Below, in pieces: positions 1 through 64,000 of a DNA stretch of 64,000 nucleotides. Position numbers and translations under genes: made by a program. Numbering within the stretch: the first letter of the stretch is position 1; every line of letters starts with the position of its first letter. This DNA comes from Thermoplasmata archaeon (GTDB taxonomy: Archaea > Thermoplasmatota > E2 > DHVEG-1): positions 1 through 64,000 of the forward strand of contig JAHWGK010000004.1 of assembly GCA_020054495.1 (NCBI GenBank). The letters are read 5' to 3'. A model generated the notes under the pieces. The model did no database searches, had not been told where the DNA came from, and saw nothing but the letters and a program-made list of their open reading frames with translations.

Positions 1-282
1 CATATCTGGACAAGTATTCATCATCCTCAAACAATGGGAAAACTCAGTGCTTTCCAGAAAGGACTGAAACGATTCCTCCATCATAAACTAGGCAGTTCTA
101 GAGATATTCATGAGATTGATTACTACATCGATGTTTATGTCCATTGGTACAACAATGGTAAATATCATTCTGCAATAGATACCTATCCAGAGGAACGATA
201 CTCTGGACAGCGAGATCTCGAATGGTATAATCATCTTGTCAAAAGTCTTAAATTAGAAAAAACCCTTGTCATGAGTCAATAG
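1..282 (+). CDS. C-terminal part of a DDE (rve-type) transposase, truncated by window edge
   Basis: The reading frame is open from base 1, so the ATG at 34 is internal and the gene starts outside the window. The text HHPQTMGKLSAFQKGLKRFL followed by YVHWYNNGKYHSAIDTYPEE resembles the end of the integrase core of IS481/IS3-like transposases (HPQTNGK-x-E...LK, then WYN..RPH.AL...PEE). Aligned this way, the position that normally holds the third catalytic acid (GK-x-E) is Ser, so this is either an inactive remnant or a subfamily with another catalytic Glu. No terminal inverted repeat was recognised in the 90 bases after the stop. The mobile-element assignment is fairly safe; the exact family is not. 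Confidence 0.75.
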   Translation, partial: HIWTSIHHPQTMGKLSAFQKGLKRFLHHKLGSSRDIHEIDYYIDVYVHWYNNGKYHSAIDTYPEERYSGQRDLEWYNHLVKSLKLEKTLVMSQ

Positions 283-372
283 AAGCGACATATCTCATGT
301 CCCTACACATTAAGAATATTACTTGGCGGGCAACGCCATTATAAATACTATATACTGGTTTTTTTACTCTGT

Positions 373-1500
373 TTATGTTTCTGTTGTTAGTACGTATCGA
401 AGCGTTCCAGTATAATCTCCTGGAATTTGAGCAAGTGGAATAGCCATCCGATATTCTATATCACTGGTAGTTTTACTTGTACTATCATTTTCTGCCCATT
501 GGTAATCTGGATCGCTAACACCCCATAGGTTTAGTGGCCCAGTCCCTGGAAATGGTGTGATTGAAGTTAGGTTTCCACCTCTTAGTGATACTGTTGTATT
601 AGCTATGTTTGCGCTGGGATTTAATTCGTGGTCTAGTTGATCTAGATTTACACTTAGAGAATAGTTGCCATTTGATCTTGTAACAAGAGTAATATTGCTT
701 GTTGCTATTACAGTTGTACCTGGATTTCCAGATATTGTTGGCCATCCAGCGCTTATGATCTCTGTGTAACTGTATACTCCAAACTCACTAATTGATTCAC
801 CTTTTGTAGGGTTAAAATATGACAAATTACCAGCTTGGTCTTCTGCTGTAATGTTAAAGTTCCAGGACCATAAGTCGTTGTGACCTGCGGCTGTATTCCA
901 AGCTCCGTCACCTGGAGCGTATCTGAATTGATAACCTGGTGTAAATGCAAATGTTACGTTGTAACAATCTGTGTTTCCAGGACTACCATCTGGATCTATA
1001 TCACTTGTTTCACTACAATCTTCTGGATTAAAAGATACTTCATCATCTGGCCATAGCATAGTCCAGTTAGCGGTACCTGTAGTATTTTCCCATTGCAGGT
1101 AGAGGTTTTTATTTCCTCCTTCGCTCTGGTTATATATTGTGGCTTCACTACTATTGTCATACCAGGCTGTAATGTTAATATATATTATATCTGCCCATCC
1201 TTGGTCACTGCTGATATTTACGATGAATCTGTATTCTGCACTGTTGTTTACATCTATTTGCTGATTTAATCTTGATTCCCAAGTTCCCGAGTTATTATAT
1301 TGGAAATCAAACCAATTAATCCTAGGTTCTAGTTGTAAAACAGTTACATTTAATGTAGTCGAATTATCCCAGCTGTTACTTAGGTCTCCGGGGTTAGCCT
1401 TACTAAACATAACTAAAGGTCCAATAAGGAAAACATTACTGAACAGAGAAACAACAATTGCTACAACTAATAAAATAGATAATGTTTTTCTTTTTCCCAT
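373..1500 (-). CDS. Secreted Asn/Thr-rich surface protein (375 aa) of unknown function
   Basis: An N-terminal hydrophobic segment after KRK (LSILLVVAIVVSLFSNVFLI) looks like a signal peptide or anchor. The rest is a predicted beta-rich extracellular chain with many N-x-S/T sequons and no C-terminal membrane segment. The ORF track starts at a GTG at 1509; I prefer the ATG at 1500, which has GGGATGTGAG just upstream as ribosome-binding site. Its central and C-terminal parts match the end of the 2307-aa neighbour (TAWYDN...YNQS, WPDDE, and a closing IPL..I.G.YT). The two are therefore paralogous over that module. The last residues (GDYTGTLRYVL) recall the closing strand of WxL-like or spore-coat-like beta domains, but this is only a resemblance. 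No enzymatic motif is visible. Confidence 0.8.
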   Translation of the reverse strand: MGKRKTLSILLVVAIVVSLFSNVFLIGPLVMFSKANPGDLSNSWDNSTTLNVTVLQLEPRINWFDFQYNNSGTWESRLNQQIDVNNSAEYRFIVNISSDQGWADIIYINITAWYDNSSEATIYNQSEGGNKNLYLQWENTTGTANWTMLWPDDEVSFNPEDCSETSDIDPDGSPGNTDCYNVTFAFTPGYQFRYAPGDGAWNTAAGHNDLWSWNFNITAEDQAGNLSYFNPTKGESISEFGVYSYTEIISAGWPTISGNPGTTVIATSNITLVTRSNGNYSLSVNLDQLDHELNPSANIANTTVSLRGGNLTSITPFPGTGPLNLWGVSDPDYQWAENDSTSKTTSDIEYRMAIPLAQIPGDYTGTLRYVLTTET

Positions 1501-1731
1501 CTTTCTCACATCCCATCTATGAGTTGCAATTTAACAACTTTTTTTAGAGTGCTACTCCTCGTTAATACCTGGTAGACTTATATACTTTATTTGCAGGTGG
1601 ATAAGTAGGTATATATGCAGGTGTGTATATAGTAAAAACATAGGTAATTAATTATGAAGCCTGTAGCTGAATGAGTTAAAAATGTTAAAAAAATGAAAAC
1701 GAAATAGTTAGGCAAAAAGGATTAAAAAATT

Positions 1732-4700
1732 TTAGTCTTGAATAATTTTAGTGGCTACACGTGCAGTGTATCTCCCTCCGATTGTCCCTAAGGGTATATA
1801 AATATTGAATTGTACGTTCACAGTTTGACTAACACTATTTTTGCTAAAGATTCCTGAATCGTTGTATATATCTACTGCATTTACTTCCCCAATACCTAAA
1901 AATGTTACATCAGTAGTTATATCATCACTAGGATCAGCATCGGCAAGGATGTCAACATTATTTGCAATTGGAATGTTTGTTCCCCAAGTTGTATTTGTAA
2001 GATTCTCTTCGAAATATATTGTCATGTTAAAATCATAATTTGATGAATATGTTATTATAACAACACTAGAAGCATCACTAAATCCCGGTGAAGCAATTAC
2101 ATCCACCCAATTTTCTGCAGGAGAGATTGAAGTGAACTTATGCACACCATACTCATCAATTTTTACATCATTTTTACCTTCTGAATCTGCAACTGTTATA
2201 TTGAAATTCCATGAATGAATATCATTAACAATATTTTGAGTTGTATCCCATGTGTCATTACCACCTGCCCATCGTACCTGACTTAGAGGCTCGAAACTAA
2301 TTTTAATAATTCTGGTAGTTGCATTAATAATTGTTTCAGTGCAGTTTGCTAGAACTACCTGAGCTTCATCATCTGGCCATAACATTCTATAGGCAGCAGT
2401 TCCTGTTTTATTTTCATATTGAAGAAACATATTCAGATTTCCACCAAGATTATCTGATTGATTATATGTTGTAACATCACTTCCATTATCATACCATGCG
2501 GTGATGTTTATGTATTCAATTTTATCCCATCCACTTTCATCAGTGATGTTGATTTGAAAGTAGTACTCATTATTGACATCCAATGAACCCGTAACATTAT
2601 TTAGTTTTGAACCTGTGGTATTCATAATATCGTAGTTGTTAATCACTAGAATTGCATATTTATAGTAACAAATTGCGTCGGCTGTAATTGGGGCTATTTC
2701 ATCAGATGAGCCTGATTTGCTCCCAATGCTATAAAACTCATAATATCCGTTACCTTCAGGAAAATCAAAATCCCAGCTCCATGGATAATAAGTATCAGGA
2801 TTAGAACCATCACTCCATGTCGTCCAGTTTATACCATTTCCGCCTGTTGATTGTGTAGTAGCTACCACTCTTACTTCATCTATATATACATCATCATTGT
2901 CATTCAGAGCGTTACACTGGAATCTAATTTGCATATCAGTTGGAAATGTATAACTGGTTTCATTTATCCAAACGATTTCGTGATAAAATTGACCATTAAC
3001 AAATTCAGTACCTGCAACATAAATCGCTGGTTGTTGCCATATGTTACCATCGAAATATTCTACATAGAACTCATGGCCATTATCTAATCCTATAGATTGA
3101 AACCAGAACTCAACCTGTATACATTCATAACCTGGTGTGTCGACATCAATACCAGTTGTATGATAAAATGATGAGGCAACTCCATTGTTATCTCGAATAT
3201 TTACAGCATTACTGCCCTGGTGAGCATATGTTACTCCAGTGTACAGCACGCAATCGATTCCGCCAGAGGAATAGTTTCCAAAGCCATCTTCAAAATCATC
3301 GTAGGTTAAAAGATTCCATGAGTCCCAGCTTTGATTATCTTCAGCCCAACGATAGTATAATGAAACTTGATCTAAAGCAGAGTCCCCAGTAGCAGTGATT
3401 GTTTTGGGTTCTGATGTTATTACATTATATGGGTATATAGTGTCAACTGACGTTTCTATTGTTTCAGTTGTAAAGTGAAATGTGTCAGAATCATTTATAT
3501 CGGAACCATCACTAACGCTTACATTCCAATAATAGGTTTTAGAGTAACTACTGAAATTATTATTCATTTGGTAATAGGTTCCATTTCCATCAGCACCTGT
3601 TATATTACTACCAAAAACCTTCCAAGGGCCACTACTATTACTATACCATGTGATGGTCATTGAATCTCCCTCAGCATGATTTACAGTTATGCTCATCTGA
3701 GGTATCACGCTGATACCAATGCTTTCGTTAGATGGAACTTCATTAGAAATTGTTGGTATAACATTTGTTTTATTGTTATTACTCGCATTAGTATCTGACC
3801 ATTGATGAAGAGTGGTTGAGTCATATGTCCAGTTTGCAAAGCTCCAAGCTTGATAATAATATGTAACACCTTCTGCAAGACCTGTATCTTCATAGTTCGT
3901 CCCGCTTCCATTGTATGCTTCTATACCTTCTCCTCGTGCCCAAATAGCAACTGTTTTTCTTTCAATGTATGTTTTATTTGCGCCTGTTCCAATATTCCAT
4001 GTTAGATATATGTTACTTGTACTGGTATTTGCTTGCACTGTCAAACTATTGGGTTCGTCCGGTTTTGTTAAAAATGTTTTTGCTCCACCTGATTCATCCC
4101 AACCTCCGCTGTTATTGGCTTTTGTATCAAAATAATACAAAGTCCCTTTTGTTAATAAACCAGTGCCACTAGTATCATAACTAAACTCTGTATTATTAGC
4201 AATTATACCTTGTGATACATTATTATCTGTTGGCGGATTCTGTGTTCCCCATAAAAAATAACAGGCAGTATCAACACTACCATTATATTGTAAATATCCG
4301 CGAAGCGTAGCATTGGTCTCCTCTATTCCTGTAATTTCATTAGTTACCACAATTGGAACTGCAGGTACAATCCCATCATCAGCTTGAGGGCTATCACCTC
4401 GTGGCGCATTCTGATCCCCATTACTAGTCCATCCATTATCTGTAGCAAAAGCCCAAGCTTTATAATAATAATGATTGCCGGGAGTTAAACTAGTATGGCT
4501 AAATGGTGTAGTAACATTACCGTCGGCATCAATTGATATCCCTTCACCTTCATTCCATGGGCTTGGAGCACTGCCAATGGAATACTCGATATACGCTCCA
4601 TCACCACCAGTACCATCGGTCCAAGACAAGTCTATTCTGGTAGTGTTAATTACGGTGGCCGTAAAACCAGTTAAAGGATCAGGTTTAGTTAGAAATGAGT

Positions 4701-7700
4701 TTGTGCCTCCAGATTCATCCCAACCCTCAATATTAACGGCTTTAGAGTCAAAATAGTACAAAGTCCCTTTTGTTAAGAGACCAGTTCCACTTGTATCAAA
4801 ACTGAATTCTGCGCCATTTGCTATTATACCCTGAGATACATTATTTGCAGTAGGTGGATTGGCAGTATCCCACAAAAAGTAACAAGTAGTATCTGCGGTA
4901 CCATTATTTTGTAACCATCCACGTAATGTTGCATTGGTTTCTTCTACACCAATGGAACTGTTTGTTATAACAGTTGGTAAAGCAGCTCCAACGTCTGTTG
5001 TATCTTGTTTTTCGCTTGTATAAGTTGTTTCTATGCTGTCTCCATTACGATATTTAACTCTGAATCCATAAGTTGTACCTCCTGTCAAACCTGTTGAGTT
5101 AAAATAATATCTGCCACTATCTGAATCAGTTATCCATCCACTATCAAGTGCTCCGCCAGTTACACATTCGAAATACGCTGCTGTAAGTCCTGATAAAGGA
5201 TTAGTAGGATGAGCAACGCTCATGTTAATCCAGTTAATTCCATGTCCATCGATGGTGAATTCTCCATCTGTAGGAGGATTACAAAGTGAATATTTTGTCT
5301 TCTCAGTTGGATTATAAACTGTTTCTTCAGCGTCTGCATTTTGGTATCGTACTTGTGAATCATAGTTAGTGTTTTCTGTTAAACTGGTTCTATTGTGATA
5401 GTAGATTCCATTTAGCCATCCACTATTTGTTGCACCTCCAGTAATCCAATTGAAATAACTAGCTGTCGAGCCACTTGTTGGATTTGTTGGAGGTACAACT
5501 GTTGCATTTACCCAGGTTACACCACTAGAAAGAGTTAATTCTCCATCAGTTGGTGGACTGCAAAGAGTATAATTTGTTTTTTCTGTCGGATTATAAGAGG
5601 TAGTTTCAGCGTCTGCATTTCGGTATCGTACTTGTGAACCATAGTTAGTGTTTTCTGTTAGACTCGTTCTATTGTGATAGTAGATTCCATTTAGCCATCC
5701 GCTATTTGTTGCACCTCCAGTAATCCAATTGAAATAACTAGCTGTCGAGCCACTTGTTGGATTTGGAGGTTGAACAACAGTTGCATTTATCCAAGCATCA
5801 CTAATTTCAAAACTTAATTCGCCATCAGTTGGCGGGTCTACACTTGTATATTCATAGGATATTGGGGTACTATAATTACCCTCATTTGGAGTTCCATAAT
5901 TGTCTCTTGCTTTAACTTCATAACCATATTGAGTGTTTTCAGATAAACCATCATCTGTATAAGTTGTACTTGCCTGCCAAGTTCCATCTGTTCCTCCTGA
6001 ATTACCTGTAGTTTCATTGAAATAATAAGTTATAGGTAAACTAATATCGGATGCTGTTGTTGCAATCATAGTAATACTTGAGGAACTAACATTGTATGGT
6101 TCAGTCGACCATGTCATAGGATCAGGTGTTGGCGGATTATTATCAGTCTCTGTGTAAGTACAGTAAATGCTAACAAGATAATTAGAGTCTACAACTGTTG
6201 CAGTATATGGATCTGGGAAGTTAGGATAAGTCTCACCAGCGTCTATATAGAGACCATTGCCACCAGTTGTTGTATACATTAATTCAGATTTGAAACTGTC
6301 AGTAAATACAACTAGATAATACAAATCATTTGCAACTAAAGTGGGGCCAGTGGTAAAATCAAATTCAACCCAACCATCTTGAACAGAAGTATTCTCATTA
6401 GTTACACCATTGGTTAGTAAATTTCCACTACTATCATAAATTGCTGCTCTACCACTATTTGCTCCACCAGCTGTAGAAAAATATGCTGTTATACTATCAG
6501 CAATGCCTGTGGTAACTCCCATTTGAAACAATCCACCAGGTATATCATCCCCATCCTGTCCCGATGCCCCTGTTCCAGTATTACCAAATATTGGATCAAG
6601 CAATACATCGGTCCCTGCAAGGATATCATCACTAGGATTGTTTTTATTCCCTGTTAAAACTCTAAAATAAAAATAATCATCGCCATCAATAGTTCTCATA
6701 CCATGTTCAAAAATGAGTGGTTCTGGTATAGCTATCATATCAATCCAGTTGTAAAATACAGTGTAATCTTCAGTTTCGTTTACAGAGTAAGTCAAAATGT
6801 ACTCATAGTTTTCACTATTATTTACATAGCTTTTTACCGGGAGCTCGATAGCATAAGTAAGCTGATAATCTGTGGTGTAAGGTGCTAAGAAATTTAGGCT
6901 TACTTTTTCGCTGGTGTTGTCTTCAAATCTAACCTTATCGACTATTAAACATTGGTCTATATTTATCCATCTATTACTACTAGACTCATATGCTTCTAGG
7001 GACCACCCACTGTTTTCTTTAAATAATCGCCAAAAAGAGTCCCAATTAATTTCTTTCACTGATGAAATACCAAAGCTATTTTCAGGTGCATTACTATATA
7101 TAAAAGAGTCATTGTTTTTTGAGATAATAATCTCATTTGTTTTAGTGTCACTAACATTTTCTCTAGTTATTTCCTGATCAGTTAAAAGAGTAGAATTTTG
7201 TAAAAAGGAATCATTATCAGCATTTTGTATAACTGAATAATTAAGCATCTCGTCCTGGATTGTATTATTACTATTTGCATTCTCACTTGTTTGATTTTCT
7301 GTCTGAGGTGGTATATCATAATCTCCAGTCAATTCTGGTTCTGAAGCAATATTACTGGATGTATTCATATCTATTACTGGTAAAACTGTGAATGGTCGCC
7401 TTTGAGTAATGCTCATATTTTCATTATTCGTGACTGTAATCGTAATTGTATAATCGCCTTTATCAACATTGTATACAGACCAATTTCCTTGCCATTGACC
7501 AGAATAGATAGTACTATTCACAACGTTTCCTTCAACAAATGACAAATTGATTATTTCTAACTTGGCAATATTTGCAATAACAGAATTAATACCTTCCAGG
7601 TCAGAAGCCGAAACATTCAATAAAATAGAGTTTCCTAGATTCACATTCTTAGGGAAAATATTAAACGAAGAAATCATCAGATATGAGGAGGATGTAGTAT

Positions 7701-8655
7701 CCTGAGTAGTAATAGCTGGTACAATTGCAACGGATAATAAAACAATAGTCAATATTAATGCAAAAATTTTCCTATAGCTCACAAATTTTGATGACCTAAA
7801 AATATTACCTCCACCCACTTTTTTATTAAAATTTAAAGAATCTACTGAATTAGATTGTACATTTTTCAATCGACTCCGCGGGTAGGTAGAAACTGTTGAC
7901 TTTACTGCCTCCTCATTTATTGGGGGAGCATTACTAAAAATTAACAAATCTGTAGTGTTTTTAACTGATTTTTCCTCTTTATTAGAAGTTGTATGCTTCT
8001 TTAATACGTCATCCACTTTCTCTTCAATATTTTTTTTGGAATCTGTCATTATCCTCTTCTGGTCAGAGAAGATAAAATCTATGTTAATAATTGACTTCTT
8101 GTCCTTAAGACCAGGTTCATATATACCAATTAATGATAATAAAAAAAAGTTGAATTGAGTAACTACCTCAATAGAAAAAGAGGATTCTACTTTTTCATCA
8201 TCTACATGAATTATAACTTTCCAATTACCGTGATTTGCTTCTTTATCAATTCCGAGATAAAATGAATATGTATTCTTATCTTTGATACATTTAGAGGGGT
8301 TAATATATTCTGATACATGGCCACTCACATCTCTCCAAACTCCATTATCATATTCCCATCTGTAGTAGTTACAAATAGAGCGATTTTCAAGTTTAGGTAA
8401 AGATTCTCCATGGTAGGCAACAATACTAATTTTCTCAACTTCTTTATCAAGCAAAACATTAAAATATCGAAAATCGCCAGCAACAATATATGAGTTTCCA
8501 GAAGAAGCTGCACAGTCTTTCCAACTAAGGTCATTTGTAGAAACTGATTTTGAGATTGTTAAACCAGATAATGCAAAGGGTATTAGTAATATAATTATTA
8601 ACAAAACTATTTTGAGAGTAAATCTTCTACTTGTGCACCCATCCGACATCCGCAT
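1732..8655 (-). CDS. Giant multidomain surface protein, 2307 aa, FN3-like repeats
   Basis: A hydrophobic signal-like stretch lies at about residues 13-32 (LKIVLLIIILLIPFALSG). It is followed by an extracellular-looking domain of about 140 residues, a Lys/charged region at about 180-290, and a second hydrophobic segment at about 296-316 (IFALILTIVLLSVAIVPAI). After that come Ig/FN3-like modules: a domain with DILAGTDVLLDPIFG, several FN3-like units, two nearly identical PPTDGEL units of about 90 aa, two LLTKGTLYYFD units, and a closing TAWYDNGS/WPDDE module shared with the 375-aa neighbour. No C-terminal membrane helix or sorting motif is seen. The gene is divergent from pheT across a 146-bp gap. 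The role is probably cell-envelope structure or adhesion; no catalytic motif was found. Confidence 0.85.
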   Translation of the reverse strand: MRMSDGCTSRRFTLKIVLLIIILLIPFALSGLTISKSVSTNDLSWKDCAASSGNSYIVAGDFRYFNVLLDKEVEKISIVAYHGESLPKLENRSICNYYRWEYDNGVWRDVSGHVSEYINPSKCIKDKNTYSFYLGIDKEANHGNWKVIIHVDDEKVESSFSIEVVTQFNFFLLSLIGIYEPGLKDKKSIINIDFIFSDQKRIMTDSKKNIEEKVDDVLKKHTTSNKEEKSVKNTTDLLIFSNAPPINEEAVKSTVSTYPRSRLKNVQSNSVDSLNFNKKVGGGNIFRSSKFVSYRKIFALILTIVLLSVAIVPAITTQDTTSSSYLMISSFNIFPKNVNLGNSILLNVSASDLEGINSVIANIAKLEIINLSFVEGNVVNSTIYSGQWQGNWSVYNVDKGDYTITITVTNNENMSITQRRPFTVLPVIDMNTSSNIASEPELTGDYDIPPQTENQTSENANSNNTIQDEMLNYSVIQNADNDSFLQNSTLLTDQEITRENVSDTKTNEIIISKNNDSFIYSNAPENSFGISSVKEINWDSFWRLFKENSGWSLEAYESSSNRWINIDQCLIVDKVRFEDNTSEKVSLNFLAPYTTDYQLTYAIELPVKSYVNNSENYEYILTYSVNETEDYTVFYNWIDMIAIPEPLIFEHGMRTIDGDDYFYFRVLTGNKNNPSDDILAGTDVLLDPIFGNTGTGASGQDGDDIPGGLFQMGVTTGIADSITAYFSTAGGANSGRAAIYDSSGNLLTNGVTNENTSVQDGWVEFDFTTGPTLVANDLYYLVVFTDSFKSELMYTTTGGNGLYIDAGETYPNFPDPYTATVVDSNYLVSIYCTYTETDNNPPTPDPMTWSTEPYNVSSSSITMIATTASDISLPITYYFNETTGNSGGTDGTWQASTTYTDDGLSENTQYGYEVKARDNYGTPNEGNYSTPISYEYTSVDPPTDGELSFEISDAWINATVVQPPNPTSGSTASYFNWITGGATNSGWLNGIYYHNRTSLTENTNYGSQVRYRNADAETTSYNPTEKTNYTLCSPPTDGELTLSSGVTWVNATVVPPTNPTSGSTASYFNWITGGATNSGWLNGIYYHNRTSLTENTNYDSQVRYQNADAEETVYNPTEKTKYSLCNPPTDGEFTIDGHGINWINMSVAHPTNPLSGLTAAYFECVTGGALDSGWITDSDSGRYYFNSTGLTGGTTYGFRVKYRNGDSIETTYTSEKQDTTDVGAALPTVITNSSIGVEETNATLRGWLQNNGTADTTCYFLWDTANPPTANNVSQGIIANGAEFSFDTSGTGLLTKGTLYYFDSKAVNIEGWDESGGTNSFLTKPDPLTGFTATVINTTRIDLSWTDGTGGDGAYIEYSIGSAPSPWNEGEGISIDADGNVTTPFSHTSLTPGNHYYYKAWAFATDNGWTSNGDQNAPRGDSPQADDGIVPAVPIVVTNEITGIEETNATLRGYLQYNGSVDTACYFLWGTQNPPTDNNVSQGIIANNTEFSYDTSGTGLLTKGTLYYFDTKANNSGGWDESGGAKTFLTKPDEPNSLTVQANTSTSNIYLTWNIGTGANKTYIERKTVAIWARGEGIEAYNGSGTNYEDTGLAEGVTYYYQAWSFANWTYDSTTLHQWSDTNASNNNKTNVIPTISNEVPSNESIGISVIPQMSITVNHAEGDSMTITWYSNSSGPWKVFGSNITGADGNGTYYQMNNNFSSYSKTYYWNVSVSDGSDINDSDTFHFTTETIETSVDTIYPYNVITSEPKTITATGDSALDQVSLYYRWAEDNQSWDSWNLLTYDDFEDGFGNYSSGGIDCVLYTGVTYAHQGSNAVNIRDNNGVASSFYHTTGIDVDTPGYECIQVEFWFQSIGLDNGHEFYVEYFDGNIWQQPAIYVAGTEFVNGQFYHEIVWINETSYTFPTDMQIRFQCNALNDNDDVYIDEVRVVATTQSTGGNGINWTTWSDGSNPDTYYPWSWDFDFPEGNGYYEFYSIGSKSGSSDEIAPITADAICYYKYAILVINNYDIMNTTGSKLNNVTGSLDVNNEYYFQINITDESGWDKIEYINITAWYDNGSDVTTYNQSDNLGGNLNMFLQYENKTGTAAYRMLWPDDEAQVVLANCTETIINATTRIIKISFEPLSQVRWAGGNDTWDTTQNIVNDIHSWNFNITVADSEGKNDVKIDEYGVHKFTSISPAENWVDVIASPGFSDASSVVIITYSSNYDFNMTIYFEENLTNTTWGTNIPIANNVDILADADPSDDITTDVTFLGIGEVNAVDIYNDSGIFSKNSVSQTVNVQFNIYIPLGTIGGRYTARVATKIIQD
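5338..5790 (-). repeat. Two near-identical tandem repeats inside the 2307-aa gene
   Basis: A block of about 150 bases beginning near 5338 (TTTGGTATCGTACTTGTGAA...) recurs near 5608 with only a few substitutions, a period of about 270 bases (90 codons). On the protein level this gives two copies of SGSTASYFNWITGGATNSGW followed by LNGIYYHNRTSLTENTNY. The near-identity of the DNA points to a recent duplication or gene conversion between the two FN3-like units. Confidence 0.85.
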
Positions 8656-8801
8656 TACAAAATAGATATTCTAAGTAAACTTATATATTTTACGTATTTT
8701 GGATAATTATTGTTTAAATAAAAAAGACAATGAAAACAAACGTTTGATTTTAGATGGTTTATACTATCCATTAAAATACCAAAAACATATTTCCTCTTTA
8801 T

Positions 8802-10439
8802 ATGCCAGTTGTAACGTTTGACTATAACGACTTTATCGATATACTTGGACACAAAATTTCAAAAGATGAGTTAATAGAAAGATTGCCGATGATTGGAGCT
8901 GGTTTAGATAGAGTCGAAGAAGATGAGATAAGTATTGAGTTTTTTCCAGATAGACCTGATCTTGCATCTGTTGAAGGAATTGCACGTGCATCAAGGGCTT
9001 TTTTTGAATTTAAAACAGGACTTAAAAATTATGATATCAAAAAATCTGATATTATAACAAATGTTGAGCCATCTGTTAAAAAAGTAAGGCCCTTTGTAAC
9101 TACCGCTCTTGTGAAAAAAGTGACCATGACTGATGAGCTTATAGCATCTCTTATGGATCTACAGGAGAAACTGCACTTAGGACTTGGTAGAAACCGGAAA
9201 AAAGTTGCCATAGGTGTTCATAATTTTGACCCTATAGAGCCCCCGTTTACATACAAAGCAGTTGACCCAGATTCAGCAGAATTTGTTCCATTAAATAAGG
9301 TTGAGTCAATGACTTTAAATGAGATACTCAAGCACCATGAGAAAGGAATTGATTATGCGCACATACTGGAAGATTTCGATAGGCATCCGTTGATTGTTGA
9401 TAAATATAATAATGTGCTTTCCTATCCTCCAATTATTAATGGTAGCTTAACAGAAGTTACACCTTTTACAACTGATTTGTTTATCGATGTTACAGGCACT
9501 GATAGAAAGGCAATAAATTACGCTTTAAACATTGTAACAACTTCACTTGCTGAGAGAGGAGGACAGGTTTATAGCACAAAAGTGAACGATAATGGAAAAA
9601 CTTATATTTCACCGGATTTGAATTCCGTTGAAAGAAAGTTATCAGTGAATTATGTAAATAAAATTCTTGGGACAAAGTTGAATGCAAAAGATATTGTCCT
9701 ATGTCTTAAGAAAATGGGTTACAATGTGTTAGATTTAAACGAAAATGAGTTGAAGGTTGATATCCCTGCATGGCGGGCAGATATTTTGCATGAAATAGAT
9801 CTTGTTGAAGATGTAGCTGTAGGATATGGTTTTGATAAATTTGAAACAGATTTCCCTAAAGCCTTAACATTTGGAAAAAGTTTACCTAAACATGATCTTT
9901 ACGAAGGTCTCAGACATATTATGGTAGGTCTTGGTTTTAATGAAGTTACAACATTTACGATCTCTAATGAGCGGGATGAATTCAACAAGATGGGCTTGAA
10001 TATTGGAACTAGAGCTCAGATTGAAAACCCAATAGGGGAAGAATACTCCTGTTTACGTGTTGGTCTTATTCCTTCACTTCTTAAAATTCTAAATGAAAAT
10101 AGACATCATTCCTTACCTCAGCAGATTTTTGAATTGGGTATAGTAGCTGACAAGAGTTTTAAAAATCAACACTTTCTAGGTTTTGTTAAAATTGATGCAA
10201 AGGCAAACTTTACGGAATGCAAATCTCTTATTGATGCTATTATGAGGGATTCAGGCACGAAATATAGTATTAAAGATAAAGACCACCCTGCGTTTGTTAA
10301 AGGTAGATGTGCATCTGTTGTATGTAATAACAAAGAAATTGGGTTTTTTGGTGAGATTCATCCTAAGACGATTTTAGAATTTGAATTAGAGTATCCTATC
10401 ATTGCATTCGAAATTCAGGCAGATATGGTTAATCAATAA
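8802..10439 (+). CDS. pheT: Phenylalanyl-tRNA synthetase beta subunit
   Basis: This cytoplasmic subunit pairs with PheS to charge tRNA-Phe. The length (545 aa) fits the shorter archaeal/eukaryotic beta-subunit type without an N-terminal tRNA-binding (EMAP) domain. The B5 domain lies at about residues 275-345 and includes the typical DIPAWRADILHEIDLVEDVA; the C-terminal third is the inactive synthetase-like core. The ATG at 8802 has no Shine-Dalgarno sequence. A TATA-like TTTATACT at about 8758 would place the transcript start near 8787, so the leader is very short. pheS is not in the window; pheT is followed 32 bases later by a tRNA-thiolation gene, giving a tRNA-related pair. Confidence 0.95.
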   Translation: MPVVTFDYNDFIDILGHKISKDELIERLPMIGAGLDRVEEDEISIEFFPDRPDLASVEGIARASRAFFEFKTGLKNYDIKKSDIITNVEPSVKKVRPFVTTALVKKVTMTDELIASLMDLQEKLHLGLGRNRKKVAIGVHNFDPIEPPFTYKAVDPDSAEFVPLNKVESMTLNEILKHHEKGIDYAHILEDFDRHPLIVDKYNNVLSYPPIINGSLTEVTPFTTDLFIDVTGTDRKAINYALNIVTTSLAERGGQVYSTKVNDNGKTYISPDLNSVERKLSVNYVNKILGTKLNAKDIVLCLKKMGYNVLDLNENELKVDIPAWRADILHEIDLVEDVAVGYGFDKFETDFPKALTFGKSLPKHDLYEGLRHIMVGLGFNEVTTFTISNERDEFNKMGLNIGTRAQIENPIGEEYSCLRVGLIPSLLKILNENRHHSLPQQIFELGIVADKSFKNQHFLGFVKIDAKANFTECKSLIDAIMRDSGTKYSIKDKDHPAFVKGRCASVVCNNKEIGFFGEIHPKTILEFELEYPIIAFEIQADMVNQ

Positions 10440-10471
10440 CTATTTTATTTAGAAGACATTCTCGATTCTTG

Positions 10472-11398
10472 ATGACTAAGAGTTGTATCAAGTGTAAGAA
10501 ACCTGCAGCTACATTTATTCGATACAATGGTACACATCTTTGTAAAGATCATTTTATTGAGTATTTTGAAAGAAGAGTAAAAAAGGATATTAAAAAACAA
10601 GGAAAAACTGAGGGTAACAGTAAGATAGCTGTAGCAATATCTGGTGGGAAGGATAGCTCAGTTGCACTTTATGTTATACATGATATTTTTTCTAAAAGGG
10701 CAAACATTGATCTTTTTGGAATTACTGTTGATGAGGGAATACGTGGCTATAGAGATGAGAGCATAAAAATCGCAAGAATAAACTGTGACAAACTCGGAGT
10801 CGATCATCATACTATATCATTCAAAGATATGGTTGGAAAGACAATGGATGAAATAGCCTCTTTAAAGGATGAACAAGGTGAATGTAGCTACTGCGGAGTT
10901 TTTAGACGCTTGTGTTTGAATAAGAAGTCAAAAGAACTTGGAATTGACAAACTTGTTACGGGTCATAATTTAGATGATATGGCTCAGTCAATATTGATGA
11001 ATTTTACTAATGGCGATATAAAAAAACTAGCGCGACTAGGACCTCATAGAAAAATTCAACCAGGGCTGGTGCCTCGTATGTTACCGCTTCGTGCAATTCC
11101 TGAGAAAGAAGTCGCATTATATGCCGTTTTAAAAAATATAAAATTTCACGATGCTGAATGTCCTTTTTCTACTCATGCATTACGTGGTGATTTCCGAGAT
11201 ATAATCGATAATCTTGAATATAAAAATCCTGGAACAAGACATAGTATTTTAAACAGCTATGATGGCATTAAGGAGATGTTGTTAAAAAAATACCCTCCTG
11301 CTAAGTTAAATAAATGCCCAAAGTGTGGTGAACCTACATCTCAAGAATTTTGTAAAGCATGTATACTTAAGGATAAGATTTGTAGCAAAATTAGTTGA
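10472..11398 (+). CDS. TtuA/NcsA/Ctu1-family tRNA 2-thiolation enzyme
   Basis: A PP-loop ATPase (SGGKDSS at about residues 56-62) adenylates a tRNA uridine so that sulfur can replace oxygen. The family layout is complete: an N-terminal zinc ribbon (CIKC... then CKDH), a Cys pair CSYC near 137-140, a third Cys in AECPFS near 229 that together would hold the Fe-S cluster of TtuA-like enzymes, and a C-terminal zinc finger (CPKCGEP...FCKAC). The ORF track begins at a TTG at 10469; the ATG at 10472 gives MTKSC and is preferred. Whether the product is position 34 (NcsA/Ctu1) or 54 (TtuA) cannot be told from sequence alone. It is probably co-transcribed with pheT. Confidence 0.9.
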   Translation: MTKSCIKCKKPAATFIRYNGTHLCKDHFIEYFERRVKKDIKKQGKTEGNSKIAVAISGGKDSSVALYVIHDIFSKRANIDLFGITVDEGIRGYRDESIKIARINCDKLGVDHHTISFKDMVGKTMDEIASLKDEQGECSYCGVFRRLCLNKKSKELGIDKLVTGHNLDDMAQSILMNFTNGDIKKLARLGPHRKIQPGLVPRMLPLRAIPEKEVALYAVLKNIKFHDAECPFSTHALRGDFRDIIDNLEYKNPGTRHSILNSYDGIKEMLLKKYPPAKLNKCPKCGEPTSQEFCKACILKDKICSKIS

Positions 11399-11451
11399 GG
11401 AATTAAACATACTGTAACAAACTAGTTTTTAGAGGATGCAATTCCTCCAAT

Positions 11452-11964
11452 TTATGCATACGCAATGTTGTCCACTGAATCTTGTAAAAGACTTTCGTGG
11501 TATCTTAATAATATTTGAAAAATATCCTCTTGACTCTTAACTCTATAGTTTATTTCTGTTCCGTTTGGACTATGCTCGACAATATCTTTTCCTATTAGCT
11601 TTTCTAAATGGAATGCTATAGTTGTTGAATGTCTTCCAAGATATCTACTGATTTTAATTTGAGAAGAATCGGGATATAAAAGCAAAAAAACAACAATTCT
11701 AAGAGGAACGTCTTTTCTAAGTAGGTTGATTATTGTTGTATCTCTTGAACCAATTTTTTTTGTAACATAATATCGAACATATCTACCTTCAGATTTTGTA
11801 ATTAAAGCCTCTATTTTTTTAAGACAGTTTAAATGATAATTTATAGTACTTACTGGAATACATAGTTTTCTCGAAAGTTCATTTAAATGTAGACCTGGAT
11901 GTTGTAGAATAAATTTATAAATCACTCTTCGGACTTCTTGATCTAATCCATCCTTTTTTGCCAT
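11452..11964 (-). CDS. Tandem winged-helix transcriptional regulator (ArsR/MarR-like)
   Basis: The 170-residue protein contains two consecutive winged-helix domains. The first (about 8-70) has LHLNELSRKLCIPVSTINYH and a wing ending YVRYYV. The second (about 82-150) has QIKISRYLGRHSTTIAFHLE. Double wHTH proteins of this kind are common archaeal DNA-binding regulators; ligand and targets are unknown. The ATG at 11964 is preferred over the GTG at 11973 because AGGGGTGA sits 6-7 bases upstream as a Shine-Dalgarno. It is convergent with the thiolation gene and divergent from the ACT-domain gene, with which it shares a 192-bp AT-rich region that could carry an autoregulatory site. Confidence 0.85.
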   Translation of the reverse strand: MAKKDGLDQEVRRVIYKFILQHPGLHLNELSRKLCIPVSTINYHLNCLKKIEALITKSEGRYVRYYVTKKIGSRDTTIINLLRKDVPLRIVVFLLLYPDSSQIKISRYLGRHSTTIAFHLEKLIGKDIVEHSPNGTEINYRVKSQEDIFQILLRYHESLLQDSVDNIAYA

Positions 11965-12156
11965 AATATTCACCCCTTCTTCTCATTCTATGTTCTGTTA
12001 GATGCAGTATATAAAAAATATGACACATTCAACCTAATTATAAATTAAAAAACATATATAGTATAATTTTAGCGTAAATATTACAATATTCTCCTATTTA
12101 ACAAAAATATGATTTAAATGACAAAGATTAAATATTATTAAATACTATTGGTAATT

Positions 12157-12804
12157 ATGAAAAATACTGTTGGAGAAGTGTGGAAATTTCTTGACAATAG
12201 TCCATGCATAAGAAGAGATTTAAGTCGAGATATAATTAATGCTAGAGCACTTGCAAAATATATCCTTAAAGAAAATAAAATGGATGCAACTCTTGATGCT
12301 GTTATAAGTGCTATAAGGCGTTATGAGCTAAATCGTCAAGATAATATTTTTCTTATTGCTAACAAGCTAATTAGTCAGACTGTTAACCTGTCAACTAGAA
12401 CCGGGCTGGCTGAAATAACTCTTTTAAAAGATAATGACGTCCAAAAAATACTACCTGAACTATTCAAAATTATTCAATACGTTCGGGGTGATGTTCTTAG
12501 AGTTGTTCAGGCCGATGAATCTATAAGATTGCTAATCGATGAAAAAAACTTAGAAAAAATCAAGGAAGTATTCCCAGAAAATAAGATTATTAGATTAGAT
12601 AAAAATCTTGCTGAAATCAATATGCATATGCATCCAAAAATGCGAACTACACAAGGTATCTTAGCAGCGATATCAAACGAACTTGCTATTAATGGCATAA
12701 ATATAATAGAAATCATGAGTTGCTTTCCAGAAATGCTATTTTTTGTTAAAGAACAAGATGTATTAAAAGCCCATCAAGTTCTCCATCAACTATGTCATGG
12801 TTAA
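12157..12804 (+). CDS. ACT-domain regulatory protein (COG2150-like)
   Basis: The 215-aa protein looks like the archaeal family annotated as predicted regulator of amino-acid metabolism with ACT domain. It has an N-terminal helical region (IRRDLSRDIINARALAKYI) resembling a small DNA-binding or dimerisation fold, then two ACT-like halves. The second contains AAISNELAINGINIIEIMSC, the typical ACT beta-alpha-beta pattern that binds amino acids. The ORF track uses a TTG at 12148; the ATG at 12157 is more likely. No Shine-Dalgarno is seen, so the transcript may be leaderless. The gene precedes radB by 48 bases on the same strand. The assignment is by memory of the family, not by search. Confidence 0.75.
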   Translation: MKNTVGEVWKFLDNSPCIRRDLSRDIINARALAKYILKENKMDATLDAVISAIRRYELNRQDNIFLIANKLISQTVNLSTRTGLAEITLLKDNDVQKILPELFKIIQYVRGDVLRVVQADESIRLLIDEKNLEKIKEVFPENKIIRLDKNLAEINMHMHPKMRTTQGILAAISNELAINGINIIEIMSCFPEMLFFVKEQDVLKAHQVLHQLCHG

Positions 12805-12852
12805 TATAGACTAAAAACATTTTTATCCTAAATATCACTGCCTAATTTTAAG

Positions 12853-13506
12853 ATGAAGCGCTTACAGCTCAGATGCAGACCTATTGATGATCTTTTAGAT
12901 GGGGGAATAGAAACCAATTCTATTACTGAGATATTTGGTGAGGCTGGAAGTGGTAAAACAAATCTTTGCTTACAGGCTTCAAGAGAATGTGCCGTTAAGG
13001 GTAAAAAAGTTGCATACATCGACAGCGAGGGAGTATCTTCAGAAAGATTGAAACAATTATGTGAGGGCACTAATTGCAAAACTATTCTTTCAAATATTTT
13101 ATTTTTCAACCCATCTTCTTTTGAAGAACAAGAAATGATGATAAAAAATGCCTTAAAGATAAAGGACCTCAAGCTCATAGTTTTAGATACATTTAATTCA
13201 TTTTATCGTCTTATGCTTGAAGATGATGAAAAATTTGCAAATCGATCACTAAACAGACAAATAACAGATTTACAAATTGATGCAATGAGAAAAAATATCT
13301 ATGTAATCATGACTGGACAGGTTTATTCTGATAAAAATGATAATGTAAAACCATTTGCTGGTCGAGCTGTTGAACGTATGATAAAAACAATAATTAAACT
13401 AGAAAAAATTGATACTGGAAAACGCCGGGCAACAATAATTAAACATACATCTCAACCTAAAGGAAAAAAAGCAATTTTTACAATAGCTGCCAAAGGTTTG
13501 GAATAA
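12853..13506 (+). CDS. radB: RadB, RecA/RadA-family recombination accessory protein
   Basis: The protein is a 217-residue RecA-fold ATPase without the N-terminal helix-hairpin-helix domain of RadA, as expected for euryarchaeal RadB. Walker A is GEAGSGKT near residues 29-36; Walker B is LIVLDTF near 105-111. The opening RLQLRCRPIDDLLDGGIE is typical of the family. RadB assists RadA-mediated homologous recombination and interacts with other repair factors. The next gene (radical SAM) starts 3 bases after its stop, so the two are co-transcribed. Presence of radB supports a euryarchaeal-type host. Confidence 0.93.
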   Translation: MKRLQLRCRPIDDLLDGGIETNSITEIFGEAGSGKTNLCLQASRECAVKGKKVAYIDSEGVSSERLKQLCEGTNCKTILSNILFFNPSSFEEQEMMIKNALKIKDLKLIVLDTFNSFYRLMLEDDEKFANRSLNRQITDLQIDAMRKNIYVIMTGQVYSDKNDNVKPFAGRAVERMIKTIIKLEKIDTGKRRATIIKHTSQPKGKKAIFTIAAKGLE

Positions 13507-13509
13507 AAA

Positions 13510-14625
13510 ATGAAAAAGATTATTCCTTGGCTTAACGACAGTAATTATATAGCCCCTTTATCACCAGCTTGTAAGATGTGTGCACAGGGCTCAAAGATGG
13601 TATTACTAATAACTGGACTTTGTTCTTCAAATTGTTTCTATTGCCCATTAAGTTCTAAAAAATTAGGTAAAGATCGTATTTTTGCTGACGAATGGGAACT
13701 TGACAATGAGGAAGATACTGAGAAATTGATACTTGAGGCAGAGTACATCAGAGCCACCGGAGCAGGTATCACTGGCGGTGATCCTCTGATTGTTTGGAGA
13801 AGAACTAAAAAATACATCGCTCTTCTAAAAGATGCATTTGGCTCAAATTTTCATATTCACTTGTATACATCAGGTATTAAAAATGGCAAGTATATCGATG
13901 AACTTGTTTCAGCTGGTCTAAACGAAATTAGATTTCATCCACCACGTGAGCACTGGAATACTATGAAGAACAGTCCAATATTTAATTCGATTAAAAACGC
14001 CTTAGAAACAGATGTTGATGTTGCTCTTGAAATACCTGTGATTCCAGGTATGGACGCTGAAATATTTTCATTGATAAATTGGGCGAATAATATTGGGATC
14101 AAATGGGTAAATTTAAATGAACTTGAATTTTCTGAGACAAATGCTGAAAACTTAAAGAAAAGAGGTTATACAGTAAAAGATGATATTTCAGCTGCGGTTA
14201 AAAGTAGTCAGGATTTAGCATATACTGCTATTGATATGATATCAAAGGAGGATTTTACAATAGGCGTTCATTATTGTTCATCTTCTTTTAAAGATGGTAT
14301 TCAACTTAGAAATAGAATAATGCGCAGGGCAAAAAACGTTGTAAAAGAGTATGAAATTATCGGTGATGAAGGCACTCTGCTAAAAGGAGTGATTTACACA
14401 CAAAAAACATCTTTGAAAGAGCTTTATGGAAATTTAAAAGAAGAATTTAGAATAGAAGATAAATTTATCTTTTTAAATAATGAAAATAAAAGAATTGAAA
14501 TTGCACTTTGGATTCTAGAAAAAATTGCATTAGATCTTAAAAGACGAGGGCTTCAATGTTATATGATAGAAGAGTATCCAACTGCAGATAGATTAGAAGT
14601 TGAAAGAATACCTTTACCATTATGA
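13510..14625 (+). CDS. Radical SAM protein, COG2108-like, function unknown
   Basis: The 371-aa protein carries the radical SAM cluster motif CSSNCFYC (Cys at about 38, 42, 45). A second Cys pair precedes it (CKMC, about 21-24), followed by TGAGITGGDPL, which fits the GGE-like SAM-binding strand. It resembles the archaeal family described as related to pyruvate-formate-lyase activating enzyme, whose reaction is not established. The C-terminal third (about 270-371) has no recognised motif. The start lies 3 bases after radB, implying translational coupling. A link to DNA repair from this neighbourhood would be speculation. Confidence 0.85.
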   Translation: MKKIIPWLNDSNYIAPLSPACKMCAQGSKMVLLITGLCSSNCFYCPLSSKKLGKDRIFADEWELDNEEDTEKLILEAEYIRATGAGITGGDPLIVWRRTKKYIALLKDAFGSNFHIHLYTSGIKNGKYIDELVSAGLNEIRFHPPREHWNTMKNSPIFNSIKNALETDVDVALEIPVIPGMDAEIFSLINWANNIGIKWVNLNELEFSETNAENLKKRGYTVKDDISAAVKSSQDLAYTAIDMISKEDFTIGVHYCSSSFKDGIQLRNRIMRRAKNVVKEYEIIGDEGTLLKGVIYTQKTSLKELYGNLKEEFRIEDKFIFLNNENKRIEIALWILEKIALDLKRRGLQCYMIEEYPTADRLEVERIPLPL

Positions 14626-14663
14626 ACCGAGATATTAAGCTCAACTTGTATCCTTGAAAAAGG

Positions 14664-14673
14664 TTTTTATATG
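14664..14673 (+). promoter_or_regulatory. TATA box of the rpl7ae-rps28e-rpl24e operon
   Basis: TTTTTATATG, preceded by an A/G-rich stretch (GAAAAAGG) that could serve as BRE, lies about 75 bases upstream of rpl7ae. Transcription would start near 14695, leaving a leader of roughly 50 bases that ends in a strong AAAGGAGG Shine-Dalgarno 8 bases before the ATG. Confidence 0.55.
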
Positions 14674-14746
14674 CGCCCTTCATTCCCACTTTTACATTTC
14701 CTAAGGGAAATTTATCTATGAACGCTTCAAAAAGGAGGCTAACAAT

Positions 14747-15118
14747 ATGGCAATATATGTAAGGTTTCAAACACCAAAAGAATTACAGGATTTAGCCTAT
14801 GATCTTGTAGAGAAAGCTAGAGATAATGGTAAGATAAGCAAAGGTGCAAATGAGGCCACTAAACAAGTTGAACGTGGACAGGCAAAACTTGTTGTAATGG
14901 CTGAAGACGTTACACCTGAAGAGGTTCTTGCTCATATGCCTATTTTATGTGAAGAAAAAAACATTCCTTATACGTATGTTCCAAATAAGGGCGAATTAGG
15001 CATCTCTGCAGGTCTGAATGTACCTACTGCTGCAGTGGCTATTGTTAATCCCGGTAAAGAAAAAGCAGGTATCGAAAATATTGTTAAAAAGATAGAAACA
15101 TTGAAAAAACAGGGTTAG
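14747..15118 (+). CDS. rpl7ae: Large-subunit ribosomal protein L7Ae
   Basis: The 123-aa kink-turn-binding protein acts in the 50S subunit and in archaea is also a core component of C/D and H/ACA RNPs and RNase P. Family features are [20 protein letters not shown], the [12 protein letters not shown] segment, and a C-terminal AAVAIVNPG. An AAAGGAGG ribosome-binding site at ideal spacing fixes the start. It is first in the conserved archaeal order L7Ae-S28e-L24e. The usual next gene, nucleoside diphosphate kinase, is missing here. Confidence 0.97.
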
Positions 15119-15121
15119 ACT

Positions 15122-15331
15122 ATGGTAGATGGAACTCCTTGTGAAGTTGTAGAAATCATTGACAGAACTGGTATGGCTGGAGAAGCTTCCCAGGTTAAGG
15201 TTAGGGTTTTAGACGGTGTTGACAAAGGTAAAATTATCACAAGAAATGTTATAGGACCTATTCAACTTGGTGATATTCTTATGCTTGGTGAAACTCAGAG
15301 AGAAGCAAAAAGACTTGGTGGGCCACGTTAG
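15122..15331 (+). CDS. rps28e: Small-subunit ribosomal protein S28e
   Basis: This 69-aa protein of the 30S subunit has the nearly invariant [25 protein letters not shown] and [14 protein letters not shown] segments. It starts 3 bases after the rpl7ae stop, so it is translationally coupled. The length is normal for the family. Confidence 0.97.
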
Positions 15332-15342
15332 AGGTTAGGTTT

Positions 15343-15525
15343 ATGGTTGAAAGAAGAACTTGTTCATTCTGCGGAAATGAAATTGAGCCAGGCACTGGTA
15401 AAATTTTTGCAAAAAAAGATGGTACAGTGTTTCATTTCTGCAAAAATAAGTGTCAGAAAAATATGCTACAGTTAAAACGTATTCCTCGAAGAGTCAGATG
15501 GAGTAAACATTACGCTAAAAAATGA
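15343..15525 (+). CDS. rpl24e: Large-subunit ribosomal protein L24e
   Basis: The 60-aa zinc-ribbon protein of the 50S subunit has metal ligands CSFCGNEIEPGTG and FCKNKC and a basic C-terminus typical of archaeal L24e. GAGGT is placed 8-9 bases before the ATG. It closes the ribosomal operon: a T-run at about 15538-15546 follows, and the next gene is a giant surface protein rather than ndk or infB. Confidence 0.96.
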   Translation: MVERRTCSFCGNEIEPGTGKIFAKKDGTVFHFCKNKCQKNMLQLKRIPRRVRWSKHYAKK

Positions 15526-15665
15526 TGATGATTTGATTTTTTTTTCTATCCTTAATTTTACAATTAGTGCATCCTTTTCTGTAGGTAAAAATGCAGTTAA
15601 ATATGCAGGTGAATATGTATATTACTCCCTTTTAAAATGACATTAACGAGTTATGTCTGTATAAT

Positions 15666-15682
15666 TGGAAAGATATATAATT
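15666..15682 (+). promoter_or_regulatory. Putative promoter of the 2530-aa surface protein
   Basis: GGAAAGATATATAATTA contains a TATA-like core with a purine-rich BRE-like flank. It lies about 110 bases before the ATG at 15784, implying a leader of roughly 80 bases. A very similar GAAAGATATATAT precedes the 4951-aa gene, which supports it as the shared promoter of the duplicated genes. Confidence 0.5.
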
Positions 15683-15783
15683 ATGTGTAATATACTAAAT
15701 AGAGTTACTCCTATTAAACGTGGTAATTAGTATAACTTGCTGATTGCTGATTGGGATAAATGTAAGCGGGAATGGTGGATGAG

Positions 15784-18700
15784 ATGCAATATAGAGTTAA
15801 TGTTGTTAATAATGGAGTTGTAAAGAAGCTATTGAGTACTAGTATTATTGCTTTAATGGTATTTGCGTCATTTGCAATATTTTTTGTAGATACCGTAAAA
15901 GCAGCAGGCGGTTCTACAAATGATATAATTGTTTCTCCATCTAATCAGCATGTAACAATTGGGGCTGTATTCTACACTGAGATATTGGTAAATGTTAGTT
16001 GGGAGATAAATAATGTGACTATCACTAATGTCACGTATGAAAACCCAGGATATATAAACTACACAAATACATCTCAAGGAGAACTATTTATTGGAGGAAC
16101 ATGGACTACACCTGAAAGTCCTGATGTATTTCCAGGAGGTGGGATCTATAATAGTTCAGGATATGCATTGCCAATAATTTGGGTAAATACTACAGGGGTT
16201 AACCAAACCAATACAGCTGCAGCAAACATTACTTGGTATGCTAATAGTGTAGGAACTGCTTTTATTAATATCACAGGATCTACCTACAATAATGTTGGCC
16301 AAAATCATACAACAAATTCAACAAATGCAACTGTCATTGTACATCCAAAAGGGCCATCCTCATTTTCTGCTGTGGTTCATAATGATACTCAGATTAATCT
16401 GACTTTTAACCCTGATACTGGTGTTGATAATATTACTGTTGTTCGGAATTCTTATATGCCTTTAACTGTTGATGATGGAACTATAGTTTGTAATACAACA
16501 GCAACATCTTATGAAGATACAAACCTCAACTCGAATACAACTTATTATTACAAGGCTTGGAGTTGGAATAATACAGCAAGTTTGTTCTGTTTAGATAGTC
16601 AAGCGTCTCCAAATGGAACAACAACATGGGGTCTTTTGAATACAACGGTTAGAGGATTTGTTAATGACTCAGAAGGTAGTCCATTATCCAGTGTGAATAT
16701 TTCAGCAAATAATTATACAACGGGCATAATTGATACGAATGTAACAAATGCGACCGGTTATTATGAGCTTACACTTTTTAGTGGCGATTTCAATATTTCA
16801 TTTAATAAAGATGGATATTACCCAGATTTCTGTGAAGATTTTATTCCAGAAAATGCTACATACTGGTATAATGCTACATTAGGATCACCGGGTGGACCAG
16901 GAGGGCCAGGTGGTAGTGGACCACCAATAAATGATTATTTATCAGATGTTACTCCAAGATATATTACAAATGGCACACAGCAATTATTTAATTTTAGTTT
17001 GGTACAAGACTGGGGATGGAGAGAAGCTAATCTAAGGTTGAATAATTTAACAATTAGTATGTCTGATAATCTAGTATATGCTGGAAACAACGGAACAACT
17101 TTGGGAGATTCAGATGAATATATGGCAAATCATACTTCAAGTTATGTTAAATGGATGAAGAATAATAGCGACGGATTTTTATTTGAAGGTAATGAATATA
17201 CTGAGTATTTCTGGTTTGTTGTTACAACAAATGGCCCTCTAGGAACAGCTTATCTAAATATAAGTGCAGAAAGTAATGAAAGTGAATATTCAAATTTCAG
17301 TATATCAGTTTATATCACAACCAATTTCTCATTTACTGGTAGTATTTACGATATTGAAGGAAATCCTTTGGAGGGTGCAACTGGTAGTATGACTGTTCAA
17401 AGTTTTACAAATACAGGTCCAGTTACTCTTGGGACATTTAGCAACTATACAGATGCAACTGGTGCATTCAACATTACAGGTATTCCTACCACTCAAGAGC
17501 AACAACAAGGTGAACCAGGCCCTGGCGGTCCTGGAGGTTCAGATTTATTCTACAAACTTAGTGCAGCAGAATATCGCCCGGGTACTCCATATGCCATTAA
17601 TATATCTGCAAGTTTGCCTTCAGTACCTTATACTGAGTTATCATTCTTATTAGATAACCCTGAAATGTATCTCAAAAAGGCAATTTCATTTAGAATAAAT
17701 TGTATTGGACCAAATTATAACTGGAGTAATGGAAGTTTATCTATTGATAATTATACTGCGAAAACTTTCCAAGTAATGGCAAAAGATCTGAGATTAGGTT
17801 ATTCCATACAAGAAAATAATACTCAAACATATGAACAAATATTTTCCGTTCCAGCTAATAGAAATTACTCACTGAGTATATTTCCGGATCAATCATTCCC
17901 GGTAAGTATTAGACTATTAAATATTACTTCAACTTGTGATGCCAGTGGTAATTTAAGCCAGCCTGGAGTAACTATAGATTATATGGCATATAATGGAACC
18001 TATCTAATAAATGTGAGTGTAAACACAAGCTATCAAGCTAGATTTATAAATGGATCTTTCTCAGGTGTTCCTGAAATGTTAGATATGAGGGTTGTAGCGT
18101 ATATTATGGAAGATCAAGATATGGTTTTTGAAAATTGGGCGCTTCCATTTAATTTAGCAAATGAAACTGGAGGCGCTGATGATAGTTACAATGTTGGAAC
18201 AGGGGAATATAATATATCTTTACCTGCAACTGAGGCATCCTCCTATATCTTATTAAGAGCTTATGCGACAAATGCATCTGGAGTTTACTTCATGGATTCT
18301 TATATGTTAAGTGCGCAAACCAGTAACTTGAGTGTTTCTTCTCATGATTTTACAATGACACAGATGATTGAAGGATCAGATAGGTCAATATCTTCAAATA
18401 ATGTTACTGACCAATGGAATCAAACAACGATAGTGAACACTACATCAGTATTATTCAATCTTGTTAATAGTAATGGGAGTCTACTAAGTAATGAAAATCC
18501 ATTTGTGGATATTAAAAGAGAGCTAGATGGAACTGAATACATGCAAATGACAGATGGCTCAAGTGGTCAGTTTAATGTATCATTGGTTCAAGGTGAAAGT
18601 ATTAAAAAATTAACCATTTATTCACAACAATATGCTCCTGTATCTGTCCCAATAAGCTCAAGCGTACTTAGTGGCTCAACTGCAACTAGCACAATAAATT

Positions 18701-21700
18701 GTACAAATGGAGTATGTAATATTACAATGCGAGGATTTGGGGAATACGACCCATTTAACCAAAGTCAAGATTTTACAATGGACATGTTTAGATATAATGA
18801 CTCTTGCAACATTCCAAATCCCCCTTCCAACTATAGTCTTACTGGCGAAAGTATGAATGAATCAAGTTTTTCACCTTTCAATGCAATATTGAAAGGAGAT
18901 ATCAACATGATGATAACAAGTGGAAACCTTTCTGTTTATTATATCAACGTTGATCTTCTGGCATCTGGTCCTCCTGATGCAACATTTAATGAGAACTCTG
19001 AAACTTCCAGCGGCGGTTTAGAAGCCGCATGGCAGTTTGGAAGTCAAGGACCTGATATTTATAATTATGTAATAATTGGTATGCCTTATGATAGCAAACT
19101 TGATAACAAATCAATAAAGGTTAAAATTGAGAAGTTATATGATAATGAATTCAATGTAATTTGGAACTCAAGTGCAGGAAATACAACATCTGATATTGAA
19201 ACTGATTCTGACTTAGAGGCGTATATTGATTATATAAACTCTTCATATGACTCTTACATATCTGGAACAGAGGCTTATCTAAATGGCACTGGAGTTTTAT
19301 GTCGTGAAGATGATCCATATTTACAATATGGATTAGGGTACAAGGATATAGCCAATCATAAAATTTGGATTAAGATACCTCATTTCTCAGGCGTAGGACC
19401 TACAGTTATTGCTGTTCATAATTTTACATTTACTGGAGAATACCCGTACAACAACAGCTTAAATGTTGCTCTAACTCAATCAACAGTCAATGTCACCATC
19501 CAAGATGATGAAGGAGATACATTCAACTGGACAATATGGGTTCTTGGTGGTGATAGTAATAGCTCAACTAATGATATAAATGGATCAAAGGAATGTAATC
19601 TAACTACACCATTGTCCGAAGGAACAAATTACACTTGGTGGGTAAATGTTACAGATGGTAATAACACTGCTAATCTTACTTATTCATTTACCACGACGTA
19701 TGTTCCTTATCTATCAGGCGAATCCCCCGTAGACACTAGCTCTGGTCATTGTCCTGTTCCAGCACTGTATGTATTGTGTGTTGACAATGATACAAGTGAC
19801 ACTATGAATGCTACATGGTGGAGCAACTCATCAGAAGCTTGGGTACAATTCGGTTCTAATGAAACAAGCTTTGCAAATGGGACTAATATTACCCAGACCA
19901 ATGCTAACTTTAGTAATCCCGGAGAGACCTATTGGTGGAGTGTAAATGTTACAGATGGAAATGGAGCATGGAATAATCAAACCTATAGCTTTAATACAAA
20001 CTATGCACCAACTCAAAGTGGTGAGTCACCAACTGATGGTTTAACAAACATTAGTGCAACTCCCGCTCTCTATATAATCTGTAGTGATACTGATGGTGAT
20101 ACAATGACTGTAACTTGGAGAAGTGATTCTTCAGGCGATTGGGTTGATTTTGCTACGAATAATAATGTGTTTAGTGGAATGAATATAACACAAACAAATA
20201 GCAATTTCAGTTCACCCGGGGAAACTTATTATTGGAGTATTAATGTGACTGATGGCTGTAATTGGACTAATACAACCTATAGTTTTACAACAAATAGCCT
20301 GCCAACACAAAGTGGTGAATCGCCAGTTGATGGTGTCACAAATATCTGTTCAATACCATCACTATATGTTATTTGTAGTGATAACGATGGAAGCACCTTA
20401 AATGCTACATGGTGGAGCAACTCATCAGAAGTTTGGGTACAATTTGGTTCTAATGAAACAGATTTTGCTAGTGGAACAAACATCACCCAGACTAATAGTA
20501 ATTTCAGCTCAGCTGGAACTACTTATTATTGGAGTGTTAACCTAACAGATGGCGGGGACTGGACTAATACAACTTATAGTTTTACAACAAATTATGCACC
20601 AATGCAAAGTGGGGAATCACCGGTTGACGGAAGTACAGGCATCTGTCCAATACCAGAGCTATACGTTGTGTGTAGTGATAATGATGGAAGCACCTTAAAT
20701 GCAACTTGGTGGAGCAACTCATCAGAAGTTTGGGTACAATTTGGTTCTAATGAAACAGATTTTGCTAGTGGAACAAACATCACCCAGACTAATAGTAATT
20801 TCAGCTCAGCTGGAACTACTTATTATTGGAGTATTAATGTGACTGATGGCTGTAATTGGACTAATACAACCTATAGTTTTACAACAAATTATGCACCAAC
20901 GCTAAGTGGGGAATCTCCGACTGATGGGGCTGAAAATGCTAGTATATCTCCAGATCTTTATGTTATTTGTAGTGATTTAGATAGCGATACGATGACTGCG
21001 ACTTGGAGAAGTAATTCTTCAGGTTCATGGGTTGATTTTGCAACAAATAATAGTATCGGCGCAGGAACTAACATCACACAAACAAATAGTAATTTTACTA
21101 ATGTGAGTTGGACTTATTATTGGAGTGTTAACTTAACCGATGGGTGCAACTGGACTAATGTTACATATAGCTTTACTACAAATAGCCTGCCAACGCAAAG
21201 CGGAGAATCACCAGTTGACGGAAGTACAGACATATGTCCAATTCCAGAGCTATATGTTGTTTGTAGTGATAATGACGGAAGCACCTTAAACGCAACTTGG
21301 TGGAGTAATAGTACTAATTCTTGGGTACAATTTGGTTCTAATGAAACAGATTTTGCAAGTGGAACAAACATCACCCAGACTAATAGTAATTTCAGCTCAG
21401 CTGGAACTACTTATTATTGGAGTGTTAACCTAACAGATGGCGGGGACTGGACTAATACAACCTATAGTTTTACAACAAATTATGCACCAACGCTGAGCGG
21501 TGAAAGCCCAACTAATGAGTCTAGTAATTCTAATTTTTACCCATCGTGTCATGTAGTGGTATCTGATACAGATGGAGATACATTAACAGTTTACATATAT
21601 GAAAATACAACAGGTAGTTGGGTACTTCAACAAACTAACGCAAGTATATCCTCTGGAACAAATGTCAGCTGGGGCAACTTCACAAATGCTAGTAGTTATT

Positions 21701-23376
21701 CAATGACTTATAACTGGTCAGTAAATGTAACTGATGGATGCAGTTGGACGAATGAAACATATACTTTTACAACAAGAAGCGTGTATCTGCCTGATCCTCC
21801 AAGCAGTTTTTCTGCAAGTGCAAACGGACGGACACAAATAGATTTATTATGGGAAAAAGGGAACAAAGCTAATAAAACGTATATCGAATGGAACACAGCA
21901 TCTAGTTGGAGTCGTGGAGATGGAACTGAATTGTATAATGGCACTGGTACATCAACAAGTCATACAGATTTGAGTGCTAGTACCACTCGGTATTACCAGG
22001 CATGGTCATGGAATGATACTGGTAGTTGTTGGAGTATATCATATAGTAGTACTAGCGCTACAACAGAAGAAAGCAGCTCTTCCCCAGGGGTACCTAGCCC
22101 TATACCAACTGCTGATACTGGTGGGCCATATGAAGGATATGTAGGTCAAACAATTACATTTAATGGTTCTGGAAGTACAGCCTCAAGCACAACTGCTACC
22201 ATAACAGATTACAAATGGGACTTTGATAATGATGGAACTTATAATACCGATTACTCAACATCAGCTACTTCAACTCATGTGTATACTACTGCGGGGGAAT
22301 ATACTGTAAAACTTATGGTTAAAGATGATACAGGTGCTACTGATACAGATACAGCTCAGGTTACAATAAACGAAACAGAAACAACTGAAGATAACGAATC
22401 AGAAATAACAAATGCGAGTCACCTGCCAAAAAAAGTGATACGTGAAGATAATGTCACAATATATGCAACAGTAACTGATGATTACGGTGTATCTTCAGTC
22501 ACTTGCTACTGGAATGATGGGGCAGAACACTCTAAATTGATGACATCTAATGATGATAGCACTTATTCGGTATCAATTGGTCAATTCTCAGAAGGAATAA
22601 CCGTAACTTACTGGATAATAGCAATAGATACAGGATCGCAAACAACACAATCTGAAACAAAATCATTCAATGTTGTAATATCAGTTTCTGCAGGAAATGT
22701 TACAAGTGGTGTAAGACTAGAAATAACTTCAGAAGAATTGGAAGGAACAGCAAACATTGATAAAATAGAATTCACATCCATCTCTAACCTCACAGATGTA
22801 AGAATAACTATAGACGAATTTGAAGATAAACCAGAAGATGTAATAGAAGAACCCAAACTTGAAGATTTACCCGTGGTAATAACAGATACGGAGAAAGTAG
22901 AAGGAATCCATATCTATAGTTATTTAGAAATAAATCTTACTGCAGAAAATGAAACTGTGGAAGAGGGCGAAATATCTTCATTGAATATCAAATTTAAGGT
23001 TCTATTATCATGGCTTATTGACAATAACATAAGCAAAGAAACCGTATTACTAATGAGATATAACGATGAAAACGAAGAATGGGAGCAACTCCTAACAGAA
23101 TATCTAGAAGGAATGGATGATGATACTTATGCATACTATAATGCAACATTAACGGGAACCTCAACATTTGCAATAGTAGGTAGTGAAATCTCTGAACTGA
23201 CCGGAGAAACCCCAAAACCTGAGGGATTACTTTGGTGGCCAATTATTTTGTTCATTGTTGTAGCAATAATATTGTTAATAGCATTCTTCTTCAAAACAGG
23301 ATATTTATATATCGAAAAGGAAAATACGGGACAAGAAGATAAACCAAAGAAAAAACAAACTAAAAAAAAGAAATAA
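15784..23376 (+). CDS. Giant surface protein, 2530 aa, with tandem repeats and PGF-pre-PGF-like C-terminus
   Basis: The ATG at 15784 is chosen over 15772 because GGTGGAT lies 6 bases upstream; the 4951-aa gene has the same GGTGGATGAGATGC context. An N-terminal hydrophobic signal (LLSTSIIALMVFASFAIFFV) is followed by FN3-like and carboxypeptidase-regulatory-like domains and two Gly/Pro linkers (GSPGGPGGPGGSG and GEPGPGGPGG). Then come seven to eight units of about 99 aa (SGESPVDG...NITQTNSNFSS...TYSFTTN), an FN3-like unit, a PKD domain (DTGGPYEGYVGQ... YKWDFDNDG), an Ig-like domain and a PGF-pre-PGF-like domain ending STFAIVG. A C-terminal membrane helix (WPIILFIVVAIILLIAFFF) and a Lys-rich tail close the protein. 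It is rich in N-x-S/T sequons. Likely role: anchored envelope or adhesion protein. No enzyme motif was seen. Confidence 0.9.
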   Translation: MQYRVNVVNNGVVKKLLSTSIIALMVFASFAIFFVDTVKAAGGSTNDIIVSPSNQHVTIGAVFYTEILVNVSWEINNVTITNVTYENPGYINYTNTSQGELFIGGTWTTPESPDVFPGGGIYNSSGYALPIIWVNTTGVNQTNTAAANITWYANSVGTAFINITGSTYNNVGQNHTTNSTNATVIVHPKGPSSFSAVVHNDTQINLTFNPDTGVDNITVVRNSYMPLTVDDGTIVCNTTATSYEDTNLNSNTTYYYKAWSWNNTASLFCLDSQASPNGTTTWGLLNTTVRGFVNDSEGSPLSSVNISANNYTTGIIDTNVTNATGYYELTLFSGDFNISFNKDGYYPDFCEDFIPENATYWYNATLGSPGGPGGPGGSGPPINDYLSDVTPRYITNGTQQLFNFSLVQDWGWREANLRLNNLTISMSDNLVYAGNNGTTLGDSDEYMANHTSSYVKWMKNNSDGFLFEGNEYTEYFWFVVTTNGPLGTAYLNISAESNESEYSNFSISVYITTNFSFTGSIYDIEGNPLEGATGSMTVQSFTNTGPVTLGTFSNYTDATGAFNITGIPTTQEQQQGEPGPGGPGGSDLFYKLSAAEYRPGTPYAINISASLPSVPYTELSFLLDNPEMYLKKAISFRINCIGPNYNWSNGSLSIDNYTAKTFQVMAKDLRLGYSIQENNTQTYEQIFSVPANRNYSLSIFPDQSFPVSIRLLNITSTCDASGNLSQPGVTIDYMAYNGTYLINVSVNTSYQARFINGSFSGVPEMLDMRVVAYIMEDQDMVFENWALPFNLANETGGADDSYNVGTGEYNISLPATEASSYILLRAYATNASGVYFMDSYMLSAQTSNLSVSSHDFTMTQMIEGSDRSISSNNVTDQWNQTTIVNTTSVLFNLVNSNGSLLSNENPFVDIKRELDGTEYMQMTDGSSGQFNVSLVQGESIKKLTIYSQQYAPVSVPISSSVLSGSTATSTINCTNGVCNITMRGFGEYDPFNQSQDFTMDMFRYNDSCNIPNPPSNYSLTGESMNESSFSPFNAILKGDINMMITSGNLSVYYINVDLLASGPPDATFNENSETSSGGLEAAWQFGSQGPDIYNYVIIGMPYDSKLDNKSIKVKIEKLYDNEFNVIWNSSAGNTTSDIETDSDLEAYIDYINSSYDSYISGTEAYLNGTGVLCREDDPYLQYGLGYKDIANHKIWIKIPHFSGVGPTVIAVHNFTFTGEYPYNNSLNVALTQSTVNVTIQDDEGDTFNWTIWVLGGDSNSSTNDINGSKECNLTTPLSEGTNYTWWVNVTDGNNTANLTYSFTTTYVPYLSGESPVDTSSGHCPVPALYVLCVDNDTSDTMNATWWSNSSEAWVQFGSNETSFANGTNITQTNANFSNPGETYWWSVNVTDGNGAWNNQTYSFNTNYAPTQSGESPTDGLTNISATPALYIICSDTDGDTMTVTWRSDSSGDWVDFATNNNVFSGMNITQTNSNFSSPGETYYWSINVTDGCNWTNTTYSFTTNSLPTQSGESPVDGVTNICSIPSLYVICSDNDGSTLNATWWSNSSEVWVQFGSNETDFASGTNITQTNSNFSSAGTTYYWSVNLTDGGDWTNTTYSFTTNYAPMQSGESPVDGSTGICPIPELYVVCSDNDGSTLNATWWSNSSEVWVQFGSNETDFASGTNITQTNSNFSSAGTTYYWSINVTDGCNWTNTTYSFTTNYAPTLSGESPTDGAENASISPDLYVICSDLDSDTMTATWRSNSSGSWVDFATNNSIGAGTNITQTNSNFTNVSWTYYWSVNLTDGCNWTNVTYSFTTNSLPTQSGESPVDGSTDICPIPELYVVCSDNDGSTLNATWWSNSTNSWVQFGSNETDFASGTNITQTNSNFSSAGTTYYWSVNLTDGGDWTNTTYSFTTNYAPTLSGESPTNESSNSNFYPSCHVVVSDTDGDTLTVYIYENTTGSWVLQQTNASISSGTNVSWGNFTNASSYSMTYNWSVNVTDGCSWTNETYTFTTRSVYLPDPPSSFSASANGRTQIDLLWEKGNKANKTYIEWNTASSWSRGDGTELYNGTGTSTSHTDLSASTTRYYQAWSWNDTGSCWSISYSSTSATTEESSSSPGVPSPIPTADTGGPYEGYVGQTITFNGSGSTASSTTATITDYKWDFDNDGTYNTDYSTSATSTHVYTTAGEYTVKLMVKDDTGATDTDTAQVTINETETTEDNESEITNASHLPKKVIREDNVTIYATVTDDYGVSSVTCYWNDGAEHSKLMTSNDDSTYSVSIGQFSEGITVTYWIIAIDTGSQTTQSETKSFNVVISVSAGNVTSGVRLEITSEELEGTANIDKIEFTSISNLTDVRITIDEFEDKPEDVIEEPKLEDLPVVITDTEKVEGIHIYSYLEINLTAENETVEEGEISSLNIKFKVLLSWLIDNNISKETVLLMRYNDENEEWEQLLTEYLEGMDDDTYAYYNATLTGTSTFAIVGSEISELTGETPKPEGLLWWPIILFIVVAIILLIAFFFKTGYLYIEKENTGQEDKPKKKQTKKKK
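19690..21780 (+). repeat. Tandem array of about 99-aa SGESP repeats within the 2530-aa gene
   Basis: Seven clear copies begin at SGESPVD/SGESPTD, with a more diverged one before them (TGEYPYN). The period is about 297 bases. Copies beginning near 20304, 20602 and 21192 share DNA blocks of 150-200 bases that are almost identical (for example AATGGTTCTAATGAAACAGA-like stretches and CATCACCCAGACTAATAGTA). Other copies (near 20010 and 20899) form a second subtype with TWRS(N/D)SSG. The two subtypes partly alternate, suggesting duplication of multi-unit blocks. Confidence 0.92.
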
Positions 23377-23387
23377 AGATAAACCCA

Positions 23388-23402
23388 TTTTCTCTCTTTT
23401 TA
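23388..23402 (+). terminator. T-rich terminator after the 2530-aa gene
   Basis: TTTTCTCTCTTTTTA follows the stop by about 12 bases, in the style of archaeal oligo-T termination. The equivalent stretch follows the 4951-aa gene within a homologous 3' flank. Confidence 0.5.
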
Positions 23403-23468
23403 ATATAATATTCTAGTTGCACTAAGTTGATACTTACAAATTATAACATTTACTGGAAGTAAGCTGCT

Positions 23469-23530
23469 ATGTGGGATATAGGGATAAAAACTGTTGAGAT
23501 ATAAAAACTAGGAGATATGATTTTTTCTAA
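23469..23530 (+). pseudogene. Decayed 5' fragment of an adenosine-specific kinase gene (duplication scar)
   Basis: ATGTGGGATATAGGGATAAAAACTG... reads M-W-D-I-G-I-K-T-V-E-I-stop-K-L-G-D-M-I-F. The intact kinase at 38661 reads M-G-E-I-D-Y-K-T-V-E-I-E-K-P-E-D-I-N-F. The similarity continues upstream through the ribosome-binding region (ACTGGAAGTAAGCTGCT versus ATTGGAGGTAAGGTGTT), an AATATAATATT element and the T-rich terminator, back to the 3' ends of the two giant genes. This is best explained by tandem duplication of a surface-protein gene plus the start of the kinase gene. An in-frame TAA, and loss of similarity after about 60 bases, show it is not functional. Confidence 0.85.
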
Positions 23531-23545
23531 AAATAACGAAAACAT

Positions 23546-23577
23546 TACCTAGTAACTCTAAAGATTATACCTAGTAA
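23546..23577 (+). promoter_or_regulatory. Paired TACCTAGTAA direct repeats upstream of the 4951-aa gene
   Basis: TACCTAGTAA occurs at 23546-23555 and again at 23568-23577, 22 bases apart start to start (about two helical turns), and 45-75 bases upstream of the TATA-like element near 23621. Each copy is itself nearly palindromic around CTAG. The arrangement suits binding of a dimeric regulator; the regulator is unknown. Confidence 0.45.
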
Positions 23578-23617
23578 TATTCTCGTTGGAGCGGATATCT
23601 TAATTTTTGTGCAGAGT

Positions 23618-23636
23618 ATATAGAAAGATATATATC
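23618..23636 (+). promoter_or_regulatory. Putative TATA region of the 4951-aa gene
   Basis: TATATAGAAAGATATATAT matches the GAAAGATATATA core found upstream of the paralogous 2530-aa gene. Transcription from here would leave a leader of roughly 60 bases that includes the perfect palindrome at 23655-23668. Confidence 0.45.
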
Positions 23637-23654
23637 TATTTATCTTATTCGTGG

Positions 23655-23668
23655 CGTAATATATTACG
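23655..23668. promoter_or_regulatory. Perfect 14-bp palindrome in the leader of the 4951-aa gene
   Basis: CGTAATATATTACG is a perfect inverted repeat, followed 7 bases later by a second palindrome TTACGTAA (23675-23682) sharing the TTACG core. Located between the predicted transcript start and the ATG, the pair could be an operator. Confidence 0.4.
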
Positions 23669-23710
23669 TGATTGTTACGTAATTTGATAATTTAGGGAGT
23701 GGTGGATGAG

Positions 23711-26700
23711 ATGCGATCTATAAGAAAAATTTTAATTAAAGCTAGAATAGTTAAGAAATTTTTAATCAGCTATATAGTAGTTATTTTGCTATTGGGATCT
23801 TTTGCTGGAATGTTGCAGATATTAGAAGCTTCGGAAAGTGAGCCTAATGATTTAATCAACCTTAATCCAGCAGATGGCTCAACTAATGTGAGTGTTGATG
23901 TGAATCTTGTTTGGTCCTATAATGACTTTGGAGATCTAGTGACATATGATGTCTTCTTTGGCGATATGTCGCCTCCAACCAAAGTTGTGTGGAACCAATC
24001 TGATAATTCACATGATTCTGGAACGCTTGCATATAATACAACCTATTATTGGCAGATTGTTGCTTGGAATGACACTGGCAATTACAGTTCAAGTTCGATT
24101 TGGGAGTTTACAACAGAAGGCGAAATAATCGATGAACAAGAAGAAGAACTTGAAGAGGAGATATCTGAAGAACCTGTTGAAGAGCCTGAGGAAATACCAG
24201 AAGGTACTCAAGAAGGGATGGATGATTCTACGCCAACTAATCTGTCATCTTTTCCACCTGCTCCGCTTCCAGCTATTAGCCCCCCTACCTTTAATGGTCC
24301 AATTATAAATACTACAATAAAAGGCTCTGTGAATACTACTGGAGATATTGACCTTGAGGATGTTAATGTTTCTGCTAGTAATCAGTCGTATGGTTTAGTA
24401 AATTACACTTTTACAAGTGTAACTGGAGATTATGAATTTAACATTTCTGGAGGAGATTATAATATCTCATTTACAAAAACCGGATATAATACTAGTTATT
24501 TTAATAGCTCTTTTACTGAGAATAGTTCTTATTGGTTGAATATGACTTTAAATTCAAGCGAACCTCCACCTCCAAGTGGGAATTCCAGCATCTCTGGATA
24601 TGTTTTAACTCCAAGTAATAATAGTATCGCTGGTGCAGATGTAGAAATTAATAAGGATGGTGGCGGATATTCAGATTCAACACAGACAGATCAAAATGGA
24701 TATTATAACTTCTCTGGTTTAGAAGTGGGTACATATGACTTAGTTTCGTATAAACCGGGTCTCTTTAGTAATGTTTATCACGATGATGTTGTAATGGGTG
24801 AGAATAAGTCTATAGAGAATTTAAATTTTACAGCTTCAGTTGCACCAATTAGGGGAATATCATTTAGTGGATATGTTTATCAAGATATGACTCCAGATGT
24901 ACCTGTCATTGGAGCAAATGTAACTGTGGAAACAAATGGGGATGAAAGTGATATTCGTGGCTATGGTTTATCAAATTCATTAGGCTATTTTGAATTTACA
25001 TTCATACCAAATGAAGATGCAGTATATAACCAAAGTAACGATATGCTTAGAATTAGAATAACTAAAAATGGCTATGTTCCATTGCAAGATCATCAGGGTG
25101 GAACTGGTATAACTGAAGACATATACAGTGATATGTGGGAGCAAGAAGAATGGTACCATATCGAGAAAATATATAATATTACTGCCTACGCTTACGGTTT
25201 TATATATCGTCTTAGTGATTCCACGCCAATTGATAATGCAACAATTATGGTGGAAGATGAATCTACTTATTTTATGAATCAGACTCAGACACTTGGAAAT
25301 GGTTCGTTTATGATAGGTTTAAATGTTAGTAGCTCTGCTGATTTTGAATTCGGGATATGGAAAGAAGGGTACTTTAGAAACGAAACCGACCTAACAACCA
25401 TTAACGAGAGTGATTATTATAATTTAAGTACAATCTACCTTGAGGTTAAACCTGAAAATAATGCATATATTGAAGGATTTATAAATTGTAGTGATCAACC
25501 TCTCCAATATATAGAATTGTCGTTGTATGATCCTACCCATCCTTTTGAAGTTGAAAAAGAAGATATGCCACGAACAAACTCCATCGGATACTTCAATATT
25601 TCAACATATAATGGTACTTTCTATATTATAACAATGGCTCAGATGATAGGACAACGGAAAGACGGACCGCCTTTGGCTATCGGTGGATATGATAATGAAG
25701 TAGTTCAGATTACTGTTGCAGCAAATGAAACCAAAATGCAAAACATAACACTTAATGCTTCCACAGCAGATGATTTCCAGATGAATATAAGTTTCTCGCA
25801 ATGGAACATTACGTATGTCAATATGAGTAGAACCATACGAGGTAATGCAAAGATTTTACTGTTAATGGCAGATCTTGATATTGAGGGTAATATCTCTTCA
25901 GAGGAAGCATCATCTTTAGAAAGTACAATAAACAACTCTTTATCTGGAGGTGGAGGGATGTTTAGTGAGGAAGGTATATTCCTTGATATGCCAAAGGATA
26001 GTAGTTCCGGATTTTTCAAATTAGATGGTGTCAGTTTTATAACTCAAAGTGCTAATATTGAGTTTTCAGGTCTATTAGGCAGTTACTCTTTCTTAGGCCA
26101 GCCAAATCCAATTACTGTTTATGTTAACAATACAATAATGACTGCTGCAGGTCAAATTGATAATTCATCAACGAGTCATAGTATGGAATTATACGGGTTC
26201 TATGCTAATCCCGCTTTTAATACCACCTATGATATACACTTCCCAACCGGATACAATGTATCTAGTGTACGAGAGGAAATGGTTAACATTACGGGAGTGG
26301 GTACACCAAATGTTAGGGTAGTGCCTGTTCAGGATCCAAACTGGAATGACACTCAGTATTATGAGACCGTGGCAATGCTTATCGGCACTCCAGATGTTTC
26401 TGCCTTCTTTGATGGTTCATATAGTTATAATAACGCGATAGATGCGGATAGTGATGGGTTGTATGATTACTTGATGAGAAAGATTAAGTTTAATACCAAC
26501 ACATCTGGGTCATTTAAGGTCTATGCATCGCTTAGAAGTTCGTCTGGGACTACGATTGATACATGGACTGATACAAAAAGCTATGGAGCTGGGGAGAACA
26601 TCGTCCAGTTCTCATTTTTAGGAAGTGCTATCTATAGAAAAGCTATAGATGGACCATACAATGTTGTTGTGGACCTATATTATGTGCAAAACAGTACTGA

Positions 26701-29700
26701 AACATGGCTGGACTATATGAGTCAGACAACACCTGTTTATAATTATACTGCTTTTGACCCACCAGCAATATTTTTCACAGGAACTACCCATGATTATGGT
26801 TATGATTCTGATAATGATGGCTTATATGACTTTTTATATATATGCACTCAGGTTGATGTTGGGGATACAGGTGACTATACCTTTGAAGGAGATATTGATA
26901 TAGTTAGTTTTTCCGGTGGCGATACATGGATTACACGTTCTGAAAAAACAACTACCTTTTTCAGTACTGGTTTACAATGGTATAACCTTAGTTTTGATGG
27001 AACAGAAATTTATAGTAAAGGCCAGAATGCATCGATATGGGCACGAGTGCGGGTAAGACATAATAATGAATGGAACTCACTTGATGAAATTGAACATATG
27101 ACCGAGAAATACTTTTATAATCAGTTTGCTCTGCCGCCTCCTGAGAACTCTTCTGTAAATGGTACCGTGACCGATGCTTTTGGTAATCCAATAGAAGCTG
27201 AGATACGTCTTGAAGATAAATTGAGATTTTCAGAAAATAATACTCAAACAAATGCAAACGGGTATTATCAACTAAGTGCTTCAGCTGGTGTATATCGTCT
27301 GGAAGTATGGTGCACAAATAGCAGTCAATCTTTGAAAAGTCATGATGAAATGGTGGTATTAGAGACAAATGAGTCTCTAACTAGGAATATCAGATTGTTG
27401 CCTCGTGACTGGGAATGTTCAGATATTTGGTGGGAAATGGAAGATTTCCAATATGCACAAGGAGCAAATATTTATCTTAATTTATCTACAAATGTGCAAG
27501 GGTCATCACCTATGCCATATTCCAACGCTACACTAGAGATTTATAAGGAATACAGGCATGAAGATGAATATTGGGGCGATGAATATGTAAATAGCACGAC
27601 AAATGTCACAGACTCAAATGGAAATTTAATGTATGTTATCAATACATCTGGATTTTCAACTGGATGGTATAATTTCTGGATGGATGTCACCAATTCCTCT
27701 CTTAGCCCAAGTGTTGCTACTGGAGATATATGGGGTGTTCAGATTAGCTCACTAAGTCTTGACTTTGATCTTGACAAAAACAAGTATAAAAAAGATAGCA
27801 CAGGTACATTTACATTTAATTTAACCTATATCAGTAACGGAACTTGTGTTGAAAACGCAGAGTATAAATGGAAAATTATGTACTGGGATTGGACAGAACA
27901 TATACTAGCTAGTGAAACATTTACAAATGAAAGCGGTTTTGGCAGTAGAACATTTACAGTTCCTTCTACTGTTCAGGATGGTCAATGGTATGAAATGCAA
28001 TTGATTGCTACAGCACAGTCTGGAAGTCAAGTGGTTTCGTGGTCAAACTTTGGTGCAACTAGTGGTAGTGTTATTGATAGCGTTAATGATTCAGCGGTCG
28101 GTACTCCTGGAAATTATGACTCTTTAGTAATCAATGTATCGGTTGATATGGCAGAATCTGGTGATTATCGAGTGGAAGGTTGTCTGAAAGGTCAAAATAA
28201 TGAGTTTATAGCCTGGAATGAAACTCAACAATATCTAAATGCAGGAAGTCAAACTGTCCAATTATTTTTTGATGGTGAAGCAATACAAAGTAGTGGTGTA
28301 AATCCGTACAGGGCATGGGTTGGTTTGTTCCAATATGGACAATGGGATCCGTTAGATGAGTTAGATCTTACACTATCTGAGTCCTATAGCTATGGTGATT
28401 TTGCTTCGCCCCCAATTTGGTTCAATAGAACTGCTGGAATAACTGATTTTAAAAATGGTACAGTTGGTGACTATGAGGCACTTCATGTAAACTTTACTGT
28501 AATTGGATCTGTAGCGGGTAGCTATAGTATTCATGGAAACCTATTTAAAAAGGACTGGCAAGGTGGTTGGTACGACTGGATACCTGTTGCATGGAACTGC
28601 ACAGATGTTGAAATTGTTTCGGGTGTCAATAATGATACAGATGTTAATATTTCTGTAAGGTTTGAGGGATCAGAGATATATAACAGTAAACAAAATGCCC
28701 CATATTATGTAAATCTTAATCTTCACCAAGGTAATTGTGGAAATAGTGGAGATTGGATATCTGGTTGGGAACCAGATACTGATATTTATGCCAATTATTC
28801 TGAGTTTGCTAAGCCTATAGCGTTCATAGAAAACATAACTGATTACGGCCCGGTCAATGGCGATCTTATTATTGGTGTTCAGATTAATATCACTACAGGA
28901 AATAATGCAATATATCAGATAAATAGTAGGCTTCATAGCAGCGAAATGGACAACCGAATGTTCATAACAGAGACTTGGGACACATCATACTTAGATAATG
29001 GAACTACTGTTGTAAACTTGACATTCTCTGGAGACCACATATATAGCAAAGGATATAATGGTCCTTATAAACTTGATGTTGACTTAAAAAGAGTTGACCC
29101 ATGTTGCCAATGGCTTGGATGGAATGAATATGATACTGAGGCCTATAACTACTCTGATTTTTCAACACCAAATGCAATGTTCATTGGAACATATTTAGAT
29201 CAAGGGGTTGACAGCGATGGTGATGGATATTATGATTATATCCAGGTTACAGTTCCGGTGAATTTCACTCAAAGCGGTCATTATGAAATATGTGGAGAGA
29301 TGTATCAAGAAGAAAATTGGAACTGGCAGTGGATAACTTGGACATATATTGATTTACCAAATCAGGGAATAGGAGAAGATGACATTGTACTTACATTCGA
29401 TGGAAATGAAATAGCAAATAGTGGTCTCGAGGGGTACTATGGAGTTAACTTATGGCTACGAAATATGGACCAAGGAGTAGATATTGGCAATTTAGATTTT
29501 ACTACTGCTAATTATTATTATCTAAATGAGTTTGACCAACCATCTGTAAGATTCACAGACTCGTCGCCATTAAGCGACTCAAATAGTAGTGATTGCAAAT
29601 ATATCAACGTATCAGTAGCAATTAACGCATCAGAAGTTGGTACGTACTATATTCATGGTGATCTACACAAAGTTATTCAGCAGTCTGGTTGGCAAGAGTG

Positions 29701-32700
29701 GATATGGATAACCGGTGCAGATGCTACTGTTGTTATAACCACAATTGGAGATACATCACCTTTTAATGTTTCATTTGACACAGCAATGATTCAAAGTTCT
29801 GGATATGATGGTCCTTATAACATACACTTTGATTTAATGGATTCTAACTGGAATAATATAGACTTTATTGATAACTATCTAACTTCAGCATACCTTTTAT
29901 CAGATTTTGCTGATGCACCTGCAAACTTCACCGGTAGTTACGATGATTATCTTTATCCAACTACAAACCCTGAATACGTCAGACTAAATGTCACCATTGA
30001 TGTTAATGAGTCAGGTACCTATAGTGTCAATGGAGATATTCATAAGAGCTCAGGTTGGAACTGGAACTTCATAGCTGGGAGTGGCACTGATCAATATCTC
30101 AGCTCAGGTACACAAAACATTACACTTCAATTTGATGCTGTTGAGATACTCAGCAATATTGAAAGTTTAGGCTTGAGTGAATTCGATAGCGGTTCAACAT
30201 TTGACATAGATGTTTGGTTGAAACGCTCTGGAGAATGGACTGAATTAGATCATCTTGGTACTGTTGTATCTAAAAACACCTACAGTATATCCAACTTTAC
30301 CTCATCACTAAGTGCTAGTATAGTAAGTGTGACTGATAATGGGTACAATGTTAGTGCCAATAATGAAAGCTCAACACCAAATGATTATCTGAATATTACA
30401 GTAACAATTAACTTCACACAGGTTGGAAACTATGAATTATGGTGCGACCTTGGCAAGGATGATGGCTATAAATGGAACATGTTGGGTTGGGAGAACAGTT
30501 ATGAAACAATAACAAGTAGTCAATTATCTGGTGGCTATTATTTGAAGAATATAACATTACAGTTCAGTGGAGAACGTATCAACTCTGGAGGATGGAATGG
30601 TCCATACAGTTATCATATGGAGTTAAATGATCTAGATAATTCAAAACGAGTGGATATGGAAGACAGTCAAACGTCAGCATATAATTATTCTGACTTTGTA
30701 GGCTCAACAGTTGAATTTGTTGATGGAACTGCTTCTGCGGTAGGCGTAGATTCAAGTGATGCAGGTAGCGAGTACGATTATCTGTTAGTGAGTGTGAATG
30801 TTTCCGCACAATCTGCATATAATAGTGTAGAACTGCGAGGAGATCTTCACAAAGACTCACCATATGGTGGTTGGCAGTGGATATCTTGGGGAAGTAACTG
30901 GACTAGTTTAAGTTCGGGGGATAATACATTGACATTACAGTTTGCTGGAGAGATTATCAGAAATAGTGGTATTGATGGGCCGTACCAGGTCAGACTTGAG
31001 TTATGGGATACAAGCACATGGGACTTACTAGATACAATAGAGCGCATAGATACCATTACTTATACAAATGAGAACTTCCAGACTCCTTCAGCATCGTTTA
31101 TAGCTGCTAATATCTCAGATTGGGGAAATGATACAGATAGTGATGGGAGCTACGATTATTTAGAGATTAACGCCTCGATTTCTTGCACTACTCCGGGTAC
31201 ATATGAAGTATCCGGAGAATTATTCTCTGATGATTTTGGTTGGATATGGTTTGGATGGGCTAACGAGTTTGTTAGTTTATCTGCTGGTGAATCTGTAGTG
31301 AAATTACAGTTTGAGGGCACGCAGATTAGAAACAAAGATATAAATGGACGATACAAGGCTAGACTTGCATTAAGAGATAGCAATGGGCAAGATATCGATT
31401 CAGTTGATCCATATACAACAGAGTATTATAATTCTGCTGATTTCCAGAGTTCTGGAGCAGAGTTTGTAAGTGGTAGTGTTGATGATAGAATTATCAGTAG
31501 CGGTGACTATCTTGATCTTAATGTAACTGTCAGTTGTTCAAGTAATGCAACTTATTGGATAGGCGCTGATTTACACAAAGAATCAGGCTGGGACTGGGAC
31601 TTTATAGCATTTGAAAGCAAAGAACAGATATTAACAACAGGTCAAACGAACATAACAATATTGTTTAACGGCGAAACGATCCGCAATAGTGGAATAGATG
31701 GTCCATATCAAATAAGACTTGAACTGCGTGATACAGCTACATGGTCTGAACAGGATCTTATAGAACGGCATACTACAAATACATATTATACTACAGACTT
31801 CTCGCAACCTTCTGTATCGTTTGTGGATATTAATATCTCAGATTGGGGTAATGATACAGATAGCGATGATGATTATAATTATCTTGAATTTAATGTTACT
31901 TTTAACTGTAGTGAAGCTGGTGTCTATTGGTTGCATGGAGATATTCAGAAGAAAACAGATTATTATTGGCAGTGGATAAGTTGGAAAGGAAAAGAAGTCA
32001 GCCTTACAGGCAATGGAGATCAAATAGTCAAGTTACAGTTTGATGGCGAATTAATCAATAGTAGCGGCATTAATGGCCCTTACTCAGCTAGATTAGAAAT
32101 TATCAATACCTCAAGCTGGACGACATTAGATATTGTTGAAGAATATACAACTACTTCTTATCAATATAATGACTTTGATGGATCATCAATTCAATTTGTT
32201 GAAGCTAATATTACAGACCGGGGTAATGATACAGATAGTGATGGTGATTATAATTATCTTGATCTCAATTTAACCATTGACTGTAGTGAAGCTGGCACAT
32301 ACTGGTTACATGCTGATATCCATAAAGTAACTGGATGGAACTGGCAACCAATAGCTTGGGACGGACAAGAAATTACGCTTGATGCATCTGGAGAACAAGA
32401 TGTCAAAATACAGTTTGATGGTTCACAGATTCGAAATAAAGGTATCGATGGACCATATCAACTAAGATTTGAATTAAACTCAGTTGGAGGTGAATTTAGA
32501 CAATATGATACTGTTGAGTCATATACTACAATTAACTCTTATCTTGCCACTGATTTTGAGAGCGCTGGAGTAGAACTAGTTGAAATGACAGATGAAGGTG
32601 CAGATATTATTGCCAGTGGTAATTTACAGGTTAATGTAACTATTAACTCATCAACAACTGGTACTTATGAGATATTTGGTGATCTCTTTAAAGAATCTGG

Positions 32701-35700
32701 TTGGGACTGGCAGTGGATTACATGGAAATCAGTTCAAGTAGAAGTTTCGGGTTCTGGTGAACAGAAATTTGCATTAACATTTGATGGCGGAGATATTTAC
32801 GACAAAGGAATCGATGGACCATATAACGTCAGATTAGAACTTCGAGATGTTGGCAGCGGTTCTATGATTGATAGTATTGATAAATATACAACTAATGGTT
32901 ATACATCTAATCAATTTTCAACCCCTGCAGTCAGTATCAACGGCACTGATGATTTTAAGAATAATGGCTATTTACAACTCAATGTCTCTACATATTCTGA
33001 GTCCAGCGATACATATCAAGTTGTAAGTTGGTTACATGGGGCTAACTGGGAGTATATCACATGGAATGAGAACACAACAACTGTAAATGGATTAGAAGAT
33101 GTTGTATTGCTGTTTGATGGATCAATAATTAATAGCACAGGTATTGACCCAGCGAAGTTATATATTGAAGTAAGAAAAATCAGCAATTGGGATTTAGTGG
33201 GCTATGGAGAATATGCTCTGAGTAATACGTACAGTGCTAGTGATTTTGGTGCTGATGTCGAGATAGATACCTCTTCAGTTGCATCCAGTGTATGGAATTC
33301 CGATGCTGATGATTATAACAATTCTTTGAATGTTACTGTTAATGTCACATTTGCGGCTGGGAATTATACGGCTTTTGCCGGACTTGTTGATCAAAATGGA
33401 ACATGGATAGCAGGAGCATTTTCTCCTACCGATTCATATTCAGGCTTGCAACAGGTTAATTTCTTGTTTGATGGGCTTACAATCTATATGTTAGATCTAG
33501 ATGGTCCATACACTGTTAGATTCATTTCAATAGCAAAAGAAGATGGTTTTGAAGTGGCACGTGAAAAAAATGTACATACAACAGCTAGTTATAATGCTGA
33601 TATCTTCGAACATCCTGATGGAATAATACCTTATGCTAATTTAACTGGTGCTTATAGCTCATATGTAGAAGATACGGATACTGATTCATATTACGACTGG
33701 TTAGTTGTGAATGTATCAGTTGATATTGGTGCAAATACTAATTATAAGGTTTATGGGGACATTATGTCAAGTGATGGATCAAAATGGATAGCCGGGGCGA
33801 GTAACAACACTGGTTCATTGAGTACAGGAACACAAGTGGTTCAACTTGAATTTAGTGGTGTTGACATATATGAAGATTCAACTAATGGGCCATATCTTCT
33901 TGGATTTGTAAGAGTCGAGGGAAATGCTAGTGGAACATGGGTCAAGCTTGATGAAGCTAGCAATGCCCATACTACTTCTTCTTACAGTTATACAGATTTT
34001 GAGAACACTACAACAGCTCCATTAGTTCTTTCTGACGTTATCTCAGTTAGTGTGTCCAATAACCCATTCAGTCCAAATAGCGATGGAGCATTCGATACAA
34101 CATTAGCAACAGTAGAAGCTGGCGACAGCCAAACATTATATCTAAATGTTTATAACAGTAGCAGTGTACTGAAACGAACAGGCATAGCATTATCTGAAAT
34201 TTCTTCTGGAACATATACTGCAACTTGGAATGGAAATGATGACAGTGAAACAGTTGTATCAGATGGAACGTATACAATTAAGGTATCAGATGAAGCCACA
34301 GGTATACAAGCGAATGAATCAACTGAGGAAGCAGCCAATATCGATGTTGATACGTATCCACCGACTAGTTGCAGTGTGGAAATTAATAGTGGTGATACTT
34401 ATACAAACTCTACTTCGGTGAATCTAACAACTATTACAGCAACTGACGATTCCTCCATAAAGATGAGATTTCAAAATAGCGGTGAAAACTGGACAGAATG
34501 GCAAGACTTCCAAGGGACAAAAGCATGGACGCTCACTTCAACAGATGGATCAAAAACAGTAAATTATGAAGCAAAAGATGTGGTTAACAATACAATAATT
34601 TCATCAGTGAGTGATAGTATAACCCTTGATACAACAAATCCAACAGTTAACATGTCAATTGTTGGCGCAGGAGATACACCCAGTACACATAGTAACAACG
34701 TTAGTGTGACATTATCAATAGCTGGATCAGATGCAACAAGTGGCGTAGAGTATATGAAGATATCAAATGACATAGGATTTACTGGTAGTAGCTGGATTAA
34801 TTATACTACTTCAAAGGCATGGACACTTAATTCAGGAGATGGCACTAAGACAGTTTACATAAAAGTAAAAGACAGAGCAGGTAAAGAGTCTGTTGTGAGT
34901 TCAGATAATATAACCCTTGATACAGTTAGCCCGTTGAGTCTTACTATTTCCATAGACTCTGGTCAAACATACACAAATTCAACAAATGTAACGCTATCAC
35001 TATCGGCAACAAATGCATTGAAAATGCAGGTAAGCAATTATGCAAACTTCAGTGGTGCAGTCTGGGAATCATATTCAACTTCAAAGAACTTCTCAATAAC
35101 AGATGGAAATGGAACAAGAAAAGTCTATTTCAGAGCAAAAGATACTGCTGGGAACATAGCAACAGGTGTAAATGATAGTATAATACTTGATAAAGCAACC
35201 CCTGAAATCTCAAGTGTGTCAAGTAGTGGTGTTTCCCAGAGCTCAGCTACAATAACATGGACAACAGATGAAGCATCTACAAGTTATGTGGAGTATGGAA
35301 CAACAACAGGTTATGGATCAAATACAACATTAAATTCAACTAAGGCTATGAGTCACTCCCAGATTATTACCAGTCTTAATTCTGGAACAACATATCACTA
35401 CCGTGTAAGATCATTGGATGGAGCTGGTAATGAGGCGATTTCTGCAGATAATACCTTCTCGACAACATCTGGGGGAGATACAACATCGCCAGATGCAATA
35501 ACTGGACTTACAGTTTCAGATAAACAAAATGATGAGAGCACATTAACTCTTTCTTGGAGTCAGTCAGATGCTCCTGACTTTGCAGGATATAATATTTATA
35601 GAAAAGCAAATGCGTCATTTGTAAACATTTCTGCTTCTGGCGTACAACAAATAAAAACAATAACATCCAGAACAACTACAACGTATAATGACAACACATC

Positions 35701-38566
35701 AACTGATGATTATACGTATTATTATGCGGTAACAGCATTTGACACGGCATCTCCAGCAAATGAAAACCAAACTGTGACAAGTCAATATGGTACATCAATC
35801 GATGATAAAGCTCCAACAACAACTGATAATTTTGCTCCTTCGTGGTATACATCAGAAAAAACTGTTATTTTTACAGCTACAGATGGTGGAAAAGGAGTAA
35901 ATTCAACGTTTTATACAACCGATGGAAGCGATCCAACTAATACATCAAATTCCAATAGAACACAATATACAATGCCATTTGCAGTAGGAGGTGAAAACTC
36001 TCTTGGTGATGATATATATAATATCAGTTACTATTCATATGATCTAAATGCCACTCCAAATATAGAAACCACACATAGTGAAATACTCAAAGTTGATGCT
36101 TCTGCCCCATATACAACTGACAATGCCCCATCTGGATGGCAGAACTCTAGTGTAACAGTTGCTTTGAATTCTATTGATGACACTAGTGGTGTTTATGCAA
36201 CCTATTATACAACAGATGGAAGTTGGCCAGACTATGGCTCATCGCAATATTCAGAAGCAATAGAATTCAGCTCAGATGGCAATAATACCCTAAGGTATTT
36301 TGCAAGAGATAATGCAACAAACGATGAAACAAATATGACAACATATATTCTGATAGATGCTACATTGCCGACATCAAGTATTCAAGCATTGTCGACATAT
36401 AAGGCAATTCCATTTAATGTGACATGGAGCAGTTCTGATGCTACAAGTGGAATAAACAATGTAACATTAGAATACAAGAATGGTTCTGGTAGTTGGACAA
36501 ACTGGCTCACAGGTCAGAACGCGATTGGAACTGCTTCGTTTAATGGATCTTTTGGATCAGCTGGATATACATACTATTTCAGATCAGTTGCGACTGACAA
36601 TGCATCAAATACTGAAAGTGTTACCACTTATGATGCATATACAACAGTTTTAACAAGTGCTCTTGACGTTGAAATCACCTCACCAGTGGATGCTGATGAT
36701 GGCTTTTCTGATGGCTGGATCTACGTGAATGGAACAATTACAATAACAGGCACTGCCTCTGGTACTAATTTAACCATTTGGTATCTAAGCTATTCAGCAG
36801 ATGGATCTAATTGGACGAACATTGCAAATTCAACAACCCCTGTTATAAGTGATACTTTTGGAATGCTAGATACAACAGGACTTGCAGAAACAAACTATAC
36901 AGTAGAACTTACAGCGATAAATGCTACCTCAAATAACTCAGTTAACATAACCATTACTGTTGATAATGCAGCTCCAAGTATTACAGCTGGGCCGGAAAGT
37001 GTTGCCTTAAGCTCATCAGCAACAATTACCTGGACTACAAACGAATCAGCAAATGCTACAGTACAATGGGGTACAACTATATCATATAGTGGAACACCTG
37101 TATCACGTTCTCAGCTGACATTTGAAACTTCACATAAAGAAACAATTAATGATCTTGACTCAAGCACAACATATCACTATAGAGTTATCTCTTATGACAA
37201 AGCAGGTAACATGGTTAATTCATCAGATGGAACATTTACTACTGATGAAGGCACTGAAGAACCTAATGTCCCGGGTCCTGTTGTTGTTCCGCCCCTTACT
37301 GCTGATGCAGGAGGGCCATATGAAGGATCTGTAGGCGTATCAATTACATTTGATGGATCGGGAAGTAGTTCTACAAGTGGCGAAATTACAGGATATAAAT
37401 GGGACTTTGAAAATGATGGAACTTATGATACAGACTATTCAAGCTCAGCTACAACCACGCATACATACACAGCTGCTGGAGAATATACTGTAAAACTTGG
37501 CATCACAAATAGTATTGGCTCTTCTGTAACCGATACAGCAACAGTAACAATTAGTGAAGCTCCAGAAGAAGATAGTGAAAACCCAACAATATCTAATATC
37601 TATCATTCACCATCAACTGTCACAAAAGATGATGTAGTAACTATCTACGCAACGGTAACAGATGACCAGGGCATAACTTCTGTTTATCTCTACTGGTATG
37701 ATGATTCAGATCATTCAAAATCCATGACATCAAACGAAGGCAATGTTTATTATGCACAAATAGGTCCATTTTCTGCTGGAATATCAGTGCAATATTCAGT
37801 GGATGCAACAGATACTGCCTCCAAAACAACACAATCAGACACTTTCGTATTCAATATTGCAGCAGTAGCTGTCATAGGAAACGTGTCAAGCGGTGAAACA
37901 GAAGAAATACTCTCAGGAGAACTTGAAGGCACAGGTCTTGATGGATTAGAGTTTACCTCAGCAACTGATCTAACTGATGTAAAAGTAATAATACAAAAAT
38001 TAACAGAAAAACCAAATGAGATATCTGAAGAACCAACGTTAGCAGAAGAAGACATAAATACCACAGTCTATGTTTATCTCGAGATAAATCTAACTTCAGG
38101 AAATGATACTCTAGAGGAAGACGACATTGAGTCAATTAAGATTAAATTCAAAATCGAACAAGAATGGTTAACCAGCAATAACATAAACAAATCAAAAGTA
38201 ATCTTAATGAGATATCATAATGACATATGGCAGGAACTCCCGACAACAATTCTCAATGAATCTGGCACATACGTATATTACGAGGCGACAACAAAAGGAA
38301 CATCAACATTTGCAATAGTAGGTGGCGAAATTGCTGAAATAGGATCAGGGTCCGGTGGAGGAGAAGAAGAACCAAGTGGAATACCCATGTGGTCAATTAT
38401 TTTGTTCATTGTTGTAGCAATCATACTTCTAATAGTAATACTCTTTAAAACAGGATTTCTCTTCTTAGAACAAGGTTCTGAAGAAGAAATAAAGAAAGGA
38501 TACACTAAAAAAACAGAGGAGACAACCAAAGAAAATACAGATGAATCAACTAAAACAAAGAGATAA
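23711..38566 (+). CDS. Giant surface protein, 4951 aa, with about 18 GPY repeats
   Basis: The start ATG at 23711 has GGTGGAT 6 bases upstream; the track's GTG at 23699 lies before it. After a signal segment (FLISYIVVILLLGSFAGML) come a Big/FN3-like domain, an acidic linker (EEELEEEISEEPVEEPEE), several carboxypeptidase-regulatory-like domains, and about 18 copies of a 110-130-aa module. Each module has a D-x-D-x-DG-x-YDYL opening, a W-x-WI-x-W centre and an (S)GI(D/N)GPY...TDF end. Then follow a FlgD-like Ig unit (FSPNSDGAFDT), three Ig-like units with SDSITLD, purple-acid-phosphatase-type and ordinary FN3 domains, chitobiase-like units (YTTDGS), a PKD domain, an Ig-like domain and a PGF-pre-PGF-like domain. 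A membrane helix (IILFIVVAIILLIVILF) and a Lys/Thr-rich tail close it. Probably a long filamentous, C-terminally anchored envelope protein. Confidence 0.9.
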   Translation: MRSIRKILIKARIVKKFLISYIVVILLLGSFAGMLQILEASESEPNDLINLNPADGSTNVSVDVNLVWSYNDFGDLVTYDVFFGDMSPPTKVVWNQSDNSHDSGTLAYNTTYYWQIVAWNDTGNYSSSSIWEFTTEGEIIDEQEEELEEEISEEPVEEPEEIPEGTQEGMDDSTPTNLSSFPPAPLPAISPPTFNGPIINTTIKGSVNTTGDIDLEDVNVSASNQSYGLVNYTFTSVTGDYEFNISGGDYNISFTKTGYNTSYFNSSFTENSSYWLNMTLNSSEPPPPSGNSSISGYVLTPSNNSIAGADVEINKDGGGYSDSTQTDQNGYYNFSGLEVGTYDLVSYKPGLFSNVYHDDVVMGENKSIENLNFTASVAPIRGISFSGYVYQDMTPDVPVIGANVTVETNGDESDIRGYGLSNSLGYFEFTFIPNEDAVYNQSNDMLRIRITKNGYVPLQDHQGGTGITEDIYSDMWEQEEWYHIEKIYNITAYAYGFIYRLSDSTPIDNATIMVEDESTYFMNQTQTLGNGSFMIGLNVSSSADFEFGIWKEGYFRNETDLTTINESDYYNLSTIYLEVKPENNAYIEGFINCSDQPLQYIELSLYDPTHPFEVEKEDMPRTNSIGYFNISTYNGTFYIITMAQMIGQRKDGPPLAIGGYDNEVVQITVAANETKMQNITLNASTADDFQMNISFSQWNITYVNMSRTIRGNAKILLLMADLDIEGNISSEEASSLESTINNSLSGGGGMFSEEGIFLDMPKDSSSGFFKLDGVSFITQSANIEFSGLLGSYSFLGQPNPITVYVNNTIMTAAGQIDNSSTSHSMELYGFYANPAFNTTYDIHFPTGYNVSSVREEMVNITGVGTPNVRVVPVQDPNWNDTQYYETVAMLIGTPDVSAFFDGSYSYNNAIDADSDGLYDYLMRKIKFNTNTSGSFKVYASLRSSSGTTIDTWTDTKSYGAGENIVQFSFLGSAIYRKAIDGPYNVVVDLYYVQNSTETWLDYMSQTTPVYNYTAFDPPAIFFTGTTHDYGYDSDNDGLYDFLYICTQVDVGDTGDYTFEGDIDIVSFSGGDTWITRSEKTTTFFSTGLQWYNLSFDGTEIYSKGQNASIWARVRVRHNNEWNSLDEIEHMTEKYFYNQFALPPPENSSVNGTVTDAFGNPIEAEIRLEDKLRFSENNTQTNANGYYQLSASAGVYRLEVWCTNSSQSLKSHDEMVVLETNESLTRNIRLLPRDWECSDIWWEMEDFQYAQGANIYLNLSTNVQGSSPMPYSNATLEIYKEYRHEDEYWGDEYVNSTTNVTDSNGNLMYVINTSGFSTGWYNFWMDVTNSSLSPSVATGDIWGVQISSLSLDFDLDKNKYKKDSTGTFTFNLTYISNGTCVENAEYKWKIMYWDWTEHILASETFTNESGFGSRTFTVPSTVQDGQWYEMQLIATAQSGSQVVSWSNFGATSGSVIDSVNDSAVGTPGNYDSLVINVSVDMAESGDYRVEGCLKGQNNEFIAWNETQQYLNAGSQTVQLFFDGEAIQSSGVNPYRAWVGLFQYGQWDPLDELDLTLSESYSYGDFASPPIWFNRTAGITDFKNGTVGDYEALHVNFTVIGSVAGSYSIHGNLFKKDWQGGWYDWIPVAWNCTDVEIVSGVNNDTDVNISVRFEGSEIYNSKQNAPYYVNLNLHQGNCGNSGDWISGWEPDTDIYANYSEFAKPIAFIENITDYGPVNGDLIIGVQINITTGNNAIYQINSRLHSSEMDNRMFITETWDTSYLDNGTTVVNLTFSGDHIYSKGYNGPYKLDVDLKRVDPCCQWLGWNEYDTEAYNYSDFSTPNAMFIGTYLDQGVDSDGDGYYDYIQVTVPVNFTQSGHYEICGEMYQEENWNWQWITWTYIDLPNQGIGEDDIVLTFDGNEIANSGLEGYYGVNLWLRNMDQGVDIGNLDFTTANYYYLNEFDQPSVRFTDSSPLSDSNSSDCKYINVSVAINASEVGTYYIHGDLHKVIQQSGWQEWIWITGADATVVITTIGDTSPFNVSFDTAMIQSSGYDGPYNIHFDLMDSNWNNIDFIDNYLTSAYLLSDFADAPANFTGSYDDYLYPTTNPEYVRLNVTIDVNESGTYSVNGDIHKSSGWNWNFIAGSGTDQYLSSGTQNITLQFDAVEILSNIESLGLSEFDSGSTFDIDVWLKRSGEWTELDHLGTVVSKNTYSISNFTSSLSASIVSVTDNGYNVSANNESSTPNDYLNITVTINFTQVGNYELWCDLGKDDGYKWNMLGWENSYETITSSQLSGGYYLKNITLQFSGERINSGGWNGPYSYHMELNDLDNSKRVDMEDSQTSAYNYSDFVGSTVEFVDGTASAVGVDSSDAGSEYDYLLVSVNVSAQSAYNSVELRGDLHKDSPYGGWQWISWGSNWTSLSSGDNTLTLQFAGEIIRNSGIDGPYQVRLELWDTSTWDLLDTIERIDTITYTNENFQTPSASFIAANISDWGNDTDSDGSYDYLEINASISCTTPGTYEVSGELFSDDFGWIWFGWANEFVSLSAGESVVKLQFEGTQIRNKDINGRYKARLALRDSNGQDIDSVDPYTTEYYNSADFQSSGAEFVSGSVDDRIISSGDYLDLNVTVSCSSNATYWIGADLHKESGWDWDFIAFESKEQILTTGQTNITILFNGETIRNSGIDGPYQIRLELRDTATWSEQDLIERHTTNTYYTTDFSQPSVSFVDINISDWGNDTDSDDDYNYLEFNVTFNCSEAGVYWLHGDIQKKTDYYWQWISWKGKEVSLTGNGDQIVKLQFDGELINSSGINGPYSARLEIINTSSWTTLDIVEEYTTTSYQYNDFDGSSIQFVEANITDRGNDTDSDGDYNYLDLNLTIDCSEAGTYWLHADIHKVTGWNWQPIAWDGQEITLDASGEQDVKIQFDGSQIRNKGIDGPYQLRFELNSVGGEFRQYDTVESYTTINSYLATDFESAGVELVEMTDEGADIIASGNLQVNVTINSSTTGTYEIFGDLFKESGWDWQWITWKSVQVEVSGSGEQKFALTFDGGDIYDKGIDGPYNVRLELRDVGSGSMIDSIDKYTTNGYTSNQFSTPAVSINGTDDFKNNGYLQLNVSTYSESSDTYQVVSWLHGANWEYITWNENTTTVNGLEDVVLLFDGSIINSTGIDPAKLYIEVRKISNWDLVGYGEYALSNTYSASDFGADVEIDTSSVASSVWNSDADDYNNSLNVTVNVTFAAGNYTAFAGLVDQNGTWIAGAFSPTDSYSGLQQVNFLFDGLTIYMLDLDGPYTVRFISIAKEDGFEVAREKNVHTTASYNADIFEHPDGIIPYANLTGAYSSYVEDTDTDSYYDWLVVNVSVDIGANTNYKVYGDIMSSDGSKWIAGASNNTGSLSTGTQVVQLEFSGVDIYEDSTNGPYLLGFVRVEGNASGTWVKLDEASNAHTTSSYSYTDFENTTTAPLVLSDVISVSVSNNPFSPNSDGAFDTTLATVEAGDSQTLYLNVYNSSSVLKRTGIALSEISSGTYTATWNGNDDSETVVSDGTYTIKVSDEATGIQANESTEEAANIDVDTYPPTSCSVEINSGDTYTNSTSVNLTTITATDDSSIKMRFQNSGENWTEWQDFQGTKAWTLTSTDGSKTVNYEAKDVVNNTIISSVSDSITLDTTNPTVNMSIVGAGDTPSTHSNNVSVTLSIAGSDATSGVEYMKISNDIGFTGSSWINYTTSKAWTLNSGDGTKTVYIKVKDRAGKESVVSSDNITLDTVSPLSLTISIDSGQTYTNSTNVTLSLSATNALKMQVSNYANFSGAVWESYSTSKNFSITDGNGTRKVYFRAKDTAGNIATGVNDSIILDKATPEISSVSSSGVSQSSATITWTTDEASTSYVEYGTTTGYGSNTTLNSTKAMSHSQIITSLNSGTTYHYRVRSLDGAGNEAISADNTFSTTSGGDTTSPDAITGLTVSDKQNDESTLTLSWSQSDAPDFAGYNIYRKANASFVNISASGVQQIKTITSRTTTTYNDNTSTDDYTYYYAVTAFDTASPANENQTVTSQYGTSIDDKAPTTTDNFAPSWYTSEKTVIFTATDGGKGVNSTFYTTDGSDPTNTSNSNRTQYTMPFAVGGENSLGDDIYNISYYSYDLNATPNIETTHSEILKVDASAPYTTDNAPSGWQNSSVTVALNSIDDTSGVYATYYTTDGSWPDYGSSQYSEAIEFSSDGNNTLRYFARDNATNDETNMTTYILIDATLPTSSIQALSTYKAIPFNVTWSSSDATSGINNVTLEYKNGSGSWTNWLTGQNAIGTASFNGSFGSAGYTYYFRSVATDNASNTESVTTYDAYTTVLTSALDVEITSPVDADDGFSDGWIYVNGTITITGTASGTNLTIWYLSYSADGSNWTNIANSTTPVISDTFGMLDTTGLAETNYTVELTAINATSNNSVNITITVDNAAPSITAGPESVALSSSATITWTTNESANATVQWGTTISYSGTPVSRSQLTFETSHKETINDLDSSTTYHYRVISYDKAGNMVNSSDGTFTTDEGTEEPNVPGPVVVPPLTADAGGPYEGSVGVSITFDGSGSSSTSGEITGYKWDFENDGTYDTDYSSSATTTHTYTAAGEYTVKLGITNSIGSSVTDTATVTISEAPEEDSENPTISNIYHSPSTVTKDDVVTIYATVTDDQGITSVYLYWYDDSDHSKSMTSNEGNVYYAQIGPFSAGISVQYSVDATDTASKTTQSDTFVFNIAAVAVIGNVSSGETEEILSGELEGTGLDGLEFTSATDLTDVKVIIQKLTEKPNEISEEPTLAEEDINTTVYVYLEINLTSGNDTLEEDDIESIKIKFKIEQEWLTSNNINKSKVILMRYHNDIWQELPTTILNESGTYVYYEATTKGTSTFAIVGGEIAEIGSGSGGGEEEPSGIPMWSIILFIVVAIILLIVILFKTGFLFLEQGSEEEIKKGYTKKTEETTKENTDESTKTKR
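26399..34010 (+). repeat. About 18 tandem GPY modules in the 4951-aa gene
   Basis: Modules of 110-130 aa succeed one another from about residue 897 to 3433, each ending in a Y-x-x-x-(D/E)F-x-x-P boundary. Two modules near the N-terminal end of the array are separated from the rest by a carboxypeptidase-regulatory-like and an MG2-like domain. The best-conserved block covers modules 10-15 (about 30,720-32,930), with SGIDGPYQ(V/I)RLEL. Several openings carry acidic D-x-D-x-D-G loops (DSDGDGYYDY, DTDSDGDYNY) that look like calcium-binding loops. DNA identity between units is modest, so the array is older than the SGESP array of the neighbour. Confidence 0.9.
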
Positions 38567-38578
38567 AAATAAATCCAT

Positions 38579-38593
38579 TCTTTCTCTTTTTTT
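38579..38593 (+). terminator. T-rich terminator after the 4951-aa gene
   Basis: TCTTTCTCTTTTTTT lies about 12 bases after the stop and is homologous to the element at 23388. The adenosine-specific kinase gene begins some 70 bases downstream with its own GGAGG site. Confidence 0.5.
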
Positions 38594-38660
38594 ATATAAT
38601 ATTTATATAACACTTAACTGATGCTTACAAATTGGTATTAGTTATTGGAGGTAAGGTGTT

Positions 38661-39164
38661 ATGGGGGAAATAGATTATAAAACTGTAGAGATAGAAAAAC
38701 CTGAGGATATAAATTTTATACTTGGTCAAACTCATTTTATTAAATCTGTTGAAGATCTATATGAAGCAATGATAAATTCAGTTCCCAGTGTTAAATTTGG
38801 TATTGCATTCTGTGAGGCAAGTGGAGCATGTAAAATTAGAAGTGAAGGAAACGATCCTGAACTTAAAAAACTCGCTGAGAAAAACGCAGGGAACATCGGA
38901 GCAGGGCACTCGTTTATTGTGTTTATGAAGGATTGTTTTCCATTAAATGTGCTAAACACGATTAAAAATATCCCTGAGGTTTGTTCCATCTATTGTGCTA
39001 CTGCTAATCCAACGAAAGTAGTCATAGCTGAATCAAAGATCGGTACTGAGACTGGTCGTGGAATACTTGGGGTTATTGATGGATTCAGCCCAAAGGGGGT
39101 GGAAAACAAAGAAGATATCTCTTGGAGGAAAAAGTTACTTAGGGACATAGGATACAAACTTTAA
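38661..39164 (+). CDS. Adenosine-specific kinase (DUF355/COG1839 family)
   Basis: The 167-aa protein matches the small archaeal and bacterial family annotated as adenosine-specific kinase. Its pattern includes KFGIAFCEASGACKIRSEGN, IGAGHSFIVFMKDCFPLNVL, CATANPTKVVIAES and a C-terminal GRGILGVIDG. It would phosphorylate adenosine to AMP in purine salvage. GGAGG stands 9 bases before the ATG. The gene ends by overlapping the convergent pcm gene by 4 bases. A broken duplicate of its first codons lies at 23469, between the two giant genes. Confidence 0.9.
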   Translation: MGEIDYKTVEIEKPEDINFILGQTHFIKSVEDLYEAMINSVPSVKFGIAFCEASGACKIRSEGNDPELKKLAEKNAGNIGAGHSFIVFMKDCFPLNVLNTIKNIPEVCSIYCATANPTKVVIAESKIGTETGRGILGVIDGFSPKGVENKEDISWRKKLLRDIGYKL

Positions 39165-39802
39165 AACCCGTATTTTCCGATAAGTGGGACAAAGGCACAG
39201 CCGCCTAAGTCCTTTTTAATTATTTGTTCTCCTGTTTTTTCTACTAGTTCAAGATTACATATCATTTTTCCTACGGGTACCATTAATTTTCCTTTGTCTT
39301 TCAATTGGTGTATTAATGGGGGTGGTATTTTGGGTGCTGCACAGGTTACATATATTCGGTCGTAGGGAGCATGCTTTTGTAGCCCCTGAGAACCATCTCC
39401 GATTTCTATTGTTACATTTGTAATACCCACGTTTTCTAGATTTTTCTTTGCTTTTTTTGCAAGAGATGAAAGTCTTTCTATCGAATAAACACGGCCTTCT
39501 TTACCAACTAGTTTAGAAATGACTGCTACATGATACCCCGAACCAGCTCCTATTTCCAATATTTTTTGTCCCTTTTTGATGTCAAGTCCTTCACACATTA
39601 TAGCTACCATATGGGGTGCAGAAATTGTTTGTCCGTCTCCTATTTCAAGGGGTGTATCAAGGTATGCATAGTTTTTCAATGATTCTGGAACAAACATTTC
39701 CCGCGGTGTTTCTAAAAATGCTTTTTCTACTTCTATTGATGTGATACGTCTCTCTCCTCTTAATTTTTTTACCAGCTCTACTCTTTTCTCTTCAAATGTC
39801 AT
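39161..39802 (-). CDS. pcm: Protein-L-isoaspartate O-methyltransferase
   Basis: This 213-aa SAM-dependent methyltransferase repairs isoaspartyl residues in aged proteins. Family signatures are DTPLEIGDGQTISAPHMVA, the SAM-binding ILEIGAGSGYH near residue 80, VYSIER and IYVTCAAPKIPPPLIHQLK. The ATG at 39802 has no Shine-Dalgarno and probably initiates a leaderless mRNA. It faces the adenosine kinase gene with a 4-base overlap at the stop codons. Confidence 0.95.
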   Translation of the reverse strand: MTFEEKRVELVKKLRGERRITSIEVEKAFLETPREMFVPESLKNYAYLDTPLEIGDGQTISAPHMVAIMCEGLDIKKGQKILEIGAGSGYHVAVISKLVGKEGRVYSIERLSSLAKKAKKNLENVGITNVTIEIGDGSQGLQKHAPYDRIYVTCAAPKIPPPLIHQLKDKGKLMVPVGKMICNLELVEKTGEQIIKKDLGGCAFVPLIGKYGF

Positions 39803-39909
39803 GTTGCAAATAAAAAATAAAAAATAGGTATATAATTTTGTTTAATTTATTCTAAGGTTGTTTATAGTCATGTTTTTTATATAGTTACTATGTTTCACTC
39901 CTTGTTATT

Positions 39910-40845
39910 ATGCGGAAAAAAGCTATAGTAGCCCTTGGCGGAAATGCATTGATTAAAGAAGGACAAGAGGGCACTATTCATGAACAGTTTGCAAATACAC
40001 GTGATATTTCTAGATCTATTGTTAAAATGATAAAAGATGGATGGGACGTTGTAATAACTCATGGAAATGGACCTCAAGTAGGTGCTATTCTTCTTCAGAA
40101 TGATCTTGCTAGAGATGTTACACCACCGATGCCTCTTGGTATTTGTGTTGCTGAGAGCGAGGGTCTTATTGGTTATATGATCCAACAGTGTTTATCTAAT
40201 GCTTTACATAAGGCAAACGTTGACAGACCTGTTGTGGCATTGATTACTCAGGTGCTCGTCGATGAAGCTGATCCTTCTTTTAAAAATCCTACAAAGCCTA
40301 TTGGGCCATTTTATTCTGAAAAGGAGGTTATGGAGATTAAGGAAGAAGGTTTTCAGGTTAAAGAATACCCTGGTGGCTGGCGTGTTGTTGTACCCTCTCC
40401 AGATCCAAAGTCTATAGTTGAAGGAGAGATTATCAGTAAAATGCTTGATGATGACATCATTGTGATTGCATCTGGTGGGGGCGGTATGCCTGTTATTGAA
40501 AAAGAAGGCTGGGGTCTTGACGGTCTTGAGGCAGTGATTGATAAGGATCTTACTTCTGAGCGACTTGCAGAGGCAATTAATGCAGAATTATTGTTGATTT
40601 TAACAAACGTTGAAAAGGTTTATCTGAACTATGGTACTCCAAATCAAAAAGCTTTAGATAGTGTAAAACTTAAAGAAATAAAACAGTTTTATAAAGACGG
40701 TCATTTTCCCGAGGGGAGTATGGGTCCAAAAATATTGGCAGCTATTAGATTTCTTGAATCTGGCGGAAAAAAAGTTATAATATCAGACGTTAACAAAGGG
40801 TGGGACGCATTCAAGGGTAAAGCTGGTACACATATTACAAAATAA
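39910..40845 (+). CDS. arcC: Carbamate kinase
   Basis: The 311-aa amino-acid-kinase-fold enzyme converts carbamoyl phosphate and ADP to carbamate and ATP, or the reverse. Motifs are VALGGNALI, VVITHGNGPQVGAIL, PTKPIGPFYSE and IVIASGGGGMPV, all typical of ArcC. It stands alone, without arginine deiminase or ornithine carbamoyltransferase nearby, so an arginine-fermentation role is not supported by context. TTTTTTATATAG about 30 bases upstream acts as TATA box with a near-leaderless start. Confidence 0.95.
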   Translation: MRKKAIVALGGNALIKEGQEGTIHEQFANTRDISRSIVKMIKDGWDVVITHGNGPQVGAILLQNDLARDVTPPMPLGICVAESEGLIGYMIQQCLSNALHKANVDRPVVALITQVLVDEADPSFKNPTKPIGPFYSEKEVMEIKEEGFQVKEYPGGWRVVVPSPDPKSIVEGEIISKMLDDDIIVIASGGGGMPVIEKEGWGLDGLEAVIDKDLTSERLAEAINAELLLILTNVEKVYLNYGTPNQKALDSVKLKEIKQFYKDGHFPEGSMGPKILAAIRFLESGGKKVIISDVNKGWDAFKGKAGTHITK

Positions 40846-40893
40846 TTCAACAGTTGTTTTATTAAACCCCTTTGTATATCGAGTTTTTAGTTT

Positions 40894-42006
40894 ATGGATA
40901 CATCAGCAGTTGAAAAACAAATCAAAGATATAGAAGATGAAATCTTCAATACACAGAAGAATAAGGCCACTGAGCACCATATTGGTAAACTTAAGGCAAA
41001 ACTTGCAAGGCTCCGAGCAGAAGTTGATATAAGAAAAAGTGCAGGCGCCAAAGGAAAAGGTTTTGCTATTAAAAAATCTGGTGATGCAACAGTTGGTCTT
41101 ATTGGTTTTCCTAGTATTGGTAAAAGTACTCTTCTGAATCGGCTTACTGATGCAAAAAGCAAGATTGGCGATTATGATTTCACAACCCTGGATGCTATAC
41201 CTGGTATGATGAAATACAACGGAGCAAACATTCAAATTTTGGATTTACCAGGACTTATAACTGGTGCATCCTTAGGTAAAGGTCGTGGTAAAGAAATACT
41301 TTCAGCAATTAGAAATGTTGATCTCGTTCTTTTTATGATAGATGCAGAGCATGATGATCACCTCGATTTAATGACGAGTGAGCTACATATGGCGGGAATT
41401 CGGCTAAATCAAAAAAAACCTGATGTAGTTATAACAAAGACTGGTCAAGGTGGTATTAATGTAACTGCCACGATAAAACTTTCACATTTGGATGAATCTC
41501 TTGTAAAATCAATTTCTTCGGAATATGTGATAAATGCAGATATCATAATTCGCGAAAATATTACTGAGGATCGATTGATAGATGTTTTTGTTCAAAACAG
41601 AATTTATGTTCCAGCATTTGTTATAATCAATAAAACAGATCTAATTAGTAGTAAAAAATTATCAACAAAACTTGAGAAAATAAAACAGAAAGGCTGGGAT
41701 GTAATAGCCATTTCTGCAAAAGAAGAATCTGGTTTAAATAAGCTCAAGGATAAGATTTTCTCTGAGCTCAAATTTATACGTATTTACATGAAACCTGTAG
41801 GAAAATCTACTGATTTCGATGAGCCATTGATTTTAAAAGAAGGCAATACTGTTGAGACTGCTTGTAGGAAACTTCATAGAACATTTAAAGATAAATTTAG
41901 ATATGCTTCTGTTTCAGGCCCATCTGCCAAACATGATGTTCAAAAGGTTGGACTTGATCATGAACTACAAGATGGAGATATTTTGACTATAGTAACCTCT
42001 TGCTAG
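40894..42006 (+). CDS. DRG-family GTP-binding protein with TGS domain
   Basis: The 370-aa OBG/DRG GTPase is ribosome- or translation-associated in archaea and eukaryotes. An N-terminal basic helical region (residues 1-60) precedes the G domain: G1 GFPSIGKST (about 71-79), G3 DLPGLITGA (about 115), G4 NKTD (about 245), and a G5-like ISAKEESG. A C-terminal TGS domain occupies roughly 295-368 and includes GNTVETACRKLHRTFKDKF. It overlaps the convergent transketolase gene by 4 bases. Confidence 0.94.
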   Translation: MDTSAVEKQIKDIEDEIFNTQKNKATEHHIGKLKAKLARLRAEVDIRKSAGAKGKGFAIKKSGDATVGLIGFPSIGKSTLLNRLTDAKSKIGDYDFTTLDAIPGMMKYNGANIQILDLPGLITGASLGKGRGKEILSAIRNVDLVLFMIDAEHDDHLDLMTSELHMAGIRLNQKKPDVVITKTGQGGINVTATIKLSHLDESLVKSISSEYVINADIIIRENITEDRLIDVFVQNRIYVPAFVIINKTDLISSKKLSTKLEKIKQKGWDVIAISAKEESGLNKLKDKIFSELKFIRIYMKPVGKSTDFDEPLILKEGNTVETACRKLHRTFKDKFRYASVSGPSAKHDVQKVGLDHELQDGDILTIVTSC

Positions 42007-42938
42007 TTTTTTAGTAGTTTTTTTGCATTTTTTACCATATGTTTTGTGTTTAACTCATATTTTTCAAGTAAATCAACAGGCTCCCCACTTTCACAAAATA
42101 TATCTTTTATTCCCATTCTTAAAAACTTAGTTGAAATATTTTTTTCTGCAAGAATTTCAGCAACAGCTGCTCCGAGACCTCCAATAACTGAATGCTCTTC
42201 AGCAGTAATTATTGCATTTGTTTCTTTTGCACATTTTAAAACAAGTTTTTCATCAAGTGGTTTTATTGTATGCATGTCAATTACTCGGGCTTTTATATTC
42301 TCTTTTGATAATATTTTTCGAGCTTCAAGAGCTGGCTCAACCATTGTTCCATAAGCAATAATTGAAATATCAGAGCCAGTTTCAACTGTCATTCCTTTTC
42401 CAAGTTCGATATCATTTAAATCATTTTTTCCATAGATCAAAGGCGCATTTGCCCGTCCAACCCGTGCATACATAGGTCCGTTTTTTTCTGCCATAAGATG
42501 AACAATTTTTCCAGTTTGTATGGCATCACTAGGTGCAATAACAGTCATATTTGGAAGAACTCTCATAAGCGCGATATCTTCTATCATTTGATGACTTACA
42601 CCATCCTTTCCAACACTTATCCCGCCATGTGTTGCAAATATCTTCACATTTGCCTTTGAATAAGCTATATCCATTCGTATCTGATCATATACTCTGCCTG
42701 TTGCAAATACTGCAAAAGTGCTAACAAAGGGGATTTTACCACAGGATGCAAGTCCTGCAGCTGCTGTTATCATATTTGCTTCAGCTATACCCATCTCTAA
42801 AAACCTTTTAGGATATTTCTTTGCAAACATAATTGTTTTAGTAGATTTAGAAAGATCAGCATCGAGTACAACTAGATTTTTATATTTTTTACCCAGCTCA
42901 ATCAGTGCTTCACCATAAGCGTTGCGGGGATTTACCAT
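42003..42938 (-). CDS. Transketolase, C-terminal subunit
   Basis: This is the second half of a split transketolase, comprising the pyrimidine-binding and C-terminal domains of the thiamine-diphosphate enzyme. It contains NAYGEALIELG, RFLEMGIAEANMITAAAGLAS, GGISVGKDGVSHQ and a C-terminal EEHSVIGGLGAAVAE. I chose the ATG at 42938 because MVNPRNAYGEA matches the usual start; the track's TTG at 42953 overlaps the stop of the N-terminal subunit and would add MSNKI. The enzyme serves the non-oxidative pentose phosphate pathway, supplying ribose or erythrose phosphates. Confidence 0.93.
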   Translation of the reverse strand: MVNPRNAYGEALIELGKKYKNLVVLDADLSKSTKTIMFAKKYPKRFLEMGIAEANMITAAAGLASCGKIPFVSTFAVFATGRVYDQIRMDIAYSKANVKIFATHGGISVGKDGVSHQMIEDIALMRVLPNMTVIAPSDAIQTGKIVHLMAEKNGPMYARVGRANAPLIYGKNDLNDIELGKGMTVETGSDISIIAYGTMVEPALEARKILSKENIKARVIDMHTIKPLDEKLVLKCAKETNAIITAEEHSVIGGLGAAVAEILAEKNISTKFLRMGIKDIFCESGEPVDLLEKYELNTKHMVKNAKKLLKN

Positions 42939-42949
42939 TATTTTATTAC

Positions 42950-43807
42950 TCAAAGTAAAGCCTCCAATTTTTTCTGTGCAAGATTAAGCTCTTCGATTGC
43001 AAGGTTACGTTCCATTTCATTAGGCGGTACACCATGGAAGTCAACGTTATTTTCCATAAATGAAACTCCTTTACCTTTGGTTGTATTTAATATTATTATC
43101 GAAGGCTGTCTTTTATGTGCATTTGCTTTATTTAATGAATCAAGTATCTGTTTGATATCATGACCATTAATTTCTATAACATTCCAGCCAAACGCATTCC
43201 ATCTATCCCGTACTGATTCAAGACGTAAGACATCCTCAGTGTTACCATCAATCTGTAAAAAATTCCTATCAATCAATGCAGTTAAATTATCAAGCTTGTA
43301 GTGTGATGCAACAGCTGCTGCTTCCCAAATCTGTCCTTCTCCTGTTTCACCGTCACCCAGCATAGCATACACATTATATTCTTTATTGTCAAGTTTACCT
43401 GCAATAGCAACCCCATTTGCAAAAGAAAGTCCATGGCCAAGAGAACCAGTTGATGCTTCAACACCTGGAACATATGTACAAACAGGATGGCCTTGTAGCA
43501 TGGAGTTCATCGTTCTAAGTTTTGTTAATTCTTTAACATTAAAATATCCACACTCAGCAAGAACTGCATAAAGTGCAGGTGCAGCATGACCTTTACTAAG
43601 AATGAAGCGATCTCTATTTGGTTCACAAGGTTTTTTTGGGTTATGTTTCATATGAACAAAATAAAGAGCAACTAAAGCATCAACAGCAGATAATGATCCA
43701 CCAGGATGACCTGATTTAGATTTGTATAACATTTCTATTATATGTTTTCTTATTTTTACAGCAATTAAATCAAGTTTATAAATTTTTTTAGTATCGTGAA
43801 CCTTCAT
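42950..43807 (-). CDS. Transketolase, N-terminal subunit
   Basis: The 285-aa thiamine-diphosphate-binding half carries SGHPGGSLSAVDALVALY, RDRFILSKGHAAPALYA, and the ThDP/Mg motif GDGETGEGQIWEAAAVASHY...NLTALIDRN. It lies immediately upstream of the C-terminal subunit on the same strand and both form one operon. Split transketolase is the common archaeal arrangement. Promoter sequence lies within the 87 bases upstream, shared with no other gene start. Confidence 0.95.
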   Translation of the reverse strand: MKVHDTKKIYKLDLIAVKIRKHIIEMLYKSKSGHPGGSLSAVDALVALYFVHMKHNPKKPCEPNRDRFILSKGHAAPALYAVLAECGYFNVKELTKLRTMNSMLQGHPVCTYVPGVEASTGSLGHGLSFANGVAIAGKLDNKEYNVYAMLGDGETGEGQIWEAAAVASHYKLDNLTALIDRNFLQIDGNTEDVLRLESVRDRWNAFGWNVIEINGHDIKQILDSLNKANAHKRQPSIIILNTTKGKGVSFMENNVDFHGVPPNEMERNLAIEELNLAQKKLEALL

Positions 43808-43894
43808 CGTTTGACTCCCCGCATACAGAAAACAAAGATGGTTTTTCCGAATACTTTTACTGGGTAAATACTTTTTGTAAATTTTACTTAATAC

Positions 43895-44725
43895 TCATTT
43901 TTTTGTATCTAATTTATGAAAACGAGACAGGTTATAAAGATCTTGATAAATCTCAGGTTTAATATCTCTTAATACAGGACGATTTGCCCTTGCAAATTCA
44001 AGTTGTTTCAGATCAATTTCACAAACTTTAACACTTTCTTTGAAATAAGGTGCTTTAAAAAGTAAATTAGCTAATGGATCATATATCTGAGATCCTCCCC
44101 AAAATACTAAATTCTCTTGTGTTCCAACAAGATTTACATAAATAAAATATACAGTATTTTCAACGGCGCGTGCTGGGATTAAAGTTTCAAAATATTTTCT
44201 TGTAACTGATGGAGTGGCAGATATACAAATAATTATATCTGCGCCAAGCAAAGTATATGCGCGACATAACTCAGGAAAGAATATATCATAACAAACTATC
44301 AAACCAATTTTACCAAATTTCGTATCACAAAGCTTTAGACTTTCGCCCTCATCAAAAAATATTTTTTCTTCAAATGGTCCAACTGTCGGTAAAAACCATT
44401 TGTTATATGTGTCAACTTTTCCATCGGGATGTATTAAAATTGCTGAGTTATTGATTAAGCCTTTTACTTGGCTATTCTTTAATGGCATTCCAAAAACAAT
44501 GTAACATTTATTCTTCTTTGCCAATTCTTTTACATATTTTACTGATGGACCATTTACTAACTCAGCAATGTTACGAAGTTCATCTTTAACGTGATATCCA
44601 CAAATAGTTAGTTCTCCAAAAACATACATGTCTGCTTTTGTTTTTTTCATATAATTTGCCATTTTTTCAAGATTTGCTATTTTATCAGCAATTTTAGGTC
44701 TCATCGTTATAATTGCTACTTTCAT
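43895..44725 (-). CDS. Nitrilase-superfamily amidohydrolase
   Basis: This 276-aa carbon-nitrogen hydrolase has the complete Glu-Lys-Cys triad: E38 in FGELTICGY, K109 in DTYNKWFLP and C145 in GLIVCYDIFFPE. The ATG at 44725 is preferred to the TTG at 44737 used by the track. Substrate cannot be inferred; relatives hydrolyse omega-amides, N-carbamoyl amines or nitriles. It sits between the transketolase operon and the peptidase island without overlap, so its context gives little help. Confidence 0.9.
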   Translation of the reverse strand: MKVAIITMRPKIADKIANLEKMANYMKKTKADMYVFGELTICGYHVKDELRNIAELVNGPSVKYVKELAKKNKCYIVFGMPLKNSQVKGLINNSAILIHPDGKVDTYNKWFLPTVGPFEEKIFFDEGESLKLCDTKFGKIGLIVCYDIFFPELCRAYTLLGADIIICISATPSVTRKYFETLIPARAVENTVYFIYVNLVGTQENLVFWGGSQIYDPLANLLFKAPYFKESVKVCEIDLKQLEFARANRPVLRDIKPEIYQDLYNLSRFHKLDTKK

Positions 44726-44785
44726 AATAATAACCAAAAAATAGAATATTGAATTTTTTTATAATGTTGTTGATAATTTTATATT

Positions 44786-46132
44786 TTATTTTTTCAAAAA
44801 TAGGTTTATATAGCGAAAAGTAACTTGATCTCGTGCTGTTCTACCTTTTTTATCATATAAAATAACTTCTACAGCGTGCTCTTTTATTGATCGTTTGTTT
44901 AATCTCCATTGATAAGGGGCATCGGAATCTGTAAAAACTAATTTGCCATCATAATAAAATTTTACATTTTCTATTGATGCATCACCTGGTTTTACATATG
45001 TACAGATAAGTATGTCATCAAGGACAACTGTTCTTGCATAATTGAATTTTTTAAGCGTTACATCTTCAAAATACAATCTGCCACGCTTTGGAGAACTAAT
45101 TCTTATCTGTGGGTAATACACTTCAATATCTGCCAGATGAGCTAATGAGGCCACTATAAGCTTTGTCATATTTGCTAAATAACCAAAATTTACTTTATCA
45201 ATGGTATCTTCTGGAGTATGCCAATGCGGATAATCCTCTGATCCCCCAAATGCTATTGCTTCATACCCATGTAAAACAAAATCGTGGAAATCACTTGTGA
45301 ATTGCCGTGGTCCCCCAGGTGCAATTTTCTTGAAAAATCTAATATTAAAATCAATATCATAATTTTTGTTTACATTTTTTATTTCTTCAACCATCCATTT
45401 CGCATCTTCTGTTGATGCTAATAAAACATTATTACTGTGTAAAGCTGTAGTTGCATATCCTATTCCATCTAGATTTAATTGAACAAGAAGATTTGGATTA
45501 TCTTCATAAATTTCATTAGCATAAGCCCTTGAACCAAGTAAACCATATTCCTCGCCTGAAAATGCTACAAATTTTATTGTTCTATTGAATTTATATTGTG
45601 ATAATGCATACGCAGCAGCCATAACTGCTACTGTTCCCGTTCCGTCATCTATAGCTCCAGATACATCTGGTACAGTATCATAATGTGCGTTAACAATTAT
45701 AATTTCATCATTAAATTTACTATTACCTGGAAGTATTGCTTCAACGTTTTTACTTCTATAAAATCTTTTATGACGGGGAGTCCATGATTCCCATTCTTGA
45801 TACCTTGTTTCCAGTCCCATATTTTCAAATTGTTCAAAAATATATTCTCCAGCTATTTCACAACTAGATGTTCCTACTTTTCTTGGTCCAATTTTTACTG
45901 TTAATTCCTCTAGATAATCATATAGTAATGACTCATCTGTCATTTCAATTATATCAAAAATCGGATCTGAATTAAGTTTATTTGATTTATCTATACCTAA
46001 TTTTTCTGGAGTTGATTCTTTATTTATTAAAATTGAGGAAGAAGATATAATCATACCGATTAAAATAATAAATATAACACAAAAGCCAAATAATTTTTTG
46101 AAACGATTTTTCGTTTTGTATTCCTCCAACAT
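44786..46132 (-). CDS. Secreted/membrane M28-family aminopeptidase with C-terminal Ig-like domain (paralog 1)
   Basis: A single hydrophobic segment (LFGFCVIFIILIGMIIS) is followed by an M28 zinc-peptidase domain with ligands HYDTVPDVSGAIDDGTG, SGEEYGLLGSRAYA, LNLDGIGYA and PHWHTPEDTIDKV. A C-terminal Ig-like unit (VKFYYDGKLVF... APYQWRLN...VILYDKKGRTARD) follows. It probably clips amino acids or dipeptides outside the cell. The start is uncertain: the ATG at 46132 has no Shine-Dalgarno, but a GGAGG lies just inside the ORF and points, 8 bases on, to an ACG at 46114. The second M28 gene lies directly upstream on the same strand. Confidence 0.9.
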   Translation of the reverse strand: MLEEYKTKNRFKKLFGFCVIFIILIGMIISSSSILINKESTPEKLGIDKSNKLNSDPIFDIIEMTDESLLYDYLEELTVKIGPRKVGTSSCEIAGEYIFEQFENMGLETRYQEWESWTPRHKRFYRSKNVEAILPGNSKFNDEIIIVNAHYDTVPDVSGAIDDGTGTVAVMAAAYALSQYKFNRTIKFVAFSGEEYGLLGSRAYANEIYEDNPNLLVQLNLDGIGYATTALHSNNVLLASTEDAKWMVEEIKNVNKNYDIDFNIRFFKKIAPGGPRQFTSDFHDFVLHGYEAIAFGGSEDYPHWHTPEDTIDKVNFGYLANMTKLIVASLAHLADIEVYYPQIRISSPKRGRLYFEDVTLKKFNYARTVVLDDILICTYVKPGDASIENVKFYYDGKLVFTDSDAPYQWRLNKRSIKEHAVEVILYDKKGRTARDQVTFRYINLFLKK

Positions 46133-46250
46133 TTGAAATATCAAATAATTTTATAAATTTATCTATATTTAATAATATGATTTATAGTTATTGAAATATA
46201 ATTAGAAACACTCTATATATCTAATTTTTTAAGATATGATGCTTGGAATT

Positions 46251-47582
46251 TTAATTATTCATAAATAGATTTGTATAACGAAATGTTACATTATCTCTAG
46301 CAGTTCTACCCTTCTCATCATATAAAATGACATCAATTGTGTGTTGTTTTATCGATCTTTTGTTTAATCTAAATTGATATGGCATTTCTGTGTCATTATG
46401 AATTAATTCTCCGTCATAAAAAAATTCAACTCTATTAATAGGTGCATCACCAAATTTAACATCTGTACAAATAAGAAAATCATCGATTACCCAGGTTTTT
46501 TCATATTTTAAATTTTTTATTGTTCTATCATCGTAGTATAGTCTTCCCCTTCTTGGTGCTCCAATTTTAATATCTGGGTGATAAACTTCAATATCAGCCA
46601 TATGAGCTAATGATGCAACTATTAATTTAGTCATATTAGCTAAATAACTAAAATTTACCTTATCAATAGTATCTTCTGTAGAATGTCCATATTTATAATG
46701 TCCTGATTCCCAGAAGGCTATTGTTTCATATCCTTGCTTTGCAAAATCATAGTAATCACTCCATCCTCGATTACTAAGTGGATTAATAATGTGCATACGA
46801 TCTATATTGAGATTTATTTCATAATTTTCTGATACTTGTTCTATCTCGTCAACAATCCATTTTGCATCCTCAGTTACAGATGCATTAAATTTTTTTCCCT
46901 CATCAGCAGTATATGCGCATCCAATCATATCAGCATTAAATTCAACAAGAATATCTGTAAAATTATCATAAATTTCATTTACATAAGCTCTTGAACCAAG
47001 AAGACCATTTTCTTCACCCGAAAAAGCAACAAATTTTATTGTTCGATTAAATTCAAACTTACTTAATACATATGCAGCCATTAATACTGCAACAACACCC
47101 GATCCATCATCCATTGCACCTGGTGCATCTTTAATTGTATCATAATGTGCATTGAAAATCAATACCTCATCAGATTGATCACCACTACCTTGAAGTGTTG
47201 CTTCAATATTCTTAGATCTGAAAAATCTATAAGGTAAATTTAAGTTCCATGAATTCCATTCTTGATATCTTGTGTCTAGTCCCATTTTTTCAAATTGTTT
47301 GTAAATATATTTTGCCGCTTTTTCACAACCATATGTACTTGTTCTTCTAGGTCCAATATTTACAGTGAGTTCCCAAAGATATTCATATAATAATGATTCA
47401 CTCACCATTTCAATAGCTTCAATAATTTTTTGACTTGTGTCAATTTTTAAACATTTATTTAGTTCCGCTTTTGTTGTTTGATTATCTTGCAAAGGTAATA
47501 TTGAGGCTGCAGATATTATTGGCCCACTAATTATTAGAATTATGACTCCAAAAACATATCCTTTTGTAGACATTCTTTTCAT
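46251..47582 (-). CDS. Secreted/membrane M28-family aminopeptidase with C-terminal Ig-like domain (paralog 2)
   Basis: Closely related to the downstream M28 gene over the whole length: signal segment (VFGVIILIISGPIISAASI), zinc ligands HYDTIKDAPGAMDDGSG, SGEENGLLGSRAY, ADMIGCAYT and GHSTEDTIDKVNF, and the same C-terminal Ig-like unit ending YTNLFMNN. AGGTGA precedes the ATG at 47582 with suitable spacing. The pair arose by tandem duplication. The two-Asp stretch and Glu-Glu general base are intact, so both should be active. Confidence 0.92.
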   Translation of the reverse strand: MKRMSTKGYVFGVIILIISGPIISAASILPLQDNQTTKAELNKCLKIDTSQKIIEAIEMVSESLLYEYLWELTVNIGPRRTSTYGCEKAAKYIYKQFEKMGLDTRYQEWNSWNLNLPYRFFRSKNIEATLQGSGDQSDEVLIFNAHYDTIKDAPGAMDDGSGVVAVLMAAYVLSKFEFNRTIKFVAFSGEENGLLGSRAYVNEIYDNFTDILVEFNADMIGCAYTADEGKKFNASVTEDAKWIVDEIEQVSENYEINLNIDRMHIINPLSNRGWSDYYDFAKQGYETIAFWESGHYKYGHSTEDTIDKVNFSYLANMTKLIVASLAHMADIEVYHPDIKIGAPRRGRLYYDDRTIKNLKYEKTWVIDDFLICTDVKFGDAPINRVEFFYDGELIHNDTEMPYQFRLNKRSIKQHTIDVILYDEKGRTARDNVTFRYTNLFMNN

Positions 47583-47689
47583 AAATTGTCACCTAATAGC
47601 TATTATAAACATAATTAATAATTTTATAAGTTTATCTATATTATTTTATTTATAGAAATATTAATTTTTAGAATGAGAAGAGGCACCTT

Positions 47690-47975
47690 TCTCATAAAAT
47701 TTTAATTAGAGATGGGATGTGAGCTGAGGAGGTACCTCTTAGTTTCTATGATGGAGGAAAGGATGTGAACAGACATATGAAAGGTTAGAAAAATTATGTG
47801 CCGATAAGTTTGGGAAACAATTTGGAATGGGATGCGCATTATCACTTGATCGGCACGTAAAAACTCCCCCGAGCTTATCAGTAACGCTTGGATATGTTGT
47901 ATATTTAACCCAGAGCTTTTCAAAAGGCAAAACCGTTACTGATTTGAAGATAAAATTTTTCATTTCTCCTCACCT
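47690..47975. other. Unassigned, locally GC-richer region with an open frame and a stem
   Basis: Between the M28 gene and the HTH-PAS gene there are about 520 bases without a convincing gene. Two things stand out. A plus-strand frame open from 47752 to 48027 reads CEQTYERLEKLCADKFGKQF... but lacks an early start codon and a ribosome-binding site with fitting spacing. An inverted repeat GTGCCGAT (47798-47805) / ATCGGCAC (47849-47856), extended by AAG/CTT with one bulge, could form a stem. It may be a decayed gene or a structured RNA; I do not recognise either. Confidence 0.3.
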
Positions 47976-48001
47976 ATTGCATGGCACAAACGCCTTGCAA
48001 T
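47976..48001. promoter_or_regulatory. Inverted repeat upstream of the HTH-PAS gene
   Basis: ATTGCATGGC-ACAAAC-GCCTTGCAAT is a 10-bp inverted repeat with one mismatch. It shares TTGCATGGCA with the second palindrome at 48039, so both are probably sites for the same regulator, plausibly the HTH-PAS protein itself. Confidence 0.5.
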
Positions 48002-48019
48002 GCCTAAATGCAATAACTA

Positions 48020-48029
48020 TTATATAATA
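48020..48029 (+). promoter_or_regulatory. TATA box of the HTH-PAS gene
   Basis: TTATATAATA lies between the two palindromes. The predicted transcript start, about 25 bases on, falls within the second palindrome at 48039-48059, a position suited to repression. Confidence 0.5.
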
Positions 48030-48038
48030 TTTTCGTCT

Positions 48039-48059
48039 TTTGCATGGCATTATTGCAAA
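48039..48059. promoter_or_regulatory. Second operator-like palindrome, over the predicted transcript start
   Basis: TTTGCATGGCATTATTGCAAA has inverted half-sites TTTGCA/TGCAAA separated by 9 bases, and contains TTGCATGGCA as in the upstream repeat at 47976. Confidence 0.5.
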
Positions 48060-48103
48060 TCAAAAGAGAAATGCATAAATAGTCAACGAAATATACTAAC
48101 ATA

Positions 48104-48721
48104 ATGGATGGTTACCAACACGAGATTTCGTTGATTAAAAAGATACTAACAGAAAACTCAAAAGGCATGACAGTTACTGATATATCACGGAAAATCAAAA
48201 TAAACAGGAACTCAGTTGCAAAATACCTAGATATCATGCGGATATCTGGTCAGGTAGAAATGATAACTTTTGGGCCTGCAAAGGTTTTTTTTCCTTCACG
48301 TAGAGTTCCCATCTTGAATATGCTAAATTATACTTCAGATTACATCTTGGTATTTGATGCAAATCTAAGGATTACAATGGCAAATGATTCTTTTTTAAAT
48401 TTTATGAAAATTCCAAGGAATGAAATATTAGGCCAAACAATTAATGATACCATTTTAAAAGTTTTCAAAGACCATACAGAGCTGTTGGTAGGTATAAAAG
48501 AGGCGCTCGAAGGTAAAAAACTCACACAAGAAATAGAATTTCAGAATAATAAAGAACATTTTTTCTTTAAAGTTCGTATCGTCCCAACAACATTTGAAGA
48601 CGGTAGGCATGGGGGAACAATTGTTATAAAAAACAATACTTATCACAAAATTGCTGAAAATGCTTTACGTGAAAGTGAGGAAAACTTTAGGAATCTTCTT
48701 AAAAAAATTAATAAAAAATAA
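48104..48721 (+). CDS. HTH-PAS sensory protein, apparently truncated
   Basis: The 205-aa protein has an N-terminal winged helix (about 8-60; GMTVTDISRKIKINRNSVAKYL) followed by one PAS domain (about 72-180; DYILVFDANLRITMANDSFL... GTIVIKN). The last residues, ALRESEENFRNLLKKINKK, are the usual lead-in to a second PAS domain in archaeal HTH-PAS or sensor-kinase chains, but the frame stops there. It could be a compact one-component regulator or the stump of a longer protein. Palindromes in its promoter suggest autoregulation. The PAS ligand is unknown. No Shine-Dalgarno precedes the ATG. Confidence 0.82.
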   Translation: MDGYQHEISLIKKILTENSKGMTVTDISRKIKINRNSVAKYLDIMRISGQVEMITFGPAKVFFPSRRVPILNMLNYTSDYILVFDANLRITMANDSFLNFMKIPRNEILGQTINDTILKVFKDHTELLVGIKEALEGKKLTQEIEFQNNKEHFFFKVRIVPTTFEDGRHGGTIVIKNNTYHKIAENALRESEENFRNLLKKINKK

Positions 48722-48722
48722 A

Positions 48723-49007
48723 TTAAGGAGTCGAGTTTGTCAAAAGATAAATTGTTAAATTTATCATAAATGCAGTAAGTACAATCAATGTAAGTATAGC
48801 ATTTGTTTTTAGATCAAATATATTTATCCAATCTAGTATTGCAATTAATATGTATGAAAGAACAAGCATTACTACCAATAGTAAAACGATTATTCCAATA
48901 GTATATATTGGATTTGTATAGCTTTTTGTTTGTTCGAATAAAATCCATACGCTAGCAAAAAACACTAGCAGCCCAATTGTTATTTGTGCTTTTGCCCTTT
49001 CTTGCAT
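48723..49007 (-). CDS. Small membrane protein, three predicted helices
   Basis: The 94-residue form from the ATG at 49007 contains hydrophobic segments ITIGLLVFFASVWILF, IYTIGIIVLLLVVMLVLSYILIAIL and ILTLIVLTAFMINLTIYLL. The track's GTG at 49061 would place a TATA-like TTTTATAAAG inside the coding region, so the ATG is preferred with a leaderless transcript. I do not recognise the family. It ends one base after the stop of the convergent HTH-PAS gene. Confidence 0.6.
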   Translation of the reverse strand: MQERAKAQITIGLLVFFASVWILFEQTKSYTNPIYTIGIIVLLLVVMLVLSYILIAILDWINIFDLKTNAILTLIVLTAFMINLTIYLLTNSTP

Positions 49008-49129
49008 AACCTTAGTCAGCGATTTTTTCTTTATAAAACTTTTTAAAACACATAAACTCACATTATCGAAGTAAAATAATTTATAATAAAAAAAGGAGAA
49101 AAGATTAAGTTAGCTTTCATTGTAAGTAT

Positions 49130-50521
49130 TTAACTTATTAGAAAACACTGCAGCATCAGGAATAAGTTAGGATAATTTTGCAGAAACCGTTGGAATGAGG
49201 ATATAATTGCTCTGTCTCTTGGTATAGTAATAGATAATGTTCCCTCAGGACCAATTAAATCATTGATGTCTTTGGCTTTTGCTTTGATATAAAAAGTACC
49301 TTTATTTTCCCATGTATGATTTAACATCACTTCTTCGCCAGATATAAATGGTCCTAGCCAATCGGAATAAGTATTATCCCCCCAATCAACATAATAAAAA
49401 ACGTCATCATTTCCATCTGGATCAATTGAAACAAAAGTATATTCATATTTTTCTCCTGGTTTTCCAATTATTGGTCCATTAATTATTGGTGCAATAGGTG
49501 GCCAATCAAAACTATCTGGGTCATAATCAACTGTTGAGATATAAAATCCAGTAAACAATGACCCGTATTCGATATTATAAAATCCGTCGTAGCCCCAGTC
49601 AGTTCCCCAACTATTCTTACATATCCAATATCCACCATTTTCAATTGAAGAATCGTTTTTCCATCCTATAATGACGATGATGTGATTTAAACTATTGCCC
49701 CATGGCTCATTTGTATCTGGAAAATAATCTGTTGGATCATGATGCACATTCCAAAAATTAATAAATTCTGTTGTAGCATTCATGCCTGCTGCTATGGGGC
49801 CATATTGATAAATTTGGGATTTTATAATTTCTCTATTTTCAGGACTATCAAATCCTAAATTACTTTCTTTACAATCTAAAATTGGGACAAGAAGCTCCTC
49901 CCAGTTTTCACATTTTTCTGAGCAAGAGATATCGTCACTAGCTTGATAAGTTAAGCATGTTTCAGGAATTGCACCGTTCTTATAGTTCCCTTCAATAGTT
50001 GTATCCATCATATAATAAAATGCGCCATATGGAGTTCCCCCCCAACAGCCCTGTCCATAAGTGTTTGCTGCTGCAGGTAAACAGGATAAGACATATTGTT
50101 CAGATAGATCAGGACATAAATCTGCGCATTCTTCCCTTATTTTTATAATACTTTCAAGAGCACCAATAGCTGCAAAATCCCAGCAACTACCACAATTACC
50201 CTGATGTTTAGCAGGTGTTGTCCAATCTTTATCTTCAAAATATTTCCAACTAAATTCATCTGGAGTATTAACAATTCCTGGTTCTAATGAGTTAAAAATA
50301 TCTGAAGAGTCAATGTACATTGGTTTTTTCATAACTAGATATGCTGAATTTTTTTCATCCTCAATAGTTTCAACATTAAGATTACATAGACATTTGTCAG
50401 TTAAAAAAGTAGTATCTAATGAACTAGCAATATCATTCTTCTCTGAGCTAACTGTCTCATATAAACCACTTGCACTTAAAATTAAAACTTCCACTAATAC
50501 AATTACTATAAATTTTTTCAT
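49130..50521 (-). CDS. Secreted papain-like (C1) cysteine peptidase with PKD domain and conserved C-terminal tail
   Basis: A signal peptide (FIVIVLVEVLILSASGLYE) is followed by a C1A catalytic domain: the Cys in HQGNCGSCWDFAAIGALE (about residue 112), His in LNHIIVIIGW (about 278) and Asn in CKNSWGTDWGYDGF (about 302). A PKD domain (YVDWGDNTYSDWLGP) follows. The last 35 residues, IPRDRAIISSFQRFLQNYPN..., match the tails of both C25 peptidases upstream. GGAGAT precedes the ATG; the C25 gene upstream ends 3 bases before, so the two are in one operon. Role: digestion of extracellular protein. Confidence 0.93.
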   Translation of the reverse strand: MKKFIVIVLVEVLILSASGLYETVSSEKNDIASSLDTTFLTDKCLCNLNVETIEDEKNSAYLVMKKPMYIDSSDIFNSLEPGIVNTPDEFSWKYFEDKDWTTPAKHQGNCGSCWDFAAIGALESIIKIREECADLCPDLSEQYVLSCLPAAANTYGQGCWGGTPYGAFYYMMDTTIEGNYKNGAIPETCLTYQASDDISCSEKCENWEELLVPILDCKESNLGFDSPENREIIKSQIYQYGPIAAGMNATTEFINFWNVHHDPTDYFPDTNEPWGNSLNHIIVIIGWKNDSSIENGGYWICKNSWGTDWGYDGFYNIEYGSLFTGFYISTVDYDPDSFDWPPIAPIINGPIIGKPGEKYEYTFVSIDPDGNDDVFYYVDWGDNTYSDWLGPFISGEEVMLNHTWENKGTFYIKAKAKDINDLIGPEGTLSITIPRDRAIISSFQRFLQNYPNLFLMLQCFLIS

Positions 50522-50524
50522 ATT

Positions 50525-52264
50525 TTATCTCCTATTAATTTTAAAGTCTGTAATACCAGAATTCAATTTAAACTTATACTGTAGACTTAATCTTTGTAGC
50601 AAGTTTTGAATAGTTGGGAACAGATTTACATGATCCTGTAAAAAGTTATTTAGGAGCTGGAAGAATGGTTTGTTGATTGCTTTGTTTCTAGGCATTGTTA
50701 CTTCATAATAAGAAAAATTGCTCTCTACGCCATGCTCGTCAACAGCCATTGCATTGATTATATACGAACTTGCTGATGTATAAGTATAAGTCAATATAAT
50801 TTCTTCTCCTGAAGGATATGGGCCATGCCATTGTGCCCCCCCACATTGATCACCCCAATCGACATAATAGGTAATATTATCTCCATCTGGATCTGTTGAT
50901 ATAAAAGTCCACTCGTACTCAACTCCAATAGTACCATTTGTTGGACCATTAATCTCTGGTGCTGTAGGAGGTTGTGATTCCCCTGCGATAACAAGTGATG
51001 GATCTCCAAAGGGTTGAAATTCTTCAACTGTTATATAATCGATTTCATCCATGTTTTCGGTTATATACGTACTAATACCATTTGCCCATAACTCACCAAA
51101 TGTTTTATCACCAGAAATGTAGTTACTTGACATATCGATACATAGTTTTTCAATTCCTTTTGTCACAATATCAACCCCTCCATATGAAACATCAATATCT
51201 GTTCCGCCAAGATATGCAATACAACCACCATTTGGATTTGAAACAAATGTCCATCCAAAGCAATCACTTGCTACATCATATTGACAATGATAGCATGCAT
51301 CAGAAATCACAATGGGAAGTTTATTTCCATTTGATAGGGAATTAACATGGGAATTTTTATAATTTCCAACTGGAAGCCATATACTACTTTCATGAGGATG
51401 AGTAGCCCAAATGTCTGTATTACCATGTCCATTGAAAAAAACAAAACCAGCACCTTTATTGATTGCATTATTGATATCTGATGCTTGATATAATTTTCCA
51501 TTTGATGCCCAGATTTTATCAGGAATAAAACTAGTTAAGATATTTGATACAGCCTCGTTAACATACTCCCCTTCATCAATATGATTTTCATCACCAAGTA
51601 AAGAATCTCCACCTATGAGCACAAGATTTTTAAACCAATTCTGTGCATATGCTTCTTCAGTTTCGTATGTAATTATTTTATCAACACATATTGTAACTTC
51701 GTTTTCATCAATACAAGCGAGTCTTCCCAAATAGACATCAGGATAGAGATCTAATTCATCAAAATTACCAGACCAATTATATTCAGCGAAAATATCGTTT
51801 TCATTTGAATCCCAACTACAAAAGTTCATCTCTTGATCATAAATATCTGCATAATATAAATCTGACAAGAAAACCCATTCATCTTGGTAATCATAATTAA
51901 AATAGATATGAGTGTACCTACCTGGCAATAGATTTGCTCCTCCTACAAGCATGACATATGTAATATCCCATGTATCTAGTGCATCCTTGATGAAATACTT
52001 AATCTGCTCAGCTTCATCCCGACCCGGATACTCGCTATAGATTACTTCTGTTGTTTTTAAAATTGTTTGAACATTACGACTATTTTTATGATTGATCAAG
52101 GGTTGCAGTTCAGTTGAAAACATACTAGGTGATATTATAACCATATCATATTCTTCCTGAAAGATTTCTTTTTGAGTTGGTATTAACTCTCTATCAGGTA
52201 AAGCAGTGGCTTCGAGTCCACTTAACAATAATATTCCTATCATTAGGATTATGATTTTCTTCAT
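50525..52264 (-). CDS. Secreted gingipain-like (C25) cysteine peptidase, short form, with PKD domain
   Basis: After a signal peptide (IIILMIGILLLSGLEATALP) the C25 catalytic domain begins almost at once (YDMVIISPSMFS), so the N-terminal propeptide-like region of the longer paralog is missing. The catalytic His is in FFNGHGNTDIW (about residue 279) and Cys in ISDACYHCQYD (about 321). A PKD domain (YYVDWGDQCGGAQWHGP) leads to the tail MPRNKAINKPF...LLQRL. Here the chain runs on for about 20 more residues (QYKFKLNSGITDFKINRR) into the ribosome-binding region of the C1 gene, as if the original stop had been lost. GGGAGG precedes the ATG. Confidence 0.9.
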   Translation of the reverse strand: MKKIIILMIGILLLSGLEATALPDRELIPTQKEIFQEEYDMVIISPSMFSTELQPLINHKNSRNVQTILKTTEVIYSEYPGRDEAEQIKYFIKDALDTWDITYVMLVGGANLLPGRYTHIYFNYDYQDEWVFLSDLYYADIYDQEMNFCSWDSNENDIFAEYNWSGNFDELDLYPDVYLGRLACIDENEVTICVDKIITYETEEAYAQNWFKNLVLIGGDSLLGDENHIDEGEYVNEAVSNILTSFIPDKIWASNGKLYQASDINNAINKGAGFVFFNGHGNTDIWATHPHESSIWLPVGNYKNSHVNSLSNGNKLPIVISDACYHCQYDVASDCFGWTFVSNPNGGCIAYLGGTDIDVSYGGVDIVTKGIEKLCIDMSSNYISGDKTFGELWANGISTYITENMDEIDYITVEEFQPFGDPSLVIAGESQPPTAPEINGPTNGTIGVEYEWTFISTDPDGDNITYYVDWGDQCGGAQWHGPYPSGEEIILTYTYTSASSYIINAMAVDEHGVESNFSYYEVTMPRNKAINKPFFQLLNNFLQDHVNLFPTIQNLLQRLSLQYKFKLNSGITDFKINRR

Positions 52265-52471
52265 TTTACCTCCCTCTATTATTTTAATTATAATCCTATA
52301 AGAACAATGAGTTATTAATAATTAAAGGTTAACATTAATATTTTTGTCAAATTAGTTAATTTTTTTTTGAAAAATTCTATTTTGTTCAAAATATTGAATT
52401 TCGGATGAAAAAATAAAAAGAAAAATAAAATTAAAAGAAGAAAGAAAAAGAAGAGATATTTAGACTATATT

Positions 52472-54637
52472 TTATAGTCCTAATCGCTGTAACAATTGCC
52501 TTAGTATTGGAAACATATTCGGATATTGTTGCAAGAAGTTTTGGAATGGTGCGTTTATTGCTTTGCTCCTTGGTATAATAACTATTAATGGATCTGACCA
52601 GCTACTAAGTTTTCCATGAGAATCTTTTGCAACTACTTTTACTTGATAGGTATTTTCGTTTTCCCATGCTTTATCTGCTGATGCTGTTGCTCCACTGTTT
52701 ATTGGTCCAACCCAGCCACTGGTAGTATCGTCACCCCAGTCAAATAAATATGATATCTTGTCACCATCTGGATCAGTAGTAGATGTTGTATAGGTATACA
52801 TTGCTCCAGCACTTCCAGAAGCAGGACCATCTGGTGTACTAGGTGTTGCTGGTGGATTTGATGCTTCTCCTATTTGTAATGTAGGATCGCCGAATGGTTG
52901 CCATTCCTCAGTTGTTTTATAGTCCATTGGTTCCATGCTTGAATCTATATATCTTTCCAGAGCTTTTGCCCACATTTCACCAAGGGTTTCTGCTTCATCG
53001 TATTTGTAAGCTCTGAATGTGTCTAAGCCCATTTTTCCGATTAATCCCTGAGCGATACCAGTTCCTACATAACCCCAGCCAAGTGCGGTTGCTCCAAAGG
53101 TCGCTATAGCTCCTCCATTTGGATTATACATAAATGCCCAATTGAAACAATTAGAGTCTGATGCAAATTTAGCTGTGGAACATGCTTCTACTGCAACAAT
53201 TGGTAGCTCATCTCCATTGTTAAGGGTTGAAAGATCGCTGCTAGAAATTACTCCTGATGGAGTTGGAACCCAATTATGACTTTCCTCTGGATGAGTAGCC
53301 CAGACGTTTGTGTTGCCATGTCCAGAGAAATCAACAAAACCGCACCCATCGTTAATTGCACTTTTAATATTTGCAACACCTGTTGGAACCCAGCCTGTTA
53401 ATTTACCATTTGTAACCCATAGTTTCTCAGAAATAAAACCATCCATCATATCTATTACTTTTTGATTTATATATTCCCCTTCAATGGTATCATAATCTGG
53501 AGAAGTATCACCACCAAGTACAACAAGATTTAGGAACCAATCTTCTTGATAAGCTACAGAATTTTCATAGGTTTTAATTTTGTTTACACATGTTGTTACT
53601 TCACCACCACTTCTGCAAGCTAGTCTTCCAAGATAGACATCAGGATGAAGATCTACATCATCAGTTTCACCTTCCCAGTCGAGTTCTCCAAAAATGTCGT
53701 TGTCGTTTGAATCCCAACTGCAAAAACCACCTGTTCCATCATAGATATCTGCATAATATAGATCACTTGCAAATACCTCAGCACCTGGGGGATCCTCTTC
53801 TTCAATATAGACATGAGACATTCTAACTGGTAATTTCAAACTGCTACCTACTAATAAAACATTACCTGTTGACCAGGTTTCAATTGCATCTTTAATATAA
53901 TATTTTATTTTCTCTTGGTTATCTCTACCGGTTCCACCATAAACTTCGTTTAAACCAACAAATTTAGCTGTTACGCCCCTACCATTTTTATGTGTTATAA
54001 GCGGTGCAAGTTCATCGCTAAATTCATCTGGAGCAATTACAATAAGTTGATATTCATCACGAGATGAAGGTTGTGTTTGTTCAACTGGTGATTCATATTC
54101 AATTACAATGTTTACGTCTTTTGCCCATTCAATTGTCTTTTCAGCAGGATGATACTTAATTGGGCTGATTTCTGTTTCTACAATTACACTAAGATCTCCA
54201 TTGTAACGCCCACCACTAACATCATATTCAAACCAACTTGAAGGATAAGGCTCAGTTCCATAATTAACAGATTCCTTTTGACTTGTACTAACTGTTTGAC
54301 CAACAATTACTGCTTTTGGAGTTGGTTCTAAATCCTTAGTTAAAGTTAGTGTTTGAATGTTTTTTGGCGTACATGTTACACTTATTATTTTTGTTCCAAA
54401 TGGAAACGCAAACGTATCAGAATAACTTGGAAGCATTGGTTTTCCTTGTTTCATTATAAAAGAATTTGCTTCATCTATATTTATAGAAACATAATCTTTT
54501 TCAATTTCAATCATTGGCTCCGAAAAACTAACTGAAGTTATTTTTAATTCAGTTTCTTCATTACTAGGTAAAGCAACAGCTCCAAGTCCACTTAGGACTA
54601 AAATTCCTACCACCATTAGTGGTAAAGTTTTCCTCAT
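52472..54637 (-). CDS. Secreted gingipain-like (C25) cysteine peptidase, long form, with propeptide, PKD domain and tail
   Basis: The layout is: signal peptide (LPLMVVGILVLSGLGAVALP); an N-terminal region of about 170 aa like the C25 propeptide; the C25 catalytic domain starting at YQLIVIAPDEFS, with His in DFSGHGNTNVW (about 440) and Cys in VAVEACSTAKF (about 486); a PKD domain (YLFDWGDDTTSGWVGP); and the tail IPRSKAINAPFQNFLQQ... ending in LLQRLGL. The tail is amphipathic, not a membrane helix, and lacks the PGF-type archaeosortase motif. GGGGGT precedes the ATG. Upstream of the C25-C1 pair by 207 bases of AT-rich DNA; probably its own promoter. Confidence 0.93.
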   Translation of the reverse strand: MRKTLPLMVVGILVLSGLGAVALPSNEETELKITSVSFSEPMIEIEKDYVSINIDEANSFIMKQGKPMLPSYSDTFAFPFGTKIISVTCTPKNIQTLTLTKDLEPTPKAVIVGQTVSTSQKESVNYGTEPYPSSWFEYDVSGGRYNGDLSVIVETEISPIKYHPAEKTIEWAKDVNIVIEYESPVEQTQPSSRDEYQLIVIAPDEFSDELAPLITHKNGRGVTAKFVGLNEVYGGTGRDNQEKIKYYIKDAIETWSTGNVLLVGSSLKLPVRMSHVYIEEEDPPGAEVFASDLYYADIYDGTGGFCSWDSNDNDIFGELDWEGETDDVDLHPDVYLGRLACRSGGEVTTCVNKIKTYENSVAYQEDWFLNLVVLGGDTSPDYDTIEGEYINQKVIDMMDGFISEKLWVTNGKLTGWVPTGVANIKSAINDGCGFVDFSGHGNTNVWATHPEESHNWVPTPSGVISSSDLSTLNNGDELPIVAVEACSTAKFASDSNCFNWAFMYNPNGGAIATFGATALGWGYVGTGIAQGLIGKMGLDTFRAYKYDEAETLGEMWAKALERYIDSSMEPMDYKTTEEWQPFGDPTLQIGEASNPPATPSTPDGPASGSAGAMYTYTTSTTDPDGDKISYLFDWGDDTTSGWVGPINSGATASADKAWENENTYQVKVVAKDSHGKLSSWSDPLIVIIPRSKAINAPFQNFLQQYPNMFPILRQLLQRLGL

Positions 54638-54760
54638 TATTTACCCCCTATTAACACTCGTTAACTATATATGTATCTTAAATTATTTAAAGGTTTCCTA
54701 GTATTTCTTTTAACAAACTATCGTTCAACCACTTAAAAATAAATTATTTTACAGATTAAA

Positions 54761-55222
54761 TTAAAAGCTAAGCTTTTCTTTGAAAAGGTTAGATAATATA
54801 AACTTTCGAGCGTTTTTGATATCTGAATCCAAATAAACTGCTCCTATCAACGCCTCTAAAGCATTCGCTAGATTCGTAGGGTTTCTATCACCATTTTGTT
54901 TCTTCTCACCTTTACCAAATAACAAATATTCTCCAAGCCCCAACTCTGTTGCTCTTTTTGCCAAAAAACTATTATTAACAAGAGTTGATCGCCTGCGGGT
55001 AAGCTCTCCCTCTGAAAAATATCTGTTGCCTCTATAAAGTTGCTCTGCAACGACAAATCCAAGAAGGCTATCTCCTAAGAACTCTAAGCGTTCGCTAAAT
55101 TCTATTGGAATTTCTGCTTCAAAAGCATATGTTTTATGAGTTAATGCATTCTTCAGTAGATCTTTGTTTTTGAAAGAATAATTAATTTTTTTTTCTAGCG
55201 AACTAAAATGTTTTTTATCCAT
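54761..55222 (-). CDS. rnc: Ribonuclease III domain protein without dsRNA-binding domain
   Basis: The 153-aa protein contains the RNase III signature ERLEFLGDSLLGFVVAE (E44, E47, D51) and the second metal region LANALEALIGAVYLDS (E123). The position equivalent to the Asp of LAD-x-x-E is Asn120. It ends shortly after the catalytic domain, with no dsRBD. The start was moved from the GTG at 55261 to the ATG at 55222 because CATATAAATATAT on the plus strand (a minus-strand TATA box) lies 28 bases upstream, fitting a leaderless transcript. It could process rRNA or other double-stranded RNA. RNase III is uncommon in archaea. Confidence 0.88.
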   Translation of the reverse strand: MDKKHFSSLEKKINYSFKNKDLLKNALTHKTYAFEAEIPIEFSERLEFLGDSLLGFVVAEQLYRGNRYFSEGELTRRRSTLVNNSFLAKRATELGLGEYLLFGKGEKKQNGDRNPTNLANALEALIGAVYLDSDIKNARKFILSNLFKEKLSF

Positions 55223-55245
55223 TTTGCACACTTGTATAGAGATAG

Positions 55246-55258
55246 CATATAAATATAT
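55246..55258 (-). promoter_or_regulatory. TATA box of the RNase III gene
   Basis: On the minus strand ATATATTTATATG ends about 24 bases before the ATG at 55222. It overlaps the stop codon of the upstream radical SAM gene and explains why the first codons predicted by the ORF track are not coding. Confidence 0.5.
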
Positions 55259-56976
55259 CACGGATTAAAAGAAACATATTCAAGTATTTTATGTGCAATA
55301 TCTACATCATCCAATGAGTCAATTAGCTGTTTTTCATTTTTAAACGGTCTATTAGCTAAAACCCTTAATGCTCTTTTCTCCCCAATACCTGGAATGGCTT
55401 GTAATGTTTCCCGCGGGACACTGTTAATATTCATTGGGAATGGAACCGCAGTAATGGACCTATAACCATAGTCCACAACTTTTACATCTAAAAAATTGTT
55501 AAGCATATGAACTCCAGGGACTCCAACAAGTAACGGGTAACTACCTAGTTGTCTTCCAAATGTAAGTTTACCATCATATTTTTCTGTAAAAATATTTGTT
55601 AAAACAGTTCCACTTGGTAAAAGTCTCTTTAGCATAGGTCGTTCAATACCTTCCCTAACCTTTCTTTTAAATCTTTGAAACACATATTTATTTTTTAGCA
55701 TAATCCTGTTACCTGTTTGATACATCTTTGTACCGGGGATTGGTATAATCTGACGAAGATTAATTCTCCTTAGAAGAAGATCTTGATCAAGTATGTTTTT
55801 AAGAAATTCATAGTTTAGTTCATATGTACTCTTTGATTCACCATCAAGTCCAAAAACAAAATTAAGTCCAGGTAGTAACTCAGGCATTCCATTAAATCCT
55901 CTTTTTGAACCAATCTCATTGAGGAGCTTTACTGCAATTAATACTTCATCAGCAGATGCCTTGAGATTATTTTTCTTAATAACTACTGGATCTGCACTTT
56001 CCACACCAAAAGCAGCAACATCACCTGAGGTATGATACTTTATTATTGTTTTAGCGATCTTCTTACACTCAACAGGAAATCTAGCAAGAACACCCGGGTT
56101 GGCATTATCAATATGAAGAGTACCCAAGCTTGGTGCAACACGACGAATACCACTAAACAATTGTTCAAGAGCATCAGGATTAGGACGTGGAAACTCAACA
56201 CTACCAGCATCCTTGCTCATATATGAAAAAATACATGGCTGATTACCCAAGCGGAAATGACGTACACCACGTTCATATAATGTTTTGATTTCATCAACAA
56301 CATCCTCTATCGGTCGAAAATCAGATGGTCCCTTACTTGGTTCACTACAGAATGAACAACCACCCACTATACTACGGGGGCATCCACGGTATGTCTCGAT
56401 TTCTGTGATAAGATAATTTGGATAGAAAGGATGCTGTTTTACAATACTTGCTCCTTTTATTGCAAAATCTCTAACATCTTTTGCACTTCTTCTACATTCT
56501 TGTGGATTTATTTCTTCTAAACTCATATTGTTTTTTAAAAAATCATAAACAATGGTTTCTCCATCACCCTGAGCTATGATATCAAAAACATCTTTTACAA
56601 TACTAGTATCCCTTGTTTTTTTCCCACCAGCTATTCCAAAACCATAACGTGCAGCGGGACCTGTAAGAATTTTTACAGGTTTTGATAGTTTTTCCATAAT
56701 ATTTTTTATTTCATTAGGGCTTGCTGGAAAACCTGATAGATAACGACCAGGAACAGACATACCAGCAACTACAACAACAATATCTGATTTAGATAAATCC
56801 TCTATCAAAGAATTATTGTTTCTTATCTGGTCAATTGTGACATAAAAAATCTGTGCAAAGCTATCATAGTTCCATATAGCACCAGCAATATACCGGGGGT
56901 ATGGGCTGATATATGGTGGTACACCAAGACATGTGGGTTCGTCGACATATCCATCTAATATTGTAACTTTTAACAT
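55258..56976 (-). CDS. Radical SAM protein with C-terminal helix-hairpin-helix (COG1031-like)
   Basis: The 572-aa protein has an N-terminal B12-binding-like Rossmann region (1-170; VVVVAGMSVPGRYLSG), a cluster motif region YRGCPRSIVGGCSFC in which CxxxxxxCxxC-type spacing is used, and a radical SAM barrel (ENGMPELLPGLNFVFGLDGE-like segment). A C-terminal HhH motif (VPRETLQAIPGIGEKRALRVL) lies near residue 515. It matches the archaeal family of large radical SAM proteins with helix-hairpin-helix, whose substrate is unknown; the HhH suggests nucleic acid contact. The AbiE pair lies 7 bases upstream on the same strand. Confidence 0.85.
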   Translation of the reverse strand: MLKVTILDGYVDEPTCLGVPPYISPYPRYIAGAIWNYDSFAQIFYVTIDQIRNNNSLIEDLSKSDIVVVVAGMSVPGRYLSGFPASPNEIKNIMEKLSKPVKILTGPAARYGFGIAGGKKTRDTSIVKDVFDIIAQGDGETIVYDFLKNNMSLEEINPQECRRSAKDVRDFAIKGASIVKQHPFYPNYLITEIETYRGCPRSIVGGCSFCSEPSKGPSDFRPIEDVVDEIKTLYERGVRHFRLGNQPCIFSYMSKDAGSVEFPRPNPDALEQLFSGIRRVAPSLGTLHIDNANPGVLARFPVECKKIAKTIIKYHTSGDVAAFGVESADPVVIKKNNLKASADEVLIAVKLLNEIGSKRGFNGMPELLPGLNFVFGLDGESKSTYELNYEFLKNILDQDLLLRRINLRQIIPIPGTKMYQTGNRIMLKNKYVFQRFKRKVREGIERPMLKRLLPSGTVLTNIFTEKYDGKLTFGRQLGSYPLLVGVPGVHMLNNFLDVKVVDYGYRSITAVPFPMNINSVPRETLQAIPGIGEKRALRVLANRPFKNEKQLIDSLDDVDIAHKILEYVSFNP

Positions 56977-56983
56977 AATACAT

Positions 56984-57589
56984 CTATTTTAGAATATTTA
57001 ATTGATTGAGAGTTTCTCTTGTTGTAGAGCTAAATTTTTTTGAGTATTTTTCTAATCTTTCTAAATTAAGTTCATTTATTGACATATCGTTGACCAGGGA
57101 GGCGATTCCATCAATGTTCAATTCCTTGTTTTTTATATGTCGAATGTAGATTAGATCAAGTAATGCTTTTTCTGGTTCAGATGTTAAAACCGTTCCTTCT
57201 TTTTGATACCCCCAAAAGAGAGATTTACTTATTTGGTGATATTCATATACTGTTTGTTTGGTTTTATATGTATATGGTAATTTTGTGGTTATAAGCGTGA
57301 GGGTATATGCTGATTGACTGAGAATCCCATGTTTTGAGAGAGCATATTCCATGGATAGGTAGGAGGGGTAACGAATGACCATTGATATTTCTTCAGCGGA
57401 TGGGTTGCTGAAAGGGTTTTCATACCATGTTTGGGCTGCACGGCGGATGATCTTTGCTTTTACAAGACGTGTTAACTGTACTGACAGTGAAGATTTTGCA
57501 ATACCTGTTAACTGTGTGATATCTGATATGGAAAATAATTTTTTTTCAGAGTGTTGTTTAAAAAATTTTATCCATTCGTCAACTTTCAT
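56984..57589 (-). CDS. AbiEi-like antitoxin (HTH protein)
   Basis: The 201-aa protein has an N-terminal winged helix (LFSISDITQLTGIAKSSLSVQLTRL) and a C-terminal region typical of the AbiEi antitoxin family (ISMVIRYPSYLSMEYALSKHG, TSEPEKALLDLIYI). In type IV toxin-antitoxin systems it represses transcription and neutralises the nucleotidyltransferase toxin. GGTGA lies 5 bases before the ATG, and the start overlaps the toxin stop in an ATGA junction, so translation is coupled. Here it is the second gene of the operon, the reverse of the classical abiEi-abiEii order. Confidence 0.85.
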   Translation of the reverse strand: MKVDEWIKFFKQHSEKKLFSISDITQLTGIAKSSLSVQLTRLVKAKIIRRAAQTWYENPFSNPSAEEISMVIRYPSYLSMEYALSKHGILSQSAYTLTLITTKLPYTYKTKQTVYEYHQISKSLFWGYQKEGTVLTSEPEKALLDLIYIRHIKNKELNIDGIASLVNDMSINELNLERLEKYSKKFSSTTRETLNQLNILK

Positions 57590-58407
57590 CCTTTTTCACC
57601 ATTTTCTTTTTTTATGTATTTAGATGTTTTTGCAACGTGATTTACAATTTTGTTAAACGTTTCTTCATATTGGTCAAGTAATGTTTTTGGTAGGAATCGT
57701 TTCATTTCATTGGATAGAATTAAAGCACCTTCTTTACTTATTTTTTTACTTGTAATTTGTAGGTTTTCTTTCAATTTTGAGGGAGTAGAGTTATAATCTT
57801 TTGATTTTTGAAATACTAGATCCCATGGAACTGAGATTTGTTTTTCGACAGTGAGAAAATAAATATCCCAGATGTCTCTACCTTTTAGATAAGATCGTAA
57901 ACCTAGGGCGGTTATTTTGTCAGCTAGGATTTCAGATGCTTCCTCTACTCTTATTGCGGGGTTTAAAGGAGGATAGTTAAGAATTCTTGGTTGATTGTGA
58001 TAGGAGGGGATATATGCTAATTCAATGTGTATGTGAAGTTTTTGATCTGGTAAGTCTGATACGGTTTTTAAAATAAGGCGTTGCATGTATTGGTCATTTT
58101 TTTGTAAGTCTATTTTTATTTCTTCGAGGAATGGAAATACGTTGGTAATGTATGTTTTAATTTTAGAAATTTTTTGTATTAAATCAAATTTGTTTTTTCC
58201 TTTTTTTAGTACAAAATCTAAATCTTCTGAAAAACGAGGGTTTCCATAAAAAAACCGTAGTGATGTTCCACCTTGAAATACTATGTCATTGAATACGCCT
58301 TCGTGGCTTAGATATGCTAAAATTGTTTTTTGCATTTCTTCTTGAAAATTTTGGTGTGCTTTCAGATTTTTTACTTTACTATTATTGATAATTTCTTCCC
58401 ATAACAT
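57586..58407 (-). CDS. AbiEii/AbiGii-like nucleotidyltransferase toxin
   Basis: The 273-aa protein has the DNA-polymerase-beta-like signature FQGGTSLRFFYGNPRFSEDLDF (G46-G47, D62, D64) and the family's DKITALGLRSYLKGRDIWDI motif. Such toxins transfer nucleotides to tRNA or other targets and confer abortive infection or plasmid maintenance. The ATG at 58407 is preferred over the track's GTG at 58416, with GATGTGA as likely ribosome-binding site. It forms one operon with the AbiEi-like gene. The region 58417-58614, between it and the divergent nucleotidyltransferase cassette, is AT-rich and should carry both promoters. Confidence 0.9.
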   Translation of the reverse strand: MLWEEIINNSKVKNLKAHQNFQEEMQKTILAYLSHEGVFNDIVFQGGTSLRFFYGNPRFSEDLDFVLKKGKNKFDLIQKISKIKTYITNVFPFLEEIKIDLQKNDQYMQRLILKTVSDLPDQKLHIHIELAYIPSYHNQPRILNYPPLNPAIRVEEASEILADKITALGLRSYLKGRDIWDIYFLTVEKQISVPWDLVFQKSKDYNSTPSKLKENLQITSKKISKEGALILSNEMKRFLPKTLLDQYEETFNKIVNHVAKTSKYIKKENGEKG

Positions 58408-58614
58408 GACTTTCACATCATAAACTTAACATATTTGTTAAATATTCTAAGTGTATAATGGTTTGTTTGGTATATAAAATTAATGTCTTAGATTATTAAT
58501 TCTAAAACACTTTATTGAAAAATTTTCACTTAGATACCTAAAGTAAATAGCGTCGTTAGCTTATTTTTAAAAATATAGACGAAGGTGTTAAAAAATAGTC
58601 ATTTATATTGATTA

Positions 58615-59226
58615 ATGATTTCGATGGAATTAAAATATACCAAAGATATAATTAATTTTGATAATAAGGTATTGACAAAACTTGATAAATTTGTAATTGA
58701 TTTCATAGATATCTTAAGTAAACATTGTAATTATGTAATTATTAGTGGTTATATTCCTATACTTTTTGGTAGAACAAGAGGCACTGAGGATGTGGACGTT
58801 TTTATAGAGCATATTGATAAAAAAACGTTCGTTAATTTTTACAATAATTTAGTTAAAAACAATTATTATTTTTTAAATCCAGAAAACGAAAATGGTCTTT
58901 ATGAAATGTTAACAGAAAAACTAGGAATCAGAGCTGCAAAAAAAGATACCATTGTTCCTAATATTGAAATGAAATTTATTAAAGATGATATTGATAATTT
59001 TACATTAAAAAACCATGTAAAAGTTATATTAAATAAAAAATTTAATTTTTTCATTTCTCCAATTGAAATTGAAATACCATATAAATTATATCTTGGGAGT
59101 GAAAAAGATATTGAAGATGCCTTGTATCTTTGGGATATTTTTCTAGAAAATCTTGATAAAAAACTTATGAACAGGTTTATGAACGAACTAAATGTTTCCG
59201 GTGAACAATATGGAATTAAAATTTGA
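58615..59226 (+). CDS. Nucleotidyltransferase-fold protein of unknown role
   Basis: The 203-aa protein has VIISGYIPILFGRTRGTEDV with DVF following, a G-x-x-x-x-x-FGR-x-R-x-T-x-D-V-D pattern of minimal or AbiEii-like nucleotidyltransferases, at about residues 43-62. The C-terminal half is Lys/Ile-rich with the segment YKLYLGSEKDIEDALYLWDIF, matching the K..R.KD..D helix of toxin-type transferases. A small gene starts inside its last codons, so the two form a cassette, possibly a toxin-antitoxin pair. It lies beside the AbiE system but on the opposite strand. Confidence 0.75.
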   Translation: MISMELKYTKDIINFDNKVLTKLDKFVIDFIDILSKHCNYVIISGYIPILFGRTRGTEDVDVFIEHIDKKTFVNFYNNLVKNNYYFLNPENENGLYEMLTEKLGIRAAKKDTIVPNIEMKFIKDDIDNFTLKNHVKVILNKKFNFFISPIEIEIPYKLYLGSEKDIEDALYLWDIFLENLDKKLMNRFMNELNVSGEQYGIKI

Positions 59227-59446
59227 TAAAGAAAAAAACTTTCAAGAACGACTTTGGTTTCTACATCTATATTCCAACTGGGTGAAAAAAGTTCCAAACG
59301 AGGTTTGGAGTCGTCAACATGCAGATTTTATTAATAGTCTCTTTTTAAATGGACAAAACTATGGTCTTTCTCCTAAGAAATATTTAGAAATGGTTGCTGC
59401 TGGTAGAAAAATAAGAAAAAAAGGTTTAATTAAGAAAGTCTTTTAA
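59210..59446 (+). CDS. Small protein paired with the nucleotidyltransferase
   Basis: The 78-aa basic protein (WVKKVPNEVWSRQHADFINSLF... KKYLEMVAAGRKIRKKGLIKKVF) begins at the ATG at 59210 with CCGGTGA as ribosome-binding site, inside the end of the upstream gene. The track's 59192 start is less likely. The family is not recognised. Coupling to a nucleotidyltransferase suggests an antitoxin or partner protein, which is inference only. Confidence 0.7.
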   Translation: MELKFDKEKNFQERLWFLHLYSNWVKKVPNEVWSRQHADFINSLFLNGQNYGLSPKKYLEMVAAGRKIRKKGLIKKVF

Positions 59447-59485
59447 ACGAATGTTATATCTATATATTAAGAAAGGTGGATGGGG

Positions 59486-59884
59486 ATGCAGGATGATCCG
59501 ATTGCATTAGTGTTATATGACTTGCTAAAACTTGATGATATTTTAGGTTGTATGGTTGCTCGTCAAAATATGATTAGCGTAATGCCTGATCAGAGTAAGT
59601 TTGATCCTCAAGTAATGGAACTATGGGATATAATCAAACGAGCAATGGATGACGTGTTTGGAGTGATTCGTGAATATTCTCAAGCAGGACTTGGTGAAAT
59701 GGAGTTTAGGCTTCAGGATTATGAAGTATTATTTTACATCTTACCGGATACAGAAAATGCTCTTGTTGCTATTGTTCCAGCTCTTGCGAATAAGGGTCTA
59801 TTAGAAGTTGAAATGGAAAACGCTCGTCGTGAGATTATTAATTTAATGGAAAAACAAGAAAATGAAAGATTAGCTATTGTTTAA
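59486..59884 (+). CDS. Roadblock/LC7-like domain protein
   Basis: The 132-aa protein starts LVLYDLLKLDDILGCMVARQ and continues with the alternating beta-alpha pattern (VLFYILPDTENALVAIVPALAN) of Roadblock/MglB-type regulators of small GTPases. The fold assignment rests on pattern only. GGTGGAT is placed 6-7 bases before the ATG at 59486, so the track's ATG at 59480, which overlaps it, is rejected. It is followed within 20 bases by the FIST gene, suggesting one signalling operon. Confidence 0.6.
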   Translation: MQDDPIALVLYDLLKLDDILGCMVARQNMISVMPDQSKFDPQVMELWDIIKRAMDDVFGVIREYSQAGLGEMEFRLQDYEVLFYILPDTENALVAIVPALANKGLLEVEMENARREIINLMEKQENERLAIV

Positions 59885-59903
59885 TTATTGGAGGGGATGA
59901 ACT

Positions 59904-61181
59904 ATAGCTGAGTTTGAAGCAGCAGTCGGGATGTCCCGAAAGTGGGATGCAAGAGAAGCAGGTAAAGAAGTAGCTAGAAATACAATTAAAAAGCTTAAGG
60001 TTCCTCCTGATTTTTTCCTTTTGTTTTCTACTATTCATTATGAAAAACATGGTGGATTTGAGGAGTTTCTAAAAGGAATATGGGAAGTATTACCAGAAGG
60101 GACACCACTTATTGGAGGAACAGTTGCAGGATTTATAAATCCATATGGATGTTATACAAGAGGTGTAACTGCTATAGCTGTATCTTATCCAAATATGGAT
60201 GTTGCTATAGGATTTGGAAAGGGTACTAAAAGGAATCCAAAGAAATCTGCAAAAAAATGTGCAGAAATGATTAAAAATAAACTAAAAAATTCAAAATATT
60301 CAAATAAATTTATTTTTGACATAATCTCTGGGGGATTAGTTCCCAAAATACCAGGTATGGGGAGAAAGAAAGTAATAAAAGGTTTAACAAGTAAATTGGC
60401 AATTTATCTATCAAATTTTTCATTATTCATTTTTCAAAAGGGGGTTGGTCGTGAAGAAGAGGTATTAAATGAATTTTCAAAATATTTTAATGATTATTAT
60501 ATTTTACATTTTTCTTCAATGGATGATGGTAGAGCAATGAGTAATTATCAATTTTTAAACAAAACAGTTGAAACAAATATGATAGTAGCATTTGGTATAT
60601 CTATTGATATGAAAATGAGTGTGAATTCAAGTCTTAATCTAAAAGAAATAAAAAAGTTTGATGTTAATAAATTAAGTAAAGACGGTAGGATTATTCATGA
60701 GATAAATGGCAAACCTGCTGCTGAAGAGTTTCTTAATTTACTTGGTTGGCCTGAACATTATTTAGATGAAAGACTGTTTAAAAGAACGTTTTTCTACCCT
60801 CTTGGGTTTAAAAAAAATGATGAATGGATCGCAGAAATTGTAGGAATAGTTCCTGGTAAATCTATAACAGTTTTGCATAAAATCTATAATAAGGAAATGG
60901 CAATTTTATCTGCTAGTGGGAAAAATTTAATAGAGGCTGTACGAAATAATCTAAGTAATATAGGTTGTGAAAATTCTTTAATAGGTGTCATCTCAACTTG
61001 TGATGGGAGATTAGAAGCTTTAGGTTCACAAGTTTTTAAAGTTCAAGACGAAATTATAAAATTTTTCAATAACAAACCCTTTATCGCTTTATATTGTGGA
61101 GGCGAAGGTGCAAAGAAACCTCATGAGAATATTAAATATGGAAATGTTACTTTTAACACTTTTATTTTAAAAAATAAATAG
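59904..61181 (+). CDS. FIST-domain sensory protein, probably starting at ATA
   Basis: FIST N and C domains make up this protein of about 425 aa; related proteins sense small ligands such as amino acids upstream of signalling pathways. Motifs are EGTPLIGGTVAGFINPYGCYTRGV with TAIAV (N domain), PAAEEFLNLLG (linker) and, in the C domain, LIGVISTCDGRLEALGSQ and a final IALYCGGEGA. The ORF track begins at the ATG at 59931, but the in-frame upstream codons read AEFEAAVG, the expected first strand of FIST. GGAGG at 59890-59894 lies 9 bases before an ATA codon at 59904. No ATG, GTG or TTG is available in that stretch, so initiation at ATA is suggested. Confidence 0.8.
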   Translation: MAEFEAAVGMSRKWDAREAGKEVARNTIKKLKVPPDFFLLFSTIHYEKHGGFEEFLKGIWEVLPEGTPLIGGTVAGFINPYGCYTRGVTAIAVSYPNMDVAIGFGKGTKRNPKKSAKKCAEMIKNKLKNSKYSNKFIFDIISGGLVPKIPGMGRKKVIKGLTSKLAIYLSNFSLFIFQKGVGREEEVLNEFSKYFNDYYILHFSSMDDGRAMSNYQFLNKTVETNMIVAFGISIDMKMSVNSSLNLKEIKKFDVNKLSKDGRIIHEINGKPAAEEFLNLLGWPEHYLDERLFKRTFFYPLGFKKNDEWIAEIVGIVPGKSITVLHKIYNKEMAILSASGKNLIEAVRNNLSNIGCENSLIGVISTCDGRLEALGSQVFKVQDEIIKFFNNKPFIALYCGGEGAKKPHENIKYGNVTFNTFILKNK

Positions 61182-61190
61182 GTTTATTCA

Positions 61191-62258
61191 TTACCATCCA
61201 ATTTTATTAGATAGGTCATATGCTTTATAAAGATCTAAATATTTACGATAAAAAATAATACTCTTTATTGTTGCTAAAAATGTAACACCATCTCTAAATG
61301 GCTCCATATGTGATTGAAGTTCTGTATTATCCATAGTTTTCAATTTTTCAAATGCTTTCAGGAAAATATCAGAAGAAAAATCAGATTTTAACCATTCTTT
61401 TTCATAATTATCTGGTTTTCCTACAACAATAGATTTAGCTGCATATTTACCCGCAACCATTGCTGGTCTAATACCTCCTTTTGTAATAGCATTTGTTTGA
61501 CCTGCTGCATCTCCTAACAAAAGAATCCTACCAAGAGAATATTTTTTAACTCCGCCGAAGCTTAAAAATCTGCTTTGTTTCGTTAAAATTTTTTCTTTTG
61601 GTTTAAATTTCTCTTTTTTTATGAATGGAAACCCAATTTTTACGTTATCTTCATGTGGAAATTCCCAAAGGTAATCTCCTTTGTATTTTTCATCATAATA
61701 AAAAGATAATAAACCATGTTCCGGCTCTTTTTTTATAATGTATTGAAGAAACAGTTTTTTTCTACTTACTAAACCTAGACTTTTACCAATTGACGAGTTA
61801 GCTCCATCTGCTGCTATTACATAATCATATTCGTTATATTCATTCCCGAATTTTACTTTTACTTTATTTTTATTTTGTTTAATTGAAAGAACTCTTTTTT
61901 CTTTGTAGTTACCTCCAGATTTTTCGAATTGATTTATAATTGATTTTAGAAAAATTTCTCTATTTATAATATAACCCTTCATTTTAGTTTTAATTGAGAT
62001 ATCACCCGGGTAATATTCCATTATTGAATTTACCTTTTCAACTAATCCATCTAATTTTAATGGATTTAAATCTTCAAGTAATTCTTCCCTTATTGCTTCT
62101 CCACACATATCATGATATATAGAGTATCTCTTTGGATCCAATTTGTCTACTAACTCAACTTCGATATTATTATCTCTATCAAAATGTTTAAGAAAATAAG
62201 CAGCACTAGATCCTCCAGGTCCAGCACCAACGACAAGAACATTACAATCTTTTTTCAT
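61191..62258 (-). CDS. Geranylgeranyl reductase family flavoprotein
   Basis: The 355-aa protein has an N-terminal FAD-binding VVGAGPGGSSAAYFLK (about 10-25), a conserved DMCGEAIREE, and the C-terminal FAD motif LLLGDAAGQTNAITKGGIRP near residue 250, typical of digeranylgeranylglycerophospholipid reductases. These saturate isoprenoid chains of archaeal membrane lipids, and some need a dedicated ferredoxin as electron donor; a ferredoxin gene lies 1.3 kb away at 63590. No Shine-Dalgarno is seen, so the transcript is probably leaderless. Its stop is 10 bases from the convergent FIST gene. Confidence 0.87.
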   Translation of the reverse strand: MKKDCNVLVVGAGPGGSSAAYFLKHFDRDNNIEVELVDKLDPKRYSIYHDMCGEAIREELLEDLNPLKLDGLVEKVNSIMEYYPGDISIKTKMKGYIINREIFLKSIINQFEKSGGNYKEKRVLSIKQNKNKVKVKFGNEYNEYDYVIAADGANSSIGKSLGLVSRKKLFLQYIIKKEPEHGLLSFYYDEKYKGDYLWEFPHEDNVKIGFPFIKKEKFKPKEKILTKQSRFLSFGGVKKYSLGRILLLGDAAGQTNAITKGGIRPAMVAGKYAAKSIVVGKPDNYEKEWLKSDFSSDIFLKAFEKLKTMDNTELQSHMEPFRDGVTFLATIKSIIFYRKYLDLYKAYDLSNKIGW

Positions 62259-62343
62259 ATTTATTATTACAATAAAAAACCGATTTAAAATATCTTCGAA
62301 TTTTTGATTGTAAAATAGATTTTTAGTAAATAATAATAAGGAG

Positions 62344-62355
62344 TTTTATATATAA
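62344..62355 (+). promoter_or_regulatory. TATA-like element upstream of the acetyltransferase-like gene
   Basis: TTTTATATATAA stands about 80-90 bases before the CTG start at 62434. A transcript beginning near 62380 would carry the GGAGG at 62421-62425. Confidence 0.45.
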
Positions 62356-62433
62356 TAGAATCAAACTAGCTAAATAAAGAAAATGTAATAACTTATATTG
62401 TTATATTAATTATCGATAAAGGAGGAAAGAATT

Positions 62434-63561
62434 CTGACAATCAAGATAATTAAATATGAAGATAAGTTTGAAAAAGATGCTTTAAAACTTTTTTATCAAT
62501 CTGTTTTTCATAATCGCAAGGAATTTGAATATGCACGATTACCTTCTTGGTATCATCGTTATTCTTTAGAAAATGACAATATTATTCGTCTTGCTGTTGA
62601 AGATGATAAAATCATTGGTACACTTGGATTAATATCTTACTCAGGACATTATCAAAGTAAAAAATCGAAATTAGGATTTTTTGTTGATAATTGTGTACTA
62701 CCTGAATATGAATATGAAGAAGTTATGATAAAGTTATTTGAAAGTATAGAAAAAGAAGCAAAAAAATCTAAAATTGATTTTATTTTAGGTTGGGATTATA
62801 AAACGAAAACTGAATTAAATAAACCCCTCTACAAAAAAATGGATTATTCAATTATTGATGGTATTAATTGGTTTGGTGGTGGAACAAAGCATGTAGATGC
62901 TTTTTATGTGAACGATTTTAGACTTTTTATCCTATGGAAGTTTTTATTGAAATTGGTATCTTATAAACAATATCGTAACGAAAAAAAGTTAAAACCATTA
63001 AGCAATGAAAAAATAAGAAAAATGAAAGAAAATGACATACCACAAATAGTTGAGTTAATAAATTCTCAAAATAAAAAAATGGAATTCTCACCAATATACA
63101 CAGCTGATTTACTTGAAAAAATTATAAAAAAATATCAAGCTAAAGGTTATGTGGTTGAATTAAAAAATAAAATAATCGGTGTAATTATCCTCTTTTATGC
63201 TCCTTGGAGTGGTTGGATGTACGGAAAACCAGAATATTCAAAATCTTATGGTTTCCTATTAATAAAACATTCATTAGAATTTGCAATTAAACAAGATTTT
63301 TCAGAAAAAATTGCTCCGCATTTACTTTTTAGAGCTATGAAAGATGAAAATAAAAAAGGATATTTTATGTTAGTCGATGTCTTTGATCGCAGAATCGATT
63401 GGTTAAGAAAAGCTTTTTTAGATATTGGAGCAGATGAACTACCATATGATTTTGGAACAATTATTATAAAAAACCTGTCTGGAAAAAAAGTTGAATTAAA
63501 GAAACCTATTTATATCCCTACCAACCTTGTTATAAGCCCATATATTTCAAAAGATTATTAA
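62434..63561 (+). CDS. Two-domain GNAT-like acetyltransferase, probably starting at CTG
   Basis: The ORF track starts at 62725, but the frame is open upstream and codes for a further 97 residues (TIKIIKYEDKFEKDALKLF... IIRLAVEDDKIIGTLGLISY), the first half of a GNAT fold. A GGAGG at 62421-62425 lies 8 bases before an in-frame CTG (62434), with an ATT one codon earlier and no ATG. The full protein is then 375 aa with a second GNAT-like half at about 190-290 (NDIPQIVELINSQ... VELKNKIIGVIILFY). Substrate unknown. Downstream, 28 bases away, is the ferredoxin gene on the same strand. Confidence 0.75.
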   Translation: MTIKIIKYEDKFEKDALKLFYQSVFHNRKEFEYARLPSWYHRYSLENDNIIRLAVEDDKIIGTLGLISYSGHYQSKKSKLGFFVDNCVLPEYEYEEVMIKLFESIEKEAKKSKIDFILGWDYKTKTELNKPLYKKMDYSIIDGINWFGGGTKHVDAFYVNDFRLFILWKFLLKLVSYKQYRNEKKLKPLSNEKIRKMKENDIPQIVELINSQNKKMEFSPIYTADLLEKIIKKYQAKGYVVELKNKIIGVIILFYAPWSGWMYGKPEYSKSYGFLLIKHSLEFAIKQDFSEKIAPHLLFRAMKDENKKGYFMLVDVFDRRIDWLRKAFLDIGADELPYDFGTIIIKNLSGKKVELKKPIYIPTNLVISPYISKDY

Positions 63562-63589
63562 AATAACATCTTATCCTGATAATGTAATT

Positions 63590-63769
63590 ATGATTAAAAT
63601 TATAAAAGAAAAATGTATAAGTTGCATTGCATGTATTTCTGCTTGTCCTCATGATTGTATACGAGTAGATGGGCTTTTTGTTAGTTTTAAAGATAACGGT
63701 TTTTGTAATAATTGTGATGAAAAATATTGTAAAGTGCTTTGTCCTACGGGTGCTATTATCTTGGATTAA
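63590..63769 (+). CDS. Small dicluster [4Fe-4S] ferredoxin (not in the ORF track)
   Basis: Direct translation of 63590-63769 gives 59 aa with CISCIACISACP (C9, C12, C15, C19) and CNNCDEKYCKVLCP (C39, C42, C47, C51). These are the eight ligands of two [4Fe-4S] clusters, with a slightly longer second motif (CxxCxxxxCxxxCP). An extra Cys is at 23. The ATG directly follows the acetyltransferase-like gene. It could deliver electrons to the nearby geranylgeranyl reductase, as neighbouring ferredoxins do in some methanogens, but the gene order here does not prove this. The 81-aa minus-strand ORF at 63530-63775 is its shadow. Confidence 0.88.
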   Translation: MIKIIKEKCISCIACISACPHDCIRVDGLFVSFKDNGFCNNCDEKYCKVLCPTGAIILD

Positions 63770-64000
63770 TTTCAATTTTTAAGTCTTTTTCATCAATTAA
63801 TTTTCTTGCATAATCTAGAAGTTCTTCTGATTTTTTATATTTTAATGCATTTTCCAGTTCTTTTCCATCCCAATCAATAATTTCTAATTCAAGCATTGAT
63901 ATAAGTATAGTTTTAACATCGATATCTAAATCTTTTGAGATAATACTACTAATATTATCTTTTATTTTTACCGTTTTTCTTCCTTCTGTTCCAATAAAAC
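63756..64000 (-). CDS. C-terminal end of an unidentified gene, cut by the window edge
   Basis: The minus strand is open from the window end to a TAA at 63758-63756, giving about 80 residues (TVKIKDNISSIISKDLDIDV... ELLDYARKLIDEKDLKIEINPR). Base composition and the Lys/Glu/Ile-rich text resemble real genes here. It overlaps the end of the ferredoxin gene by 14 bases. The family is not recognised. Confidence 0.55.
   Translation of the reverse strand, partial: FIGTEGRKTVKIKDNISSIISKDLDIDVKTILISMLELEIIDWDGKELENALKYKKSEELLDYARKLIDEKDLKIEINPR

Follow-up and report, generated by a model that had tools for sequence, protein, structure and literature searches.

The DNA between two giant surface-protein genes of this member of the Thermoplasmatota contains the beginning of an adenosine-specific kinase gene, and the intact kinase stands on the far side of the second giant. 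How did the start of a housekeeping gene come to lie there, and what does it say about the history of the giants? The first-pass annotation, made from the letters alone, proposed that a surface gene and the kinase start had been duplicated in tandem and that the first kinase copy had then decayed. Here we follow this proposal through the window (the whole stretch of 64,000 nucleotides that was analysed) and through related genomes, which are largely metagenome assemblies and include one other genome of the genus, G001. The features of the locus are given in Table 1; the names L24e and S28e are our own, putative reading of sequence and gene order. Close to its left end, the window has another very long open frame (1732-8655, minus strand; 2307 aa).

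Table 1. Features of the giant-gene locus in the window.
Feature	Position	Strand	Basis
Ribosomal protein L24e-like gene, left border of the giants' slot	15343..15525	+	sequence and gene order
Giant 1, whole gene	15784-23376	+	ORF to stop
Giant 1 body, residues 1-2094	15784..22065	+	orthologous to the slot giant of G001 and the G007 gene
Chimera junction interval, Ser/Thr/Pro-rich linker in giant 1	22066..22107	+	G007/G001 likeness ends, giant-2 likeness starts
Copied giant-1 tail: PKD domain, tail domain, membrane anchor, stop	22108..23376	+	55% to giant 2 tail over 422 residues
Dead kinase-leader copy: T-rich tract, broken TATA region (23411-23422), broken ribosome-binding site (about 23455-23460)	23377..23468	+	61/92 identical
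Kinase stub, first ~20 codons	23469..23524	+	42/57 identical to kinase codons 1-19
DNA between stub and promoter-like box of giant 2	23525..23622	.	no significant match
Promoter-like box GAAAGATATATA of giant 2	23623..23634	+	same box at 15668-15679 before giant 1
Giant 2 body, ORF open from 23699	23711..37297	+	blastp, collinear with A-B gene pairs of G004 and G022
Giant 2 tail, probable donor type for the giant-1 tail	37298..38566	+	homology to giant 1 tail
Intact kinase leader: TATA box (38602-38613), ribosome-binding site (38647-38652)	38567..38660	+	conserved across relatives
Intact adenosine-specific kinase	38661..39164	+	PF04008

Translated from the ATG at 23469, the DNA after giant 1 reads M W D I G I K T V E I and then stops at 23502-23504, in frame at codon 12. 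The intact kinase begins MGEIDYKTVEIEKPEDINF; KTVEI is kept in the stub. The kinase start of about 20 codons ahead of giant 2 is real, as first annotated. The regions after the two giants also align as claimed: within the window, 23379-23524 matches 38569-38717 at 74% identity over 149 columns (E = 2e-19). The local score of the post-stop block is 108, far above 1000 dinucleotide-preserving shuffles (mean 22.9, maximum 37). The region is AT-rich and a TATA box is a general archaeal signal, features that would favour a chance likeness of AT-rich intergenic DNA or a generic promoter or terminator of surface genes. This explanation is refuted by the shuffles and by a genome-wide search, which returned only two places with high similarity (6.7e-38; the next at 0.008), and the similarity continues through coding DNA on both sides. 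We consider its probability negligible.

The shared non-coding block is the kinase's own leader, consisting of a T-rich tract, an archaeal-type promoter with TATA box and a ribosome-binding site. In an alignment of 17 relatives, this leader is conserved before the kinase both with and without an upstream giant. A hairpin terminator was looked for in the copy and none was found, so that the terminator of the first annotation gives way to the T-rich tract and the kinase promoter. The signals of the copy are broken: its TATA region reads TTCTAGTTGCAC, compared with the TATA box TTTATATAACAC of the true leader, and its ribosome-binding site is altered to GGAAGT. Among 47 leader columns conserved in at least four of five near relatives, 14 are altered in the copy and five in the true kinase leader. 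The copy differs from the kinase at 3, 5 and 7 sites on codon positions 1, 2 and 3, and the kinase of G001 at 1, 1 and 8, a comparison of only 19 codons. Small as they are, these counts point to the left copy as a dead one. It would fit the description of a gene relic: its homology to a functional kinase is significant by the shuffle test, and to judge from the sequence it is truncated, its frame closed and its TATA box and ribosome-binding site altered.

The kinase similarity of the stub breaks off sharply at 23524. Compared with the rest of the kinase, 23525-23698 has no residual likeness (score 17; shuffles 18.7 +/- 2.3), and 23525-23622 has no significant match in this genome or in four relatives. 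Since the likeness ends abruptly and nothing is recognisable past codon ~20, it is probable that the copy was incomplete from the start and drifted afterwards. We rejected a complete kinase copy that later decayed for the lack of homology beyond 23524; the first-pass annotation was right that the copy is dead but overstated its decay. The TATA box, ribosome-binding site and frame of the stub were probably lost by drift, and the true kinase at the right end is intact. The latter matches PF04008 with E = 4e-74, the domain starting at residue 9, and is the only copy found in the 2.7-Mb genome. With so few positions, the stub region could not be placed in a tree with good support (56/12).

Where does the duplicated unit begin? 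The first annotation placed the start of the homology after the stop of giant 1, but it lies inside the gene. Likeness to giant 2 begins sharply at giant-1 residue ~2098 (22108), just before the PKD domain, and the homologous block extends for ~1.42 kb through the giant-1 stop to kinase codon ~20. The two tails are 55% identical in protein over all 422 residues. Upstream of the tail, giant 1 has no match to giant 2 except one ~95-residue domain; the parts common to the two giants are the last ~430 codons, this N-terminal domain and a similar promoter and start context. Homology along both copies, as in a whole-gene tandem duplication, was not found, because the bodies differ. The proposal that surface gene and kinase start were duplicated together therefore holds for the 3' end of the surface gene and is not borne out for the gene as a whole.

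The body of giant 1 has its relatives elsewhere. It is 51.5% identical to the giant of G001 over residues 1-1489 and 53% over 1805-2083. It also matches a 1521-aa gene in G007, a genome of another genus, where that gene lies at a different place (61% over 376-1208, 55% over 2001-2094). The nearest relative of giant 1 switches sharply, from G001 and G007 up to residue ~2094 to giant 2 from ~2098. The tails of the G001 and G007 genes resemble one another (39%, 438 columns, E = 3e-78) and are of another type than that of giant 1. In the tail tree, giant 1 and giant 2 are sisters (94/94), and the pair groups with the tails of the B genes of G004 and G022 (99/98); the G001 tail, which had a very long branch in the first tree, was left out of the final one. 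Among the matches listed for this genome, the tail beyond the PKD domain occurs only in the two giants. Since orthologs of the giant 1 body carry a different tail and the tail of giant 1 matches giant 2, giant 1 is best read as a chimera, in which an old body received a copy of the tail of giant 2 or of the ancestor of giant 2. Which tail is ancestral is judged from three genomes. Genes of the giant 1 type may also have been transferred horizontally (63% identity to G007, 58% to G001). Within the body, 19800-21783 holds about six tandem repeats of ~99 codons, spaced 294-297 nt and roughly 61-82% identical to a reference copy. G001 aligns with only part of this array, which therefore looks expanded here.

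Giant 2 is collinear in its body with A-B gene pairs of G004 and G022 by blastp. In both genomes the counterpart is a pair of neighbouring genes, A (~2500 aa in G004) and B (~1200 aa) (L169 2854-14030; L064); either giant 2 seems to have arisen by fusion, or A and B by a split.

The similarity at the 5' ends raises the question whether a whole unit of promoter, giant and kinase start was duplicated, the body of giant 1 being replaced later by that of another giant through recombination. Both ends are indeed common to the giants, with box and start context on the 5' side and tail and kinase start on the 3' side. Moreover, gene A of G004 and G022 combines a giant-1-like N-terminus with a giant-2-like body, as expected from one ancestral slot gene. 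The box GAAAGATATATA occurs three times in the window where 0.04 are expected. In two cases it lies at -116 and -88 of giants 1 and 2, and it also precedes the giants of G001 and G004. The start motif GGTGGATGAGATG has only two copies in this genome, both at giants. As it also begins unrelated genes in relatives, we downgraded it to a ribosome-binding context and dropped it as proof of a 5' duplication. Such a general start context weakens the case for a whole unit, and the wider intergenic DNA upstream of the two giants shows no significant likeness beyond the 12-base box and this context. An additional replacement of the body would be needed, yet in G001 the giant 1 body with its old tail is already in the slot. 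We consider duplication of the whole unit rather unlikely. A 3' copy alone leaves the common box and start context of the giants unexplained; both also occur elsewhere.

The surroundings of the kinase in relatives indicate what the locus looked like before. In 11 genomes of the family, L24e directly precedes the kinase, its end 63-378 nt from the kinase start. Based on this gene order, the adjacency of L24e and kinase is likely ancestral, and everything between them in the window, including the giants, was likely inserted. Several other relatives have other secreted-type genes between L24e and the kinase. In other genera (L200, L201, L052, L061, L062) the space holds different genes, and the signal-peptide region of a secreted-type slot protein there matches the N-terminus of giant 2 at 33-35%. 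A conserved small protein of ~83 residues, probably a membrane protein, precedes the kinase in G004, G020, G021 and G022 (L064, L065, L169 rc 14166-14417, L178 1890-2138). G004 has a second copy of it after gene B (contig C33), a hint of further tail-end duplication at such loci.

In G001, one contig ends within a giant after L24e and another starts within a giant before the kinase. The two ends overlap by exactly 25 bases found nowhere else in that genome. Joined, the frame is open over 1848 aa, and its alignment to giant 1 stays in register across the joint (query residues 4-697, then 693-833). Given this unique overlap, the open frame and the continuous register, the L24e-kinase space of G001 very probably holds one giant only and lacks a stub. 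A stub of 20 codons is too short for protein searches, so its absence was checked by reading the locus directly, in G001 only, and no stub is present at the joined locus. Comparison with a single-giant relative thus very probably supports the polarity that the first annotation ascribed to the stub.

The arrangement in G001 also bears on a third possibility, namely that giant 2 arrived from outside on a circle or donor fragment carrying the tail and the first kinase codons, and entered by a single crossover in a common tail. The predicted topology, a direct repeat with the truncated kinase at the left, is identical to that observed, and giant genes are patchy across the family. This route requires that giant 1 already had the common tail, unlike its orthologs in G001 and G007, and the genes examined next to the block included no recognisable integrase or transposase. 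We regard it as improbable, well behind duplication of the whole unit.

The explanation that we favour, and consider probable, is that a ~1.42-kb block, made up of the 3' end of a giant-2-type gene, the kinase leader and ~20 kinase codons, was copied leftward onto giant 1 and replaced its tail, the stub being the overshoot. The ancestral giant 1 would have had its present body with a tail of the G001/G007 type. Its 3' end would then have been overwritten by that of giant 2 or its ancestor, comprising the PKD domain, tail and membrane anchor, so that the original tail was presumably lost. The copy tract would have run past the stop and through the kinase leader into ~20 kinase codons. The stub was probably never a whole kinase, and drift would later have destroyed its TATA box, ribosome-binding site and frame. 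We infer the direction, from giant 2 to giant 1, and the route, which may have been one-ended gene conversion or a comparable segmental copy of the 3' end. Among the genomes compared, none was found that combines both giants with the old tail of giant 1, as an intermediate would. The stub leader is identical to the kinase leader at 61 of 92 positions (66%), and the kinase leader to that of G001 at 56 of 84 (67%). The tail identity of the giants is likewise similar to that of the giant 1 body to G001. Because these identities approximate the orthologous values, the copying event would date from about the time at which the two members of the genus separated.

Truncated gene relics are familiar from the inner junctions of tandem and segmental duplications, where a partial downstream gene lies between the units and the intact one at the far end. 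The locus resembles them in its partial kinase between the giants and intact kinase at the far end, but the duplicated part of the upstream gene is here confined to its 3' end and the gene bodies differ. It is also similar to non-allelic gene conversion and chimeric surface-protein paralogs, in that giant 1 takes the 3' sequence of its neighbour with a sharp boundary at a domain edge. Unlike in those paralogs, the tract continues beyond the stop, and its right-hand end can be seen because it falls in a housekeeping gene of no relation; the likeness in route is presumed. As to the PF04008 family, the stub matches codons 1-20 of the adjacent member but is without almost the whole domain of ~155 residues. 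Literature searches found no published case matching this arrangement of giant tail and kinase stub.

These results suggest that the anchor end of a giant archaeal surface protein was obtained as a copy of the 3' end of the gene next door and not through whole-gene duplication. The mechanism is ordinary and the scar is informative: the stub gives a direction and a rough age for the rebuilding of giant 1. A more speculative reading, which we consider rather unlikely, is that the L24e-kinase space is a family-wide landing and remodelling site for large secreted and surface genes, where neighbouring giants repeatedly swap anchor tails and overshooting tracts are preserved as datable kinase stubs. 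More plainly, surface genes turn over in the L24e-kinase space within this family of Thermoplasmatota.
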